Shown: piece by piece, positions 1 through 54,381 of the stretch | Layout: every line of letters begins with the position of its first letter | How positions within the stretch are numbered: position 1 is the first letter of the stretch | NCBI RefSeq assembly: GCF_011044975.1 | Contig: NZ_JAAKZV010000024.1 | Span: forward strand, 1-54,381 | Reading direction: 5' to 3' | DNA length: 54,381 bases | Source of the DNA: Streptomyces coryli | GTDB lineage: Bacteria > Actinomycetota > Actinomycetes > Streptomycetales > Streptomycetaceae | Notes under the pieces: model-generated | What the model was told of the DNA's origin: nothing | Database searches by the model: none | Seen by the model: only the letters and a program-made list of their open reading frames with translations | Program-made: the position numbers and the translations under genes

Positions 1-482
1 CCGCCCCGCAGCCCCTCGCCCCCGGCTCTTCGGTCGAGATCAGCGCCATCGGCGTCTCCGGCAAGCGCCCGCGCTACGCCGCCGACGCCAAGCAGGCGGG
101 CAACTGGGTCAGCGCCCTCGACGCCGTAGACCGCGCCACCGGCCGCCGCCTCCTCTACGCCCCCGCCCTCGGCGTCTGGCCGGAGTGGCTCGACGGCGCG
201 GCCGCGGCGGCGGACTGCGTGCTGATGGACGGCACCTTCTGGGACGACCAGGAGCCGGTACGGGCCGGCTTCACCGAGCGCACCGCCACCGCGATGGGCC
301 ACCTGCCGATCACCGGTCCCGGCGGCACGGCGGAGCGGCTGGCGGCCCTGGACGTACCCCGCCGCCTCTACACCCACCTCAACAACACGAACCCGCTCAC
401 CGCCCCCGGCGCCGCCGAGCACCAGCTGCTCGACGCGCACGGGCTCGAGGTGGCGCACGACGGAATGGTGCTCCAGCTGTGA
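1..482 (+). CDS. pqqB: PqqB, PQQ biosynthesis protein, 3' part only
   Basis: This is the C-terminal part of PqqB; the reading frame is open from the window edge (first full codon at base 3) to TGA at 480-482. The visible segments DGTFWDD, MGHLPI, YTHLNNTNPL and the ending VAHDGMVLQL are PqqB hallmarks. PqqB has a metallo-beta-lactamase fold and acts as an iron-dependent hydroxylase in PQQ synthesis. Its stop overlaps the GTG start of pqqC in a GTGA arrangement, so the genes form one operon. The N-terminus and any pqqA precursor gene would lie upstream, outside the window. Confidence 0.93.
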   Translation, partial: APQPLAPGSSVEISAIGVSGKRPRYAADAKQAGNWVSALDAVDRATGRRLLYAPALGVWPEWLDGAAAAADCVLMDGTFWDDQEPVRAGFTERTATAMGHLPITGPGGTAERLAALDVPRRLYTHLNNTNPLTAPGAAEHQLLDAHGLEVAHDGMVLQL

Positions 483-1162
483 TCCCGACGGCGACCCTGG
501 AAGACCGGCTGCGGACGGTGGCCCGCGAGCGCTACCACGACCGGCACCCGTTCAACATCCGCATGCACGACGGCACGCTCACCCCCGCGGAGCTGCGCCG
601 CTGGGTCCTCAACCGCTTCCACTACCAGCGCCACATCCCGGTCAAGGACGCGCACATCACGGCGAAGCTCACCACCCCCGCGCTGCGCCGCTCCTGGCTG
701 CGGCGCATCCAGGACCACGACGGCGCGGCGGACGGCGAGGGCGGCATCGAGCGCTGGCTGCGGCTCGGCGAGGCGGTGGGCCTGGAACGGGAGTTGCTGC
801 TCAGCGGCGACGGTGTACTCCCCGGCGTGCGGCTCGCGGTCGACGGCTACGTCAACTTCTGCCGGCTGCGCAGCCCCCTCGAAGCCGTGGCCGCCTCGCT
901 CACCGAGCTGTCGGCCCCCGGCATCATGACGGCCCGTATCGCCGCCTTCGAGCGGCACTACGACTGGATCGACCGCGAAGGCCTGGAGTACTTCCGCACC
1001 CGCGTCGGCCAGGGCAGCCGCGACAGCGCGGAGGCGCTCGCGCTGGTGCTGGAGTGGGCGCGCACACCGGAGGAGCGGCAACTGGCGGTGGACGCCCTCG
1101 CCTTCAAGTGCGATGTGCTGTGGTCGCTGCTGGACGCCGTGGACGGAGGGGACCGCCCGTGA
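479..1162 (+). CDS. pqqC: PqqC, pyrroloquinoline-quinone synthase
   Basis: PqqC catalyses the last step of PQQ formation, an oxygen-dependent ring closure and oxidation of AHQQ without metal or bound cofactor. The 227-residue product is near the usual size. It shows the family segments RYHDRHPFNIRMHDG near the N-terminus, NRFHYQRHIPVKDA around residue 45, and the helical C-terminal part ending in FKCDVLWSLLDAVD. GTG at 479 is chosen because it overlaps the pqqB stop, as the next two junctions also do. The open frame extends upstream, but that stretch is out of frame with pqqB coding sequence and carries no PqqC homology. Confidence 0.95.
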   Translation: MIPTATLEDRLRTVARERYHDRHPFNIRMHDGTLTPAELRRWVLNRFHYQRHIPVKDAHITAKLTTPALRRSWLRRIQDHDGAADGEGGIERWLRLGEAVGLERELLLSGDGVLPGVRLAVDGYVNFCRLRSPLEAVAASLTELSAPGIMTARIAAFERHYDWIDREGLEYFRTRVGQGSRDSAEALALVLEWARTPEERQLAVDALAFKCDVLWSLLDAVDGGDRP

Positions 1163-1419
1163 CCGCCGGCTGGCGGCCGCGGCTGCCCGCGGGGACGGTG
1201 CTGCGCGCCGATCCGGTACGGGGCGGGGACCTGCTGCTCCTGCCCGAGCGGGTGGTGGTGCTGCGCGGCAGCGCCGCCGAGGTGCTGCGGCTGTGCGACG
1301 GCGGCCGTACGGGCGACGAGCTGGCCGCCGAGCTGGCGGCCAGGCACCCGGGCGCGCCGGTGGCCGGGGACGTAACGGATTTCCTCAGTCGGCTCCGGCA
1401 GGAGGGCCTGCTGAAGTGA
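1159..1419 (+). CDS. pqqD: PqqD, PqqA-binding peptide chaperone
   Basis: PqqD binds the precursor peptide PqqA and presents it to the radical SAM enzyme PqqE; it is a RiPP recognition element. The 86-residue product matches the usual size. It carries the expected core: PRLPAGTVLRAD, an LLLLPERVVVLRGSAAEVL strand-helix segment, and a C-terminal helix ending FLSRLRQEGLLK. GTG at 1159 overlaps the pqqC stop, and the gene's own stop overlaps the pqqE start. Translational coupling is therefore likely, which fits the need for PqqD and PqqE to form a complex. Confidence 0.93.
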   Translation: MTAGWRPRLPAGTVLRADPVRGGDLLLLPERVVVLRGSAAEVLRLCDGGRTGDELAAELAARHPGAPVAGDVTDFLSRLRQEGLLK

Positions 1420-2546
1420 CCGCACCCTGGGCCCTGCTCGCCGAGCTCACCCACGCCTGCCCGCTGCACTGCGGATACTGCTCCAACCCGCTTGAGCTGA
1501 CCCGCCGTTCCCGCGAACTGGACACCGCCGCCTGGCAGTCCGTGCTGCGCCAGGCGGCCGCCCTCGGCGTCGTCCAGACTCATCTCTCCGGCGGCGAGCC
1601 GCTGCTCCGCCGCGACCTGGAACAAATCGTGGCCACGGCGGAACACGAAGGCATCTACACCCAGCTGGTCACCAGCGGCACCGGCCTGACAGAACCCCGC
1701 CTGGCCGCGCTCGCCGACGCCGGCCTGCGCAGTGTCCAGCTCTCCGTACAACACGCCGCCCCGCAGGCCTCGGACCGGATCGCGGGGCGCCGCGGCTCGT
1801 TCGCGGAGAAGACCCGCGCCGCGCGGCTGGTCCGCGCGGCGGGCCTGCCGCTCGGCGTCAACGTCGTCCTCCACCGCGGCAATCTGGACGCGGTCGGCGA
1901 CCTGGTCCGCCTGGCCGTGGACTGGGGCGCGGACCGGATCGAGCTGGCGAACGCCCAGTACTATGGCTGGGCGCTGCACAACCGCCGCGCCCTGCTCCCC
2001 ACCCGCGCCCAACTGGAGCGCGCCCGGGCCGAGGTGGCGGCTCTTCGCACCGAACTGGCCGGCCGCACCGACCTCATCTGGGTCCTCCCCGACTACTTCA
2101 CCGGCGAGGCGAAGCCCTGCATGGGCGGCTGGGGCGCGGTCTCCCTCACGGTCACCCCCGACGGCACCGCCCTCCCCTGCCCGGCCGCCGCCACGCTCCC
2201 CGGCCTGACCCCGCCCAACGTCCGCGACCACGACCTGAACTGGATCTGGCAGCACTCCCCGGCCTTCACCCGCTACCGCGGCACGGCCTGGATGCCCGAC
2301 CCCTGCCGCTCCTGCGACCTGCGCGAGCAGGACTTCGGCGGCTGCCGCTGCCAGGCCTACGCCCTGACCGGCGACGCCTCCCGTACGGACCCGGCCTGCC
2401 ACCGCTCCCCCGACCACCACCTGGTCGCCGAAGCCGCTACGGCCCCACCGGCTCCATCACCGCCGCCAGATCCTCGCGGGCATGCAGCGCCCGCAGCGCC
2501 TCGGCGACCGCCGGGCCCGCCGCCGCGCCGCGACGGGTGCAGGTGA
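1416..2546 (+). CDS. pqqE: PqqE, radical SAM PqqA peptide cyclase
   Basis: PqqE forms the Glu-Tyr carbon-carbon bond in PqqA, the first committed step of PQQ synthesis. The radical SAM motif C-x3-C-x2-C is seen at residues 13-20 (HACPLHCGYCSNP), followed by LSGGEPLL. The SPASM part has cysteines in KPCMGGWG, LPCPAAA, DPCRSC, FGGCRCQA and DPACHRSP. The 376-residue chain carries about 40 extra residues after the last cysteine, rich in Pro, Ala and Arg. This tail is encoded over about 110 bp that also encode the end of the convergent LysR gene. GTG at 1416 overlaps the pqqD stop. Function is secure; the role of the tail is unknown. Confidence 0.95.
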   Translation: MTAPWALLAELTHACPLHCGYCSNPLELTRRSRELDTAAWQSVLRQAAALGVVQTHLSGGEPLLRRDLEQIVATAEHEGIYTQLVTSGTGLTEPRLAALADAGLRSVQLSVQHAAPQASDRIAGRRGSFAEKTRAARLVRAAGLPLGVNVVLHRGNLDAVGDLVRLAVDWGADRIELANAQYYGWALHNRRALLPTRAQLERARAEVAALRTELAGRTDLIWVLPDYFTGEAKPCMGGWGAVSLTVTPDGTALPCPAAATLPGLTPPNVRDHDLNWIWQHSPAFTRYRGTAWMPDPCRSCDLREQDFGGCRCQAYALTGDASRTDPACHRSPDHHLVAEAATAPPAPSPPPDPRGHAAPAAPRRPPGPPPRRDGCR

Positions 2547-3366
2547 GGAAGCGGCGGCTCGGCGCCGGGGTGCCGGAGACCGGGATGCGGTCCATGTCGC
2601 GCTGCGGCGGCAGTTGGGCCAGGCGCGGCACGAGGGCTACGCCGAGGCCGTACGACACCAGGGTGGTGACCGCGCTCCAGTCGCAGGCCTCGTGCGTGAC
2701 GTTGGGGCTGAAGCCGGCGGCGCTGCACGCCGCCAGGACGTGCTGCCGCGAGGAGCTGCCGGGCACGCCGATGATCCATTTCTCCGCGGCCACCGCCACC
2801 AGGTCCACCTCGGGGAGCCCGGCCAGACCGTGGTCGGCGGGCACCAGCAGGTCGAACGGGTCGTCCAGCAGCAGCCGCTGGTCGAAGCGCTGATCGCCGG
2901 TGGCCGGCCCGTCCGGCAGCGCCTCGACCACGGCTATGTCCGTCTCGTCGTCGAAGAGCAGGTCGAAGGCGTCCCGCGGCTCGGCCTCGCGCAGCCGTAT
3001 GTCGAGCCGCGGATAGTGGGCCGACAACTCCCCGGCCACCGGCGCCAGCAGCCGGCACAGCGCGGTCGGGAAGCCGGCCATCCGCAGCAGTCCGGCGGGC
3101 TCGCCGTCCATGCCCAGCAGCTCCGCGTGCGCCCGCTGCCAGCGTGCCTCGATGGCGTCCGCATGGGTGAGCAGGCTGCGGGCCGCCGCGGTGAGCCGCA
3201 CCCGGCGGCCGACCGGCTCGAGCAGTGGCACGCCCAGGTCCTGGCCGAGCTGCTTGATCTGCTGCGATGCGGCCGAGGGGGTGAGCCGGAGCGACTCCGC
3301 CGCCGCGGTGACGGTGCCGTAATAGGCAACGGCCCGCAGGACACGCAGGCGGCGCAGGTCAATCAT
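2437..3366 (-). CDS. LysR-family transcriptional regulator
   Basis: A 309-residue LysR-type regulator. The N-terminal winged helix-turn-helix spans about residues 1-60 (IDLRRLRVLRAVAYYG, then LTPSAASQQIKQLGQDLGV). A periplasmic-binding-protein-like effector domain follows from about residue 90. The ATG is preceded on the minus strand by a strong GAAGGAGGG ribosome site. The 3' end overlaps the pqqE tail head-on, so dense transcription of one could affect the other. The family usually controls a divergent gene, here the small zinc-ribbon ORF at 3489. The effector cannot be read from the sequence. Confidence 0.93.
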   Translation of the reverse strand: MIDLRRLRVLRAVAYYGTVTAAAESLRLTPSAASQQIKQLGQDLGVPLLEPVGRRVRLTAAARSLLTHADAIEARWQRAHAELLGMDGEPAGLLRMAGFPTALCRLLAPVAGELSAHYPRLDIRLREAEPRDAFDLLFDDETDIAVVEALPDGPATGDQRFDQRLLLDDPFDLLVPADHGLAGLPEVDLVAVAAEKWIIGVPGSSSRQHVLAACSAAGFSPNVTHEACDWSAVTTLVSYGLGVALVPRLAQLPPQRDMDRIPVSGTPAPSRRFLTCTRRGAAAGPAVAEALRALHAREDLAAVMEPVGP

Positions 3367-3444
3367 TAAGGCCCTCCTTCACAATACGGTCAATAGATCC
3401 AACCTGGACCTGAACGGCTGTGATTCCCCATCCTGAGGGGGTAG

Positions 3445-3456
3445 CCGGTCAACCGG
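3445..3456. promoter_or_regulatory. short palindrome between lysR and the small zinc gene
   Basis: CCGGTCAACCGG has 5-bp perfect arms around a 2-bp centre and lies 33 bp before the ATG at 3489. It is a possible operator or promoter element for the divergent pair. In a GC-rich genome such short palindromes also arise by chance, so support is weak. The rest of this roughly 120-bp gap shows no clearer element. Confidence 0.25.
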
Positions 3457-3488
3457 AAAGTACGAAAGCGAGCTTGGAGAGCCGATAG

Positions 3489-3680
3489 ATGGGCAACTGC
3501 CCGTACTGCGGCTGGGCCGACGCCCAGCCCTTCACGACGCTGTCGCGCCACTGCACCCACGAAGGACTGACCGTGTGGACCCAGTGCGCTTGCGGTTCCG
3601 TGCAGGTCCGCCAGGTCAACGAGGCCGGCGCACGCATCCTCGTGCGAGGCCGCCCCGCGGAGACCGCTCCCTGCTCATAG
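3489..3680 (+). CDS. small zinc-ribbon-like protein
   Basis: A 63-residue ORF with CPYCGW near the N-terminus, CTH in the middle and CAC further on, an arrangement that could bind one zinc ion. It has an upstream TTGGAGAG ribosome site about 8 bases before the ATG and lies divergent from the LysR gene. I do not recognise a named family. Its codon pattern and ribosome site argue for a real gene, but it is short. It could be a LysR target, by position only. Confidence 0.6.
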   Translation: MGNCPYCGWADAQPFTTLSRHCTHEGLTVWTQCACGSVQVRQVNEAGARILVRGRPAETAPCS

Positions 3681-3692
3681 CCGGTCGAAGGC

Positions 3693-4115
3693 TCAGGCCG
3701 CCGGCTCGCCCGGGTAGGTGCCGAAGGACCACTTGTTGCCCTCCGGGTCCTCCAGGGAGAACTCGCGGCTGCCGTACGGCTGGTCCTGGATGTCGCGGAA
3801 GATTTTTACGTCGGCGGCCTTTACGCGCTCGTAGAGGGCGTCGACCTGGCTGGTGACCACGTAGAGGCCCGCAGACCCGGGTGGCAGGGTCCAGTCGTGG
3901 CCGGGGCGGTGCGAGCCGAGCATGATGCCGCCGCCCTCCGGCCAGTCGAGCTGGGCGTGGGCGACCACGCCATCGTCCTCGTAGACCGCGGTGCGGGTGA
4001 AGCCGATCGTGTCGACGAGGAAGTCGATCAGGGCGGGGGCGTCGGTGGCGCACAGGGTGGGCCAGACGCTGGGCTCGCGGGTCTTCTGCTGAGTCTGCTT
4101 CTCATTGGTGTCCAT
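3693..4115 (-). CDS. VOC/glyoxalase-fold protein
   Basis: A 140-residue vicinal-oxygen-chelate (glyoxalase/bleomycin-resistance) fold protein. It shows LIDFLVDTIGFTRTAVYEDDG, a mid-chain HAQLDWPEGGGIMLGSH and the C-terminal FSLEDPEGNKWSFGTYPGE that marks this fold. Close homologues of this type are often annotated as PhnB-like. ATG at 4115 is chosen over an upstream in-frame start because an AGAGTGAG ribosome site precedes it and the protein begins MDTNEK. The AraC gene ends 5 bases upstream of the start, so the two genes are an operon. Substrate unknown. Confidence 0.88.
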   Translation of the reverse strand: MDTNEKQTQQKTREPSVWPTLCATDAPALIDFLVDTIGFTRTAVYEDDGVVAHAQLDWPEGGGIMLGSHRPGHDWTLPPGSAGLYVVTSQVDALYERVKAADVKIFRDIQDQPYGSREFSLEDPEGNKWSFGTYPGEPAA

Positions 4116-4120
4116 GAGAC

Positions 4121-4984
4121 TCACTCTGTGCCGTTGAGGTGCCCCCCGGCTTGGATATTCCGGCACTCTTCGGCCAGCCAGCCGGTGGGACTCACCCCCG
4201 TGTACTGGCGGAAGTCCCGCACCAGGTGGGAGTGGTCGTAATAGCCACAGTCGGCGGCCACCCGGGCCAGGTCGGGCGGGACGCCGGCCACCACGGCCCG
4301 TACGACCCGCTCCTTCGCCCGCTCGAAGCGCATCAGGCGGGCCGCCTGCTTCGGGCTGATGCCGGTCTCGGCGCGGAAGAGGGCGGTGAGCCGCCGCTCA
4401 CTGAGCGCGACATGCTTCGCGAGGCCGCCGACCGAGCCCGCGCCGCCGTGCCGGGCCAGCCAGGCCCAGGCCTCGGCGACCTCGGGGCGGACGGCGTCCG
4501 GACGGGCGGTCGCGACCTGGCGCCGCAGATACCCCCGCAGGGTGTCGAAGCGCTGCTCCCAGCGCTCCTCCTCGCGCAGCCGCTCCTGCACCTCGCCGCC
4601 GGCCCGGCCGAGCACCTCCCGCCCGTCGGGGACGACGACCTGCCCGGAGAGCGCCGCCGCCGGCATCCCGAACAGCGCCCGCGCCGCCAGCGGATGCACC
4701 GCGAGCTGCACGCCGGTCTGCCGGTCGGGCTGGCGCACATAGGTGGGCGCGTCGTGCAGCCCGCCGATGACGATGTCGGTGGCGAACCCGTCGCTCTGCT
4801 CGGGCGTCAGCCCACCGGTGACCGGCCCGTCCAGGGAGAAGATCAGCGTCAGATACGGGGACGGCAGCCCGCGGTGCACGGCCGGCTGCGCTCCGTGCTG
4901 GCGATAGCCGACGGCCGAGAGCACCATGCCGCCGAGCCCGGGCGCCATGCGCACGAACTCCTGCTGCCCGGCGTCAGTACCCAT
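4121..4984 (-). CDS. AraC-family transcriptional regulator
   Basis: A 287-residue regulator with the two AraC-type helix-turn-helix motifs at the C-terminus, about residues 185-280: LAKHVALSERRLTALFRAET followed by GYYDHSHLVRDFRQYTGVSP. The N-terminal part carries a cupin-like sensing region. It is transcribed ahead of the VOC gene and probably controls it. It lies divergent from the amino-acid ABC operon, with about 165 bp between the starts, which hold both promoters; I could not assign them. Confidence 0.92.
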   Translation of the reverse strand: MGTDAGQQEFVRMAPGLGGMVLSAVGYRQHGAQPAVHRGLPSPYLTLIFSLDGPVTGGLTPEQSDGFATDIVIGGLHDAPTYVRQPDRQTGVQLAVHPLAARALFGMPAAALSGQVVVPDGREVLGRAGGEVQERLREEERWEQRFDTLRGYLRRQVATARPDAVRPEVAEAWAWLARHGGAGSVGGLAKHVALSERRLTALFRAETGISPKQAARLMRFERAKERVVRAVVAGVPPDLARVAADCGYYDHSHLVRDFRQYTGVSPTGWLAEECRNIQAGGHLNGTE

Positions 4985-5150
4985 ACGTCCAGTATGCGCC
5001 GTGTGCCGCCGCAGGTCGCGGCGTCGTTACCGGCCCGCAATGACCTTGACCACGACACCGGGCCCGCCCGGTGGCAGGATGCCCGGCACAGCGCGGCAAC
5101 CGCCGCCGACCGGGACGTACGTTCGCCCGCCTCACCGCCTTGGAGGCATC

Positions 5151-5957
5151 GTGCCAACCCGCACCATCTCCCTGCCGCTCGCCGCCGCCATATGCTCGGC
5201 GGCCCTCGTCCTCGCCGGCTGCTCCAGCACCGAGTCGCAGGGCAAGAGCGGCGATGTGTCGCTCGTCGAGGACGGGAAACTCCTCAACTGCACCGGGCTG
5301 CCGTACGAGCCCTTTGAATACAAGGACAAGAAGACGAAGAAAATCGTCGGCTTCGACATCGACCTCGTGGACCTGGTGGCGAAGAAGCTGAAGGTGAAGC
5401 AGGAGGTCGTGGACACGCCCTTCGAGGGCATCGAGTCCGGCGAGGTCTACACGGCCGGCAAGTGCGACCTCTCGGCGGCGGGCATGACCATCACGCCCGA
5501 GCGCAAGGAGAAGTTCGACTTCTCCGCCCCGTACTTCGAGGCCACCCAGGCGCTGGTGACGAAGAAGGGCTCGGGCATCGACTCGCTGGCCCCGCTCAAG
5601 GGCAAGAAGCTGGGGGTGCAGCAGGACACCACCGGCCAGAAGTACGCCCGCGACAAGGCCAAGGGCGCCACGCTCATCGACTATGAGGACCTCGGCCTCA
5701 TGCTGACGGGCCTTGAGACCGGCGAAGTACAGGCCGCCATCAATGACAACGGGGTTCTCTACGACTGGGTGAAGGCCAACCCCAAGTACGAGGTGTCCAC
5801 CGAGTTCGACACCGGCGAGCAGTACGGCATCGGCCTGAAGAAGGGCAACAAGGAGCTGCGCAAGGTCGTCAACGACGTCCTCTCCGACGCGAAGGCGGAC
5901 GGCACCTACGACAAGATCTACAAGAAGTGGTTCGGCGAGGAAGCGAACGCGCAGTGA
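5151..5957 (+). CDS. polar amino-acid ABC transporter, binding lipoprotein
   Basis: A 268-residue solute-binding protein of the amino-acid family (SBP_bac_3). A signal peptide ends in the lipobox LVLAGC, so the protein is anchored by a lipid on the outer face of the membrane. Family motifs are [22 protein letters not shown], read as substrate-pocket and hinge segments, then [19 protein letters not shown] and the ending [13 protein letters not shown] at 5151 has a TTGGAGG ribosome site 5 bases upstream. It starts a three-gene operon joined by GTGA overlaps to a permease and an ATPase. The acidic versus basic amino-acid preference is not readable. Confidence 0.93.
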
Positions 5958-6739
5958 GCATGACCCCCCGCAAGCGGGCACGGACGATGCGGGGGGCGCA
6001 GTACGGCGTGCTGCTCCTGGTGGCCGCCGTGCTCGCGCTCACCGCCGACTGGGGCGAGATCCGGCGTGCGTTCTTCGACGTCGAGGTGGCCAAGGCCCAG
6101 TTCCCGGAGATCATCACGACGGCGCTGGTCAACACGGTCATCTACACGGGTCTTGGCTTCGCCTTCGGGCTCGCGCTCGGCCTGCTGCTGGCGCTGATGA
6201 AGCTGTCGTCGGTGCCGCCGAACCGCTGGCTGGCCACGGTCTACATCGAGTTCTTCCGCGGCGTGCCCGCGCTGCTCGTCTTCATCGCGCTCGGATACGG
6301 CGTGCCGCTGGCGTTCCAGGTGCGGGTCGACAAGCTGGTCACGGTGATGCTGGCGCTCGGCCTGGTCGGCGCCGCGTATATGGCGGAGACCATCCGCGCC
6401 GGCATCCAGGCGGTGCCCAAGGGGCAGGTGGAGGCGGCCCGTTCGCTGGGGATGTCGCACGGGCGGGCGATGATCTCGATCGTCATCCCGCAGGCGTTCC
6501 GCATCGTGCTGCCGCCGCTGGCGAACGAGCTGATCCTGCTGACGAAGGACTCGTCCCTCGTCTACGTCCTCGGGCTCGCGCTGGAGGAGCAGGAGCTGTC
6601 GAAGTTCGGCAAGGACGCGCTCAACGACTACCGCAGCCTGACGCCGATCCTGGTCGCCGGGCTGTGCTACCTCATCATCACCATCCCGCTGGGCCATCTG
6701 GTCCGGCGGCTGGAGGCGAAGGCGGCGAGGGCCAAGTGA
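5954..6739 (+). CDS. polar amino-acid ABC transporter, permease
   Basis: A 261-residue inner-membrane permease with about five hydrophobic segments. The EAA loop is [20 protein letters not shown], where the ATPase docks. The N-terminal half has the [18 protein letters not shown] segment typical of the His/Glu/Gln permease family. It begins at GTG 5954, overlapping the stop of the binding protein; an ATG at 5960 is an alternative start two codons in. Only one permease is present, so the channel is probably a homodimer. Confidence 0.93.
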
Positions 6740-7521
6740 CTACGGATGCGCCCCCGGAGGGACCCGCCATCGAAGTGGCCGGGCTGCACAAGTCCTTCGG
6801 CGACCTCGAGGTGCTCAAGGGCATCGACCTGACCGTGCGGCGCGGCGAAGTGGTGTGCGTCATCGGCCCGTCGGGGTCGGGGAAGTCGACGCTGCTGCGG
6901 TGCGTGAACCTGCTGGAGCAGCCGACCGCGGGCAAGGTCACCGTGTCGGGTACGGAGGTCACCGACCCGGATGTGGACATCGACCGCATGCGCCGCCGCA
7001 TCGGCATGGTCTTCCAGGCCTTCAACCTCTTCCCGCATCTGACCGTGCTCGGCAACCTGACCATCTCCCAGCGCCGCGTCCTCGGCCGTGGCAAGGCGGA
7101 GGCGGAGCGGCTGGCTCGCGCGCACCTGGCCGGAGTCGGCCTGGGCGACAAGGAGTCGGCGTATCCGGCGCAGCTCTCCGGCGGCCAGCAGCAGCGCGCG
7201 GCGATCGCGCGGGCGCTGTCGATGGGCCCGGAGCTGATGCTCTTCGACGAGCCCACGTCGGCGCTCGACCCGGAGCTGGTGGGCGACGTCCTCGCGGTGA
7301 TGCGCAAGCTCGCGGACGAGGGCATGACGATGCTCGTGGTCACTCATGAGATGAGCTTCGCGCGTGAAGTCGCGGACCGGGTCATCTTCATGGACGACGG
7401 GCAGATCGTGGAGGAGGGCCCGGCGGAGCAGGTGGTCACCGACCCGCAGCATCAGCGCACGCGGCTGTTTCTGGCGCGGGTGCTGGACCCGGCGGCGGCG
7501 GAGGTGAAGGAGGTCGGCTGA
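6736..7521 (+). CDS. polar amino-acid ABC transporter, ATP-binding protein
   Basis: A 261-residue ATPase of the GlnQ/HisP type. It has Walker [13 protein letters not shown]-loop [12 protein letters not shown], signature LSGGQQQR, Walker [15 protein letters not shown] and the H-loop [15 protein letters not shown]. It powers uptake by the two genes before it. GTG at 6736 overlaps the permease stop. Its last 70 bp overlap the 3' end of the convergent SARP-like gene, so there is no room for an ordinary terminator between the two units. Confidence 0.95.
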
Positions 7522-9737
7522 CCCTCCAGGCCGAGCTCGCGGAGGATCGTCAGTGAGTCCTGGCGGCAGCGCTCGCCCTCGGTGGAGCGCCCGGTGCCGC
7601 CGTACGCCCGCGCCAGGGTCCGCAGCGCCACCGCCTCGCCCAGGCGGTCGCCGCCGGCCCGGCTGGCCGCGAGCGCGCGCTCGGCGCACAGCTCCAACTC
7701 GCCGAACTGCGCCCGGGCTTCCAGACCCGGGGTCAGCGCCGCGGTGAGCTCCCAGGCGGCGCCTGCCATGCCGAGGGCGGCGGCGTGGCCGACGAGCGCG
7801 GTCAGTACCGGCCATTCGGCGTCCAGCCAGGCCCGCGGTCCTGACCCGAGCACGGCGGGCATTGGCCAGGTCGGGCCGGTGCCCTGGAAGGCGGTGCGGT
7901 CGACGTGGCCGGTGGCCTCGGCGGTCCTGCGGGTCAGCCAGAGCGCCGCGGCGAAGAGCCGGCCGAGCGCCTCCCGCCGCTCCGCCGCCGGGAGCGCACC
8001 GGCCCGCTCCCGGGCGTAGAGCCGCACCAGGTCGTGGCAGCGGTACCGGCTCTGGCCCGCGCCGTCCCGGCTCGCGACCTCCACGAGCCGGGCGTCGGCG
8101 AGCCGGTCGAGCACCTCCTCCGCGCCGCTGGGCAGGGTGCCGAGCAGCGCGGCCACCGGCCACGGCGCGAAGTCCGGGGTGTGCAGCAGCCCGAGGAGGG
8201 TGAAGGCGCGGGCGGCGGCCGGGTCGAGGAAGCGGTGCCCGAGCCGGACGGAAGCGCGCACCTCCAGGTCGCCGTGGGCGAGTTCGTCGAGCCGGTGCCG
8301 CTCGTCGGCCATCCGCTCGGCCAGGTCCCGTACCGTCCAGTGCGGGCGGACGACGAGCCGCGCGGCGGCGATCCGCAGCGCCAGCGGCAGGTGGCCGCAG
8401 TGTGCGGCCAGCCGCCCTGCGAACTCCGGCTCGGCCGTGACCCGGTCGTCGCCGACCAGGCCGCTCAGGAACGCCACCGCCTCCCGCCCGTCCAGCGTCG
8501 CCAGGTCCAGCGGCCGCGCGCCCGGCAGCGCCAGCCGCCGCCGGCTGGTCACCAGCACCCCGCAGCCGGGGCCGCCGGGCAGCAGCTCGTCGGCCTGGCT
8601 CTCGGTGGCGGCGTTGTCGAGGACGACGAGGACCCGGCGGCGGGCGAGCACGGCGCGGTAGAGCTCCTGCCGCTCCTCCGGGTCCTCGGGTACGGCGCCG
8701 GGCTGCACGCCGAGGTAGCGCAGGAACCGGCCGAGCACCGCGGCCGGTTCGGCGGGGGCGGGCCCGCAGCCGCGCAGGTTCACGAAGAGCTGCCCGTCGG
8801 GATACGCGTCCCGCAGCAGATGCGCGGCGTGCACGGCGAGAGTGGTCTTGCCGACGCCGGCCGGCCCCGACACGACGACGCTGCGCGGGGCGGCGGGCTC
8901 CGCGCGCAGCCGCCGCACCACCTCGGCGAGCTGGTCCCTGCGGCCGGTGAAGTCCCCGATATCGGCGGGCAGTTGCGTGCAGCCGATCAGCGGCGGCGGC
9001 ATCGCGGCCCCGGGTACGGGCGGCGCCCCGGAGGCCCCGGCCAGCACCTCCCGGTGCACCCGCTGCAGCTCCTCCCCCGGCTCCACCCCGAGCTCCTCGA
9101 CCAGCTGCAGCCGCCCGTCGCGGAAGACCGTGAGGGCCTCCGCCCGCCGCCCGCAGCGGTGCAGCGCCACCATCAGCTGCGCCCGGGTGCGCTCGCGCAG
9201 CGGCTGCGCGGCGAGCAGCCCGGACAGCTCGGCGACCAGCTCGGCGTGCCGGCCGAGCGTCAACTCGGCGTCCACGCACAGCTCCAGCGCCGCCAGCCGC
9301 CGCTCCTCGAGCTCGGCCGCCTCCGCCTCCAGCCCGCGTACGTCCGCCAGTGCAGGGCCGCGCCACAGCCCGAGCCCCTCCCGCAGCCGGACCGCGGCCT
9401 GCTCCGGCGCCGCGCCGCGGGCGGCGGCGAGATGCGCCTCGAAGTCCGCCGCGTCGACGCGGGCGGCATCGGGCCGCAGCAGGTAGCCGGGTTTCCGGGT
9501 CACGACCGCGGCGCCCAGCGCCTGCCGCAGCCGGTGCACATGCCAGCGCAGCGTGGTCCCGGCGCAGTCCGCCGGGGACTCGCCCCACAGCAGGTGGATG
9601 AGGCGCGCCGCGGAGACCACCCGGCCAGGCCGCAGCGCCAGCGCGGCCAGGACGCTCCGCTGCTGCTCGCCGCCGAGCCCGGCATCTCCCCCGTCGCGCC
9701 GGACCTCGACCGGCCCCAGGAGCCGTATATCCAGCAC
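7452..9737 (-). CDS. SARP/AfsR-like regulator (wHTH-BTAD-NB-ARC)
   Basis: A 761-residue transcription activator of the AfsR kind. An OmpR-type winged helix spans about residues 1-95 ([25 protein letters not shown]). A BTAD domain follows to about 240 ([34 protein letters not shown]). The NB-ARC ATPase has P-loop [19 protein letters not shown] and Walker [13 protein letters not shown]. The TPR region typical of AfsR is short and ends in low-complexity residues read from DNA antisense to the ABC ATPase gene. The start is GTG. Such regulators often act on antibiotic or nutrient genes; none is obvious beside it. Confidence 0.92.
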
Positions 9738-9830
9738 GTCTCAGGACGCTAGGGGCTCAGCCCCGGCCGGGCCATAACATTCGACAGGGATCGAAAGCCC
9801 CCTGCGCACTCGCATTCCGGGGGCGTCCCC

Positions 9831-10646
9831 TCATCCCGGCCGCCGCCCCCATCCCCCGATCATCGCCATCGACAGATCCCGGGTGTCCGGTTCACCGAGA
9901 TACTCCAGCGCCCGGTCCACGGTCTCGTCCCGCACGTCCGTATGCGCGCTGATCGCCGCCCGGCATTCCCGGAACGTCAGCCCCCAGAACACCCCGAGCG
10001 GCGACGCCGCCGACACCACCGGCAGCTCCGCCGCCATCCCCAGCACCCGCAGCCCGCGCCGCGCCAGCGCGGCCGGATACTGCCGGCCCCACTGCCCGTC
10101 GGTGCCGATGGTGGCGGCCAGCGCCTGCCACATGCCGGTCATGGTGCGCCGGAAGGCGTGGTCGGGCGACGACTGCGAGGCGAGGTCCGCGGCATCGCTG
10201 ACCAGCAGGAAGCCGCCGGGCCGCAGATACGACACCAGCCGGTCGAGCAGCTCCTCGCGCTCCCGCAGGTGCATCAGCACGAAGCGGGCGTGCACCAGGT
10301 CGTAACCGCCGGGCAGGGGCGGGTCCTCGACGGTGAGGTCGGCCTGGACCACCCGCAGCCGGGGATGGCTGATCCGCTCCAGGAACCGGGTGTCGCGGTC
10401 CACCGCCACCACCTCGCCGTCCTCCCCGACCTGCCCGGCCAGCCACCGGGTCAGGCTGCCGGGCCCGGCCCCGACATCGAGGCACCGCCACCCGTGCCCG
10501 ACCCCGAGCGCGGCCAGCCACCGCCGGCTGGCCGGGTCGAACGCCGCGGCCAGCGCCTCCAGCCGGGCGAGCTCACCGGCGGTCCCGCCGTGGAAGATCC
10601 GGTCCCCGTAGTGCTCCCGCGCCTGATGATCCTGTCCCGCACGCAT
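9831..10646 (-). CDS. class I SAM-dependent methyltransferase
   Basis: A 271-residue Rossmann-fold methyltransferase. Motif I is CLDVGAGPGSLTRWLA near residue 55, the acidic loop is VVAVDRDTRFLE, and the later motifs are DLVHARFVLMHL and LRPGGFLLVSD. The family includes small-molecule and polyketide-type methyltransferases; the substrate is not evident. It is co-directional with the SARP-like gene downstream. A short GGGGCT/AGCCCC hairpin at 9752-9764 lies between the two and could be a weak terminator or a leader element. Confidence 0.9.
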   Translation of the reverse strand: MRAGQDHQAREHYGDRIFHGGTAGELARLEALAAAFDPASRRWLAALGVGHGWRCLDVGAGPGSLTRWLAGQVGEDGEVVAVDRDTRFLERISHPRLRVVQADLTVEDPPLPGGYDLVHARFVLMHLREREELLDRLVSYLRPGGFLLVSDAADLASQSSPDHAFRRTMTGMWQALAATIGTDGQWGRQYPAALARRGLRVLGMAAELPVVSAASPLGVFWGLTFRECRAAISAHTDVRDETVDRALEYLGEPDTRDLSMAMIGGWGRRPG

Positions 10647-10734
10647 CCGCGTCCCCCTTCACCCGAGCCTGGCGCCGCCAGGCTGCCGGGGCGGGTTTGG
10701 CGAGGCGTTGGTGCGGCGTTGGTACGGGCGCCGG

Positions 10735-11322
10735 TCAGGCCGCGGCGGGCGGCTTCACCCCGCGTACGTAGTGCAGGAACGGCCGCACGCCGCCCTCCGT
10801 GAGCTCCGCGAAGCCCGCGGTCTCGACGTACTGCCGGTGCGGCCGGAAGTCGGCGATCAGGACGCGGCCGCCGGGCCGCAGCACGCGGTACATCTCCGCC
10901 ACCGCCCGCTCCCGCTTGTCCTCCGGGATGTGATGCACGGCGAGGCTGGTGACGACGGCGTCGAAGGAGTCGTCGGCGAGGTCGAGGTCCTCGCCGAGCC
11001 CTTTGCGGAAAGTGCAGTTGGGCTCCTTCGTGTGCCGGGCGGCGTAACGCGTCATCTCCTCCGAGGGATCGATGCCGACCGCCGCGCCCCGCGGCCCCGC
11101 GGACCGCGCGGCCAGCCGGGTCAGATAGCCGGGGCCGCAGCCGATGTCCAGCACCCGGTCGCCGGCCCCGACCCCGGCGAGGGCGACGAGCTGCCCGTAC
11201 AACCGCCGCCTGCGGCCCAGGAAGAGGACCTTGCTGAGGACTTCGTACGCCCCCGGGTGACCGAGCGCACCGGGCGCCTCCGGGTCGGCCTTGCCGCGTA
11301 ATGGCATGCGTCCATGTGGCAT
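10735..11322 (-). CDS. class I SAM-dependent methyltransferase, TetR-linked
   Basis: A 195-residue methyltransferase with motif I VLDIGCGPGYLTRLAA, then VGIDPSEEMTRYAA, DSFDAVVTSLAVHHIPED and MYRVLRPGGRVLIADF, all typical of the Methyltransf_11 group. The ATG has an AAGGAG ribosome site. Only 12 bp separate the start from a strong palindromic operator, and a TetR gene is divergent to it. The TetR protein very likely represses this gene. The substrate is unknown; detoxification of a small molecule sensed by the TetR protein is a fair guess. Confidence 0.9.
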   Translation of the reverse strand: MPHGRMPLRGKADPEAPGALGHPGAYEVLSKVLFLGRRRRLYGQLVALAGVGAGDRVLDIGCGPGYLTRLAARSAGPRGAAVGIDPSEEMTRYAARHTKEPNCTFRKGLGEDLDLADDSFDAVVTSLAVHHIPEDKRERAVAEMYRVLRPGGRVLIADFRPHRQYVETAGFAELTEGGVRPFLHYVRGVKPPAAA

Positions 11323-11334
11323 CTTCGGCTCCTT

Positions 11335-11352
11335 ACTTAGTCACGACTAAGT
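11335..11352. promoter_or_regulatory. TetR-type operator 1
   Basis: ACTTAGTCACGACTAAGT is a perfect inverted repeat with 8-bp arms and a 2-bp centre. It lies between the methyltransferase start (11322) and the TetR gene. AT-rich, perfectly symmetric sites of this size stand out in this GC-rich DNA. The position just upstream of the methyltransferase ribosome site fits direct repression. Confidence 0.8.
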
Positions 11353-11364
11353 CCATGCCTCCGA

Positions 11365-11382
11365 GCTTAGCCGCGACTAAGT
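11365..11382. promoter_or_regulatory. TetR-type operator 2
   Basis: GCTTAGCCGCGACTAAGT matches operator 1 with the same 8-2-8 layout; its right arm is identical and its left arm has two changes. It lies exactly 30 bp from operator 1, so two dimers could bind on nearly the same face of the helix. It is nearer the TetR start and probably gives autoregulation. Confidence 0.75.
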
Positions 11383-11414
11383 ACGCGGACAACATCCCGG
11401 CTAGCCTGGGATAT

Positions 11415-12035
11415 GTGAGCCAGTCCCCCACCACCCGCCGCGCCCGCATGACCGCGCCGGAGCGCCGCGCCTCGATCCTCGCGGCCGCCACCGAGGCCTT
11501 CGCCGCCCGCGGTTACCAGCGCACCAAGGTCGCGGAGATAGCGCGACAGGTCGGCGTCAGCGAGCCGGTGGTGTTCCAGAACTTCGGCACGAAGGCGGCC
11601 CTCTTCGGCGAGGTGCTGCAGCACGCCGCCACCACCGTCGGCGACCAGTTGCGCCGCACCGCGGAGGACGGCCGCCCGGTGCCGGACGTCCTCGCCCACT
11701 GGCTCGCCCCCGCCCACTTCGACCGGCTGCACGCGCGGGGCGCGCTCGGCGCCCTGTTCGCCGACGCGGTGGCGCACGGCGCGGAGGGCCCGACGGGTGA
11801 CGCCACCCACCGGGCCCTGCACACGGTCGCCGCCGCCTTCGCCGACGTCCTGCGGCGCGGGCAGGAGGCGGGCAGCATCAGGGCCGACCTCGAACCCGAG
11901 GCCGGCGCCTGGTGGTTCATCTCCCAGCTGCACGCGCACGGTTTCCGCAGCGCGACGATGCCGGGCCGGGAGGCACTGGAGCCGTCGCTCCAGCGCCTGA
12001 CCCTGGACGCGCTGCGGCCGCCGCCGGTCAGCTGA
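11415..12035 (+). CDS. TetR-family transcriptional regulator
   Basis: A 206-residue TetR repressor. The helix-turn-helix is VAEIARQVGVSEPVVFQNF at about residues 36-54, preceded by the usual ILAAATEAFAARGYQRTK helix. The C-terminal ligand domain has no assignable specificity. GTG at 11415 is chosen (VSQSPTTRRARM...); an internal ATG at MTAPERR is an alternative. The two palindromes upstream are its likely operators. The 3' end overlaps the convergent ThuA gene by 8 bp. Confidence 0.92.
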   Translation: MSQSPTTRRARMTAPERRASILAAATEAFAARGYQRTKVAEIARQVGVSEPVVFQNFGTKAALFGEVLQHAATTVGDQLRRTAEDGRPVPDVLAHWLAPAHFDRLHARGALGALFADAVAHGAEGPTGDATHRALHTVAAAFADVLRRGQEAGSIRADLEPEAGAWWFISQLHAHGFRSATMPGREALEPSLQRLTLDALRPPPVS

Positions 12036-15000
12036 GGGTCATCGCGTCCACGTCGAAGGAGTTGTTCTGCGGCGTGGTGAATCTCAGGTAGAGCTTCTTC
12101 ACCCCCTCCCTGGCTGCGAGGTCGACCGCCGGAGTCTCCTGGTACGTGTCCCAGCCGCCGGTGTTCGGCACCGGGGTAGTCGCCAGGACCGGCCCGTCCG
12201 GCGCGTTCGCCCGGAGCTCGATCGCCCCGTTTCCGACCGGGGAGGACAGCTTGTAGCTGACCTTCGCCATGCCCTCCGTCGACATCGGCGCGAAGGCGAT
12301 CCAGTCGCCGTCGCTGATGTCGCCGATGCGCTTGCCGTTCTCCGCGCCCGCCTGGGAGACGATGCGGGTGCCGGACTGGTCGTCGCGGTACTCGGCCTGC
12401 TTGTGCTTGGGCTGCAGCACCGCCTTCCCGTAACCGGTCAGCTTGCTGACGCCCTCGCCCCCGCCGCCGTCCGTGTAGCGGGCGTTGAGGACATAGGTCA
12501 GGTCCGCGCCCTCCGGGTGGCCGCCCAGATCGCCCGTGTCGACCGTGCCCTCACACCCCGGCAGGTCGGTGGTCGGGTGCTCGTGGTCGTCATGGCCGAG
12601 GGCCGGGTTGACGAGGACCTTGGAGCAGTCGACCGTGCCGTCCTCCGGATCCGTCACCGTCACCTTGTACGGGACCTTGTCGCCGAAGGTGATCGCCTTG
12701 CCGTCGACCGGGGTCTCGATGGTCACCTTCGGGGCGATGTTGCCCGCCGTGATGGGCACGTTGGCGAAGCCGGACTTGCCGCTGGAGTCGGTGACCTTCA
12801 GCTGGGCGGTGAAGTCGCCCTTCGTCTCGTACGTGTGGCTGGGGTTGGCCTCGGTCGAGTCGAAGGTGCCGTTCCCGTCGAAGTCCCACTCGTATGTGAG
12901 CGAGTCGCCATCCGGGTCCGACGTCCCCTCGCTGGAGAAGTCCACCTTCAGCGGCACCGGGCCGTTGGTCGCCGACGCCGTGGCCTTCACCACCGGGGTG
13001 CGCTTCCCCTGCGCGTAGTCGATCCGGTAGAGGCCGGAGTCGCTGTTCCCGCCGCCGAATTCGCTGCCCCACTCCAGGACGTACATCGAGCCGTCGGGCC
13101 CGAAGGTCATGTCCATCGGCTTGTTGAACTTCACCGAGTCCATGAAGTCATTGATCTTCAGCAGCTTCTCGTCCTTGTCGAAGCGCATCTCCTTCACATA
13201 GTTCCTGGACCACTCGTAGAAGAAGTTCGCGCCGTCGAAGTACGCCGGGAACTTGGTCTCCGACTTGTTGTCCGGGTCGAAGTTGTAGACGGGGCCGCTC
13301 ATCGGCGCCGAGCCGCCCTCCCCCATCTCGGGGAACTTCTCCGACGTGCCGTAGCCGTACCAGACCTCGGGCAGCTCGATCTTCGGCAGCTCCTTCAGAC
13401 CGGTGTTGTTCGGCGACGGGTTGGTGGGACTGGCGCAGTCGAACTTCGCGCCGATCTCGCCCGTGTCGGGGTTGAAGGGCGCGTACGGCTGGTTGTCGCC
13501 GTGGCAGAACGGCCAGCCGTAGTTGCCCGCCTTCTTGATGACGTTGTACTCGACCAGACCCTCGGGCCCCCGGTCGGTCGCCGGGGCGCCGCGGTCGGGC
13601 CCGTAGTCGGAGGCGTGCACGTACCCGGTCTTCGGGTCGACCGTGAAGCGGAACGGGTTGCGGAAGCCCATCGCGTAGATCTCGGGCCGGGTCTTGTCCG
13701 TGCCCGCGCTGAAGAGGTTGCCGTCCGGGACGGAGTAACCGCCCTCGTCCTTGGGCTTGATACGCAGGATCTTGCCGCGCAGATCGTTGGTGTTGCCCGC
13801 GGTACGGGCGGCGTCCAGCATCTGCTTGCCCTCGCGCCAGTCGAGCGGCGCGTAGCCCTGCCAGTTGGGGTCGAGGTTCGGCGGCACGTCGTCGCCCGTG
13901 CCCAGGTAGAGGGTGCGGTTCGGGCCGAACTCCACCGAGCCGCCGGTGTGGCCCGGCTCGGGGAAGGTGCGGTCGCGGTAGGCCGGGACGTCGAGGAGCT
14001 TCTTCTCGCTGGCGGTGTCCAGCTTGCCGTCCTTGATGGTGAAGCGGGACAGCCGGTTCACGTCCTCGGTGCTTCCGGCGGGGGCGTAATAGAGGTAGAT
14101 CCAGTTGTTCTCCGCGAAGTCCGGATCGAGCTCCATGCCGACCAGGCCGTCCTCGCCGCCCGTATAGACGTCGAGCTTGCCGGCGGTCGTGGTCTGGTGC
14201 GTGGCCGGGTCGAAGATCTGCACCTCGCCGGCGCGCTGGACGTAGTAGACCTTGCCGTCGGCGGCGACGTCGAGCTCCATCGGGTCGGCGGTGTCGTCGT
14301 CGAGGGCGACCTTCTCGTAGCCGTTCCAGACGGTGCCGCCGCAGTCGCCGGGGGCGGCGCCCGCCGCCCACTTGATGCCGCCGACGACGTGGTCGCGGAA
14401 GTACTCCTCGGTGTACGAGGCCTTGTCGTGGCCCATCGCGGTGGCCCAGACCTTGCCGCCCGCGGCGTTGCGGCACCAGGAGATCGGGTGGTCGGCGCCC
14501 ATGGCGTCGCCGCCCGGGTCGTAGGTGGTCTCGTCGGCGGTGGCGAGGACGTGCACCTTGCCGCGCGGATTCTCGTCGAAGTTGTACCACTCCTCCGGGC
14601 GCTCCCAGCGCTCCGGCAGCCCCTTGGTGGAGGGGTGGTCGTGGTCGGCGACCTTGGCGGTGCCCTGCAGCACGCCCGGGGAGTGGGAGGGCATGTGGGC
14701 GCCGCCGTTGATGGTGTCGTCCCACCATGGGAATTCCGCCTCGATGCCCATGTCGAGGGTGTTGTGGACGGCGACGACGCCCTTGCCGCTGCCGACGTAG
14801 TCCTGCATGGCCTTGCGCTGGGCGTCGGTGTCCCAGACCATGCCGGAGTTCTGCAGCATGATGATGACGTCGTACTGGGCGAGTTCGGCGTCGTTGAAGA
14901 CGGTCGGGTCGTCGGTCTGGACGAGCTCGAAGTCGTTCTCCGCCGCCTCCTCCTTCATCATCTGGATGCCGGCCGGGATCGAGTCGTGGACGTAGCCGAC

Positions 15001-15132
15001 GGCCCTGGTGAAGAGCAGGGCCTTGAACTCCGCCTTGGGGGCGGCGTTGGCGGGGAGTGCGGTGAGCGCGAGCAGCAGCGCGGCTGCGAGCGCGGTGAGG
15101 GATCTCAGTAAGACGCGGACATGACAATGCAT
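12028..15132 (-). CDS. secreted ThuA / PQQ-type sugar dehydrogenase / PKD / CBM6-like protein
   Basis: A 1034-residue secreted multidomain protein. A signal peptide covers about residues 1-30. A ThuA domain follows at about 36-265 (LLFTRAVGYVHDSIPAG, VHNTLDMG, WATAMGHDKASYTEEYFRDH). A GSDH-type beta-propeller spans about 275-705, with FPEPGHTGGSVEFGPNRTLY, LRGKILRIKPKDEGG, GFRNPFRFTVDP and NYGWPFC as in soluble PQQ glucose dehydrogenases. A PKD domain (about 712-795: DPDGDSLTYEWDFDGNGTF), an Ig-like stretch and a CBM6-like module (about 905-1034) complete it. It is the last gene of the ABC operon, 40 bases after the isomerase, with a GAGAGGA ribosome site. It probably oxidises or binds a sugar outside the cell. 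PQQ use is inferred from the fold, not shown. Confidence 0.9.
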   Translation of the reverse strand: MHCHVRVLLRSLTALAAALLLALTALPANAAPKAEFKALLFTRAVGYVHDSIPAGIQMMKEEAAENDFELVQTDDPTVFNDAELAQYDVIIMLQNSGMVWDTDAQRKAMQDYVGSGKGVVAVHNTLDMGIEAEFPWWDDTINGGAHMPSHSPGVLQGTAKVADHDHPSTKGLPERWERPEEWYNFDENPRGKVHVLATADETTYDPGGDAMGADHPISWCRNAAGGKVWATAMGHDKASYTEEYFRDHVVGGIKWAAGAAPGDCGGTVWNGYEKVALDDDTADPMELDVAADGKVYYVQRAGEVQIFDPATHQTTTAGKLDVYTGGEDGLVGMELDPDFAENNWIYLYYAPAGSTEDVNRLSRFTIKDGKLDTASEKKLLDVPAYRDRTFPEPGHTGGSVEFGPNRTLYLGTGDDVPPNLDPNWQGYAPLDWREGKQMLDAARTAGNTNDLRGKILRIKPKDEGGYSVPDGNLFSAGTDKTRPEIYAMGFRNPFRFTVDPKTGYVHASDYGPDRGAPATDRGPEGLVEYNVIKKAGNYGWPFCHGDNQPYAPFNPDTGEIGAKFDCASPTNPSPNNTGLKELPKIELPEVWYGYGTSEKFPEMGEGGSAPMSGPVYNFDPDNKSETKFPAYFDGANFFYEWSRNYVKEMRFDKDEKLLKINDFMDSVKFNKPMDMTFGPDGSMYVLEWGSEFGGGNSDSGLYRIDYAQGKRTPVVKATASATNGPVPLKVDFSSEGTSDPDGDSLTYEWDFDGNGTFDSTEANPSHTYETKGDFTAQLKVTDSSGKSGFANVPITAGNIAPKVTIETPVDGKAITFGDKVPYKVTVTDPEDGTVDCSKVLVNPALGHDDHEHPTTDLPGCEGTVDTGDLGGHPEGADLTYVLNARYTDGGGGEGVSKLTGYGKAVLQPKHKQAEYRDDQSGTRIVSQAGAENGKRIGDISDGDWIAFAPMSTEGMAKVSYKLSSPVGNGAIELRANAPDGPVLATTPVPNTGGWDTYQETPAVDLAAREGVKKLYLRFTTPQNNSFDVDAMTLS

Positions 15133-15172
15133 TCAGCGGTCCTCTCCGGTGCATACGTGCCGGTTGTGTACG

Positions 15173-16027
15173 TCAGTTGAGCCCGCGCAGGAAGGCGAGG
15201 CCTTCCGTGGCGATGGCGTCCTGCGATGCGGCGAGCGGCCGCCAGACGGAGGCGGCGACCGCGATGGTGGCGTTGTGGGCGGTGAACGACTCGATGCAGA
15301 GCGGGCCTTCGTAACCGGCCTCGCCCAGCGCCCCGACGAAGCCGGGCCAGTCGAGGTGATCGGCGCCGGGCGTGCCGCGGTCGTTCGCGCACACCTGGAC
15401 GTGTGCGATACGGCCCGCTGCCGCCCGCACCGCGTCCGGCAGCGAGCGTTCCTCGATGTTCTGGTGGTACGTGTCGAGGGCGATGCCGACGGTGTCGGAA
15501 GGCAGTCCCTCCATCGCGGTCAGCGTCTGCTCGACCGTGTTGAACAGGCTGGTCTCATAGCGGTTCAGCGGCTCCACCGCGATCCGCACCCCGGCCGCGG
15601 CGGCGTGCGCCGCGACCGGCGCGAGGTGCTCGCGCCACTCGGCGTACGCCGCCGCCCGCTCGCCGCCGGCCATCCGCCAGGTACGGCCGACGGCGGCGTA
15701 GACGGGCCCGGCGACCGCCGGGGCGCCGAGCTCGGCGGCCGCGTCCACGCACCGGCGCAGGTAGTCCTGCGTGGTACGGACCGCGGCCGGCTCGGCGCGT
15801 ACGAGATCACGGCCCGGGCCCAGCACCGCGATCACGGCCGCGGGCGCGAGGCCGTTGGTGTCGAGCAGCCGCGCGGCCGCCTTCGGCTCCCAGTCGCCCG
15901 GGTCCTCCAGCGGCAGCTCCGCGCAGTCGAAGCCCCAGCCGGCCAGCCGCGGCAGCACCTCGGCCAGGGCCTGCTCGGTGACCGGGGAGTGCCAGATCCA
16001 GGGATTGGCGCCGATGGCGAACGTCAT
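15173..16027 (-). CDS. TIM-barrel sugar (phosphate) isomerase/epimerase
   Basis: A 284-residue xylose-isomerase-like TIM barrel (AP_endonuc_2 family). The four metal ligands of this family can be placed in EPLNRYET (Glu), ALDTYHQNIEE (Asp), AHVQVCANDRGTPG (His) and LCIESF (Glu), as in D-tagatose 3-epimerase and hydroxypyruvate isomerase. It likely epimerises or isomerises a keto sugar taken in by the adjacent transporter. The ATG at 16027 overlaps the stop of the binding-protein gene (ATGA). The exact substrate is open. Confidence 0.9.
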   Translation of the reverse strand: MTFAIGANPWIWHSPVTEQALAEVLPRLAGWGFDCAELPLEDPGDWEPKAAARLLDTNGLAPAAVIAVLGPGRDLVRAEPAAVRTTQDYLRRCVDAAAELGAPAVAGPVYAAVGRTWRMAGGERAAAYAEWREHLAPVAAHAAAAGVRIAVEPLNRYETSLFNTVEQTLTAMEGLPSDTVGIALDTYHQNIEERSLPDAVRAAAGRIAHVQVCANDRGTPGADHLDWPGFVGALGEAGYEGPLCIESFTAHNATIAVAASVWRPLAASQDAIATEGLAFLRGLN

Positions 16028-17226
16028 TTCTTGCCCCACGCCCCGGGGTAGCCCGGCAGGTCGGCGCAGCCGCACATCGCGTAGTGCAGCGGCGGCATGC
16101 CGTCCTGCAGATACTCGTCCAGGTTCTGCTGCGTGACGGTCGGCTGCGGCAGTGTCCACGTCTTGGGCACCTGCTTGCCCTCGAGGATCTGCAGCGCGGC
16201 GATCACCGGCGTGCGCCACTGGAAGGTGGGGTACGTCGGCGCGATGGCCGTGAGCTTCTTGTCCTTCCAGGCCTGCAGGAAGTCCTGCTGGTCCTCGCCG
16301 GTGATCGGCGGCACGTCCTTGCCCGCGTCCTCGAAGGCCTCGACCGCCGCTACGGAGGTGGCGCCGGAGTCCATCCACACGCCGTCGATGTCGCCGTGCC
16401 GGGAGATGGCGTCGGAGACGATGGACTTGGTCTTGGACGGGTCGCCGTCGGTGAACTTGACCTCGGCCACGTCGAGTCCGGCCTTGTCGAAGGCGATCTT
16501 CGCGGCGGACCAGCGGGTCTCGAGCACGTCGACGCCGGGCGAGATGCGCAGGGCGACGATCTTGCCCTTCTTCTTCACCTTCTCGGTGAGGAAGTCCGCG
16601 GCGGCGGCCCCGTACGCGTACCCGCCGACCGGGCTGATGAAGGTGACCGCGCAGTCGGTCTGCACGCCGCGGTCGAAGACGATCACCGGGACCTTGCCGC
16701 AGGCCTGCTTGACGGCCGGGGTGAGGGTGGCGGTGGTGTTCGGGGAGACGATCAGGGCGTCGCAGTTCTTGCCGGAGAGCTCCTGGATGTCGGAGATCTG
16801 CTTGTCGTCCTTGCCCTGGGCGTCCAGGACGGTGAAGTCGGCGATCTCCTTGTGGAGTTTCACCTCGGCCTTCATGTTCTTCAGGCCGACCTGGCGCCAG
16901 GGGTTGAAGACGCCGGCGTTGGAGAAGCAGAGGTTGATGCCGCCGGAGCCCTTCTTCTTGTACTTGGCGGTGTCCTGCATCTCGGGCTCGAGCATCTGCT
17001 CCCAGGGCTTGTCCTGCGGGCCCTCCGGGGTGGCCTTCGCGAGGGCGAGCTGGCGCTCGTAATCACCCTGGTCGAAGAACTTCGACTGCTTGCTGTCGCT
17101 CTCCTTGGCTGCGGACGGACCACCGTCCGCCGAATCGGCCGGCTTGTCGGAGGAACAGGACGCCACCAGCACGCCCGCCAACACGGCGGCGGCAAGCGGC
17201 AGGACGCGTCTGCGGGTACGGCTCAT
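16024..17226 (-). CDS. sugar ABC transporter, binding lipoprotein
   Basis: A 400-residue periplasmic-binding-protein type I (ribose family) lipoprotein; the signal ends in lipobox VLVASC. Ligand-domain motifs are NLCFSNAGVFNPWRQVG, CDALIVSPNTTATLTPAVKQ, VPVIVFDRGVQTDC and DGVWMDSGATSVAAVEA. A charged linker of about 90 residues precedes the domain. The ending MCGCADLPGYPGAWGKK is unusual in having two close cysteines. It follows the two permease genes in the operon, with 4-bp overlaps on both sides. Confidence 0.92.
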   Translation of the reverse strand: MSRTRRRVLPLAAAVLAGVLVASCSSDKPADSADGGPSAAKESDSKQSKFFDQGDYERQLALAKATPEGPQDKPWEQMLEPEMQDTAKYKKKGSGGINLCFSNAGVFNPWRQVGLKNMKAEVKLHKEIADFTVLDAQGKDDKQISDIQELSGKNCDALIVSPNTTATLTPAVKQACGKVPVIVFDRGVQTDCAVTFISPVGGYAYGAAAADFLTEKVKKKGKIVALRISPGVDVLETRWSAAKIAFDKAGLDVAEVKFTDGDPSKTKSIVSDAISRHGDIDGVWMDSGATSVAAVEAFEDAGKDVPPITGEDQQDFLQAWKDKKLTAIAPTYPTFQWRTPVIAALQILEGKQVPKTWTLPQPTVTQQNLDEYLQDGMPPLHYAMCGCADLPGYPGAWGKK

Positions 17227-18215
17227 GCGGACTCCTCGGGGGTACGACGGCGGCGCAGCCGTCCGTAGTCGGCGGCGCCGAGGCCGACGGCGGCGATGAC
17301 GATGAATCCCTGGACGGTGGACTCCAGCGCGCCGGAGACGCCCTGGAGGTTGAGCAGCGTGAAGAGGGCCTGGAGCGAGAAGGCGCCGGCCATCGCGGCG
17401 ACCACGGAGCCGCGGCCGCCGCCGAGGATCACGCCGCCGAGCACGACGGCGGTGATGGCCTCGAATTCCAGGCCACGGCCCGCCTGCGCGGACACCCCGG
17501 AGAAACCGGCGACGAGCACGGCGGCCAGCGCGGCGGCGACGCCGGAGCCGAGGAAGGCGAGGGTACGCACGCGCGGCACCCGCACCCCCGCGAGCGCGGC
17601 GGCCCGCTCGCTGTCGCCGGTGGCGATGAGCGTACGGCCGAAGTCGGAGCGCATCAGCCACCAGGCGGCGGCGCCGACGGCGAGGCAGGCGAGCACCGCC
17701 CACGGCAGCCAGCCGCCCGCGGTGCCGCGGCCGAAGGCGCGGAATGCCTCCGGCAAGGTGCCCTGGGGAGAGCCGCCGGTCCAGTAGAAGACGGCGCCTT
17801 CGAGGATGAGCATCATGCCGAGGGTGGTGATGAAGGACGGCACCCGGAGCCTCGTGGTGATCAGCCCGTTGACCAGCCCGACCACTGCCCCGGCGGCCAG
17901 CAGCCCGGCGGTGACGAGCACCCACGGCGCGTCCGGGAACGAGCCGTAGAACTCGGCGGCCGCGACCACCCCGGCGGTGACGACGGCGCCGACGGAGAGG
18001 TCGAAGCCGCCGGAGACGATGACGAGGTACTGGCCCGCGGCGAGGATCACCAGCGGGGCGGCGCGCTTGATGAAGGCCAGGAAGCTGTCCGGCTCGTAGA
18101 ACCCGGGCTCGGTGATCGCCAGCGCGGCGAGCAGGACGACGAGGAGCGCGTAGACGGGCGCTCCGGTGCCGAGGCGCCGGCCGGCGCCGGTGAGGACGGC
18201 GGTCGCGGTGCTCAT
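17223..18215 (-). CDS. sugar ABC transporter, permease 2
   Basis: A 330-residue ribose-type (RbsC) permease with about nine hydrophobic segments. The diagnostic segments are GGFDLSVGAVV near residue 70, LRVPSFITTLGMMLI and the loop TAVVLGGVILGGGRGS. ATG at 18215 overlaps the stop of the preceding permease. With permease 1 it likely forms a heterodimeric channel. The binding protein follows directly. Confidence 0.93.
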   Translation of the reverse strand: MSTATAVLTGAGRRLGTGAPVYALLVVLLAALAITEPGFYEPDSFLAFIKRAAPLVILAAGQYLVIVSGGFDLSVGAVVTAGVVAAAEFYGSFPDAPWVLVTAGLLAAGAVVGLVNGLITTRLRVPSFITTLGMMLILEGAVFYWTGGSPQGTLPEAFRAFGRGTAGGWLPWAVLACLAVGAAAWWLMRSDFGRTLIATGDSERAAALAGVRVPRVRTLAFLGSGVAAALAAVLVAGFSGVSAQAGRGLEFEAITAVVLGGVILGGGRGSVVAAMAGAFSLQALFTLLNLQGVSGALESTVQGFIVIAAVGLGAADYGRLRRRRTPEESA

Positions 18216-19231
18216 GCGGGCTGCCTCCTCGGGGTCGTACGGCGCGGTCTCGCGTAGATCGCGACCGCCGCGATGATGACGACGCCGCGGACGACGTTCT
18301 TGAAGAACGGGTCGACGGACAGCTGGTTGAAGACGCTGTCCAGGACCGACAGCACCAGCACCCCGCCGAGCGTCCCGGCCACGCCGCCGCGGCCCCCGGC
18401 GAGGGCCGTGCCGCCGAGCACGACGGCGGCGATCGACTCCAGGTCGTAGCGCGCCTCCGTCCCCGCCCAGGGCGCGCCCGCGCCCAAGCGCGCGGCGAGG
18501 AAGAGCGCGGCGGCGCCGACGCACAGCGAGCACAGCACGTGCGCGGCGACGACGGTGCGCTTGGTCCGTACGCCCGAGAGCCGGGCCGCGTGCTCATCGC
18601 CGCCGGTGGCGTACATGTGGTGGCCCAGGCGGGTCCGTTTGGTGATCAGCCACAACGCGACCGCCACGCCCGCGAGCAGGAAGACCGACACCGGGACCGG
18701 CCCGATCCGGTCGTAGCCGAGCCGCTGGAAGGAGTCGGGGACCTTCCCGGCCGGGCCGGTGTAGTTGTCCTCGATCCAGCCGCGCAGGATGAACGCCATC
18801 CCCAGGGTCGCGATGAAGGCATTGACCTTCAGCCCGGTGACGATCAGGCCGTTCGCCAGACCCACCGCCGCCGACAGCCCCAGCACCGCGAGCACCGCCG
18901 TGAACACGCTGCCGTCCTGCATCGTCTCCGCGGCGACCAGCGTCCCGATGCTGATCAGATACGCCACCGAGAGGTCCAGCGAGCCGGTGAGGATCACCGC
19001 CGACTGGCCGACCGCGACCAGCCCCAGCGCTACGGAGTTCTGCAGGATGCCCGTAACTCCGGTACGCGAGAGCAGGTTGCCGCCGTCGATGGCGACCACG
19101 ATCCAGCCGAGCAGCGTGACCGCGGCGGCCGCGAGCCATACGCCCACCACCGGGTCGTTGAATCGCAGCCGCCGGCGCCGGGTGAACCGCCGGGCGGGCT
19201 TCGGGGCCGCCTCCGTACGTATCGCCGTCAT
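18212..19231 (-). CDS. sugar ABC transporter, permease 1
   Basis: A 339-residue RbsC-family permease. Its motifs TGSLDLSVAYLISIGT, LKVNAFIATLGMAFIL and AVVLGGTALAGGRGG parallel those of permease 2. The ATG at 19231 overlaps the ATPase stop by 4 bp. The basic N-terminal tail (TRRRRLRFND) faces the cytoplasm. The imported sugar is not identifiable from the permease. Confidence 0.93.
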   Translation of the reverse strand: MTAIRTEAAPKPARRFTRRRRLRFNDPVVGVWLAAAAVTLLGWIVVAIDGGNLLSRTGVTGILQNSVALGLVAVGQSAVILTGSLDLSVAYLISIGTLVAAETMQDGSVFTAVLAVLGLSAAVGLANGLIVTGLKVNAFIATLGMAFILRGWIEDNYTGPAGKVPDSFQRLGYDRIGPVPVSVFLLAGVAVALWLITKRTRLGHHMYATGGDEHAARLSGVRTKRTVVAAHVLCSLCVGAAALFLAARLGAGAPWAGTEARYDLESIAAVVLGGTALAGGRGGVAGTLGGVLVLSVLDSVFNQLSVDPFFKNVVRGVVIIAAVAIYARPRRTTPRRQPA

Positions 19232-20697
19232 GCTGCGGCCCCCTTCGCCGAGGCCGTCTCGCTGGTGGCCAGCCGCATGATCTGCTCCTCGCCCGCGCCC
19301 GCGGGGAGTTCACCGGCGAGCCGGCCGCCCGCCATGACGAGGATCCGGTCGCTCATCCCGATCAGCTCGGGCAGCTCCGAGGAGACGATCAGCACGGCCA
19401 TGCCCTCGCGGGCGAGTTCGCGGACGAGGGTGTGGATGGCGGCCTTGGCGCCGACGTCGACGCCGCGGGTGGGCTCGTCGAAGAGCAGCACCTTCGGGCG
19501 GGCGGCGAGCCATTTGGCGATGACGACCTTCTGCTGATTGCCGCCGGAGAGGTACTTCACCTCCTGGTCCTCGCCGCGGGAGCGCAGCCGGACCCGTTCC
19601 AGTAACCCGCCGATGTCGCGGGTGCCGCGGCCGGGGACGGCCCGCGTGACGAGCAGGGCGTTGTCGCGTACGGACTGCCGCAGCGCCAGCCCCTCCGCCT
19701 TGCGGTCCTCGGTGACCAGCGCGATCCCGGCGCGGATCGCCCGGCGGGGGCTGGTGGGGCGTAACGGAGTCATCGTCCCGGTGGTGAACGGCGCGGCGCC
19801 GAACAGGGCCCGTACCAACGAGGTCCGCCCGGAGCCCTGCAGCCCGGCGATGCCGACCACTTCACCCGCGCGGAGGCTCAACTCGACGTCTTTGAGGCGC
19901 TCGTTGCCGCCCCCGGCGACGGTGAGCAGCGGCTCGCCGACCTCCTCGGCTTCCGCCCGCGGCGGGTAGTACGAGCCGAGCTCGCGCCCGACCATCGCGC
20001 GCACCACCTCGTCGGCGGTGGTCCCGTCCGTGGCGAGGGTGGCGACCTTGCGGCCGTCCTTGAGCACGGTGATGCGCTGCGACAGGTCGAAGACCTCGCG
20101 CAGCCGGTGCGAGATGTAGAGGATGCCGATGCCGCGCCCGGCGAGGCGGCGCACCAGGCCGTGCAGCAGCTCGACTTCGTGGTCGGCGAGCGGCGCGGTC
20201 GGCTCGTCCATGACAAGTACGCGGACGTCGCTCGCCGCCAGCGCCTTGACGATCTCCACGGTCTGCTGCCGGGCCACGGACAGGTCCTTGATCAGGGTGT
20301 CGGGCGCGATCCCGGTCTCGTCGAGCTCGGCGAGCAGCTCGGCGGTACGGGCCTCCATGGCGCGCCGGTCGACCAGGCCGCGGCGCACCGGCTCGCGGCC
20401 GAGGAAGACGTTCTCGGCGACCGTCCGGTGCGGCAGCAGCGCCAACTCCTGGTGGATCAGCCCGATTCCGGCCGCCTGGGCCTGGCCGGGGTGGGAGAAG
20501 GAGACGGTGGTGCCGTCGAGTTCGATGATCCCCTCGTCCGGCGCGTACTCGCCCGCGAGGACCTTCATCAGCGTCGACTTGCCGGCGCCGTTCTCCCCCA
20601 CCAGCGCGTGCACCTCGCCCGGTTCCAGGTCGAGCGACACCCCATGCAGCACTCGTACGCCGAGGAAGCTCTTGGACACGCCCTGCATCTTCAGCAT
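19228..20697 (-). CDS. sugar ABC transporter, double ATP-binding protein with two TTA codons
   Basis: A 489-residue RbsA-type ATPase with two cassettes. The first has Walker A GENGAGKSTLMKVL, a variant signature DLSVARQQTVEIVKALA and VLVMDEPTAPL. The second has a degenerate P-loop GLQGSGRTSLVRAL, signature LSGGNQQKVVIAKWLAARPK and LLFDEPTRGVDVG. Leucine codons TTA occur in frame at 19762-19764 and 19603-19605, so translation may need the bldA tRNA. ATG at 20697 has no good ribosome site but sits 7 bases after a likely -10, which fits a leaderless message. It is the first gene of the six-gene operon. Confidence 0.93.
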   Translation of the reverse strand: MLKMQGVSKSFLGVRVLHGVSLDLEPGEVHALVGENGAGKSTLMKVLAGEYAPDEGIIELDGTTVSFSHPGQAQAAGIGLIHQELALLPHRTVAENVFLGREPVRRGLVDRRAMEARTAELLAELDETGIAPDTLIKDLSVARQQTVEIVKALAASDVRVLVMDEPTAPLADHEVELLHGLVRRLAGRGIGILYISHRLREVFDLSQRITVLKDGRKVATLATDGTTADEVVRAMVGRELGSYYPPRAEAEEVGEPLLTVAGGGNERLKDVELSLRAGEVVGIAGLQGSGRTSLVRALFGAAPFTTGTMTPLRPTSPRRAIRAGIALVTEDRKAEGLALRQSVRDNALLVTRAVPGRGTRDIGGLLERVRLRSRGEDQEVKYLSGGNQQKVVIAKWLAARPKVLLFDEPTRGVDVGAKAAIHTLVRELAREGMAVLIVSSELPELIGMSDRILVMAGGRLAGELPAGAGEEQIMRLATSETASAKGAAA

Positions 20698-20704
20698 GCA
20701 GTGC

Positions 20705-20733
20705 AATGTCCCGAGCCTTCTTTGAACCGTCAA
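20705..20733 (-). promoter_or_regulatory. putative promoter of the ThuA/ABC operon (leaderless)
   Basis: On the minus strand TTGACG (20728-20733) and GACATT (20705-20710) are 17 bp apart. The ATG of the ATPase gene follows the -10 after 7 bases, so transcription would begin at or next to the start codon. Known Streptomyces leaderless genes have this spacing. The -10 match is only partial. Confidence 0.5.
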
Positions 20734-20754
20734 GGGCCGAAGCAGCGCGGGCAT

Positions 20755-20781
20755 TTGGACTTTTGCGCCGGGAGTTAGGAT
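20755..20781 (+). promoter_or_regulatory. possible promoter of the ROK gene
   Basis: TTGGAC (20755-20760) and TAGGAT (20776-20781) face the ROK gene, with a short 15-bp spacer. The -10 is good and the -35 plus spacing are poor, so the promoter may need help or the -35 may be different. It lies back to back with the operon promoter, in a gap of about 140 bp that should also hold the ROK operator. Confidence 0.35.
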
Positions 20782-20838
20782 GATCGCCGAACAAAGGTGG
20801 TCTTGCTGGCCGCAGAAGTCGTCCTTAGGGTGACTGCC

Positions 20839-22032
20839 GTGACCTCGCCACCAGTTCAGTCGCCGGGCGACGTGCTGGCGCTGATCAGCGCCGGCTCCGC
20901 CGCCACCCGCGCCGAGATCGCCCGGCTGACCGGCCTCGCCCGCTCCACCGTCTCGCAGCGCGTCGACGCGCTCATCGCGCACGGCTTCGTCGACGAGACC
21001 GCCGACGCCGGCTCCACCGGCGGCCGCCCGCCGCGCCGGCTCAGCCTGCGCACCCGGGAGCACGCCGTGGCGGGGGTCGACCTGGGCGCCTCGCACTGCC
21101 GGGTGGCGCTGCTGGACATCGGCGGCTCCCTGCTGGCCGTACGGGAGGACCCGCTGAAGATCGCGGACGGGCCGCGGGCGGTGCTGGCGCATGTGGACCG
21201 CACGCTGCGGACGCTGCTGGCGGAGACCGGCCGCGGGCAGCACACCCTGCGGGCGATCGGGGTCGGGGTGCCGGGCCCGGTGGAGTTCTCCACCGGCCGC
21301 CCCGTGGACCCGCCGATCATGCCGGGCTGGCATCAGTTCCCGATCCCGGAGTACTTCGCCGAGCACTACGGGGTCCGCGCCCTGGTCGACAACGACGTCA
21401 ACGTGATGGCCCTGGCCGAGCAGCGCCAGGCCTTCCCCGGCACCCGCTATCTGCTCTACCTGAAGGTCGGCACCGGCATCGGCTGCGGCATCATCGCCGA
21501 CGGCCGGCTGCACCGCGGCGCCCAGGGCTCGGCCGGCGACATCGGGCACATCCGGGTCGGCGAGCGCGAGGAGCTGTGCCGATGCGGCAACTCCGGCTGC
21601 CTGGAGGCGATCGCGGGCGGCGCGGCGCTCGCCGAACGGCTGACGGAGCTGGGGCTCGAGGCGCGCTCGGGCCTCGATGTCGTACGCCTCGTCCAGGAGG
21701 GCAACCGCGACGCCGTACGGATGGTGCGCGAGGCCGGGCGGGCCGTCGGCGAGGTGCTGTCGGGGCTGGTCAACTTCTTCAACCCCGAGACGGTGGTGGT
21801 CGGCGGCGCCCTCGCCGCGGTCCACGACCAGCTGCTCGCCGGCGTCCGCGAGGCGGTCTACCGGCGCTCGCATCCGCTCGCCACCCACGTGCTGCGGATC
21901 GAGCCGAGCCGCACCGGCGAGAACGCCGCCGCGGTGGGCGCCGCCATCCTCGGAATCGAGCACGCTCTGTCACCTGCGCAGGTCGACCGGGCGCTGCTGC
22001 AGGGCGGGCTGAAGTCGCCTGCGATCGGCTAA
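20839..22032 (+). CDS. ROK-family transcriptional regulator
   Basis: A 397-residue ROK repressor. An N-terminal MarR-like winged helix spans about residues 5-65 (TRAEIARLTGLARSTVSQRV). A sugar-kinase-like domain follows, with VDLGASHCRVALLDIGGS, VGVPGPVEF, DNDVNVMALAE and the zinc site HIRVGEREELCRCGNSGCLE. GTG at 20839 is preferred, since AGGG lies 8 bases before it; GTG at 20797 or 20830 are alternatives. It is divergent from the sugar ABC/ThuA operon and most likely represses it until a sugar binds. Confidence 0.92.
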   Translation: MTSPPVQSPGDVLALISAGSAATRAEIARLTGLARSTVSQRVDALIAHGFVDETADAGSTGGRPPRRLSLRTREHAVAGVDLGASHCRVALLDIGGSLLAVREDPLKIADGPRAVLAHVDRTLRTLLAETGRGQHTLRAIGVGVPGPVEFSTGRPVDPPIMPGWHQFPIPEYFAEHYGVRALVDNDVNVMALAEQRQAFPGTRYLLYLKVGTGIGCGIIADGRLHRGAQGSAGDIGHIRVGEREELCRCGNSGCLEAIAGGAALAERLTELGLEARSGLDVVRLVQEGNRDAVRMVREAGRAVGEVLSGLVNFFNPETVVVGGALAAVHDQLLAGVREAVYRRSHPLATHVLRIEPSRTGENAAAVGAAILGIEHALSPAQVDRALLQGGLKSPAIG

Positions 22033-22080
22033 ATTTGACCGTGTCGGATCTTTGACTTGTTCTTGCTTTGGGGGTTGAGT

Positions 22081-22097
22081 AAGGCACTACGTGCCTT
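22081..22097. promoter_or_regulatory. palindrome in the katG leader
   Basis: AAGGCACTACGTGCCTT has perfect 7-bp arms around TAC and ends 26 bp before the katG ATG. The size and place fit an operator for a redox or Fur-like repressor, or a small mRNA hairpin. TTGACT lies about 25 bp upstream, with a plausible TGAGTA -10 just before the palindrome. No Fur-type gene is adjacent. Confidence 0.5.
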
Positions 22098-22123
22098 CTT
22101 CGATGACGCCCCCGGAGGAATAG

Positions 22124-24370
<2,247 letters not shown>

Positions 24371-24393
24371 CCCGTCTCTGACGGGAACGCACG

Positions 24394-24425
24394 GCGGCCG
24401 GCCTGCTCTTGAGCAGGCCGGCCGC
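24394..24425. terminator. bidirectional terminator between katG and the serine hydrolase
   Basis: A perfect 15-bp stem (GCGGCCGGCCTGCTC and its complement) closes on TT, 23 bases after the katG stop and 8 bases before the end of the convergent hydrolase gene. There is no T-run, as is usual in Streptomyces. It can serve both genes. Confidence 0.85.
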
Positions 24426-24432
24426 CCGGCTT

Positions 24433-25557
24433 TCACCGCCGCTTGCAGAACGCCGCGTCCGCCGTCGCCAGGAGCTCGCGTACCGCCGCCTCGTCCGGCG
24501 ACACATTGGTGGTGCCGTAGACGGTGACCGTGCGGCCGCCCGCCGTACGGCCGCTGAGCACCGAGTCGCCGGGCAGGTCGCCCTCGTGGCCCCAGTGGGT
24601 GCCGCCGCAGCTCAGCGGGATGCCCACGAGGCCGTAGCCGTACTTGCTGCCCACGGGGTACGGGCCCTGACCGCCGACCTCGGTGGCGTCGTGGGTCATC
24701 TGCCGCACCGCCCACTTCGGCAGCAGCCGGCCGCGGAAGAGGCCGTCCCAGAAGGCGTCGAGGTCGCGCGGGGTGGAGACCAGGCCGCCCGAGGGTCCGA
24801 AGAGGTATCCGGGGAGTTCGGTGACGTCGGTGCGGCCGTCCTCGGGGTGTGCGGGATGGATGCCGTAGTTGCGGGCGTGCGGGCCGCGCAGGGTGAGTTC
24901 GTCGCGGCCGGGCCAGTATGTGTGGTCGAGGCCGAGCGGCTGCAGGATGTGGCGCTCGATGTAGGTGCGGAAGTCGGTGCCGGAGACCTTGCCGATGATC
25001 ATGCCGAGGACGAGGTAGTTGGTGTTGGAGTAGCCCCAGTCGGCGTCCGGCGCGAAGTCGGGGCCCTGGCGCAGCGACAGCTCGAGGAACTCCTCGGGTG
25101 TGTACGGCTCGGGGCGGTTCCAGTCGGGCCGGGTCGCGTACTCGGCGAGGCCGGTGCGCTGCTTGAGCAGCTGGCGGACGGTGATGTCGCTGCCCTTGAG
25201 CTGCGGTACGTAGCGGCCCGCACGGTCATCGAGCCCGAGCTCGCCCTTGGCCACCAGCCGCATGACGGCGGTGGCGGTGAACGACTTGGTGACGCTGGCG
25301 ATCCGGAAGCTGTCGTCCGGTCCGGGCATCGGCCTGTCGGTGCCGAGCTCGGCGGTCCCGGCGGTGCGAGTGGTGCGCCCGTCGTATGCGAGGGCGCCCG
25401 GAACATCGTGCTCGTCCACGAGCCGCTCCAGCCCCTGCTGCACCGGATCCTCGCCACGGTCCGGGGCCAACGCCCCCGCGCTCGGCGCGACGGCCGCGAC
25501 GAGCGCGGCGGCGGTCAGGACGGATGCGGTGGTGCGGCGGACGGTCGTACGGGCCAT
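24433..25557 (-). CDS. secreted serine hydrolase, beta-lactamase/D,D-peptidase family
   Basis: A 374-residue exported class C beta-lactamase-like enzyme. The signal peptide covers about residues 1-29. The catalytic SxxK is SVTK (near residue 90), the second motif is YSN (near 176) and the third is HEG (near 327, in place of KTG). This layout fits D-alanyl-D-alanine carboxypeptidases and esterases of the Streptomyces R61 group more than true lactamases. It is monocistronic, ending at the shared hairpin with katG. Confidence 0.9.
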   Translation of the reverse strand: MARTTVRRTTASVLTAAALVAAVAPSAGALAPDRGEDPVQQGLERLVDEHDVPGALAYDGRTTRTAGTAELGTDRPMPGPDDSFRIASVTKSFTATAVMRLVAKGELGLDDRAGRYVPQLKGSDITVRQLLKQRTGLAEYATRPDWNRPEPYTPEEFLELSLRQGPDFAPDADWGYSNTNYLVLGMIIGKVSGTDFRTYIERHILQPLGLDHTYWPGRDELTLRGPHARNYGIHPAHPEDGRTDVTELPGYLFGPSGGLVSTPRDLDAFWDGLFRGRLLPKWAVRQMTHDATEVGGQGPYPVGSKYGYGLVGIPLSCGGTHWGHEGDLPGDSVLSGRTAGGRTVTVYGTTNVSPDEAAVRELLATADAAFCKRR

Positions 25558-25671
25558 GATCTCTCCCCTGCCGGTTGATCGGTCGGGAACAGCCTCGCCA
25601 AAACGGCTGCCAAGATCCCTGGTGCCTTCCGGCCGATCCGTGCTGCGGCTAGCCCCACCCTGCGCATGTCA

Positions 25672-25700
25672 TTGACGCGTCAACTCGCCTTCTCTACGGT
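25672..25700 (+). promoter_or_regulatory. promoter A of the arabinose locus
   Basis: TTGACG (25672-25677) and TACGGT (25695-25700) are separated by 17 bp, ahead of the secreted GH51 gene. The same -35 hexamer and spacing recur at two other promoters of the locus, which makes this call stronger than a single match would. Confidence 0.75.
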
Positions 25701-25701
25701 G

Positions 25702-25738
25702 CCGTTCGAAGTACTGACCATTGTCCGGCATCTCGAAC
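25702..25738 (+). promoter_or_regulatory. operator region A: CCGTTCGAAGT and GTCCG-N6-CGAAC
   Basis: CCGTTCGAAGT (25702-25712) lies at the expected transcription start, and the pseudo-palindrome GTCCGGCATCTCGAAC (25723-25738) lies 22 bp after the -10. The same pair occurs at promoter B with the same 20-bp offset, and the palindrome also at promoter C. It is probably a repressor site. Confidence 0.7.
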
Positions 25739-25753
25739 GAGAGGCTCCCCCAC

Positions 25754-28246
25754 ATGCCACCCAGACGCCGCCGGCTCGGGCTCGCCCTGAGCGCGCTGAG
25801 CGCTCTGCTCGCCGGTACGCTGCTCGCCCCCGCCCCCGGAGCGGCCGCCGAGCCCACCGACTACACGATCGACGTGGAGACGGCGGGCAGCGGCGCGACG
25901 ATCGACGACTCGATGTACGGGGTCTTCTTCGAGGACATCAACCAGGCCGCGGACGGCGGCATTTACGCCGAGCTGGTGCAGAACCGCTCCTTCGAGTACG
26001 AGGCCGCCGACAACCCCGGCTACACCCCGAAGACCGGCTGGGATACCGGCGGCACCGCCGAGGTGCGGGACGACGACGGGCGGCTCAACGCCCGTAACCG
26101 GCACTATCTGGCGCTCGGCGCCGGCGCCTCGGCGACCAACGGCGGATTCAGGACCGGGATCGCCGTCGAGGAGGGCAAGACCTACGACTTCTCGCTCTGG
26201 GCCCGCGCCGACGGCGACGCGCCGCTGGAGATCTCGCTCGCCGACGGCGACGGCGCGCTCGGCGCCGCCCAAAAGGTCACCGCGAGTGGCAAGTGGGCCA
26301 AGTACGAGGCCGCGTTCACCGCGGACCGCACCTCGGCCACCGGCCGTCTCACCGTGAAGGCGGGCGGCACCCCGGCCGCCGTCGACATGGTGTCGCTCTT
26401 CCCGCGCGACACGTACAAGGGCCGCGCGAACGGGCTCCGCAAGGACCTCGCCGAGAAGGTCGAGGCGCTGGACCCCGGCTTCCTCCGCTTCCCCGGCGGC
26501 TGCCTGGTCAACACCGGCAGCCACCAGGGATACGACGAGGGCTCGGGCTGGGAGCGCAAGCGGTCGTATCAGTGGAAGGACACCATCGGCCCGGTCGAGA
26601 CCCGCGCCACCAACGCCAACTTCTGGGGCTACAACCAGAGCTACGGCCTCGGCTACTACGAGTACTTCCAGTTCGCCGAGGACATCGGTGCCATGCCGCT
26701 GCCGGTCGTGCCCGCGCTGGTCACCGGCTGCGGGCAGAACAAGGCGACCGACGACCCGGAGCTGCTGAAGCGGCACATCCAGGACACCCTCGATCTGATC
26801 GAGTTCGCGAACGGGCCCGCGACCAGCGAATGGGGCGCCAAGCGCGCGGAGATGGGGCACCCGGAGCCGTTCGGCCTCACCCACCTCGGGGTGGGGAACG
26901 AGGAGAACCTGCCGGACGAGTTCATGGCCCGCTTCAAGGAGTTCCGGGCCGCCATCGAGGCGAAGCACCCGGACATCACGGTGGTCTCGAATTCCGGCCC
27001 CGACGACTCCGGCACCGTCTTCGACCGGGCGTGGCAGCTCAACCGGGACAACGACGTGGCGATGGTCGATGAGCACTACTACAACAGCCCGCGGTGGTTC
27101 CTGGAGAACAACAACCGCTACGACTCCTACGATCGCAACGGCCCGAAGGTGTTCCTCGGTGAGTACGCCTCCCAGGGCAATACGTTCGGCAACGCCCTGG
27201 CCGAGGCCGCGTACATGACTGGGCTCGAACGCAACGCGGACGTCGTCAAGCTCGCCTCGTACGCCCCGCTGCTGGCCGGCGAGGGCACGGTGCAGTGGGA
27301 GCCGGACATGATCTGGTTCGACAACACCAGATCCTGGGGCTCGGCGAACTACGAGATGCAGAAGCTCTTCATGACCAGCACCGGCGATCAGGTCGTGCCC
27401 TCGAAAGCCTCAGGGACACCGGCCACCTCCGGCCCGATCACCGGCGCGGTCGGGCTGTCCACCTGGGCCACCAGCGCGGCGTACGACGATGTGCGGGTGA
27501 CGGGCGCGGACGGCGGCGAGCTGCTCGCCGACGACTTCGCCGCCGGCGACGGCAAGTGGACGCAGGCCACCGGCGCCGGGTCGTGGGCGGTCCAGGACGG
27601 GGCGTACGTCCAGTCCGACGAGGCCGCCGAGAACACCCTGGTCACCGCCGGCGACACCGGCTGGCACGACTACGACCTGAAGGTGAAGGCCACCAAGAAG
27701 TCCGGCAAGGAGGGCTTCCTCGTCGCCTTCGGCGTCAAGGACACCGGGAATCTGTACTGGTGGAACCTCGGCGGCTGGGGCAACACCGCGTCCGGCGTCG
27801 AGCGGCACGTGTCGGGCGGCAAGGAGACGATGCTCCAGGACGCCACGAAGATCGAGACGGGGCGCACATACGACGTCGAGGCGAAGGTGCGCGGCCGGTC
27901 CGTGGCGCTGTATCTCGACGGCGAGAAGTGGGGCGAGTTCACCGACGACAAGCAGGCCGAGCCCTTCCGGCAGGTCGTCACCAGGGACAAGGCCACCGGC
28001 GACCTGATCGTCAAGGTGGTCAACGCACAGGAGAGCGCGGCCCGTACGAAGGTGGCGCTGGGCGCGGGCAGCAGCCCCGAGGCCACGGCGGAGGTCACCA
28101 CGCTGGCCGCGGACCCGGCGGCGGAGAACACGGCGGACGCGCGGCCGGTGAAGCCGGAGACGTCGGAGTTCGACGGGGTCGCGGAGAACTTCGCGTACAC
28201 CTTCCCGGCGCACTCCGTCACGTTCCTGCGGATCAAGGGCGCATGA
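25754..28246 (+). CDS. secreted GH51 alpha-L-arabinofuranosidase with inserted domain
   Basis: An 830-residue exported arabinofuranosidase that removes arabinose side chains from arabinan or arabinoxylan. The signal peptide ends near residue 33 (PGAAA). Then come MYGVFFEDINQAADGGIYAE, a carbohydrate-binding-like stretch (about 85-225) and FLRFPGGCLV. The acid/base Glu is in GVGNEENLPDEF (near 378) and the likely nucleophile in VFLGEY (near 468). A jelly-roll-like domain of about 170 residues (about 575-745: DDFAAGDGKWTQ, LYWWNLGGWGNT) is inserted before the final beta domain. ATG 25754 follows GAGAGG. It is transcribed alone from promoter A. Confidence 0.93.
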   Translation: MPPRRRRLGLALSALSALLAGTLLAPAPGAAAEPTDYTIDVETAGSGATIDDSMYGVFFEDINQAADGGIYAELVQNRSFEYEAADNPGYTPKTGWDTGGTAEVRDDDGRLNARNRHYLALGAGASATNGGFRTGIAVEEGKTYDFSLWARADGDAPLEISLADGDGALGAAQKVTASGKWAKYEAAFTADRTSATGRLTVKAGGTPAAVDMVSLFPRDTYKGRANGLRKDLAEKVEALDPGFLRFPGGCLVNTGSHQGYDEGSGWERKRSYQWKDTIGPVETRATNANFWGYNQSYGLGYYEYFQFAEDIGAMPLPVVPALVTGCGQNKATDDPELLKRHIQDTLDLIEFANGPATSEWGAKRAEMGHPEPFGLTHLGVGNEENLPDEFMARFKEFRAAIEAKHPDITVVSNSGPDDSGTVFDRAWQLNRDNDVAMVDEHYYNSPRWFLENNNRYDSYDRNGPKVFLGEYASQGNTFGNALAEAAYMTGLERNADVVKLASYAPLLAGEGTVQWEPDMIWFDNTRSWGSANYEMQKLFMTSTGDQVVPSKASGTPATSGPITGAVGLSTWATSAAYDDVRVTGADGGELLADDFAAGDGKWTQATGAGSWAVQDGAYVQSDEAAENTLVTAGDTGWHDYDLKVKATKKSGKEGFLVAFGVKDTGNLYWWNLGGWGNTASGVERHVSGGKETMLQDATKIETGRTYDVEAKVRGRSVALYLDGEKWGEFTDDKQAEPFRQVVTRDKATGDLIVKVVNAQESAARTKVALGAGSSPEATAEVTTLAADPAAENTADARPVKPETSEFDGVAENFAYTFPAHSVTFLRIKGA

Positions 28247-28250
28247 CAGA

Positions 28251-28292
28251 GCTCCGCCCCGTCGGCTCGTCAGGAAGCCGGCGGGGCGGAGC
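28251..28292. terminator. bidirectional terminator, GH51/aldose epimerase
   Basis: GCTCCGCCCCG (28251-28261) pairs with CGGGGCGGAGC (28282-28292), with a smaller inner stem CGGCT/AGCCG. It begins 4 bases after the GH51 stop and ends 11 bases before the end of the convergent epimerase gene. Confidence 0.8.
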
Positions 28293-28303
28293 GGTCCGCG
28301 GGA

Positions 28304-29461
28304 TCAGCTGACGCCGAAGGAGTGCACCGTGGTGGTCCGGTACGTATCCCCCGGGCGCAGCACCGTCGACGGGAAGTTCGGCTGGTTCGGGGAGTCCGGG
28401 AAGTGCTGGGTCTCCAGGCAGAAACCGTCGCCCTGGCGGTAGACGCTGCCGGAGGTGCCGGTGATCGTGCCGTCGAGGAAGTTTCCCGTGTAGCACTGCA
28501 CGCCGGGCTCCGTGGTGGCGATGGTCATCGTGCGGCCGGAGCGCGGCTCGCTGACGGTGACGAAGCGCTCGGGGGCGCGGGTGCTGCCCTTGTCGAGGAC
28601 GAAGTTGTGGTCGATGCCCTGGCCGTAGAGCTGCTGCTGGTGGGCGACGCGGATGTCCTTGCCGATCGCCTTGCCCGCCCGGAAGTCGAAGGGGGTGCCG
28701 GCGACCGGGGCGAGCTCGCCGGTGGGGATCAGGGTCTTGTTGACCGGGGTGTAGCGGGCGGCGGCAAGCTTCATCTGATGGCCGTAGATGTCGCCGGTGC
28801 CCTCGCCCGCGAGGTTGAAGTACGTGTGGCTGGTGAGGTTCACGATCGTCGGCTTGGACGTGGTGGCCCGGTAGTCGATGCGGAAGTCGCCCGCCGCGGT
28901 GAGGGTGTAGTCGACGCGGGTGCGCAGGGTGCCCGGGTAGCCCATTTCGCCGTCGGCGCTGACGTAGCGCAGGATCAGGCCGACGTCGCTGCCGCGGCTG
29001 AACGGCTCGACGTCCCAGACGCGCTTGTCGAAGCCCTGCGTGCCGCCGTGCAGGCTGTTCTCGCCGTCGTTCTGGGGCAGTTGGTAGGTGGTGCCGTCGA
29101 GGGTGAAGCGGCCGCCGGCGATGCGGTTGCCGTAGCGGCCGATGAGCGCGCCGAAGTAGGTCCCGGCGTTGACGTAGCCGTCGACGTCCGCGCAGCCGAG
29201 GGAGACGTTGGCGTACCGGCCGCGGGCGTCGGGGAGCTCCAGGCGGTGCACGATGCCGCCGTAGGAGAGGACGCCGAGCTTGGTGCCGCCGTTCTCGAGG
29301 GTCCAGAGGTCCACGCGGGTGCCGTCGGCCAGCTTGCCGAAGGGTCTGCGGGTCGGCTTTGTTTTTTGTGCCTGTGACTGTGCCTGTGCGGGGGCGGCGA
29401 GTCCTGCGGCGGCCAGGCCGCCGGCCGTGGCCGCGATGACGCCTCGTCTGCTGATGGGCAT
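28304..29461 (-). CDS. galM: exported aldose 1-epimerase (GalM family)
   Basis: A 385-residue mutarotase that interconverts alpha and beta anomers of a sugar, here probably arabinose. A Tat-type signal opens the chain (SRRGVIAATAGGLAAAGLA, ending near AQAQ), so it is exported folded. Family motifs are GALIGRYGNRIAGGRF, NSLHGGTQGFD, LTSHTYFNLAGEG (catalytic His), DHNF and the C-terminal FCLETQHFPDSPNQP (catalytic Glu). ATG at 29461 has GGGAAAGGGA upstream. It is driven by promoter C, back to back with the intracellular GH51 operon, which ties it to arabinose use. Confidence 0.93.
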   Translation of the reverse strand: MPISRRGVIAATAGGLAAAGLAAPAQAQSQAQKTKPTRRPFGKLADGTRVDLWTLENGGTKLGVLSYGGIVHRLELPDARGRYANVSLGCADVDGYVNAGTYFGALIGRYGNRIAGGRFTLDGTTYQLPQNDGENSLHGGTQGFDKRVWDVEPFSRGSDVGLILRYVSADGEMGYPGTLRTRVDYTLTAAGDFRIDYRATTSKPTIVNLTSHTYFNLAGEGTGDIYGHQMKLAAARYTPVNKTLIPTGELAPVAGTPFDFRAGKAIGKDIRVAHQQQLYGQGIDHNFVLDKGSTRAPERFVTVSEPRSGRTMTIATTEPGVQCYTGNFLDGTITGTSGSVYRQGDGFCLETQHFPDSPNQPNFPSTVLRPGDTYRTTTVHSFGVS

Positions 29462-29486
29462 GAGAAGTCCCTTTCCCCAAGCCTGA

Positions 29487-29502
29487 GTTCGAAATATCGG
29501 AC
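29487..29502 (-). promoter_or_regulatory. operator C: GTCCG-N6-CGAAC
   Basis: Read on the minus strand, GTCCGATATTTCGAAC lies 21 bp after the -10 of promoter C. It matches the sites of promoters A and B in sequence and in distance from the -10. A second TTCGAA lies just ahead of it (29508-29513). Confidence 0.7.
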
Positions 29503-29523
29503 ACCGTTCGAAGTGCTGGCGTG

Positions 29524-29552
29524 AACCTACGGCTGCCACCTGGCACCGTCAA
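29524..29552 (-). promoter_or_regulatory. promoter C, aldose epimerase
   Basis: On the minus strand TTGACG (29547-29552), a 17-bp spacer and TAGGTT (29524-29529) face the epimerase gene. The predicted leader is about 55 bases. Confidence 0.7.
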
Positions 29553-29567
29553 CGCTCCCCGCACCCG

Positions 29568-29582
29568 TCGAAAGCCTTTCGA
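29568..29582. promoter_or_regulatory. palindrome at the centre of divergent promoters B and C
   Basis: TCGAAAGCCTTTCGA has perfect 7-bp arms around one base. It lies between the two -35 elements, 15 bases from each. That place suits an activator site or an auxiliary operator for looping. It shares the TTCGA core with the other sites. Confidence 0.5.
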
Positions 29583-29597
29583 ATTCTGCGCGAGCCG

Positions 29598-29626
29598 TTG
29601 ACGTGCCTTTCGCGCACACCTACCTT
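29598..29626 (+). promoter_or_regulatory. promoter B, intracellular GH51/ABC operon
   Basis: TTGACG (29598-29603) and TACCTT (29621-29626) are 17 bp apart, upstream of the GH51 gene at 29689 and the ABC importer genes that follow it. Confidence 0.75.
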
Positions 29627-29663
29627 CCGTTCGAAGTCTTGATCAGTGTTCGGTATCTCGGAC
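29627..29663 (+). promoter_or_regulatory. operator region B: CCGTTCGAAGT and GTTCG-N6-CGGAC
   Basis: CCGTTCGAAGT (29627-29637) adjoins the -10, and GTTCGGTATCTCGGAC (29648-29663) lies 21 bp after it. The layout copies operator A almost base for base. Confidence 0.7.
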
Positions 29664-29688
29664 ATCAGCAAGCCGTGAGAGGACCCGC

Positions 29689-31212
29689 ATGCCCTCCCCC
29701 ACCGCCCGTTTCGCCCTGCACCCCGCCTTCACGGTCGGCCAGGTGCACCCCCGGCTCTTCGGCTCCTTCGTCGAGCACCTCGGCCGCTGCGTCTATACGG
29801 GCATCCACGAGCCCGGTCACCCCGAGGCAGACGCCGCGGGCCTGCGCCAGGACGTGCTCGCCCTGGTCCGCGAGCTCGGCGTCACCGCGATCCGCTATCC
29901 GGGCGGCAACTTCGTCTCCAACTTCCGCTGGGAGGACTCGGTCGGGCCGGTGGCGGACCGCCCGCGCCGCCTCGACCTCGCCTGGCGCACCACCGAGCCG
30001 AACGCCTTCGGGCTGAGCGAGTTCATGGCCTTCCTGAAGAAGCTGGGCCCCGACGCCGAGCCGATGCTCGCCCTCAACCTCGGCACCCGCGGCGTCGCCG
30101 AGGCCCTCGAGCTCCTCGAATACGCCAACCACCCCGCCGGCTCCGCCCTCGCAGAGCGTCGCATCGGGCACGGCGACAAGGAGCCGTTCGGCGTCCGCAT
30201 GTGGTGCCTCGGCAACGAACTGGACGGCCCCTGGCAGACCGGCCACAAGACCGCCGCCGAATACGGCCGGCTGGCCGCCGAGACCGCCCGCGCCATGCGC
30301 CAGTACGACCCTGAGCTGACCCTCGTCGCCTGCGGCTCCTCCAACCAGGGCATGCCCACCTTCGGCGCCTGGGAGGCCGAGGTCCTCACCGAGACGTACG
30401 ACCTCGTCGACCACATCTCGCTGCACGCCTACTACGAGGAGAAGGACGGCGACCGCGACTCCTTCCTCGCCTCCGCCGCCGACATGGACTCCTTCATCGA
30501 GAACGTCGTCGCCACCTGCGACCACGTCGGCGCCAAGCTGAAGTCGGACAAGCGCATCCAGCTCTCCTTCGACGAGTGGAACGTCTGGTACCAGCACCGC
30601 TTCCACGAGCAGATCGAAGCCGAGCCGCTCGACTGGCCCGAAGCCCCGCGGCTGCTGGAGGACCACTACACCGTCACCGACGCCGTCGTCTTCGGCTCGC
30701 TCCTCATCACCCTGCTGCGGCACGCCGACCGGGTCACCGCCGCCTGCCTGGCCCAGCTGGTCAACGTCATCGCGCCGATCATGACCGAGCCGGGCGGCCC
30801 GGCCTGGCGGCAGACCACCTTCTTCCCGTTCGCGCAGGCCTCCCGGCACGGGCGCGGGGAGGTGCTCGATGTACGGGCGGACTCGCCGACGTACCGGACG
30901 AAGAAGTACGGCGAGGTGCCGCTGCTGCATACGACCGCGGTCCGCGACCCGGAGTCGGGCGCGGTGACCGTCTTCGCGGTGAACCGCAGCCAGTCGGAGA
31001 CGCTGCCGCTGCGGGTCGCCCTCGACGCGGGCCTGGCCCTGACCCGTATCGAAGAGCACTCCGTGCTCAGCGACGCCGACCCCGACGCCCGCAACACCCT
31101 CGAAGACCCGGAGCGCGTCACCCCCCATCCCGGCGAGGGCGCGGCCCTCGGCGCCGACGGGCTGACCGCCGAACTCGAGCCGCTGTCCTGGACCATGATC
31201 CGCCTCGCCTGA
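29689..31212 (+). CDS. abfA: intracellular GH51 alpha-L-arabinofuranosidase
   Basis: A 507-residue enzyme without a signal peptide, the standard size for intracellular GH51 enzymes. It cleaves arabinose from short arabino-oligosaccharides after import. The (beta/alpha)8 barrel shows FGSFVEHLGRCVYTGI and IRYPGGNFVSNFRWEDS. The acid/base Glu is in CLGNELDGPWQTGHK (near residue 174) and the nucleophile in SFDEWNVWY (near 294), the positions known for the family. The C-terminal beta domain ends LSWTMIRLA. The ABC importer genes follow after 28 bases, so uptake and hydrolysis are one operon. Confidence 0.96.
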   Translation: MPSPTARFALHPAFTVGQVHPRLFGSFVEHLGRCVYTGIHEPGHPEADAAGLRQDVLALVRELGVTAIRYPGGNFVSNFRWEDSVGPVADRPRRLDLAWRTTEPNAFGLSEFMAFLKKLGPDAEPMLALNLGTRGVAEALELLEYANHPAGSALAERRIGHGDKEPFGVRMWCLGNELDGPWQTGHKTAAEYGRLAAETARAMRQYDPELTLVACGSSNQGMPTFGAWEAEVLTETYDLVDHISLHAYYEEKDGDRDSFLASAADMDSFIENVVATCDHVGAKLKSDKRIQLSFDEWNVWYQHRFHEQIEAEPLDWPEAPRLLEDHYTVTDAVVFGSLLITLLRHADRVTAACLAQLVNVIAPIMTEPGGPAWRQTTFFPFAQASRHGRGEVLDVRADSPTYRTKKYGEVPLLHTTAVRDPESGAVTVFAVNRSQSETLPLRVALDAGLALTRIEEHSVLSDADPDARNTLEDPERVTPHPGEGAALGADGLTAELEPLSWTMIRLA

Positions 31213-31240
31213 GGCCGTCCCCCCTGAGAAACGAGCCGCT

Positions 31241-32587
31241 ATGGAACCACGACCTCCCCTGACCCGGCGCCGCGCGCTCGCCGGCGCGGGCGCGCTGGCC
31301 GCCGCCGGCGCGCTGTCCCCGCTCGCCGCCGGCTGCTCGGCCCCGTACGACACGGTCGCGTCCGACAAGACCCGGCTGCGCTTCTGGCATCTCTACGGCG
31401 GCGGCGACGGCGTCAATATGACGGCGATGCTGGACGCCTTCGCCGCCGGACACCGCGGCATCGACCTCCAGGCCACCGTGCTGGAGTGGGGCGCGCCGTA
31501 CTACACCAAGCTCGGCATGGCGGGCGCCGGCGGCCGGGCGCCCGAGATAGCCGCGATGCACCTGGCCCGGGTGCCGGGCTTCGCACCCGGCAAGCTGCTC
31601 GACCCGTTCGATCTCGACCTGCTCGCCGAACTCGGGGTGAAGCCGGAGGACTTCACCAAGGAGATGTGGGAGCGCGGGCAGTTCGGCGGCAAGCAGTACG
31701 CCATCCCGCTCGACACCCACCCGATGGTCCTCTACTACCAGACGGAGCTCTGCGAGAAGGCCGGGCTGCTCGACGGCGACGGCAGGCTGAAGCCGATCGA
31801 GTCCACCGGGGACTTCACCGCCGCGCTGCGGGCGGTCAAGAAGGTCACCGGCGGCCCGGCGCTGATCACCGAGACGCTGGGCCCGGACGTCGTCGGGCCG
31901 TGGCGGCTGTTCGCCACCTTCTACGCCCAGAGCGGCGGCCGGGTGCTGTCCGCCGACGGCAAGCGGATCGAGCTGGACGACGCCAAGGCGCTGAAGGTGC
32001 TCGACTACCTCGCCCGGCTCGGCGAGGAGGGGCTGATGCTGCGCCGCGCCGACTACCCCGGCTCGATCGGGCAGTTCAGCGGCGGCAAGTTCGGCTTCCT
32101 CCTCAACGGCGAGTGGGAGGTGTCCACCTTCAAGACCGCCAAGATGAAGTTCTCCATGACCCGCACCCCCGGCCTCTTCGGCCCGCCGAAGACATTCGCC
32201 GACTGCCATGCCTTCGTGCTGCCGCACCAGGAGGGCCGCGGCGGCGCCCCCGACCGGGCCGCGCACACGCTGGCCGCCTGGATGCTCAAGCACTCGGTGG
32301 ACTGGGCGAAGGGCGGCCATGTGCCGGCCTACACCCCGGTCCTGGACGACCCGGCGTACGTCAAGCTCAAGCCGCAGTCGGAGTACCGCGGCGTGATCGA
32401 CGACGTCGTCCTCGACGACCCCGCCTGGTTCGCCGGCTCCGCCTCCCGCATGTGGATCGAGCTGGGCGGGGTCTTCTCCGGAGTGCTCACCGGCACCCGC
32501 AGTCCGCGGGGCGCCGTCGCCGAGGCGAGGAAGCGGCTGCGGCAGCTCCTCGACACCCCCAACCCCCTTCCGGGAGCCGAGTCATGA
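31241..32587 (+). CDS. oligosaccharide ABC transporter, binding lipoprotein
   Basis: A 448-residue family-1 extracellular solute-binding protein. A twin-arginine-like leader (LTRRRALAGAGALAAAG) runs into the lipobox LAAGC, so it may be a Tat-exported lipoprotein. Motifs are TRLRFWHLYGGGDGVNMTAM, QYAIPLDTHPMVLYYQTEL, FGFLLNGEWEVSTFK and the cytoplasm-distant FADCHAFVLPHQ. By position it binds arabino-oligosaccharides. The stop overlaps the permease ATG. No ATPase is encoded in the operon; a shared MsiK-type ATPase elsewhere is the usual solution in Streptomyces. Confidence 0.92.
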   Translation: MEPRPPLTRRRALAGAGALAAAGALSPLAAGCSAPYDTVASDKTRLRFWHLYGGGDGVNMTAMLDAFAAGHRGIDLQATVLEWGAPYYTKLGMAGAGGRAPEIAAMHLARVPGFAPGKLLDPFDLDLLAELGVKPEDFTKEMWERGQFGGKQYAIPLDTHPMVLYYQTELCEKAGLLDGDGRLKPIESTGDFTAALRAVKKVTGGPALITETLGPDVVGPWRLFATFYAQSGGRVLSADGKRIELDDAKALKVLDYLARLGEEGLMLRRADYPGSIGQFSGGKFGFLLNGEWEVSTFKTAKMKFSMTRTPGLFGPPKTFADCHAFVLPHQEGRGGAPDRAAHTLAAWMLKHSVDWAKGGHVPAYTPVLDDPAYVKLKPQSEYRGVIDDVVLDDPAWFAGSASRMWIELGGVFSGVLTGTRSPRGAVAEARKRLRQLLDTPNPLPGAES

Positions 32588-33540
32588 CCACGGCAGCCAC
32601 CACCCCCGCATCGACCGCGGCACCGGCGCGCGCACCCGCCGCCGCCCCGGCCGGGATCCGCCGCCCCTGGACGGAGCACGGGCTGCTGTTCGTCGCCCCG
32701 TTCCTGCTGATATACGCGGGCTTCCTGCTCTGGCCGCTGCTGTCCGGGCTGTGGATGAGCTTCACCGACGCGGACATCACCGCACGCGGCTCGACCTTTA
32801 CGGGCCTCGACAACTACACCGAGGCGCTGTCCGACCCGGACGTGTGGGCCTCGCTGTGGAACACCGTCTGGTTCACCGTCCTGTCCACCATCCCGCTGGT
32901 GCTCCTCGGCCTGCTGCTGGCGCTGCTCGCCAACGAGCTGAAGGTGGTGCAGTGGCTGTGGCGGCTGAGCTGGTTCGCGCCCTTCATGCTGCCGTCCGGC
33001 GTGGTGTGCCTGCTCTTCCTGAACATGATCTACCAGCCGGAGTTCGGCCTCGCCGACCAGCTGTTCGCCGTCTTCGGCCTGCACCCGGACATCGGCTGGC
33101 TGACCGACGAGCGGTACGCGATGCTGTCGATCGCCGCGACCACGGTCTGGTGGACGGTCGGCTTCAACTTCCTGCTCTACCTGGCCGCGCTGCAGTCCAT
33201 CCCCGCCCACCTCTACGAAGCCGCGGAGCTGGACGGCGCCGGCCCCTGGCAGCGGCTGAAGCACATCACGCTGCCGATGCTGCGCCGCACCACGGTGCTG
33301 GTGCTGGTGCTGCAGCTGCTGGCCTCGCTGAAGATCTTCGACCAGGTGTACCTGATGACCGGCGGCGGCCCCGACGACTCGACCCGGGTGGTGCTGCAGT
33401 ACGTCTACCAGCAGGGCTTCACCGGCTACCGGATCGGCTACGCCTCCGCCGTCTCGTACATCTTCTTCGCCATGATCCTGATCGTGTCCCTGATGCGCCC
33501 GTGGCTGTCCCGGCGACGTGCCGAGGAGGCCGCCCGATGA
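32584..33540 (+). CDS. oligosaccharide ABC transporter, permease 1 (MalF type)
   Basis: A 318-residue permease with six predicted membrane segments. An Ala/Pro-rich N-terminal tail precedes LLFVAPFLLIYAGFLLWPLL. The EAA loop is YEAAELDGAGPWQRLKHITL, which contacts the ATPase. GGGPDDSTRVVLQYVYQQGF near the C-terminus is a family hallmark. It overlaps both neighbours by 4 bp. Confidence 0.94.
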   Translation: MTTAATTPASTAAPARAPAAAPAGIRRPWTEHGLLFVAPFLLIYAGFLLWPLLSGLWMSFTDADITARGSTFTGLDNYTEALSDPDVWASLWNTVWFTVLSTIPLVLLGLLLALLANELKVVQWLWRLSWFAPFMLPSGVVCLLFLNMIYQPEFGLADQLFAVFGLHPDIGWLTDERYAMLSIAATTVWWTVGFNFLLYLAALQSIPAHLYEAAELDGAGPWQRLKHITLPMLRRTTVLVLVLQLLASLKIFDQVYLMTGGGPDDSTRVVLQYVYQQGFTGYRIGYASAVSYIFFAMILIVSLMRPWLSRRRAEEAAR

Positions 33541-34409
33541 GTGTGCTGAGTGCCCTTTCGACCCGCGACACCGGCAGCCGCAAGACGCGCTGGACCCCCG
33601 GCCGGCTGGCGCTGCTGGCCGTCGCGCTGCTGCTGACGCTCGTATGGCTGCTGCCGCTCGCCTGGGCGGTGGCCACATCGCTGAAGCCCGAGGCCGAGAC
33701 GACGCAGACGCCCCTCGCCTGGATCGGCTCGGAGATCACCTTCGAGGCGTACGCGAAGGTCTGGGAGACCGGGGATCTGCAGCGCTGGTTCCTCAACTCC
33801 GCCTTCATCTCGGTGATGACGACGCTGCTGACCGTGCTGAGCTGCGCGATGGCCGCGTACGGCTTCACCCGGACCCAATTCCGCGGCAAGAAGCTGCTCT
33901 ACGGCCTCGTGCTGGCCGGGATCATGGTGCCACCGCAGGTGCTGATGGCGCCGCTGTTCGTGGAGATGGTGCAGCTGGGCCTGGTCGACACGTACTGGGG
34001 GGTGATCCTGCCGCAGGTGGCGGAGCCGGCGATGGTGTTCATCCTGGTGAAGTTCTTCGAGGCGGTGCCGCGCGAGCTGGAGGAGTCGGCCTTCGTGGAC
34101 GGGGCCGGGCGCTGGCGGGTGTTCTTCACCATCGTGCTGCCGCTGTCCCGGCCGGTGCTGGCGGCGGTCGCCATCTTCGTGTTCATCATGAGCTGGAACA
34201 ACTTCCTGTGGCCGTTCCTGGTGACCACCGACCCGAACGGCATGACGCTGCCGGTCGGCCTCACCAACGTCCAGTCCAGCTTCGGCGTCCGCTACGCGCA
34301 GATCATGGCGTCGCTGGTGCTGGCCGCGCTGCCACTGCTGGTGATCTTCACGCTCTTCCAGCGGCAGATCGTGCGGGGCGTGGCGCATACGGGCCTCGCC
34401 GGGCAGTAG
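33537..34409 (+). CDS. oligosaccharide ABC transporter, permease 2 (MalG type)
   Basis: A 290-residue partner permease. It shows the MalG-family segments LLPLAWAVATSLKP, NSAFISVMTTLLTVLSCAMA and the EAA loop LEESAFVDGAGRWRVFFTIV. The C-terminus faces the cytoplasm (FQRQIVRGVAHTGLAGQ). It is the last gene of the operon started by abfA and is followed within 10 bases by a strong hairpin. Confidence 0.94.
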   Translation: MSVLSALSTRDTGSRKTRWTPGRLALLAVALLLTLVWLLPLAWAVATSLKPEAETTQTPLAWIGSEITFEAYAKVWETGDLQRWFLNSAFISVMTTLLTVLSCAMAAYGFTRTQFRGKKLLYGLVLAGIMVPPQVLMAPLFVEMVQLGLVDTYWGVILPQVAEPAMVFILVKFFEAVPRELEESAFVDGAGRWRVFFTIVLPLSRPVLAAVAIFVFIMSWNNFLWPFLVTTDPNGMTLPVGLTNVQSSFGVRYAQIMASLVLAALPLLVIFTLFQRQIVRGVAHTGLAGQ

Positions 34410-34415
34410 CACCAA

Positions 34416-34448
34416 GGAGCGCTGGAGTCCGGGGGACTCCAGCGCTCC
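34416..34448 (+). terminator. terminator of the abfA/ABC operon
   Basis: GGAGCGCTGGAGTCC and its perfect complement form a 15-bp stem around GGG, 6 bases after the permease stop. It also lies just downstream of the convergent protease gene end (34467), so it may serve both. Confidence 0.88.
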
Positions 34449-34466
34449 AGTGCGTTTCCCGCGGGA

Positions 34467-35354
34467 TTACGGGATGGTGGCGCCGTACTCCTCGAGCGCG
34501 GCCACGACCGGCTCGAAGAACGTCTCGCCGCCGCTGGAGCAGTTGCCGCTGCCGCCGGAGGTCAGGCCGAGCGCGTCGCCGCCCGCGAAGAGCGCGCCGC
34601 CGCTGTCGCCGGGCTCGGCGCAGACGTCGGTCTGGATCAGGCCGTTGACGGTGCCCTGCGGGTAGGTGACGGAGACGTCGAGTGCCTTGACGGTGCCGTC
34701 GTGCACCTGGGTGGTGCTGCCGCTGCGCTGCACAGTCTCGCCGACGACCGCCGCCCGGGCGCCGGTGATCTCCTGGGTGGAGCCGTTGTAGAGGTTCACG
34801 GCGCTGGGGTGCGCGGTGTCGCCCGTGTACTTGATCAGGGCGCGGTCATTGCCCGGGAAGGTCGCCGCCTCGGATGTGCCGATGACGGGGCCGCCCGAGC
34901 TCTCGGACCAGTCGGTGCCGCCGAGCTCCACGCAGTGACCCGCGGTCAGGAAGTACGGCTGGCCGCCCTTGGTCACGTTGAACCCGAGCGAACAGCGCGA
35001 TCCGCCGGTGTAGATGGCGTCGCCGCCGGCGATGAACATCTCGAACTTGCCCGCCGTCCGCTTGAGGACGGCCTTGCCGTCCTGCGCGGCGACCTGCTTC
35101 TTCAGCTTCGCGAGCGCCTCGCCCTTGACCGTACGGTCGGCGGTGACGACGACCTTGCCGGTGGTCTTGTCGATGGCGCGGGAGGTGCCGGAGACGGCGC
35201 TGTCCGTCAGATCGGCCTTGACGGACTTGAGGGTTTTGGCTTCCGGAGCACCGGTGGCGGCATTGGCGTCCGCCAGTGTCAGGCTGCCGGCGAGAAGTGC
35301 GACTGCGGCCGCGGTGGCGGCGGTGAGCCGCGCTCTGGATATTCGATGCCTCAA
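34467..35354 (-). CDS. streptogrisin-like S1 serine protease precursor
   Basis: A 295-residue secreted chymotrypsin-fold protease with prodomain, close in size to streptogrisin B precursor. The signal peptide ends near residue 33 (ANAA) and the prodomain extends to about residue 114. The mature part begins near IAGGDAIYTGGSRCSLGFN, with His in FLTAGHCV, Asp in GNDRALIKY and Ser in EPGDSGGAL. The start is TTG, preceded by an ideal TAGGAGGAAC ribosome site. In this family the prodomain folds the enzyme and is then cut off. The gene stands alone. Confidence 0.93.
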   Translation of the reverse strand: MRHRISRARLTAATAAAVALLAGSLTLADANAATGAPEAKTLKSVKADLTDSAVSGTSRAIDKTTGKVVVTADRTVKGEALAKLKKQVAAQDGKAVLKRTAGKFEMFIAGGDAIYTGGSRCSLGFNVTKGGQPYFLTAGHCVELGGTDWSESSGGPVIGTSEAATFPGNDRALIKYTGDTAHPSAVNLYNGSTQEITGARAAVVGETVQRSGSTTQVHDGTVKALDVSVTYPQGTVNGLIQTDVCAEPGDSGGALFAGGDALGLTSGGSGNCSSGGETFFEPVVAALEEYGATIP

Positions 35355-35544
35355 CTTCAGTTCCTCCTATGGGGGGTGGATCACCGGCGGTTCCGGTGCA
35401 TCCGGAGGTTGCTGGGACATGCACATGCCAAGCCAGAGGTGGGTCGCACCCCGACCGGGCAACTCGCCGAGTATCCCGATCCAGCCAGGAACACTCAAGA
35501 CCGCGTCGAAAAGGGGCAGTTGACGGCCTCATATGCCCCACCCG

Positions 35545-36351
35545 CTACTCCGCTTCCGCGACCAGCACCTCCACCCCGTCGGCCTGGAGGGCGTCGAGGT
35601 CGGACGCCGGGATGCCGGAGTCGACGATGACGAGGTCGAAGGCGCTGACCGGGGCGAGCTGATACAGCCCGCGGCGGCGGAACTTGGTGTGGTCGACCAG
35701 CAGGATCCTGCGGGCGGCGGCGTCCATCAGGGCCCGCTTCACCGCCACCGTCTCCTGCGACTGGTGGTAGCACTGGCCGCGGGTGATCGCGGTCGTGGAG
35801 GCGAAGAGCGTGTCGGCGTAGAGGCTGGTCACGGCGTCCACGGTGCGCAGCCCGAGGAAGGCGTCGTACGCGGGGTAGTAGGTGCCGCCCAGCGAGATCA
35901 GCTCGACCCCGGGGCTGCCGGCGAGCGCCTGCGTGACGGGCACGAAGTTGGTGATCACGGTCAGCGGCGCGCGCTGGGCGAGGAGGCGGGTGAGCGCCAG
36001 CGCGGTGGTGCTGTCGTCGACGATGACCGACTGCCCGGTCCTGACCAGGGGCAGGGCGGCGCGGGCGAGCGCGTTCTTCTCCGCCACCATGGCCTGGGTG
36101 CGGTGCCGGACGTCGCCGTGGAACGCGGTCGAGGGCTGGGCCGTCGCGCCGCCGCGGACCTTCCGCAGCCATCCCCGGCTCTGCAGATAGTCGAGGTCCC
36201 GCCGGATGGTCATGGGCGTCACGCCGAGCTCGTCGGCCAGCTGCTCGATCCGTACGAACCCTTCGTCCACGACGCGGCCTTTGATCCGCTCCCGCCGCTC
36301 ACGAGGCTTACGTCCGCTCATGTCGGCCGGCCGGGGGATCTCTGCCTCCAT
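35545..36351 (-). CDS. DeoR-family transcriptional regulator
   Basis: A 268-residue DeoR repressor. The N-terminal helix-turn-helix is RIEQLADELGVTPMTIRRDL at about residues 34-53, followed by LRKVRGGA. The C-terminal phosphosugar-sensing domain has VIVDDSTTALALTRLL, GGTYYPAYDAFLG and LLVDHTKFRRRGLYQLAPVSAFDLVIVD. It is divergent from the sugar ABC/kinase operon and very likely represses it, responding to a phosphorylated sugar made by the operon's kinase. ATG at 36351 follows AGGAG. Confidence 0.94.
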   Translation of the reverse strand: MEAEIPRPADMSGRKPRERRERIKGRVVDEGFVRIEQLADELGVTPMTIRRDLDYLQSRGWLRKVRGGATAQPSTAFHGDVRHRTQAMVAEKNALARAALPLVRTGQSVIVDDSTTALALTRLLAQRAPLTVITNFVPVTQALAGSPGVELISLGGTYYPAYDAFLGLRTVDAVTSLYADTLFASTTAITRGQCYHQSQETVAVKRALMDAAARRILLVDHTKFRRRGLYQLAPVSAFDLVIVDSGIPASDLDALQADGVEVLVAEAE

Positions 36352-36376
36352 GAAGTCTCCTGTTCCTTTTCTGTGA

Positions 36377-36405
36377 AGTGAACATCCTGGTATTCAGCGG
36401 ATCAA
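36377..36405 (-). promoter_or_regulatory. possible deoR promoter
   Basis: On the minus strand TTGATC (36400-36405) and TTCACT (36377-36382) are 17 bp apart, 25 bp before the deoR ATG. The -10 match is weak. Confidence 0.35.
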
Positions 36406-36500
36406 CCCTGTTCGTCATGCCTTCTGAAGCGGCAACTCCTGCTGAGCGAACATTTCCGGTGGGGGAATGGGCGGGCCGACTGTGCAGTTTTTGAGGCCAG

Positions 36501-36529
36501 TTGACACTATTGAAACACCCTTGTTTCGT
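36501..36529 (+). promoter_or_regulatory. promoter of the sugar ABC/kinase operon with embedded operator
   Basis: TTGACA (36501-36506) is a consensus -35; a 17-bp spacer leads to TTTCGT (36524-36529). The inverted repeat GAAACACCCTTGTTTC (36512-36527, arms of 6 bp around CCCT) fills the spacer and enters the -10. A protein bound there would block polymerase. DeoR is the natural candidate. Confidence 0.6.
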
Positions 36530-36572
36530 GTGCGTTGCCTGGAGCGGCCCCCGCGAGCAAGGAGTGTGGAAC

Positions 36573-37652
36573 ATGAGGAAACTGGCCAGTTTTGCTCTTA
36601 CCGGCATCCTCGCCGTGGGCGCGCTCACGGCGTGCGCCGAAGAGCCCGGCACGAGCGATTCCGGCGCCAAGGGCGGCGGCAAGGACGCGGCCGGCAAGGT
36701 CGCGTTCCTGATGCCCGACCTCGCCTCCACCCGCTACGAGCAGTACGACGCCCCGCTGTTCAAGAAGCGGATGGGCCAGCTGTGCGCGGACTGCAAGGTG
36801 GTCTACCAGAACGCCAACAGCGACGCGTCGCTGCAACAGCAGCAGGCCAACTCCGCGATGGCGCAGGGCGCCAAGGTCATCGTCCTCGACCCGGTCGACT
36901 CGGACTCCGCGGCCACCATCGTGCAGACCGCCCAGTCCCAGGGCGTCAAGGTGGTCGCGTACGACCGTCCGATCCCCAAGAAGGCGGCCGATTTCTACGT
37001 CTCGTTCGACAACGAGGCGATCGGCTCGTCCATCGGCCAGTCGCTGGTCGACCATCTCAAGAAGACCAAGGCCAAGGGCGGCCTGCTGCAGGTCAACGGC
37101 TCCCCCACGGACGCCGCCGCCGGGCTGATCAAGAAGGGCGTGCACAAGGCCGTCGACGACAGCGGGTTCAAGCTGCTGGCCGAGTACGACACCCCGAAGT
37201 GGTCCCCGGAGAAGGCGCAGCAGTGGGTGAGCGGGAAGATCGCGCAGCACGACGACCGTATCGTCGGCGTCGTGGCCGCCAATGACGGCACCGGCGGCGG
37301 GTCGATCGCCGCCTTCAAGGCCGCCGAGAAGAAGGTCCCGCCGATCACCGGCAACGACGCCGAACTGGCCGCGGTCCAGCGCGTCATCGCGGGCGATCAG
37401 TACAACACCATCTCCAAGCCGATCAGGATCGTGGCGGAGGCGGCGGCCGAGGTCGCGCACCAGCTGATGCAGGGCAAGAAGCCCAAGCCCGACACCACGC
37501 TCTTCAAGACCCCGGCGCAGCTGTTCGAGCCGACCGTCGTGACCCAGGAGAACCTCAAGAAGGTCATCTTCGGCCCGGAGGGCGTGCTGAAGGTCAAGGA
37601 CGTCTGCACCCGCAAGTACGCCGCCGACTGCAAGCAGCTGGGTATCAAGTGA
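36573..37652 (+). CDS. sugar ABC transporter, xylose/ribose-type binding lipoprotein
   Basis: A 359-residue periplasmic-binding-protein type I lipoprotein (lipobox near LTACA). The pattern VAFLMPDLASTRYEQYDAP, LCADCKVVYQNANSDASLQQ, VIVLDPVDSDSAATIV and VVAYDRPIPKKAADFYVSFDN resembles XylF/ChvE sugar-binding proteins more than ribose ones. ATG at 36573 has AAGGAG 8 bases upstream. First gene of a six-gene operon. It probably binds a pentose, hexose or polyol. Confidence 0.93.
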   Translation: MRKLASFALTGILAVGALTACAEEPGTSDSGAKGGGKDAAGKVAFLMPDLASTRYEQYDAPLFKKRMGQLCADCKVVYQNANSDASLQQQQANSAMAQGAKVIVLDPVDSDSAATIVQTAQSQGVKVVAYDRPIPKKAADFYVSFDNEAIGSSIGQSLVDHLKKTKAKGGLLQVNGSPTDAAAGLIKKGVHKAVDDSGFKLLAEYDTPKWSPEKAQQWVSGKIAQHDDRIVGVVAANDGTGGGSIAAFKAAEKKVPPITGNDAELAAVQRVIAGDQYNTISKPIRIVAEAAAEVAHQLMQGKKPKPDTTLFKTPAQLFEPTVVTQENLKKVIFGPEGVLKVKDVCTRKYAADCKQLGIK

Positions 37653-38440
37653 CCGCGCCCGTCCTGTCCTTGAGAGGCGTCAGCAAGCAGTTCGGCGCCG
37701 TCGCCGCGCTCACCGGCATCGACCTCGATGTCGCCGCCGGTGAGGTGGTGGCCGTGGTCGGCGACAACGGCGCCGGCAAGTCCACGCTCGTCAAGATCCT
37801 CTCCGGGGTGTACGCCCCGGACGCGGGCACCATCTCCATCCACGGCAAGGACGTCGCGCCCGCCTCCCCGGCCGCGGCGCACGCCCTGGGCATCGCCACC
37901 GTCTACCAGGACCTGGCGCTGTGCGAGAACCTCGACGTCAAGGCGAATCTCTTCCTGGGCCAGGAGCTGCGGCCCTGGATGCTGGACGACGTCAGGATGG
38001 AGAAGCGCTCCTGGGAGCTGCTGCGCGAGCTGTCGGCCCGTATCCCGACGCTCAGCATCCCGGTGGCCGCGCTCTCCGGCGGCCAGCGGCAGACGGTGGC
38101 GATCACCCGGGCGCTGCTGGGCGATCCGGAGATCATCCTGCTCGACGAGCCGACCGCCGCGCTGGGCGTGGCGCAGACGGCCGAGGTGCTCAATCTGATC
38201 GAGCGGCTGAAGAGCAACGGGCTCGGTGTCGTCATGATCAGCCACAACATGGACGACGTCCGCGCCGTCGCCGACCGCGTGGCCGTGCTCCGGCTCGGCC
38301 GCAACAACGGTGTGTTCGACGCCCGCGACGTCTCGTCCGAAGAGATCGTCGCCGCCATCACCGGCGCGGCCGACAACGTCGTATCGCAGCGGGCCGCCCG
38401 CCACGCCACGGGCCGGCCGACCGAGCAGGAGGCGCCGTGA
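37649..38440 (+). CDS. sugar ABC transporter, single-cassette ATP-binding protein
   Basis: A 263-residue ATPase with one nucleotide-binding domain: Walker A GDNGAGKSTLVKIL, Q-loop VYQDLALCENLDV, signature LSGGQRQTVAITRALLGDPE, Walker B IILLDEPTAALGV and H-loop VVMISHNMDDV. Ribose and xylose systems usually use a fused double ATPase of about 500 residues, like the one at 19228. This half-length type is known from fructose-type (FrcA) systems and would act as a homodimer. GTG overlaps the previous stop. Confidence 0.94.
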   Translation: MTAPVLSLRGVSKQFGAVAALTGIDLDVAAGEVVAVVGDNGAGKSTLVKILSGVYAPDAGTISIHGKDVAPASPAAAHALGIATVYQDLALCENLDVKANLFLGQELRPWMLDDVRMEKRSWELLRELSARIPTLSIPVAALSGGQRQTVAITRALLGDPEIILLDEPTAALGVAQTAEVLNLIERLKSNGLGVVMISHNMDDVRAVADRVAVLRLGRNNGVFDARDVSSEEIVAAITGAADNVVSQRAARHATGRPTEQEAP

Positions 38441-39690
38441 CTTCCCTCGAGACCCCGGTGGCGGCGGCCGCCGCCGACCTGCAGGACGAGCGCCTGGTGA
38501 CACCGCAGGGGTTCGCCGACAGCATCCGCGCCGCGATCCGCCGGGCCAAGGGCGGGGACCTCGGGATGCTGCCCGTGGTCGCCGGCATCGTGGTGATCTG
38601 GACCATCTTCCAGGCGCTGAACCAGACGTTCCTGTCCAGCACCAACCTGGTCAATCTGGCCTTCGACATGGTGTCCCTGGGCGTCATCGCGCTGGGCATC
38701 GTCTGCGTGCTGCTGGTCGGCCAGATCGACCTGTCGGTGGGCTCGGTGAGCGGCGTCGCCGCCGCCACCACCGGCGTGGTCATGGTCCGGCACGAGCAGT
38801 CGCTGGGGCTGACGATCCTGGCGGCGGTCGGCGCGGGCGCGGCGATCGGCTGGCTCTACGGGCAGGTGCTGAACCGCTTCGGCGTGCCCAGCTTCGTCGT
38901 CACCCTAGGCGGGCTGCTGGGCTTCCTCGGCACCCAGTTGTGGCTGCTGCGCGGCGAGAACGCCATCAATCTCCCGTACGACTCCGGGCTGGTGAAGTTC
39001 GCGCAACTGTGGTTCGTCCCCGACGCGCTGGCCTACGCCTTCGCGGTGGCGGCGGCCGGCGGCTTCCTGGCCACCGGCTGGATACGGGCCCGCAGCCGGC
39101 GCGCCGCCGGGCTCTCGTCGGTCTCGCTGCAGTGGCTGTCGGTGCAGGCGCTGCTGCTGGCGGCGGGGCTGCTGTTCGCGGTCTACTACCTGAACCGCAC
39201 CCGCGGCGTGCCCTGGATGTTCATGCTCTTCGTCGCGCTGGTGCTGATCGTGCACTACGTCTTCACCAAGACGAAGTTCGGCCGGGCGCTGTACGCGGTC
39301 GGCGGCAACGCGGAGGCGGCCCGCAGGGCGGGCATCAACGTAAAAGCGGTCTACACCTCGGCGTTCATCATGTGCTCCACGCTGGCCGCGCTGGGCGGTG
39401 TGCTGGCCGCCGCCCGGCTGGCCGCGGCGAATCAGAGCACCGGCACCGCGGACGTCAACCTCAACGCGATCGCCGCCGCCGTGATCGGCGGCACCAGCCT
39501 CTTCGGCGGCCGCGGCTCGGCCTTCGCCGCCCTCCTCGGCGTCCTGGTCATCCAGTCGATCTCCAGCGGGCTCACCCTGCTCAACCTCGACTCCTCGTAC
39601 CGCTTCATCATCACCGGCGCGGTGCTCCTCGTCGCCGTCGCCCTGGACTCCGCCGCCCGCCGGTCGCGACAGGCCCACGGAAGGGGCTGA
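38437..39690 (+). CDS. sugar ABC transporter, XylH-type permease
   Basis: A 417-residue permease, longer than RbsC and like XylH, with extra membrane segments in the middle. It shows GQIDLSVGSVSGVAAATTGV, FGVPSFVVTLGGLLGFLGTQ, YAVGGNAEAARRAGINVKAV and AAAVIGGTSLFGGRGS. A soluble N-terminal tail of about 45 residues precedes the first segment. It is the only permease of the system. GTG start overlaps the ATPase stop. Confidence 0.94.
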   Translation: MTSLETPVAAAAADLQDERLVTPQGFADSIRAAIRRAKGGDLGMLPVVAGIVVIWTIFQALNQTFLSSTNLVNLAFDMVSLGVIALGIVCVLLVGQIDLSVGSVSGVAAATTGVVMVRHEQSLGLTILAAVGAGAAIGWLYGQVLNRFGVPSFVVTLGGLLGFLGTQLWLLRGENAINLPYDSGLVKFAQLWFVPDALAYAFAVAAAGGFLATGWIRARSRRAAGLSSVSLQWLSVQALLLAAGLLFAVYYLNRTRGVPWMFMLFVALVLIVHYVFTKTKFGRALYAVGGNAEAARRAGINVKAVYTSAFIMCSTLAALGGVLAAARLAAANQSTGTADVNLNAIAAAVIGGTSLFGGRGSAFAALLGVLVIQSISSGLTLLNLDSSYRFIITGAVLLVAVALDSAARRSRQAHGRG

Positions 39691-39695
39691 GGCAC

Positions 39696-41177
39696 ATGAC
39701 ATCGATAGCCATCGACGCCGGCACCACCAAGGTGAAGGTCGTCGGATACGGGCCGGACGGCGCGGAGCTGACGGCCGCCAGCCGCCCGACCCAGGTGCTG
39801 CGGCCCCGACCCGGTTGGTCCGAGCAGGACATGGACCAGGTCTGGGACGCGGTCGCCGGCGCCGTCCGCGAGGTCGTCGCCGCCCTCCCCGAGCCGCCCG
39901 GCCTGGTCGCCGTGACCGGGCAGGGCGACGGGGCCTGGCTGGTCGACGACCGGGGCCGCCCCACCGGCAACGCCGTGCTGTGGAACGACGGCCGGGCCGC
40001 CTCCCTGGTCAGCGAGTGGGAGCGGGACGGCACCGTGGCGGAGGCCTTCCGGATCTGCGGATCCCGGCTGTCCACCGGAATGCCCAACGCCGTCCTCGCC
40101 TGGATGCGCGAGCACGACCCGGACCGCCCGGCCCGCTCCCGGCATCTGCTGACCTGCGGCGGCTGGCTCTTCCTGAAGCTGACCGGCGAGGCGGCCGTGG
40201 ACGAGTCGGAGGCCTCGGCGCCGTTTCTGGACCTGCGGCAACGCACCGTGTCGGACCGGCTGTTCGAGCTCTACGGGCTGGAGTGGGCCCGCGACCTGCT
40301 CCCCGCCGTCCGCGACGACGACCACCGCGTGACGCAGCTCAGCGCCGCCGCCACCGCCGAGACCGGGCTGCCCGCGGGCATCCCGGTGGTGCTGGCCCCG
40401 TACGACATCTGCGCCACCGCCATCGGCTCGGGTGCGGTCAGTGCGGGCCGGGCCTGCACCATCCTCGGCACCACCCTGGCCACCGAGATCGTGGTGGACT
40501 CCGCCGATTCCGTGGCCACGGACGACCCGGTGGGCATCACCGTCACCCTCGGCGTGCCCGGCCACTACCTGCGCGCCTTCCCCACCATGAGCGGCGGCGA
40601 CATGCTCGACTGGGGCGCCCGGCTGCTCGGCCTCGCCTCGGCCGGCGAGCTGATGAGCCTGGCCGAGCGGGGCGCGGAGCACACGGCCGGGGTGCGCTTC
40701 CTCCCCTACCTCTCCCCCGCCGGCGAACGCGCCCCGTTCTTCGACCCGGCCGCCCGCGGCTCCCTCTCAGGGCTCTCCCTGGACAGCGGCCGCGAGGACG
40801 TGGCGCGCGCGGTCGTGGAAGGCGTCACCATGGCCATCCGCGACTGCCTGGCGGCCGCCCCCACCACCCCCGGCCTGCTGACGCTGAGCGGCGGCGGCGC
40901 CGGCAGCGGCTACTGGACCCGGCTGATCGCCGACCTCACCGGGGTGCCGGTGGCCATCCCCGCCGATACCGAGATCGGGGCCCGCGGCGCCTGGCTGACC
41001 GGCATGGTCGCCACCGGCCGCGAGCCGGACTTCCCGACCGCGGTGGCCCGGCACGTGCGGATCGCCGATACCTATGAGCCGGACCCGAAGCACAGCCCTG
41101 CCGCGGCCGACCGCTACGCGGAGTTCCTGCGGCTGCGGGAGCTCCACCGCCCGATCTGGGGGACGACCACCCGATGA
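39696..41177 (+). CDS. FGGY-family carbohydrate kinase
   Basis: A 493-residue sugar kinase that phosphorylates the imported sugar with ATP. The N-terminal IAIDAGTTKVKVVGYGPDG is the FGGY phosphate loop; VAVTGQGDGAWLVDDRG resembles erythritol/L-xylulose kinases. The second domain has APYDICATAIGSGAVSAG, MSGGDMLDWG, RFLPYLSPAGERAPFFDP and LLTLSGGGAGSGYWTRLIAD. ATG at 39696 is 5 bases after the permease stop. The specific substrate (pentulose or polyol) cannot be fixed. No isomerase or dehydrogenase is present in the operon. Confidence 0.92.
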   Translation: MTSIAIDAGTTKVKVVGYGPDGAELTAASRPTQVLRPRPGWSEQDMDQVWDAVAGAVREVVAALPEPPGLVAVTGQGDGAWLVDDRGRPTGNAVLWNDGRAASLVSEWERDGTVAEAFRICGSRLSTGMPNAVLAWMREHDPDRPARSRHLLTCGGWLFLKLTGEAAVDESEASAPFLDLRQRTVSDRLFELYGLEWARDLLPAVRDDDHRVTQLSAAATAETGLPAGIPVVLAPYDICATAIGSGAVSAGRACTILGTTLATEIVVDSADSVATDDPVGITVTLGVPGHYLRAFPTMSGGDMLDWGARLLGLASAGELMSLAERGAEHTAGVRFLPYLSPAGERAPFFDPAARGSLSGLSLDSGREDVARAVVEGVTMAIRDCLAAAPTTPGLLTLSGGGAGSGYWTRLIADLTGVPVAIPADTEIGARGAWLTGMVATGREPDFPTAVARHVRIADTYEPDPKHSPAAADRYAEFLRLRELHRPIWGTTTR

Positions 41178-41785
41178 CCTTGACCGTCTACCTCGTCCGG
41201 CACGGGGAGAGCGTGTGGCACGCCGAGAACCGCTACGCCGGCGTCACCGACATCGACCTCACCGACAACGGCCGCGCCCAGGCCCGTAACCTCGCCGCCT
41301 GGGCGGGGCAGGCGGAGCTGGCGGCGGTCTGGTCCTCCCCGATGCTGCGCTGCCGGGAGACCGCCGGGGAGAGCGCCACCCGGGCCGGGCTGCCGCTGCG
41401 CCTCGATCCCCGGCTGCGCGAGCTGGACTTCGGCATCGCCGAGGGGCTGACCCGCGGCGAGATGCGGCAGCGGCTGCCGGGCGAGCTCAAGGCCTTCGAG
41501 GCCGACCCGGTGGCGAACCACTTCCCCGAGGGCGAGGACCCGGCGGCGGCCGCCGAGCGCTATCTCGCCTTCCTCGCCGATCTGCGCGCCGAACACCGGG
41601 AGGGCCGGGTCCTCATCGTGGCCCACTCGACCGCGATCCGGCTCGCGCTGTGCCGGCTGCTGGGCATGCCGCTGGGCGACTACCGCCGGGCCTTCCCCTA
41701 CCTGGCCAACTGCGGCTTGAACGAACTAGTTCTCCGGGACGACAGTCCCGCTTTGCTGGCGCTCAATAAACCCGTGATCCCGTGA
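41174..41785 (+). CDS. histidine phosphatase (phosphoglycerate-mutase-like)
   Basis: A 203-residue histidine phosphatase. The nucleophile is in LVRHGES, the second catalytic region is LRELDFGIAEGLTRGEM, and the second His is in VAHSTAIRLALCRLLGM. The family includes sugar-phosphate phosphatases such as alpha-ribazole and fructose-2,6-bisphosphate phosphatases. ATG overlaps the kinase stop by 4 bp, so the two enzymes are made together. It might remove a toxic excess of the kinase product or act one step later; neither is shown. Confidence 0.92.
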   Translation: MTLTVYLVRHGESVWHAENRYAGVTDIDLTDNGRAQARNLAAWAGQAELAAVWSSPMLRCRETAGESATRAGLPLRLDPRLRELDFGIAEGLTRGEMRQRLPGELKAFEADPVANHFPEGEDPAAAAERYLAFLADLRAEHREGRVLIVAHSTAIRLALCRLLGMPLGDYRRAFPYLANCGLNELVLRDDSPALLALNKPVIP

Positions 41786-41820
41786 CGTCGCGACCCCGTG
41801 ACCTCCTGAAAGGACCTCGC

Positions 41821-42981
41821 ATGCGCGGCAAGCTCGTTGGAACGGCCAGAGCGGCTGTCATCGCCGGGATCACGATCCCGGCCCTCCTCCTCACCGCCCC
41901 CGCCCCCGGTGTGGCCGCCGACTCCGGAAGCAGCTCCCTCCCGTCCCACATCCACGGCGGCGCCTGGCCGACCAGCCACGTCCAGGGCGTGACCGTGGAC
42001 AAGGAACGCGGCTTCGTCTACTGGTCGTTCACCCAGATGCTGGTCAAGACCGACCTCGACGGCAAGGTCCTCGGCACCGTCGAGGGGCTCACCGGACACC
42101 TCGGCGACATCGACCTCAACGACCGCGACGGCCGGGTCTACGGCTCGCTCGAATACAAGGCGGAAGAGGCCTTCTACATCGCGATTTTCGACGTGTCGAA
42201 GATCAACCGGATCGGCATGAACGCCGAGACCGACGGCGTCATGACCGCCGTCCACCTCGGCGAGGTCGGCAAGGACTTCACCGCGGACATGGACGGCAAC
42301 GGCGTCTTCGACGGCGACACCGCCGACACCCCCGACCACCGCTACGGCTGCAGCGGCATCGACGGCGTCTCCTTCGGCCCGGAATTCGGCAAGCGGGGCG
42401 GCGAGCAGAAGCTGATGGTCGCCTACGGCGTCTACTCCAACACCACCCGCACCGACAACGACCACCAGGTGGTCCTGTCGTACGACGTGAGCGACTGGGC
42501 CGCGTACGAGCGCCCGCTCTCCCAGGCCGACCCGCACCGCAGCGGCCCGAAGCGCTACGACGGCAAGTACTTCGCGTATACGGGCAACACCACGTACGGC
42601 GTGCAGAACCTCCAGTACGACCCGTACACCCGGAACTGGATCATGGCGGTCTACCAGGGCAAGAAGGCGGGCTTCCCCAACTACTCCTTCTTCACCGTCG
42701 ACGGCTCCGCCGAGCCGCGCCGCGGCGAGATCAAGGGCCAGCAGCAGCCGGAGACCGGCAAGCTCCTCACCCTCCGCAAGGCCGGCCTGCACGACCCGGC
42801 CACCGGCGTCCGCGGCTGGGAGTTCCACGGCAACTACGGCTTCGACGCCCTGGGCGACGGCCGCTATTACGTCGCCGAGGGGCGCGCCGTCGAGGAGGAC
42901 GGCGTCACCAAGCAGGAGGGCGAGGCCTACCTCTACCGCTGGACGGGCGCGACTCCGACACCGTTCGAGCGCGTCAACTGA
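41821..42981 (+). CDS. secreted protein of unknown function, beta-propeller-like
   Basis: I do not recognise a named family. The 386-residue product has a signal peptide ending near PGVAAD. Repeated strand-turn units (VQGVTVDKERGFVYWSFT, LVKTDLDGKVLGTVEG, GDIDLNDRDGRVYGSLEY) suggest a beta-propeller. DMDGNGVFDGD resembles a calcium-binding loop. CSGIDGVSFGPEFG and GWEFHGNYGFDALGDGRYYV are other landmarks. ATG at 41821 has AAAGGA upstream; it follows the phosphatase after 35 bases. Position suggests an extracellular role in providing or sensing the sugar that the operon imports. Confidence 0.85.
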   Translation: MRGKLVGTARAAVIAGITIPALLLTAPAPGVAADSGSSSLPSHIHGGAWPTSHVQGVTVDKERGFVYWSFTQMLVKTDLDGKVLGTVEGLTGHLGDIDLNDRDGRVYGSLEYKAEEAFYIAIFDVSKINRIGMNAETDGVMTAVHLGEVGKDFTADMDGNGVFDGDTADTPDHRYGCSGIDGVSFGPEFGKRGGEQKLMVAYGVYSNTTRTDNDHQVVLSYDVSDWAAYERPLSQADPHRSGPKRYDGKYFAYTGNTTYGVQNLQYDPYTRNWIMAVYQGKKAGFPNYSFFTVDGSAEPRRGEIKGQQQPETGKLLTLRKAGLHDPATGVRGWEFHGNYGFDALGDGRYYVAEGRAVEEDGVTKQEGEAYLYRWTGATPTPFERVN

Positions 42982-43121
42982 GCCGCGACAGTCCCGATCG
43001 GTCCCAAATCGACGACGGGTGATCACAAAGGAGCACCTCGCGAAGCCCCACGCCAAGCAGCAGCCGCAATACCTAGAGTGAACTCCGGGCTCGTATCCGC
43101 CCCTGCCGCCGAAGGGGAGTC

Positions 43122-45503
43122 ATGGACGGCTTCGCACAGCCCATGCAGTCGGACCGCAGCCCGGACGTGAGCGCGGGGCTGCCCGCCGAGCTCACCCGTT
43201 TCATCGGGCGGGAGGCCGAACTGGCCGAAGTGTCGGCGGCATTGGGGCAGGAACGGCTGGTCACCTTGATGGGCGCGGGCGGGGTCGGCAAGACCCGGCT
43301 CGCGCTCAGCACCGCCCGGCGGGTGGCCGAGCACTGCCCCGACGGCGTGTACTTCGTGGAGCTGTCCGAGCTGCGCGACCCGGAGCTGCTGGCCAACGCG
43401 GTCGCGGCGGCCGTACAGCTGCCGGAGCAGTCCGAGCGCAGCACGCGCTCCCTGCTGGAGACGCTCATCGCCTACTTCGGGCGCAAGCGGCTGCTCATCG
43501 TCCTGGACACCTGCGAGCATCTCGTCGACGCCTGCGCCGTGTTCGTGCAGTCCGTGCTGCGCTATTGCCCGCAGGTGCGGGTGCTGACGACCAGCCGGCA
43601 GCCGCTGGACGCGCCAGGCGAGAGCGTGCTGCAGGTCATGCCGCTGCCCGTGATCGACCCCGACGAGGAGACCCTGTCGGGCGCCGAACCCAGCGACGCC
43701 ATGCTGCTGTTCGCGGAGCGCGCGGCCGCCGTGGTCCGCGGCTTCGGGCTCACCGACGCCAACCGCGAGCCGGTCGCCCGGCTCTGCCACCGCCTCGACG
43801 GCATCCCGCTGGCCATCGAGCTCGCGGCGGTACGGCTGCGGGCGCTGTCCCTGGAGCAGCTCCTCGCCCGGCTCGACGACCGCTTCCGGCTGCTGTCCGG
43901 CGGCAGCCGCAGCGTCCTGCCCCGGCACCAGACCCTGCGCACCGCCATCGACTGGAGCCACGGCCTGTGCAGCGAGCAGGAGCAGCTGCTCTGGATCCGG
44001 CTGTCGGTCTTCGCGGGCGAGTTCGAGCTGACCGCCGCCGAAGAGGTGTGCGCGGGCCCGCGGCTGCCCGCCGACGAGATCCTGGAGTGCCTGATCGGCC
44101 TGGTGGACAAGGCGATCGTGCTCCGCCTCGACGACGAGGGCGACGGCAGCGACGCCCGCTATCGCATGCTCGACACCATCCGTGAGTACGGCAGGGAGCG
44201 GCTGGCCGAGAGCGGCGCGGAGCTCGAGTACCGCACCCGGCACCGCGACCACTGCCTCGCGCTGGCCGAGGAGTTCGACGCCCGCTGGCTGACCGGCGAT
44301 CAGGTGGCGTGGATGCGGGCGGCCTGGCACGAACGGGCCAGCCTGCGCTCGGCTCTGGAGTTCTGCCGCACCGAACCCGGTGCGGCCGGGACCGGCCTGC
44401 GGCTGGTCTCCGCGCTGTGGGGGATGTGGCTGTGCACCGGCCGCCACGACGAGGGCCTGTACTGGCTGGAGCGGCTGCTCGCCCAGTGCCCGGGACCGCA
44501 TCCGGACCGGGCGACCGCCCTGCGGGTCGCCGGCCACCTCAGCCTCATGTCGGGCGCGCACGCCCGCGGCCTGGAGCTGACCCAGCAGGCGCGGGACGCG
44601 GCCGACGAGGGCGGCGGCCGCCTCGACGCCGCGTACGTCATCTTCAACCAGGGCCTCGCGCACACCCTGACCGGCGAACTCGACTGGGCGCTCGACCAGC
44701 TCAAAGACGCCCGCGAGCGGTTCGCCACCCTCGGCGAGCGCGGCGGCGAGGCCTGGATGCTCGGCACGATGTGCGGGTCGTATCTGTGCGCCGGCGAGTA
44801 CGACAAGGCACTGGCGACCTTCGACGAGACCCAGCCCATCCTGGAGCCGCTGGGCGAGCGCTGGGTGCAGGGCTGGGTCGGCTGGATCCGCGGGGCCGCG
44901 CTGTGGGGCCTCGGCCGCCACGACGAAGCCGCGGCCGTGCTGCGCTCGGCCGTCGCGATGTGCATGGAGATCGACCACGCCCAGGGCATCGCCTTCTCCA
45001 TCGACACCTTCGGCTGGATCGCCGCCGCCGAAGGCCGCTTCGAGCGGGCGGTGCCGCTGCTCGCCGCGGCGGACCGGCTGTGGGAGAGGTTCCACGACCC
45101 GCGGCTCGGCATCCCCGCCATGCACCAGGCCCACGACGAGGCGGTGGCCGCGGCACGCACCGCCCTCGGCACCCGCCGCTACGAGAAGCTGTACGCCGCC
45201 GGAGCCGCGCTGCCGCTGCAGGCGGCGGTGGACCGCGCCGTCAGCGCCCCGCACGCCGCGGCCACGAAGGAGCGGGCAGGACGGACCCGCGGCGGCTGGG
45301 CCATGCTGACCGTACGGGAACGGGAGATCGCCGCGCTGATCGCCGAAGGCCTCTCCAACCGCCGCATCGCGGAACGGCTGACCATCTCCAAACGCACCGT
45401 GGACTCACACGTCGAACACGTCAGAGGCAAACTGGGCTACGCGTCACGCGCCCAGATCGCCACCCTCGCGACGTCCCATCAGTCCTCGTCCGGCACCAGC
45501 TGA
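43122..45503 (+). CDS. NB-ARC/TPR LuxR-family regulator
   Basis: A 793-residue signal-transducing ATPase with a C-terminal LuxR DNA-binding domain. The P-loop is LMGAGGVGKTRLALSTARRV, Walker B LLIVLDTCEHLVDACA, then VRVLTTSRQPLDAPGE and CHRLDGIPLAIELAA. TPR-like helices fill about residues 400-690. The helix-turn-helix is LTVREREIAALIAEG and SNRRIAERLTISKRTVDSHV at about 727-770. ATG has an AAGGGGAG ribosome site. The last 25 bp overlap msrB tail-on. Targets unknown. Confidence 0.93.
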   Translation: MDGFAQPMQSDRSPDVSAGLPAELTRFIGREAELAEVSAALGQERLVTLMGAGGVGKTRLALSTARRVAEHCPDGVYFVELSELRDPELLANAVAAAVQLPEQSERSTRSLLETLIAYFGRKRLLIVLDTCEHLVDACAVFVQSVLRYCPQVRVLTTSRQPLDAPGESVLQVMPLPVIDPDEETLSGAEPSDAMLLFAERAAAVVRGFGLTDANREPVARLCHRLDGIPLAIELAAVRLRALSLEQLLARLDDRFRLLSGGSRSVLPRHQTLRTAIDWSHGLCSEQEQLLWIRLSVFAGEFELTAAEEVCAGPRLPADEILECLIGLVDKAIVLRLDDEGDGSDARYRMLDTIREYGRERLAESGAELEYRTRHRDHCLALAEEFDARWLTGDQVAWMRAAWHERASLRSALEFCRTEPGAAGTGLRLVSALWGMWLCTGRHDEGLYWLERLLAQCPGPHPDRATALRVAGHLSLMSGAHARGLELTQQARDAADEGGGRLDAAYVIFNQGLAHTLTGELDWALDQLKDARERFATLGERGGEAWMLGTMCGSYLCAGEYDKALATFDETQPILEPLGERWVQGWVGWIRGAALWGLGRHDEAAAVLRSAVAMCMEIDHAQGIAFSIDTFGWIAAAEGRFERAVPLLAAADRLWERFHDPRLGIPAMHQAHDEAVAAARTALGTRRYEKLYAAGAALPLQAAVDRAVSAPHAAATKERAGRTRGGWAMLTVREREIAALIAEGLSNRRIAERLTISKRTVDSHVEHVRGKLGYASRAQIATLATSHQSSSGTS

Positions 45504-45889
45504 AGCGAGATCGAGTTGATGCAGTACCGCTCGTCCGTAGGCGTCGGATAGCCCTCGCCCCGGAAGACATGGCCCAGGTGCGAGCCGCACCGCGCGCAGC
45601 GCACCTCGGTCCGCACCATGCCGTGCGAGCGGTCCTCGATGAGCTCCACCGCGTCCGAGTCCGACGGGTCGTAGAAGCTCGGCCAGCCGCAGTGGCTCTC
45701 GAACTTCGTGTCGGAGCGGAACAGTTCGGCGCCGCAGGCGCGGCAGTTGTAGACGCCGGTCGTCTTGGTGTCCGTGTACTCGCCGGTGAAGGCCGGCTCC
45801 GTGCCCGCCTCGCGGAGGACCTGGTATTCCGCCGGGGTCAGCTCCTCGCGCCACTGCTCTTCCGGCTTGTCGATGTCGTAAGAAGACAC
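45479..45889 (-). CDS. msrB: peptide-methionine (R)-S-oxide reductase MsrB
   Basis: A 136-residue MsrB that repairs methionine R-sulfoxide in proteins. Zinc cysteine pairs are CRAC and CARC. The HCGWPSFYDP segment, HGMVRTEVRCARCGSHLGHVF and the catalytic Cys in ERYCINSISLQL are all present. The start is GTG, one base after the murC stop, so it is coupled to murC. Joining oxidative repair to cell-wall synthesis is a fixed gene order in many Streptomyces, as I recall. Confidence 0.96.
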   Translation of the reverse strand: MSSYDIDKPEEQWREELTPAEYQVLREAGTEPAFTGEYTDTKTTGVYNCRACGAELFRSDTKFESHCGWPSFYDPSDSDAVELIEDRSHGMVRTEVRCARCGSHLGHVFRGEGYPTPTDERYCINSISLQLVPDED

Positions 45890-45890
45890 T

Positions 45891-47291
45891 TCAGCCCTCC
45901 TGGAGACGGGTCAAGATCTGCGGGCCGAGGTCCGTCACGTCCCCGGCGCCCATCGTCAGAACCAGGTCGCCCGGCTTCGCCATTCCCACAATCGCCTCGA
46001 CGGCGGCCGGCTTCTCCGCGACATGCGTCACGTCCGCGCCTTCAGCACGCGCCGCGTCGACGATGAGCGCGCTGGTCACGCCGGGGACCGGGTCCTCGCG
46101 GGCCGGGTAGATGTCGAGGACCACCGAGGCGTCGGCGAGGGCCAGCGACTGGCCCATCTCCTTGCCGAGCTCCTGGGTGCGGGAAAAGAGATGCGGCTGG
46201 AAGAGGACCAGGACGCGAGCGCCGTCGGCCGCGCCGCGGATCGCCTCCAGGTCGGCGGTCATCTCGGTGGGGTGGTGGGCGTACGAGTCGATGACCTGGA
46301 CGCCCGCCGCCTCGCCCTTGAGCTGCAGCCGGCGCTTCACACCGGTGTACGAGGCGAGGGCCGGAGCCAGCTCGGTCGCCGGTACGCCGAGGGCGGCGCC
46401 CGCGGCCAGGGCGGCGACGGCGTTCAGGGCGTAGTGCCGGCCGGGGACGGAGACCGTGAAGGTGAGCTCCCGGTCGCCGTCGTCCATCGCCACCGTGACC
46501 CGGCTCGTCAGCCCCAGCGGGGTGATCGACAGGACGCGGACGTCCGCGTCCTCCGCCTCGCCGTACGTGACGACCCGGACCGAGCCGGGCGCCAGGCGCT
46601 CGCGCAGCACCCGCGCGCCCTCGTGGTCGGCCGACAGCACCAGCGTGCCGCCGGGGACGACGCGGCCCACGAAGGTCTCGAAGGACTCGTAGATCTCGTC
46701 CATCGAAGCGTAGTTGGCGTGGTGGTCGAGCTCCACGTTGAGGATGATCGCGACCTCGGGCGCGTACTTGTGGAAGCTGCGGTCCGACTCGTCCGCCTCG
46801 GCGACGAAGATCTCGCCGGCGCCGTGGTGGGCATTGGAGCCGGGCTCGTCGAGGTCGCCGCCGATCGCGTACGACGGGTCGAGGCCGAGGGTGCGCAGCG
46901 ACACCGCCAGCATCGAGGTGGTGGTCGTCTTGCCGTGGGTGCCGGCCACCGCGATGGGGCGCAGGCCTTCCATCACGGCGGCGAGGGCGTCCGAGCGGTG
47001 CACGACCGGAATGCCGCGCTCCCGCGCCGCCACCAGCTCCGGGTTGTCCTCCCGGATCGCCGACGAGACGACGATCGACGAGGCGTCCGGCGCCAGGTGC
47101 GCCGCGTCGTGCCCGATGTGGACGGTGGCGCCGAGGGCGCGCAGCGAGGCCGCCGTCGCGGACTCGCGGGAGTCGCTGCCCGCGACCCGGGCGCCGCGCT
47201 GGGTGAGGATCTTGGCGATGCCCGACATGCCCGCGCCGCCGATGCCGATGAAGTGGGGGCGGTCCAGGTCGGTGGGGATCGCCGGTGCCAT
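45891..47291 (-). CDS. murC: UDP-N-acetylmuramate-L-alanine ligase MurC
   Basis: A 466-residue Mur ligase that adds L-alanine to UDP-MurNAc, the first peptide step of peptidoglycan synthesis. It shows the nucleotide fold HFIGIGGAGMSGIAKILTQR, P-loop AVAGTHGKTTTTSML, EADESDRSFHKY, NVELDHHANY and DSYAHHPTEM. ATG at 47291 has GAGGAG 9 bases upstream; an in-frame upstream extension is rejected since homology begins here. It lies outside the dcw cluster, as in other streptomycetes. Confidence 0.97.
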   Translation of the reverse strand: MAPAIPTDLDRPHFIGIGGAGMSGIAKILTQRGARVAGSDSRESATAASLRALGATVHIGHDAAHLAPDASSIVVSSAIREDNPELVAARERGIPVVHRSDALAAVMEGLRPIAVAGTHGKTTTTSMLAVSLRTLGLDPSYAIGGDLDEPGSNAHHGAGEIFVAEADESDRSFHKYAPEVAIILNVELDHHANYASMDEIYESFETFVGRVVPGGTLVLSADHEGARVLRERLAPGSVRVVTYGEAEDADVRVLSITPLGLTSRVTVAMDDGDRELTFTVSVPGRHYALNAVAALAAGAALGVPATELAPALASYTGVKRRLQLKGEAAGVQVIDSYAHHPTEMTADLEAIRGAADGARVLVLFQPHLFSRTQELGKEMGQSLALADASVVLDIYPAREDPVPGVTSALIVDAARAEGADVTHVAEKPAAVEAIVGMAKPGDLVLTMGAGDVTDLGPQILTRLQEG

Positions 47292-47355
47292 GCGCGCTGC
47301 TCCTCGGGGCCGGGCCAAAAACAGGACTGGTCTGTCGGGCCCGATTCTCGCATGC

Positions 47356-47387
47356 GTGACCTGGCGTGCGGCCGCACGCCAGGTCAC
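47356..47387 (-). terminator. 32-bp perfect palindrome before murC
   Basis: GTGACCTGGCGTGCGG is followed at once by its exact complement, giving a 16-bp stem with no spare bases. It begins 15 bases after the stop of the gene at 47402 and ends about 65 bases before the murC ATG. A terminator for the upstream gene is the simplest reading. Confidence 0.7.
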
Positions 47388-47401
47388 CTGCAGGTTTCCC
47401 G

Positions 47402-47872
47402 CTACACGTCGTTGTGAGCGAACAGCTTCAGCACCGGGACGCCGACCTTGTGCCGGGCCCGGGACGCCCAGTCCCGGTGGAAGAACTCCTCCACCAGGTG
47501 CGGGGCCGTCAGCACGATCACTTCGTCGGCGTTGGTCTCCTCGACCACCGAGCGGAGCAGCTGCAGCGGGTCGCCGCCCATGATCTGGCCGACGGCCTCG
47601 GCCCCGGTGTCGCGCAGCGACTTCAGCGAGTGCTCGAGCGAAATCCGCGCTGAGTGGGTCGCGGCGTCACCCTCCGGCTCGTCCCCCTCGTGCACGGCTT
47701 CTTCCAGTTCCCCGAGTGCTACGTCGTCGAGCGCACGCAGCAGCCGGTCCTGGTCCCCCCGCGGCTGCAGCAGGACGACGAAGCTCACCGGTTCGTCGCC
47801 GTGCAGCGTCGTGACCATCTCGACGTCCACGGGAACCAGGGGCTTCTCGATCATCAACACAGTAGTGAACAC
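47402..47872 (-). CDS. conserved small protein of unknown function, Usp-like C-terminus
   Basis: A 156-residue protein that I cannot assign. It opens with MIEKPLVPVDVEMVTTLHGD and has an acidic middle. Its end (ADEVIVLTAPHLVEEFFHRD, then KVGVPVLKLFA) recalls the nucleotide-binding fold of universal stress proteins. To my recollection orthologues next to murC in Streptomyces have been labelled indole-3-glycerol phosphate synthase, but the chain is too short for that TIM barrel. The start is uncertain: GTG at 47872 or ATG at 47854. Confidence 0.75.
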   Translation of the reverse strand: MFTTVLMIEKPLVPVDVEMVTTLHGDEPVSFVVLLQPRGDQDRLLRALDDVALGELEEAVHEGDEPEGDAATHSARISLEHSLKSLRDTGAEAVGQIMGGDPLQLLRSVVEETNADEVIVLTAPHLVEEFFHRDWASRARHKVGVPVLKLFAHNDV

Positions 47873-47959
47873 GACGGGCGCCCCATCTCCTCAGAAACGA
47901 TCCTGCGGCCTTAGTCTGCCCATACCCAGCAAAGCGGAACGACAGATTCCAGATATTTC

Positions 47960-48739
47960 TCAGGGACGACGGTAGCGGGTGTAGAGGAACCCGGCCTCTT
48001 CCAGCACCGACTCCAGCGCGAAGTCGGCCGGGGTCTCCAGCGCCACCCCGCCGCCCATGATCCGCGGCGCGTCCCCCACGACCACCCGCGGCGCGATGGA
48101 CAGACACAGCTCGTCCAGCGCCCCGGCCGCCGTGATCCGCCCCAGCAGCGTCGGCCCGCCCTCGGTCAGCAGCCGGGTGAGACCGCGCTCGGCGAGCGCC
48201 GTCCTCATACGGGCCGGATCGGCGCCCGCGGCCTCGCCGGCGACGATCACCTCCACCCCTGCCTTACGGGCCGCCCGGACCCGCTCCTCCGGCGCCAAAG
48301 CCCCGGTGACCAGCAGCGTAGGCGTCAGCGGAGCGGAGAAGAGCGGCAGCGTGAAGTCCAGGTCGAGACCGGCCGAGAGCACCACCACCGCCGGCGCCGG
48401 GGTCTGCCCGGCCGCCGCCCGGCGGGCGGCGAAGGCATCGCGGGCGCGGGCGGGCCGGTAACCCTCCTGGCGTACCGTTTCCGCACCGACCACGACCGCG
48501 TCCGCCAGGCCCCGCAGCACGCCGAAGACGCGCATGTCGGCCTCGCTGGACAGCGGCTTCGAGCGGCCGCCGTGGTGGGCCGCGCCGTCCAGCGAGGCCA
48601 CCATGTTGGCCCGCAGCCAGACGGGCTCTCCGGGCGGGTAGGCATACGCGTCGGCGAGCTCGTCGAGGCTCCACTCACGGTCCGTAAAAGACTCAGCCGC
48701 GGCAGCCGGATCGGGGGTAGAGGGGAACAGACGTCGCAT
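47960..48739 (-). CDS. RibD C-terminal-like pyrimidine reductase family protein
   Basis: A 259-residue NADPH-dependent reductase of the RibD_C fold, as in riboflavin synthesis. It shows VWLRANMVASLDGAAHHGG, VFGVLRGLADAVVVGAETVR, RLLTEGGPTLLGRITAAG and ELCLSIAPRVVVGDAPRI. Stand-alone members without the deaminase domain are common in actinobacteria and may act outside riboflavin synthesis. ATG at 48739 (MRRLFP) is preferred; GTG at 48763 is possible. It is divergent from zapE. Confidence 0.9.
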   Translation of the reverse strand: MRRLFPSTPDPAAAAESFTDREWSLDELADAYAYPPGEPVWLRANMVASLDGAAHHGGRSKPLSSEADMRVFGVLRGLADAVVVGAETVRQEGYRPARARDAFAARRAAAGQTPAPAVVVLSAGLDLDFTLPLFSAPLTPTLLVTGALAPEERVRAARKAGVEVIVAGEAAGADPARMRTALAERGLTRLLTEGGPTLLGRITAAGALDELCLSIAPRVVVGDAPRIMGGGVALETPADFALESVLEEAGFLYTRYRRP

Positions 48740-48803
48740 AGGGGGCAGTGTGGCATGCCCCACGCCGGTCCTGACCGGGTCCGGCGGGCTCCGGATCGCG
48801 CCG

Positions 48804-48809
48804 TAAAAT
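48804..48809 (+). promoter_or_regulatory. -10 element of zapE, leaderless
   Basis: TAAAAT stands 6 bases before GTG at 48816. This is the spacing expected of a leaderless transcript whose first base is the start codon. No clear -35 is seen. Confidence 0.5.
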
Positions 48810-48815
48810 GTGTAC

Positions 48816-49889
48816 GTGCCAACGTCCCCCGAGTCCCAGCCCGCCGGTCACATACCCGCGGCCCTCTGCGAGCGCCGTCCGCATGTCCCGCCCGAGCGGC
48901 TGGTGGCGGAGATGGTGCCGCCGCCGCGCTTCGACGCCGTGCGCTTCGCGACATACGAGCCCGACCCCGCGCAGCCCAGCCAGGCCGAGGCGGTCAAGGT
49001 GCTGTCGGACTTCGCCGCGGGCCTCGGCAGCGGCGAGCCCGCCAAGAAGCGCGGCTGGTTCCGCAAGGCCCCCGCGGCGCCCAAGGGCCCGCGCGGCGTC
49101 TACCTCGACGGCGGCTACGGCGTCGGCAAGACCCACCTGCTCGCCTCCCTCTGGCACGCCACCGACGCGCCGCCCGAGAAGAAGGCGTTCGGCACCTTCG
49201 TCGAGCTGACCAACCTCGTCGGCGCGCTCGGCTTCCAGAAGACCGTGCAGACGCTCGGCGGCCACCGGCTGCTGTGCATCGACGAGTTCGAGCTCGACGA
49301 CCCCGGCGACACCGTGCTCGTATCGACGCTGCTCGGCAAGCTCGTCGAGGCCGGCGTGGCGCTGGCGGCGACCTCCAACACGCTGCCCGGCAAGCTCGGC
49401 GAGGGCCGGTTCGCGGCCGCGGACTTCCTGCGCGAGATCCAGGGCCTGTCCGCGCACTTCCGCCCGCTCCGTATCGACGGCGAGGACTACCGCCACCGGG
49501 GCCTTCCCGCCGCGCCCGCGCCGGCGGCCGAGGAAGCGGTGATCAAGGCGTCGCACGCGACCGACGGCGCCACCCTCGACCCCTTCCCGGCCCTGCTGCA
49601 GCATCTCGCCGAGGTGCACCCGAGCCGGTACGGGGCGCTCACCGACGGCATCCGCGCCGTGTGCCTGACCGGGGTCAAGGAGGTGCCGGACCAGGCGACC
49701 GCGCTGCGTCTGGTGGTGCTCGCGGACCGGCTGTACGACCGGGAGATACCCGTGCTCGCCTCTGGCGTCGCCTTCGACCGGCTGTTCAGCGAGGAGATGC
49801 TCGCCGGTGGGTACCGAAAGAAGTACTTCCGCGCGATATCCCGGCTGACCGCCCTGGCCAGGGACGGTCAGGGACTGCTACCCGCGTAG
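48816..49889 (+). CDS. zapE: ZapE/AFG1-family AAA ATPase
   Basis: A 357-residue AFG1-like ATPase, called ZapE in division studies. Walker A is GVYLDGGYGVGKTHLLASLW, Walker B LLCIDEFELDDPGDT, sensor 1 AATSNTLPGKL. FLREIQGLSAHFRPLRIDGE and YRHRG are family traits. The C-terminal segment has FDRLFSEEMLAGGYRKKYFR, typical of the family. GTG at 48816 is chosen for its place after the -10; GTG at 48810 is in frame. In actinobacteria the role is less clear than in E. coli. Confidence 0.92.
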   Translation: MPTSPESQPAGHIPAALCERRPHVPPERLVAEMVPPPRFDAVRFATYEPDPAQPSQAEAVKVLSDFAAGLGSGEPAKKRGWFRKAPAAPKGPRGVYLDGGYGVGKTHLLASLWHATDAPPEKKAFGTFVELTNLVGALGFQKTVQTLGGHRLLCIDEFELDDPGDTVLVSTLLGKLVEAGVALAATSNTLPGKLGEGRFAAADFLREIQGLSAHFRPLRIDGEDYRHRGLPAAPAPAAEEAVIKASHATDGATLDPFPALLQHLAEVHPSRYGALTDGIRAVCLTGVKEVPDQATALRLVVLADRLYDREIPVLASGVAFDRLFSEEMLAGGYRKKYFRAISRLTALARDGQGLLPA

Positions 49890-49906
49890 AAACTTCAGCC
49901 CGCCTA

Positions 49907-49928
49907 GTTCACACGCGGTTCATCTGGG
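49907..49928 (+). promoter_or_regulatory. PHO box upstream of phoX-like gene
   Basis: GTTCACACGCG is followed directly by GTTCATCTGGG, two 11-bp direct repeats with the GTTCA core of the Streptomyces PhoP box. A third, weaker unit (GTACACACAAG) begins at 49931. It lies 55 bp before the ATG of the PhoX-family phosphatase, so PhoR-PhoP control under phosphate starvation is likely. Confidence 0.75.
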
Positions 49929-49982
49929 TGGTACACACAAGCAGCCCAGATTCCTGTCCGCCAGCAGGGAGTTGAACTGCAG

Positions 49983-51344
49983 ATGTCAACGACACGCCGT
50001 CAGATGCTCGCCCGTACCGGCGCCGCGGGCGCCGGTATCGCTTTCTCCGGTGCCCTCTCCGAGCTCTTCGCCGGCTCCGCCTTCGCGGCCGGCACCGGGT
50101 ACGGCGATCTGATCAAGGATCCCAACGGCCTGCTCGACCTGCCGAAGGGGTTCAAGTACAAGGTTCTGTCCCGCGAGGGCGAACCGATGAGCTCCGGCGA
50201 AGGCCCGGTGCCGACCAATTTCGACGGGATGACGACCCTCCGCGGCCGCCGCGGCACCCGCCACCTCGTCCGCAACCACGAGAACCGGCACAACGGCAAG
50301 ATCCGGGTCCCTGCCGTCGACGGCATTACCTACGACCCGAACGGCATGGGCGGCTGCACCTCGCTGCACCTGGACAGCCGTAACAACGTCCTGGACGAGC
50401 ACACCGCCATCGCCGGCACCGCGGTCAACTGCGCCGGCGGCCCGTCCCTCTGGGGCACCTGGCTGACCTGCGAGGAGAACGAGGACAAGGCCGGCACCAA
50501 CGGCTACACCAAGGACCACGGCTTCATCTTCGAGGTGCACCCGACCGACACCCGCAAGCTGGGCGGTGCGGTGCCGCTCACCGACATGGGCCGCTTCCAG
50601 CACGAGGCGATCGCCATCGACCCGTCCAACGGCGTGGTCTACGAGACCGAGGACGCGTTCCAGAAGCCGTTCGGGCTCTTCTACCGCTTCCTGCCGAAGA
50701 AGCCGCTCGGCGGCATGGGATCGCTGCAGGCCGGCGGCAAGCTGCAGGCCATGCGGGTGCCGGGGGTGCCGGACCTGTCGTCCGTGCAGGAGACCGGCGC
50801 CACCTTCGACAACGTGGAGTGGGTCGACGTGCCCGACCCGCTGGCGAAGGAGACGCCGATCCGGCTGCAGGACTTCGGTGCGAAGGGCATCACCCATTCC
50901 CAGAAGCTCGAGGGGTGCTACTGGGGCGGGCGCAGCGTCTACTTCGTCGCCAGCTTCGCCAAGTCGGCGGAGGGCTCGGCCGCCGACCACTACGGCCAGA
51001 TCTGGAAGTACACCCCGAGCTCCAAGCGGCTCACCCTCGTCATCGTCTTCGGCCCGGACTCCGACCTGCAGCTGCCGGGCGAGGAGCCGGACAACATCGC
51101 GCTGGCGCCCAGCGGCGGCCTGATGGTGTGCGAGGACGGGGAGGGGGCGCAGCATGTGTACGGGCTGTCGCGGGGCGGCGAGGTGTACGCGATGGCGCGG
51201 AACGCGCAGAACATCGGCACGCCTGAAGCCCCGGAGTGGGGCGAGTTCGCGGGCGTCACCTTCTCGCCGGACGGCGAGACGATGTATGTGAACTGCTACA
51301 ACCCCGGCACCACATTCGCGGTGACGGGGCCCTGGAAGCACTAG
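49983..51344 (+). CDS. PhoX-family (DUF839) exported phosphatase
   Basis: A 453-residue exported protein of the PhoX/DUF839 group, calcium- and iron-dependent phosphatases with a beta-propeller. A Tat signal opens it (TTRRQMLARTGAAGAGIAF). Core segments are LVRNHENRHNGKIRVPA, GGCTSLHLDSRNN, WGTWLTCEENEDKAG, FQHEAIAIDPSNGVVYETED and EEPDNIALAPSGGLMVCEDG. It is shorter than classical PhoX (about 650 or more residues), so activity is inferred. The PHO-box-like repeat supports a role in phosphate scavenging. Confidence 0.9.
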   Translation: MSTTRRQMLARTGAAGAGIAFSGALSELFAGSAFAAGTGYGDLIKDPNGLLDLPKGFKYKVLSREGEPMSSGEGPVPTNFDGMTTLRGRRGTRHLVRNHENRHNGKIRVPAVDGITYDPNGMGGCTSLHLDSRNNVLDEHTAIAGTAVNCAGGPSLWGTWLTCEENEDKAGTNGYTKDHGFIFEVHPTDTRKLGGAVPLTDMGRFQHEAIAIDPSNGVVYETEDAFQKPFGLFYRFLPKKPLGGMGSLQAGGKLQAMRVPGVPDLSSVQETGATFDNVEWVDVPDPLAKETPIRLQDFGAKGITHSQKLEGCYWGGRSVYFVASFAKSAEGSAADHYGQIWKYTPSSKRLTLVIVFGPDSDLQLPGEEPDNIALAPSGGLMVCEDGEGAQHVYGLSRGGEVYAMARNAQNIGTPEAPEWGEFAGVTFSPDGETMYVNCYNPGTTFAVTGPWKH

Positions 51345-51376
51345 CCGGCTCCGCCGGGGGCCGCCGCTGAAGAAAT

Positions 51377-51395
51377 CCGGGGGCTCCGCCCCCGG
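51377..51395 (+). terminator. terminator after phoX-like gene
   Basis: CCGGGGGC and GCCCCCGG form an 8-bp stem around TCC, 32 bases after the stop. A C-rich stretch follows rather than T residues. Confidence 0.55.
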
Positions 51396-51410
51396 GCCCC
51401 CTTCCCGGAT

Positions 51411-51457
51411 GGCGCTGCCGCCTGGTGCGACGGAAGATCGGACCAGGCGGCAGCGCC
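51411..51457 (+). terminator. 16-bp perfect hairpin just before the ppk2 ribosome site
   Basis: GGCGCTGCCGCCTGGT (51411-51426) pairs with its exact complement at 51442-51457 around a 15-base loop (GCGACGGAAGATCGG). It ends 3 bases before the GAAGGAG of ppk2. It may end phoX transcription or control ppk2 translation and mRNA stability. Confidence 0.6.
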
Positions 51458-51473
51458 GGCGAAGGAGATCGCG

Positions 51474-52343
51474 ATGGCCAAGGACAAGAAGGCGCGGGTC
51501 GACGACCTGCGTGAGCTGCTGCGCGTAGCCCCCGGCCGGCAGGTCGACCTCGCCGCGTACGATGCCCGCGCCACCCCCGCAGGACCGCAGAAGAAGGCCG
51601 CGGGCCGCGAGGCCATCGCCGCCATGGGCGCGGAGCTCGCCCATCTCCAGGAGCGGCTCTACGCCGCCTCCACCGCGGGCGACCGCCGCCGGCTGCTGCT
51701 CGTGCTGCAGGGCATAGACACCTCCGGCAAGGGCGGCACCGTCAAGCATGTGATCGGGCTCTTCAACCCCTCCGGCTGCCGTATCCGCGCCTTCAAGCAG
51801 CCGACGGACGAGGAGCGCAAGCACCACTTCCTGTGGCGCATCCGGAAAGAGCTCCCCGAGGCGGGCGAGATCGGCATCTTCGACCGCTCGCACTACGAGG
51901 ACGTGCTCATCGTCCGCGTCCACGAGCTGGTCCCGAAGGACGTCTGGTCGGGCCGCTACGACGAGATCAACCGCTTCGAGCAGTCGCTGGCGGACGACGG
52001 CGTCACGGTCGTCAAGTGCTTCCTGCACATCAGCAAGGACAAGCAGCACGAGCGGCTGCTGGCCCGGCTCGACAACCCGGACAAGTACTGGAAGTTCAAC
52101 CCGGGCGACATCGAGGAGCGGCAGCACTGGGACGACTACCAGGCCGCGTACGCCGAGGTGCTGTCGCGCTGCTCGACGCCGCAGGCGCCGTGGTACGTGA
52201 TCCCGGCCGACCGCAAGTGGTACCGCAACTGGGCGGTGTCGCGGCTGCTGCTTGAGCAGCTGCGGGAGCTCGACCCGCGTTACCCGGAGGCGGACTTCGA
52301 CGTGGCGGCGTGCCGGGAGCGGCTGCTGGCGGAGCGGTCGTGA
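51474..52343 (+). CDS. ppk2: polyphosphate kinase 2 family protein
   Basis: A 289-residue single-domain PPK2, polyphosphate:nucleotide phosphotransferase, which moves phosphate between polyphosphate and nucleotides. Walker A is LLVLQGIDTSGKGGTVKHVI, the lid has FKQPTDEERKHHFLWRI, and Walker B is IGIFDRSHYEDVLIVRVHE. Other traits are FLHISKDKQHERLLARLDNP and the ending WYVIPADRKWYRNW. It follows the phosphate-regulated phosphatase, fitting a phosphate-balance unit. Whether it favours ADP, GDP or AMP cannot be told. Confidence 0.95.
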   Translation: MAKDKKARVDDLRELLRVAPGRQVDLAAYDARATPAGPQKKAAGREAIAAMGAELAHLQERLYAASTAGDRRRLLLVLQGIDTSGKGGTVKHVIGLFNPSGCRIRAFKQPTDEERKHHFLWRIRKELPEAGEIGIFDRSHYEDVLIVRVHELVPKDVWSGRYDEINRFEQSLADDGVTVVKCFLHISKDKQHERLLARLDNPDKYWKFNPGDIEERQHWDDYQAAYAEVLSRCSTPQAPWYVIPADRKWYRNWAVSRLLLEQLRELDPRYPEADFDVAACRERLLAERS

Positions 52344-52365
52344 ACCCGCGGCCGTAAGCCGTATG

Positions 52366-52387
52366 ACGCACCGTCACCCCGGTGCGT
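52366..52387 (+). terminator. terminator after ppk2
   Basis: ACGCACCG and CGGTGCGT form an 8-bp stem around TCACCC, 22 bases after the ppk2 stop. The remaining bases up to the next gene hold a TACGTT six bases before the ATG at 52444, a possible leaderless -10. Confidence 0.6.
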
Positions 52388-52443
52388 AGGCCATCCGAAG
52401 ACCACGGCGCGCATGCCCTGCGGTGCGACTTTACGTTCCCCCT

Positions 52444-53274
52444 ATGATCCGCGCTTCCCGCCTCGCCGCCGTATTCACCGCCGCCGCCGCCGTGCTCCTC
52501 ACCGCCTGCGGCACGCCCTCGTCCCCCGGGACCCACGAGCCGTCGCCCTCCACCACCGCCGAGCAGAAGGCCCCGCACGCCCGCCACGCCGCGAAGAAGC
52601 GCGCCCTCGCGCCGGTGTGGCGGCACGGCGGCCGCGCCGAGAAGGTCGTGGCGCTCACCTTCGACGCCGACATGACCGCCGACCAGGGCGAACGGGCCGC
52701 GGGCGGCGAGCGCTTCGACAACCCGCAGCTGATCTCCACCCTGAAGCGCCTGAAGGTCCCGTCGACGATCTTCATGACGGGCGCCTGGGCCTCGCAGTAC
52801 CAGGACCAGGCCCGCGCCATCGGCCGTAACGACCTCTTCGAGGTCGCCAACCACTCCTACTCGCACTACGCCTTCACCCCGTCGAAGTGCTTCGGCCTGC
52901 CGAGCCTGGAGCAGGACAGGATGCGCGCCGACGTCGAACGCGCGAGTGCCGCCTTCCGGCGCGCCGGGGTGCGCAACACCGTGCCGTACTTCCGCTTCCC
53001 CGGCGGCTGCTACAACGACCGCTCACTGCGCGCGCTCGCCCCGCTCGGGATCACAGCGGTCCAGTGGGACACCGAGAGCGGCGACGCCTTCGCGACGGAC
53101 GCGGAGGCGGTGGCGACGGAGGTACTCGACGGCGTCCGCCCCGGCTCGGTGGTGGTCATGCACTGCACGCGCAGCGCGGCACCGGTGACAGAGGAGGCGG
53201 TACGCAAGATCGTCCCGAAGCTGCGGGCGCAGGGGTACCGCTTCGTAAAGGTGTCGGACCTGATGGCGAGCTAG
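52444..53274 (+). CDS. polysaccharide deacetylase family lipoprotein
   Basis: A 276-residue NodB-fold protein. The signal runs to lipobox LLTACG, so it is anchored at the outer membrane face. The NodB motifs are VVALTFDADMTAD (motif 1, with DAD where DDG is usual), NHSYSH (metal HxxxH), YFRFPGGCYNDRSL (motif 3), VQWDTESGD and VVMHCTRS. The family removes acetyl or formyl groups from amino sugars of wall polymers. The aspartate pair of motif 1 is shifted, which may mark an actinobacterial subgroup rather than loss of activity. A Ser/Pro/Thr linker precedes the domain. Confidence 0.9.
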   Translation: MIRASRLAAVFTAAAAVLLTACGTPSSPGTHEPSPSTTAEQKAPHARHAAKKRALAPVWRHGGRAEKVVALTFDADMTADQGERAAGGERFDNPQLISTLKRLKVPSTIFMTGAWASQYQDQARAIGRNDLFEVANHSYSHYAFTPSKCFGLPSLEQDRMRADVERASAAFRRAGVRNTVPYFRFPGGCYNDRSLRALAPLGITAVQWDTESGDAFATDAEAVATEVLDGVRPGSVVVMHCTRSAAPVTEEAVRKIVPKLRAQGYRFVKVSDLMAS

Positions 53275-53281
53275 GCGGGCA

Positions 53282-53428
53282 TCACCCGGAGCAGGCGGTC
53301 CGCTGCGCCTCGTGCCATTCGCATACGGGACAGAGCGTGACGCCCTTGCGAGAGGCCGGGTACTCGGTGGGCTCGCCGCAGTGCACGCAGTCGGCGCGGG
53401 GCTCGTCTTCGGTGGGTGTGGCGGACAT
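53282..53428 (-). CDS. 48-residue zinc-ribbon-like protein
   Basis: A very small protein with two CxxC pairs (CVHCGEPTEYP and LCPVCEWHEAQ), enough for one zinc ion. It starts at ATG 53428, 8 bases after the stop of the ABC permease gene, and is probably the last gene of that operon. It ends convergent with the deacetylase. It resembles the small actinobacterial zinc-finger proteins of unknown role; no function is claimed. Confidence 0.6.
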   Translation of the reverse strand: MSATPTEDEPRADCVHCGEPTEYPASRKGVTLCPVCEWHEAQRTACSG

Positions 53429-53436
53429 GGGGGCAC

Positions 53437-54093
53437 TCAACCCCGCCGGGCGGCGGCCGCGCAAGCCACGCCGACCGCCACCGCCGCGGCGGCAGCTGCG
53501 CCCGCGAGGGGCAGCCACGGCACTGGGATCGTGCCCTGGCGCGATGCGGCGACCAGGTCGGAGACCGCGGCGTTCGCCGGCGAGCCGCCGGCCACCAGTA
53601 CCGCGAGCGCCGACAGCGCCGTGGCGGGCACGGACCAGCCGGGGCGGCGCAGCAGCGGCCGGTTGCACAGCGCGCCGACCGCCGTCCCGACCAGCGCGCA
53701 CGCCGTCGCAGCTATCAGCCCGGACCCCGCGGTGCGTACGACGGGCCCGGCACCCTCGGGACCGTCGCTGATCGCGGCGGTGACCGCCGTACCGACCGCG
53801 CCGAGCGCGACGGCGGCGAACAGCCCCGTCGCGACCGCCGCCAGATGCACCCGCCAGGGCCGCTGAGCCGCCGCCGCGACGGCCCGCGCCGCGTCCGGCT
53901 CGGCATTGACACAGACACGCACCAGCCACGCAGTGACCGGCAGCAGCGCGGCGGCGGCGAAGCCGAGGGAGTCCAGGACGGGGTCACCGGCGCGGACCCC
54001 GATGCCGACGATGACCGCGTAGAGGAGGACCGGCGGCAACCAGCGCTGGGAGCGGAGGAGGAGGGCGGCGTCGTAGCGGAGGAGGGCGATCAC
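53437..54093 (-). CDS. ABC transporter membrane protein
   Basis: A 218-residue membrane protein with about six hydrophobic segments, opening VIALLRYDAALLLRSQRWLPP as in ABC-2-type export permeases. It lacks a clear EAA loop, which fits an exporter. GTG at 54093 overlaps the ATPase stop (GTGA) and has an AGGGAGA ribosome site. An upstream in-frame ATG is rejected because it lies inside the ATPase gene. Substrate unknown. Confidence 0.82.
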   Translation of the reverse strand: MIALLRYDAALLLRSQRWLPPVLLYAVIVGIGVRAGDPVLDSLGFAAAALLPVTAWLVRVCVNAEPDAARAVAAAAQRPWRVHLAAVATGLFAAVALGAVGTAVTAAISDGPEGAGPVVRTAGSGLIAATACALVGTAVGALCNRPLLRRPGWSVPATALSALAVLVAGGSPANAAVSDLVAASRQGTIPVPWLPLAGAAAAAAVAVGVACAAAARRG

Positions 54094-54381
54094 CGAGGGT
54101 CTCCCTGTGCCGGGTCGGACGGGTCGCTGGGGTTGACTGGGTCGACCGGAGGCACCGGATTGACCGACCGGATGCGCCACGGCGGCCGGGCGTCGAGCAG
54201 CGCGCGCAGGGCGGCGTTCACCTCGGGCTCGGGCACGGTGATGCGGACCGCGCCGTCGGCAGACGGCTCCGCCGCGCAGCCGGCGGGCAGTTCGGCGGGG
54301 AGGGTCGCGCCGGGCGGGCCCTCGGCCTCGATGGCCGCGTTCGCCTCGGGCCCCCGCGCGGCCCCGGCCGCCCGCAAAGCC
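54090..54381 (-). CDS. ABC transporter ATP-binding protein, C-terminal part
   Basis: Only the last 96 or so residues are in the window; the gene continues past the right edge. The segment VRITVPEPEVNAALRALLDA, then PPWRIRSVNP is like the accessory C-terminal domain of exporter ATPases, which usually ends with a sequence reading I-x-x-V. A Pro/Asp-rich tail follows (PPVDPVNPSDPSDPAQGD). The ATPase core is not seen, so the call rests on this pattern and on the overlapping permease gene. Confidence 0.65.
   Translation of the reverse strand, partial: ALRAAGAARGPEANAAIEAEGPPGATLPAELPAGCAAEPSADGAVRITVPEPEVNAALRALLDARPPWRIRSVNPVPPVDPVNPSDPSDPAQGDPR

Follow-up and report, generated by a model that had tools for sequence, protein, structure and literature searches.

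The IclR-family regulator KdgR, known from pectin and 2-keto-3-deoxygluconate, governs the degradation of plant polysaccharides and the metabolism of keto-deoxy sugar acids. Streptomyces play an important part in the decomposition of arabinan and arabinoxylan and also serve as industrial hosts. A first group of IclR-family systems (group 1) is described as having half-sites of the form GTNCG-N5-6-CGNAC, often arranged in tandem with a centre-to-centre distance of 18-22 nt, a spacing recorded for 94 orthologous groups, not for all (PMC8222616). GylR, also of the IclR family, is described as the repressor of the Streptomyces glycerol operon that is released by pathway intermediates (PMC9732521), and a BxlR-type motif, CGAANNTTTCG, is reported in xylanase promoters of SirexAA-E (PMC12772271). 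Among the papers listed, none mentions a regulator of the Streptomyces arabinofuranosidases in its title or abstract opening, and the word "arabinose" is absent from the main text of the IclR survey (PMC8222616). Here, we describe a double site at three promoters (A, B and C) in a stretch of 54,381 bases from Streptomyces coryli (hereafter, the window). We take it to be a probable on-off switch for arabinose use, since it fits the IclR family and recurs before arabinose enzymes and one IclR gene.

Results

The pattern TTGACG-N17-TANNNT matches the window three times, i.e., at promoters A, B and C (Table 1), vs. a mean of 0.02 and a maximum of 1 in 100 dinucleotide shuffles of the window, and the -35 and -10 elements of all three are near consensus. 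GTYCG-N6-CGRAC follows each of them, and the pattern counts thus agree with the shared layout described in the first-pass annotation. The same 16-bp pattern has a fourth match, at 49409-49424, without a TTGACG-N17-TANNNT promoter, and occurs 0.77 times on average (at most 3) in the shuffled window. That is, significance rests on the joint layout of promoter and operator, not on the bare 16-bp pattern. The gene calls, i.e., a GH51 enzyme predicted to be of secreted type, an epimerase, and an intracellular GH51 enzyme with its importer, were upheld by domain matches, and no IclR gene was found within the 54,381 bases. The closest DNA match to positions 28304-31212 among 392 genomes reached 83%, over the intracellular GH51 gene, and there is therefore no close stand-in genome.

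Table 1. Genes, promoters and predicted operator sites of the window.
Feature	Positions	Strand	Basis or detail
ROK gene	20797-22032		window
Promoter A	25672-25700	+	-35 TTGACG 25672-25677, 17-bp spacer, -10 TACGGT 25695-25700
Promoter A, operator site 1, GTTCGAAGTACTGACC	25704-25719	+	right half decayed
Promoter A, operator site 2, GTCCGGCATCTCGAAC	25723-25738	+	matrix, relatives' model, GTYCG-N6-CGRAC
GH51 arabinofuranosidase with CBM_4_9, 830 aa, secreted type by signal-like N-terminus	25754-28246	+	ASD1_dom, Alpha-L-AF_C, CBM_4_9
Aldose 1-epimerase, 385 aa, behind promoter C	28304-29461	-	PF01263, E 1.6e-92
Promoter C, operator site 2, GTCCGATATTTCGAAC on minus strand	29487-29502	-	matrix, relatives' model, GTYCG-N6-CGRAC
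Promoter C, operator site 1, CGCCAGCACTTCGAAC on minus strand	29506-29521	-	left half decayed; plus strand contains CCGTTCGAAGT
Promoter C	29524-29552	-	-35 TTGACG 29552-29547, -10 TAGGTT 29529-29524
Promoter B	29598-29626	+	-35 TTGACG 29598-29603, -10 TACCTT 29621-29626
Promoter B, operator site 1, GTTCGAAGTCTTGATC	29629-29644	+	right half decayed
Promoter B, operator site 2, GTTCGGTATCTCGGAC	29648-29663	+	matrix, relatives' model, GTYCG-N6-CGRAC
ArfA-type GH51 arabinofuranosidase, 507 aa	29689-31212	+	NF051901, 723.6 bits vs. cut-off 625
ABC importer, sugar-binding protein	31241-32587	+	SBP_bac_8 / SBP_bac_1
ABC permease 1	32620-33540	+	BPD_transp_1 in ORF 31486-33540; searches began at base 32620, which is not a called start
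ABC permease 2	33537-34409	+	BPD_transp_1, translation

The sites that had initially been taken for the operator are present, but they make up only half of it. The order of elements is alike in A, B and C, namely the -10, 2-3 bp, a 16-bp site 1, 3 bp, and a 16-bp site 2; the predicted operator thus consists of a pair of 16-bp sites spaced at 19 bp, the first of which begins 2-3 bp past the -10. The element CCGTTCGAAGT, noted at first as common to A and B, is confirmed in both and belongs to a further, weaker operator copy, of which it forms the left half, 19 bp from the first; promoter C has a mirrored copy too, its minus strand reading CGCCAGCACTTCGAAC-GGT-GTCCGATATTTCGAAC, a tandem of the same build whose decayed half-site is on the opposite side. 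Given this tandem geometry, CCGTTCGAAGT is unlikely to be a start-point element in its own right or a LacI site.

The bare 16-bp pattern has 87 matches in the 1.61 Mb of relatives plus window and was dropped as a regulon finder; because it is unspecific, it was replaced by a 38-nt matrix and a sequence model of 42 positions. The matrix was derived from 14 GH51/importer promoters of relatives, with the window left out, and scored B at 40.5, A at 36.7 and C at 14.9 bits, vs. a highest score of 7.9 bits in 20 window shuffles. Model R1, based on relatives only, gave E-values of 1.5e-8 (B), 2.1e-7 (A) and 9.8e-4 (C) with a best match elsewhere in the window of 0.098, and returned no site at the ROK gene. 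By both measures, promoter C scores lowest. The 19-bp tandem spacing is common to A, B, C and the matrix sites, and the conserved unit in relatives is TCG-N6-CGA, twice at 19 bp; among 56 strong sites of relatives, the outer halves read GTTCG in 49 and CGAAC in 50. The sites overlap the start point, 3' of the -10, at A, B and C and in the majority of relatives. A third TTCGAA-like box (TTCGA, TTGAA or TTCAA) is present in the promoter spacer of 26 of these 56 sites and is not obvious in promoters A or B.

The matrix found 105 places in 57 of 80 relatives' loci, vs. none in the reversed loci and one in 1.6 Mb of Markov sequence, and, apart from those upstream of the IclR gene described below, 65 of the 105 precede GH51, importer or GH43 genes. 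Conservation before orthologous GH51 genes had been set beforehand as the test of the motif, and it is kept before GH51 and importer genes in many Streptomyces. A place of at least 14 bits is absent from 23 of the 80 loci, six of which are Streptomyces by name (L020, L051, L056, L059, L060 and L065). Two of the 16 places left unassigned in a first pass (13516 in L011 and 8198 in L030) have no assigned gene; the place at 5780 in L036 is at an importer operon. At the whole-genome level, matches precede GH43, GH51, GH62 and GH127 genes, a gene for an AbfB-domain protein, an IclR gene and an MR_MLE dehydratase gene, with a match before a GH54 gene only at E 0.15. A common operator and regulon are thus well supported, but the term "local regulon" used in the first-pass annotation is too narrow because the matches are spread across whole genomes. 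Matches before further arabinose genes had also been anticipated and were found; the regulator that they point to is of the IclR family, not LacI or GntR. Genome G376 has a site at C4:956655, and the gene after the dehydrogenase is at L134:5124-6128 and L128:11417-12178.

One IclR gene is linked to these sites. A tandem site lies within 200 bp upstream of all copies of this gene with an available start (32 of 32, by the matrix), and no IclR-gene promoter was part of the 14-site training set. The product in relatives carries PF09339 (IclR HTH) and PF01614 (IclR_C), and its nearest two NCBIfam models are BhcR (170.5 bits) and KdgR (163.9 bits); the latter score is below the KdgR cut-off of 275. 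Sites occur in 111 of 128 genomes with the IclR gene vs. 2 of 32 without it, counts that are not independent because the genomes are related, and 17 of the 128 have no site at E <= 0.01. GH51-bearing genomes mostly have the IclR gene as well (78 of 80 in batch 2), and therefore few genomes separate the two genes. Among 17 distant genomes, the IclR orthologue occurs only in L057 and L064, and sites of at least 14 bits only in the loci of the same two. As for sites in genomes without the IclR gene, G013 has one weak site, while G109 has GH51 and four sites without IclR and MR_MLE orthologues, in an assembly whose contigs are numbered beyond 1000.

Discussion

At first, the operator had not been matched to a known Streptomyces sugar regulator; the motif type, the tandem spacing, the site borne by the IclR gene itself and the co-occurrence of gene and sites instead argue for one IclR-family protein rather than a LacI or GntR one. 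Hence, we consider it likely that A, B and C are the operator-promoters of an L-arabinose regulon under a single IclR-family regulator, the orthologue of the reference copy at L018:4824-5597, a gene that the window's own genome presumably carries. From where the sites lie, we infer that a single protein represses these promoters. A tetramer, i.e., two regulator dimers, would occupy both 16-bp sites of the 19-bp tandem and with them the start point and the first transcribed bases; since the sites lie over the start point, 2-3 bp past the -10, the bound protein should block transcription without inducer. Upon entry of arabinose or arabino-oligosaccharides, the regulator may bind L-arabinose or an early oxidation product and then release the DNA, which would lead to joint expression of debranching enzymes, importers and catabolic genes.

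Alternatively, a LacI-family (BxlR-like) or ROK repressor might recognise TTCGAA boxes, CCGTTCGAAGT then being its own palindrome. Indeed, CCGTTCGAAGT holds TTCGAA, whose perfect symmetry around a central CG is a LacI-like feature; there is a ROK gene in the window and a LacI gene near the IclR gene of G376; and the xylanase promoters of SirexAA-E have CGAANNTTTCG (PMC12772271). We find this improbable, given that the conserved unit is the 19-bp tandem and not a single CG-centred palindrome, that the window's ROK gene has no site, and that, among the genes examined beside sites, LacI appears only in G376 vs. IclR in 32 of 32 in a test not trained on IclR. An activating or dual-acting IclR protein at these promoters is a comparably slim prospect. 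PobR and PcaU are activators within the IclR family that have this motif type, but the location of the sites downstream of the -10, as well as -35 and -10 elements near consensus, argues against activation. Slimmer still is the chance that two regulators act, with the IclR protein at site 2 and another one at site 1. The lower symmetry of site 1, most marked in the window, would fit this, yet the fixed 19-bp spacing, the identical half-sites, the mirroring in C and the tandem binding published for IclR proteins (PMC8222616) speak for one. Recent duplication without regulatory meaning, suggested by the 11-bp block with identical spacing in A and B, is very improbable, being contradicted by conservation of the element in many species, ahead of gene families unrelated to one another, and ahead of an IclR gene elsewhere.

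Taking one IclR repressor as the preferred reading, a wider model can be proposed, which we hold only tentatively and would put at slightly less than an even chance: this repressor may be the master switch of L-arabinose use across Streptomyces and at least one other actinomycete (L064), coupling GH43, 51, 62, 127 and perhaps 54 arabinosidases and two importers to an oxidative, non-phosphorylating pathway (dehydrogenase, SMP-30 lactonase and MR_MLE dehydratase) and sensing a pathway intermediate rather than a phosphorylated sugar. An oxidative arabinose pathway is indicated, and its intermediates may be the inducer. The outcome is one candidate protein, an operator predicted base by base and a predicted genome-wide regulon; it would also provide an arabinose-inducible promoter native to Streptomyces.

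Among the described systems, BxlR (LacI family; xylose/xylan genes) likewise controls hemicellulases in Streptomyces through a motif with TTCG and CGAA (PMC12772271); however, it belongs to another family, and its half-sites, CGAA-Nx-TTCG, are reversed and closer compared to the TTCG before CGAA found here. KdgR, whose NCBIfam model is among the two closest to the IclR gene, differs in its targets, arabinose genes being those found here, and its operator is A/T-rich and of another IclR group, as opposed to GTTCG/CGAAC half-sites. GylR resembles the proposed regulator, by its described control alone, as an IclR-family repressor of carbon-source use, with the glycerol operon rather than arabinose genes as its target (PMC9732521). 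The group 1 systems (HutR, CatR, PcaR, NdgR/LtbR and others) have half-sites like site 2 of A, B and C, and the 19 bp seen here falls within their 18-22 nt tandem spacing (PMC8222616). The site upstream of the regulator gene itself in relatives is a further likeness to group 1, whose named members control, among others, amino acid and aromatic pathways (PMC8222616), whereas the genes concerned here are those of arabinose use.

The operator and its promoters

The region at 25.6-34.4 kb of the window holds two GH51 genes, an epimerase gene and importer genes (see table). The first-pass annotation had proposed that the promoters here called A (secreted-type GH51), B (ArfA-type GH51 and importer) and C (epimerase) share one layout with a GTYCG-N6-CGRAC operator, and pattern counts bear this out: TTGACG-N17-TANNNT matches three times in 54,381 bases, at A, B and C only (vs. 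0.02 in shuffles), and GTYCG-N6-CGRAC four times, three of them directly behind A, B and C (vs. 0.77).

In several relatives, the orthologous genes have promoters with CCGTTCGAAGTTACGAGC...ATTCGAAATATCGAACA after the -10, that is, TCG-N6-CGA twice, 19 bp apart. Therefore, CCGTTCGAAGT, which A and B do share as previously noted, is not a separate element but the left half of site 1, the one nearer the -10 of two tandem 16-bp operator sites; the right half of this site has decayed in A and B (TGACC, TGATC). C also has this tandem, reading CGCCAGCACTTCGAAC-GGT-GTCCGATATTTCGAAC along its own strand, but here the decayed half is outermost. A similar pair, CGCCAGCATTTCGAAC-GTA-TGACGAAATATCGAAC, precedes an MR_MLE dehydratase gene in a relative (locus L048). 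In all three promoters, a 17-bp spacer separates -35 and -10, site 1 follows the -10 after 2-3 bp, and site 2 follows site 1 after another 3 bp; of the 67 matches of at least 29 bits in the relatives, 59 have a 17-18 bp spacer and a 2-3 bp gap, three differ in layout and five are without such a promoter. The outer half-sites of 56 strong sites are mostly GTTCG (49) and CGAAC (50), and the inner ones are variable. Between -35 and -10, roughly 18-19 bp ahead of site 1, the promoters of L018, L016, L031 and L052 also carry a TTCGA-like third box, perhaps a third half-site or site; such a box (TTCGA, TTGAA or TTCAA) is present in 26 of the 56.

Coordinates of window features, and gene families behind operator-model matches in relatives' genomes
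Feature	Position or loci	Strand	Remark
GH51 arabinofuranosidase, secreted type	25754-28246	+	gene call
Aldose 1-epimerase	28304-29461	-	gene call
ArfA-type GH51	29689-31212	+	gene call; then binding protein and two permeases
Palindrome TTGACGCGTCAA	25672-25683		perfect; contains the -35 of A; absent from B and C
Palindrome TCGAAAGCCTTTCGAA	29568-29583		between divergent B and C, ahead of the -35 of each
ROK-family regulator gene	20797-22032		no R1 match nearby
Second sugar cluster	35545-41785		DeoR-type regulator, sugar-binding protein (Peripla_BP_4), ABC ATPase, FGGY kinase, histidine phosphatase-family gene; without operators of A/B/C type
399-aa ORF	41782-42981		behind phosphatase-family gene; no Pfam match at 0.001 (Cu_bind_CorA alone at 0.0066, below cut-off)
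GH43	L109, L110, L117
Secreted-type GH51	L111, L114, L118, L126
GH62	L119		E 0.004
AbfB-domain protein	L120		E 0.015
GH127	L121		E 0.018
GH54-type enzyme	L125		E 0.15
IclR gene	L112, L113, L116, L127

Conservation in relatives

A 38-nt weight matrix built from 14 promoter sites of relatives, with the window excluded, scored B, A and C at 40.5, 36.7 and 14.9 bits, respectively, vs. a maximum of 7.9 bits in 20 mononucleotide shuffles of the window. Scanning 80 loci, those of the best 80 of 589 relatives of the GH51, revealed 105 merged places of at least 14 bits in 57 of them, a count that includes the 14 training sites, vs. none in reversed loci and one in 1.6 Mb of first-order Markov sequence. 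These places precede intracellular GH51 genes (29), importer binding-protein genes (28) and IclR-family genes (32), with 16 elsewhere. Thirteen of the latter have an assigned gene: GH43 (8), an unnamed gene ahead of a ChvE importer (2), MR_MLE dehydratase (1), a cut-off IclR copy (1) and, 368 bp away, a zinc dehydrogenase (1); the L036 place, also among the 16, adjoins an importer operon, and the last two have no gene assigned to them. No place of at least 14 bits was found in 23 of the 80 loci, namely L066-L080, none of which is named Streptomyces, L001, L063, and six named Streptomyces (L020, L051, L056, L059, L060, L065).

R1, a 42-position sequence-only model of 46 sites from relatives, recovered B (E = 1.5e-8), A (2.1e-7) and C (9.8e-4). 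Across ten whole genomes, it gave 5-17 matches at E <=1 in nine (best per genome, 5e-12 to 9e-5) and a single one in G001 (E 0.77). Matches lie ahead of GH51 and importer operons and further gene families (see table). The genes behind the L115, L122 and L124 matches (E 0.009 to 0.03) had no Pfam match. The best match of genome G376 (L105, E 1.8e-5) has a sugar-binding-protein gene about 1 kb further on, and a low-ranked one (L123) lies behind an ILVD/EDD dehydratase gene and ahead of a cluster with a permease and GH43.

A candidate regulator

The IclR gene (L018:4824-5597 and orthologues) encodes, in L018, 257 aa with PF09339 and PF01614; its closest NCBIfam models are BhcR, KdgR and PcaR/PcaU, every one below cut-off. 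A matrix match of 20 to 33.5 bits lies within 200 bp upstream of all 32 IclR genes whose start is inside the locus, and the training set held no site from upstream of an IclR gene.

Gene and sites also co-occur (thresholds E 1e-60 and 0.01, respectively; these filters lose weak matches). Among 80 genomes of a genus sample (G009-G079, seven without DNA match, G001 and G376), 44 had both, six the gene only, one sites only (G013) and 29 neither; among 80 picked by strong match to the GH51 region, the counts were 67, 11, one (G109) and one (G153). Taken together, of the 128 genomes that carry the gene, 111 have sites, vs. two of the 32 that lack it (Fisher p = 4e-18; 8e-15 for the first batch), although the genomes are related and the tests thus not independent. 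In the genomes of 17 out of 18 more distant loci (all but L073), only two orthologues were found, those of L057 (79%) and L064 (Actinoalloteichus, 57%), and these are the only loci of the 17 with a site of at least 14 bits (weak in L064, 18.9 bits).

GH51 presence alone does not account for this link, because G001, G011 and G153 have neither gene nor sites despite a strong match to the GH51 region, and because six gene-bearing genomes without a strong GH51-region match (G016, G027, G029, G038, G066, G144) keep a single site, adjoining the IclR gene; in five others of this kind (G010, G044, G049, G056, G065) no site was found. G109 counts against the link: it has GH51 and four sites (including C146:642-682 and 9363-9403), but neither the IclR nor the MR_MLE gene has an orthologue there. 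Its contig numbers exceed 1000, so an assembly gap is possible, as are gene loss or another regulator.

An SMP-30/gluconolactonase-like gene comes next after the IclR gene in 33 of 33 loci having the latter, an arrangement not seen in G007. The IclR and MR_MLE dehydratase genes are back to back in G002, G007 and G376, and a zinc dehydrogenase, an unnamed gene and a ChvE-GguA-permease importer lie downstream of the dehydratase in G007. For the dehydratase, the closest model is galactonate dehydratase, at 287 bits and thus below the cut-off of 311. Galactonate and L-arabinonate share their stereochemistry. These neighbours suggest a putative pathway of L-arabinose oxidation via a lactone and L-arabinonate. 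The unnamed gene preceding the ChvE-type importer (L134:5124-6128, L128:11417-12178, and near 17.8 kb in L003 and L004), with an operator match in front, has weak, below-cut-off Pfam matches only (TIM-barrel-like, peptidase U32) and possibly encodes an arabinose-pathway enzyme.

Discussion

The assignment of the operator to a specific IclR-family regulator, encoded outside the window, has good computational support and replaces the earlier view that it matched no known regulator. The sites start directly after the -10 and, assuming a start ~7 nt past it, extend to about +30; a bound protein should therefore block initiation, which makes repression by predicted IclR binding the likeliest mode. 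A tetramer or a pair of dimers would occupy the tandem sites, and L-arabinose or its early oxidation products would be candidate inducers.

Arabinose regulation in bifidobacteria is reportedly the subject of a published study (PMC5928203). The palindrome TCGAAAGCCTTTCGAA resembles the CGAA-Nx-TTCG motif type reported for BxlR, whose motif is given as CGAANNTTTCG in a 2025 paper on how Streptomyces sp. SirexAA-E uses xylan (PMC12772271), and is possibly a second regulator's site. The proteins pulled down with xylan promoters in that study include the IclR-like SACTE_5479, likened by its authors to an allantoin regulator (PMC12772271). In a survey of the IclR family, 'Arabin' is absent from the main text, and an earlier prediction may stand in its supplementary regulon tables (PMC8222616). 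The motif of one group in this survey is GTNCG-N5-6-CGNAC, and tandem sites 18-22 nt apart, consistent with tetramer binding, occur in 94 IclR orthologous groups (PMC8222616). The operator described here is real, conserved and of this known architectural kind.
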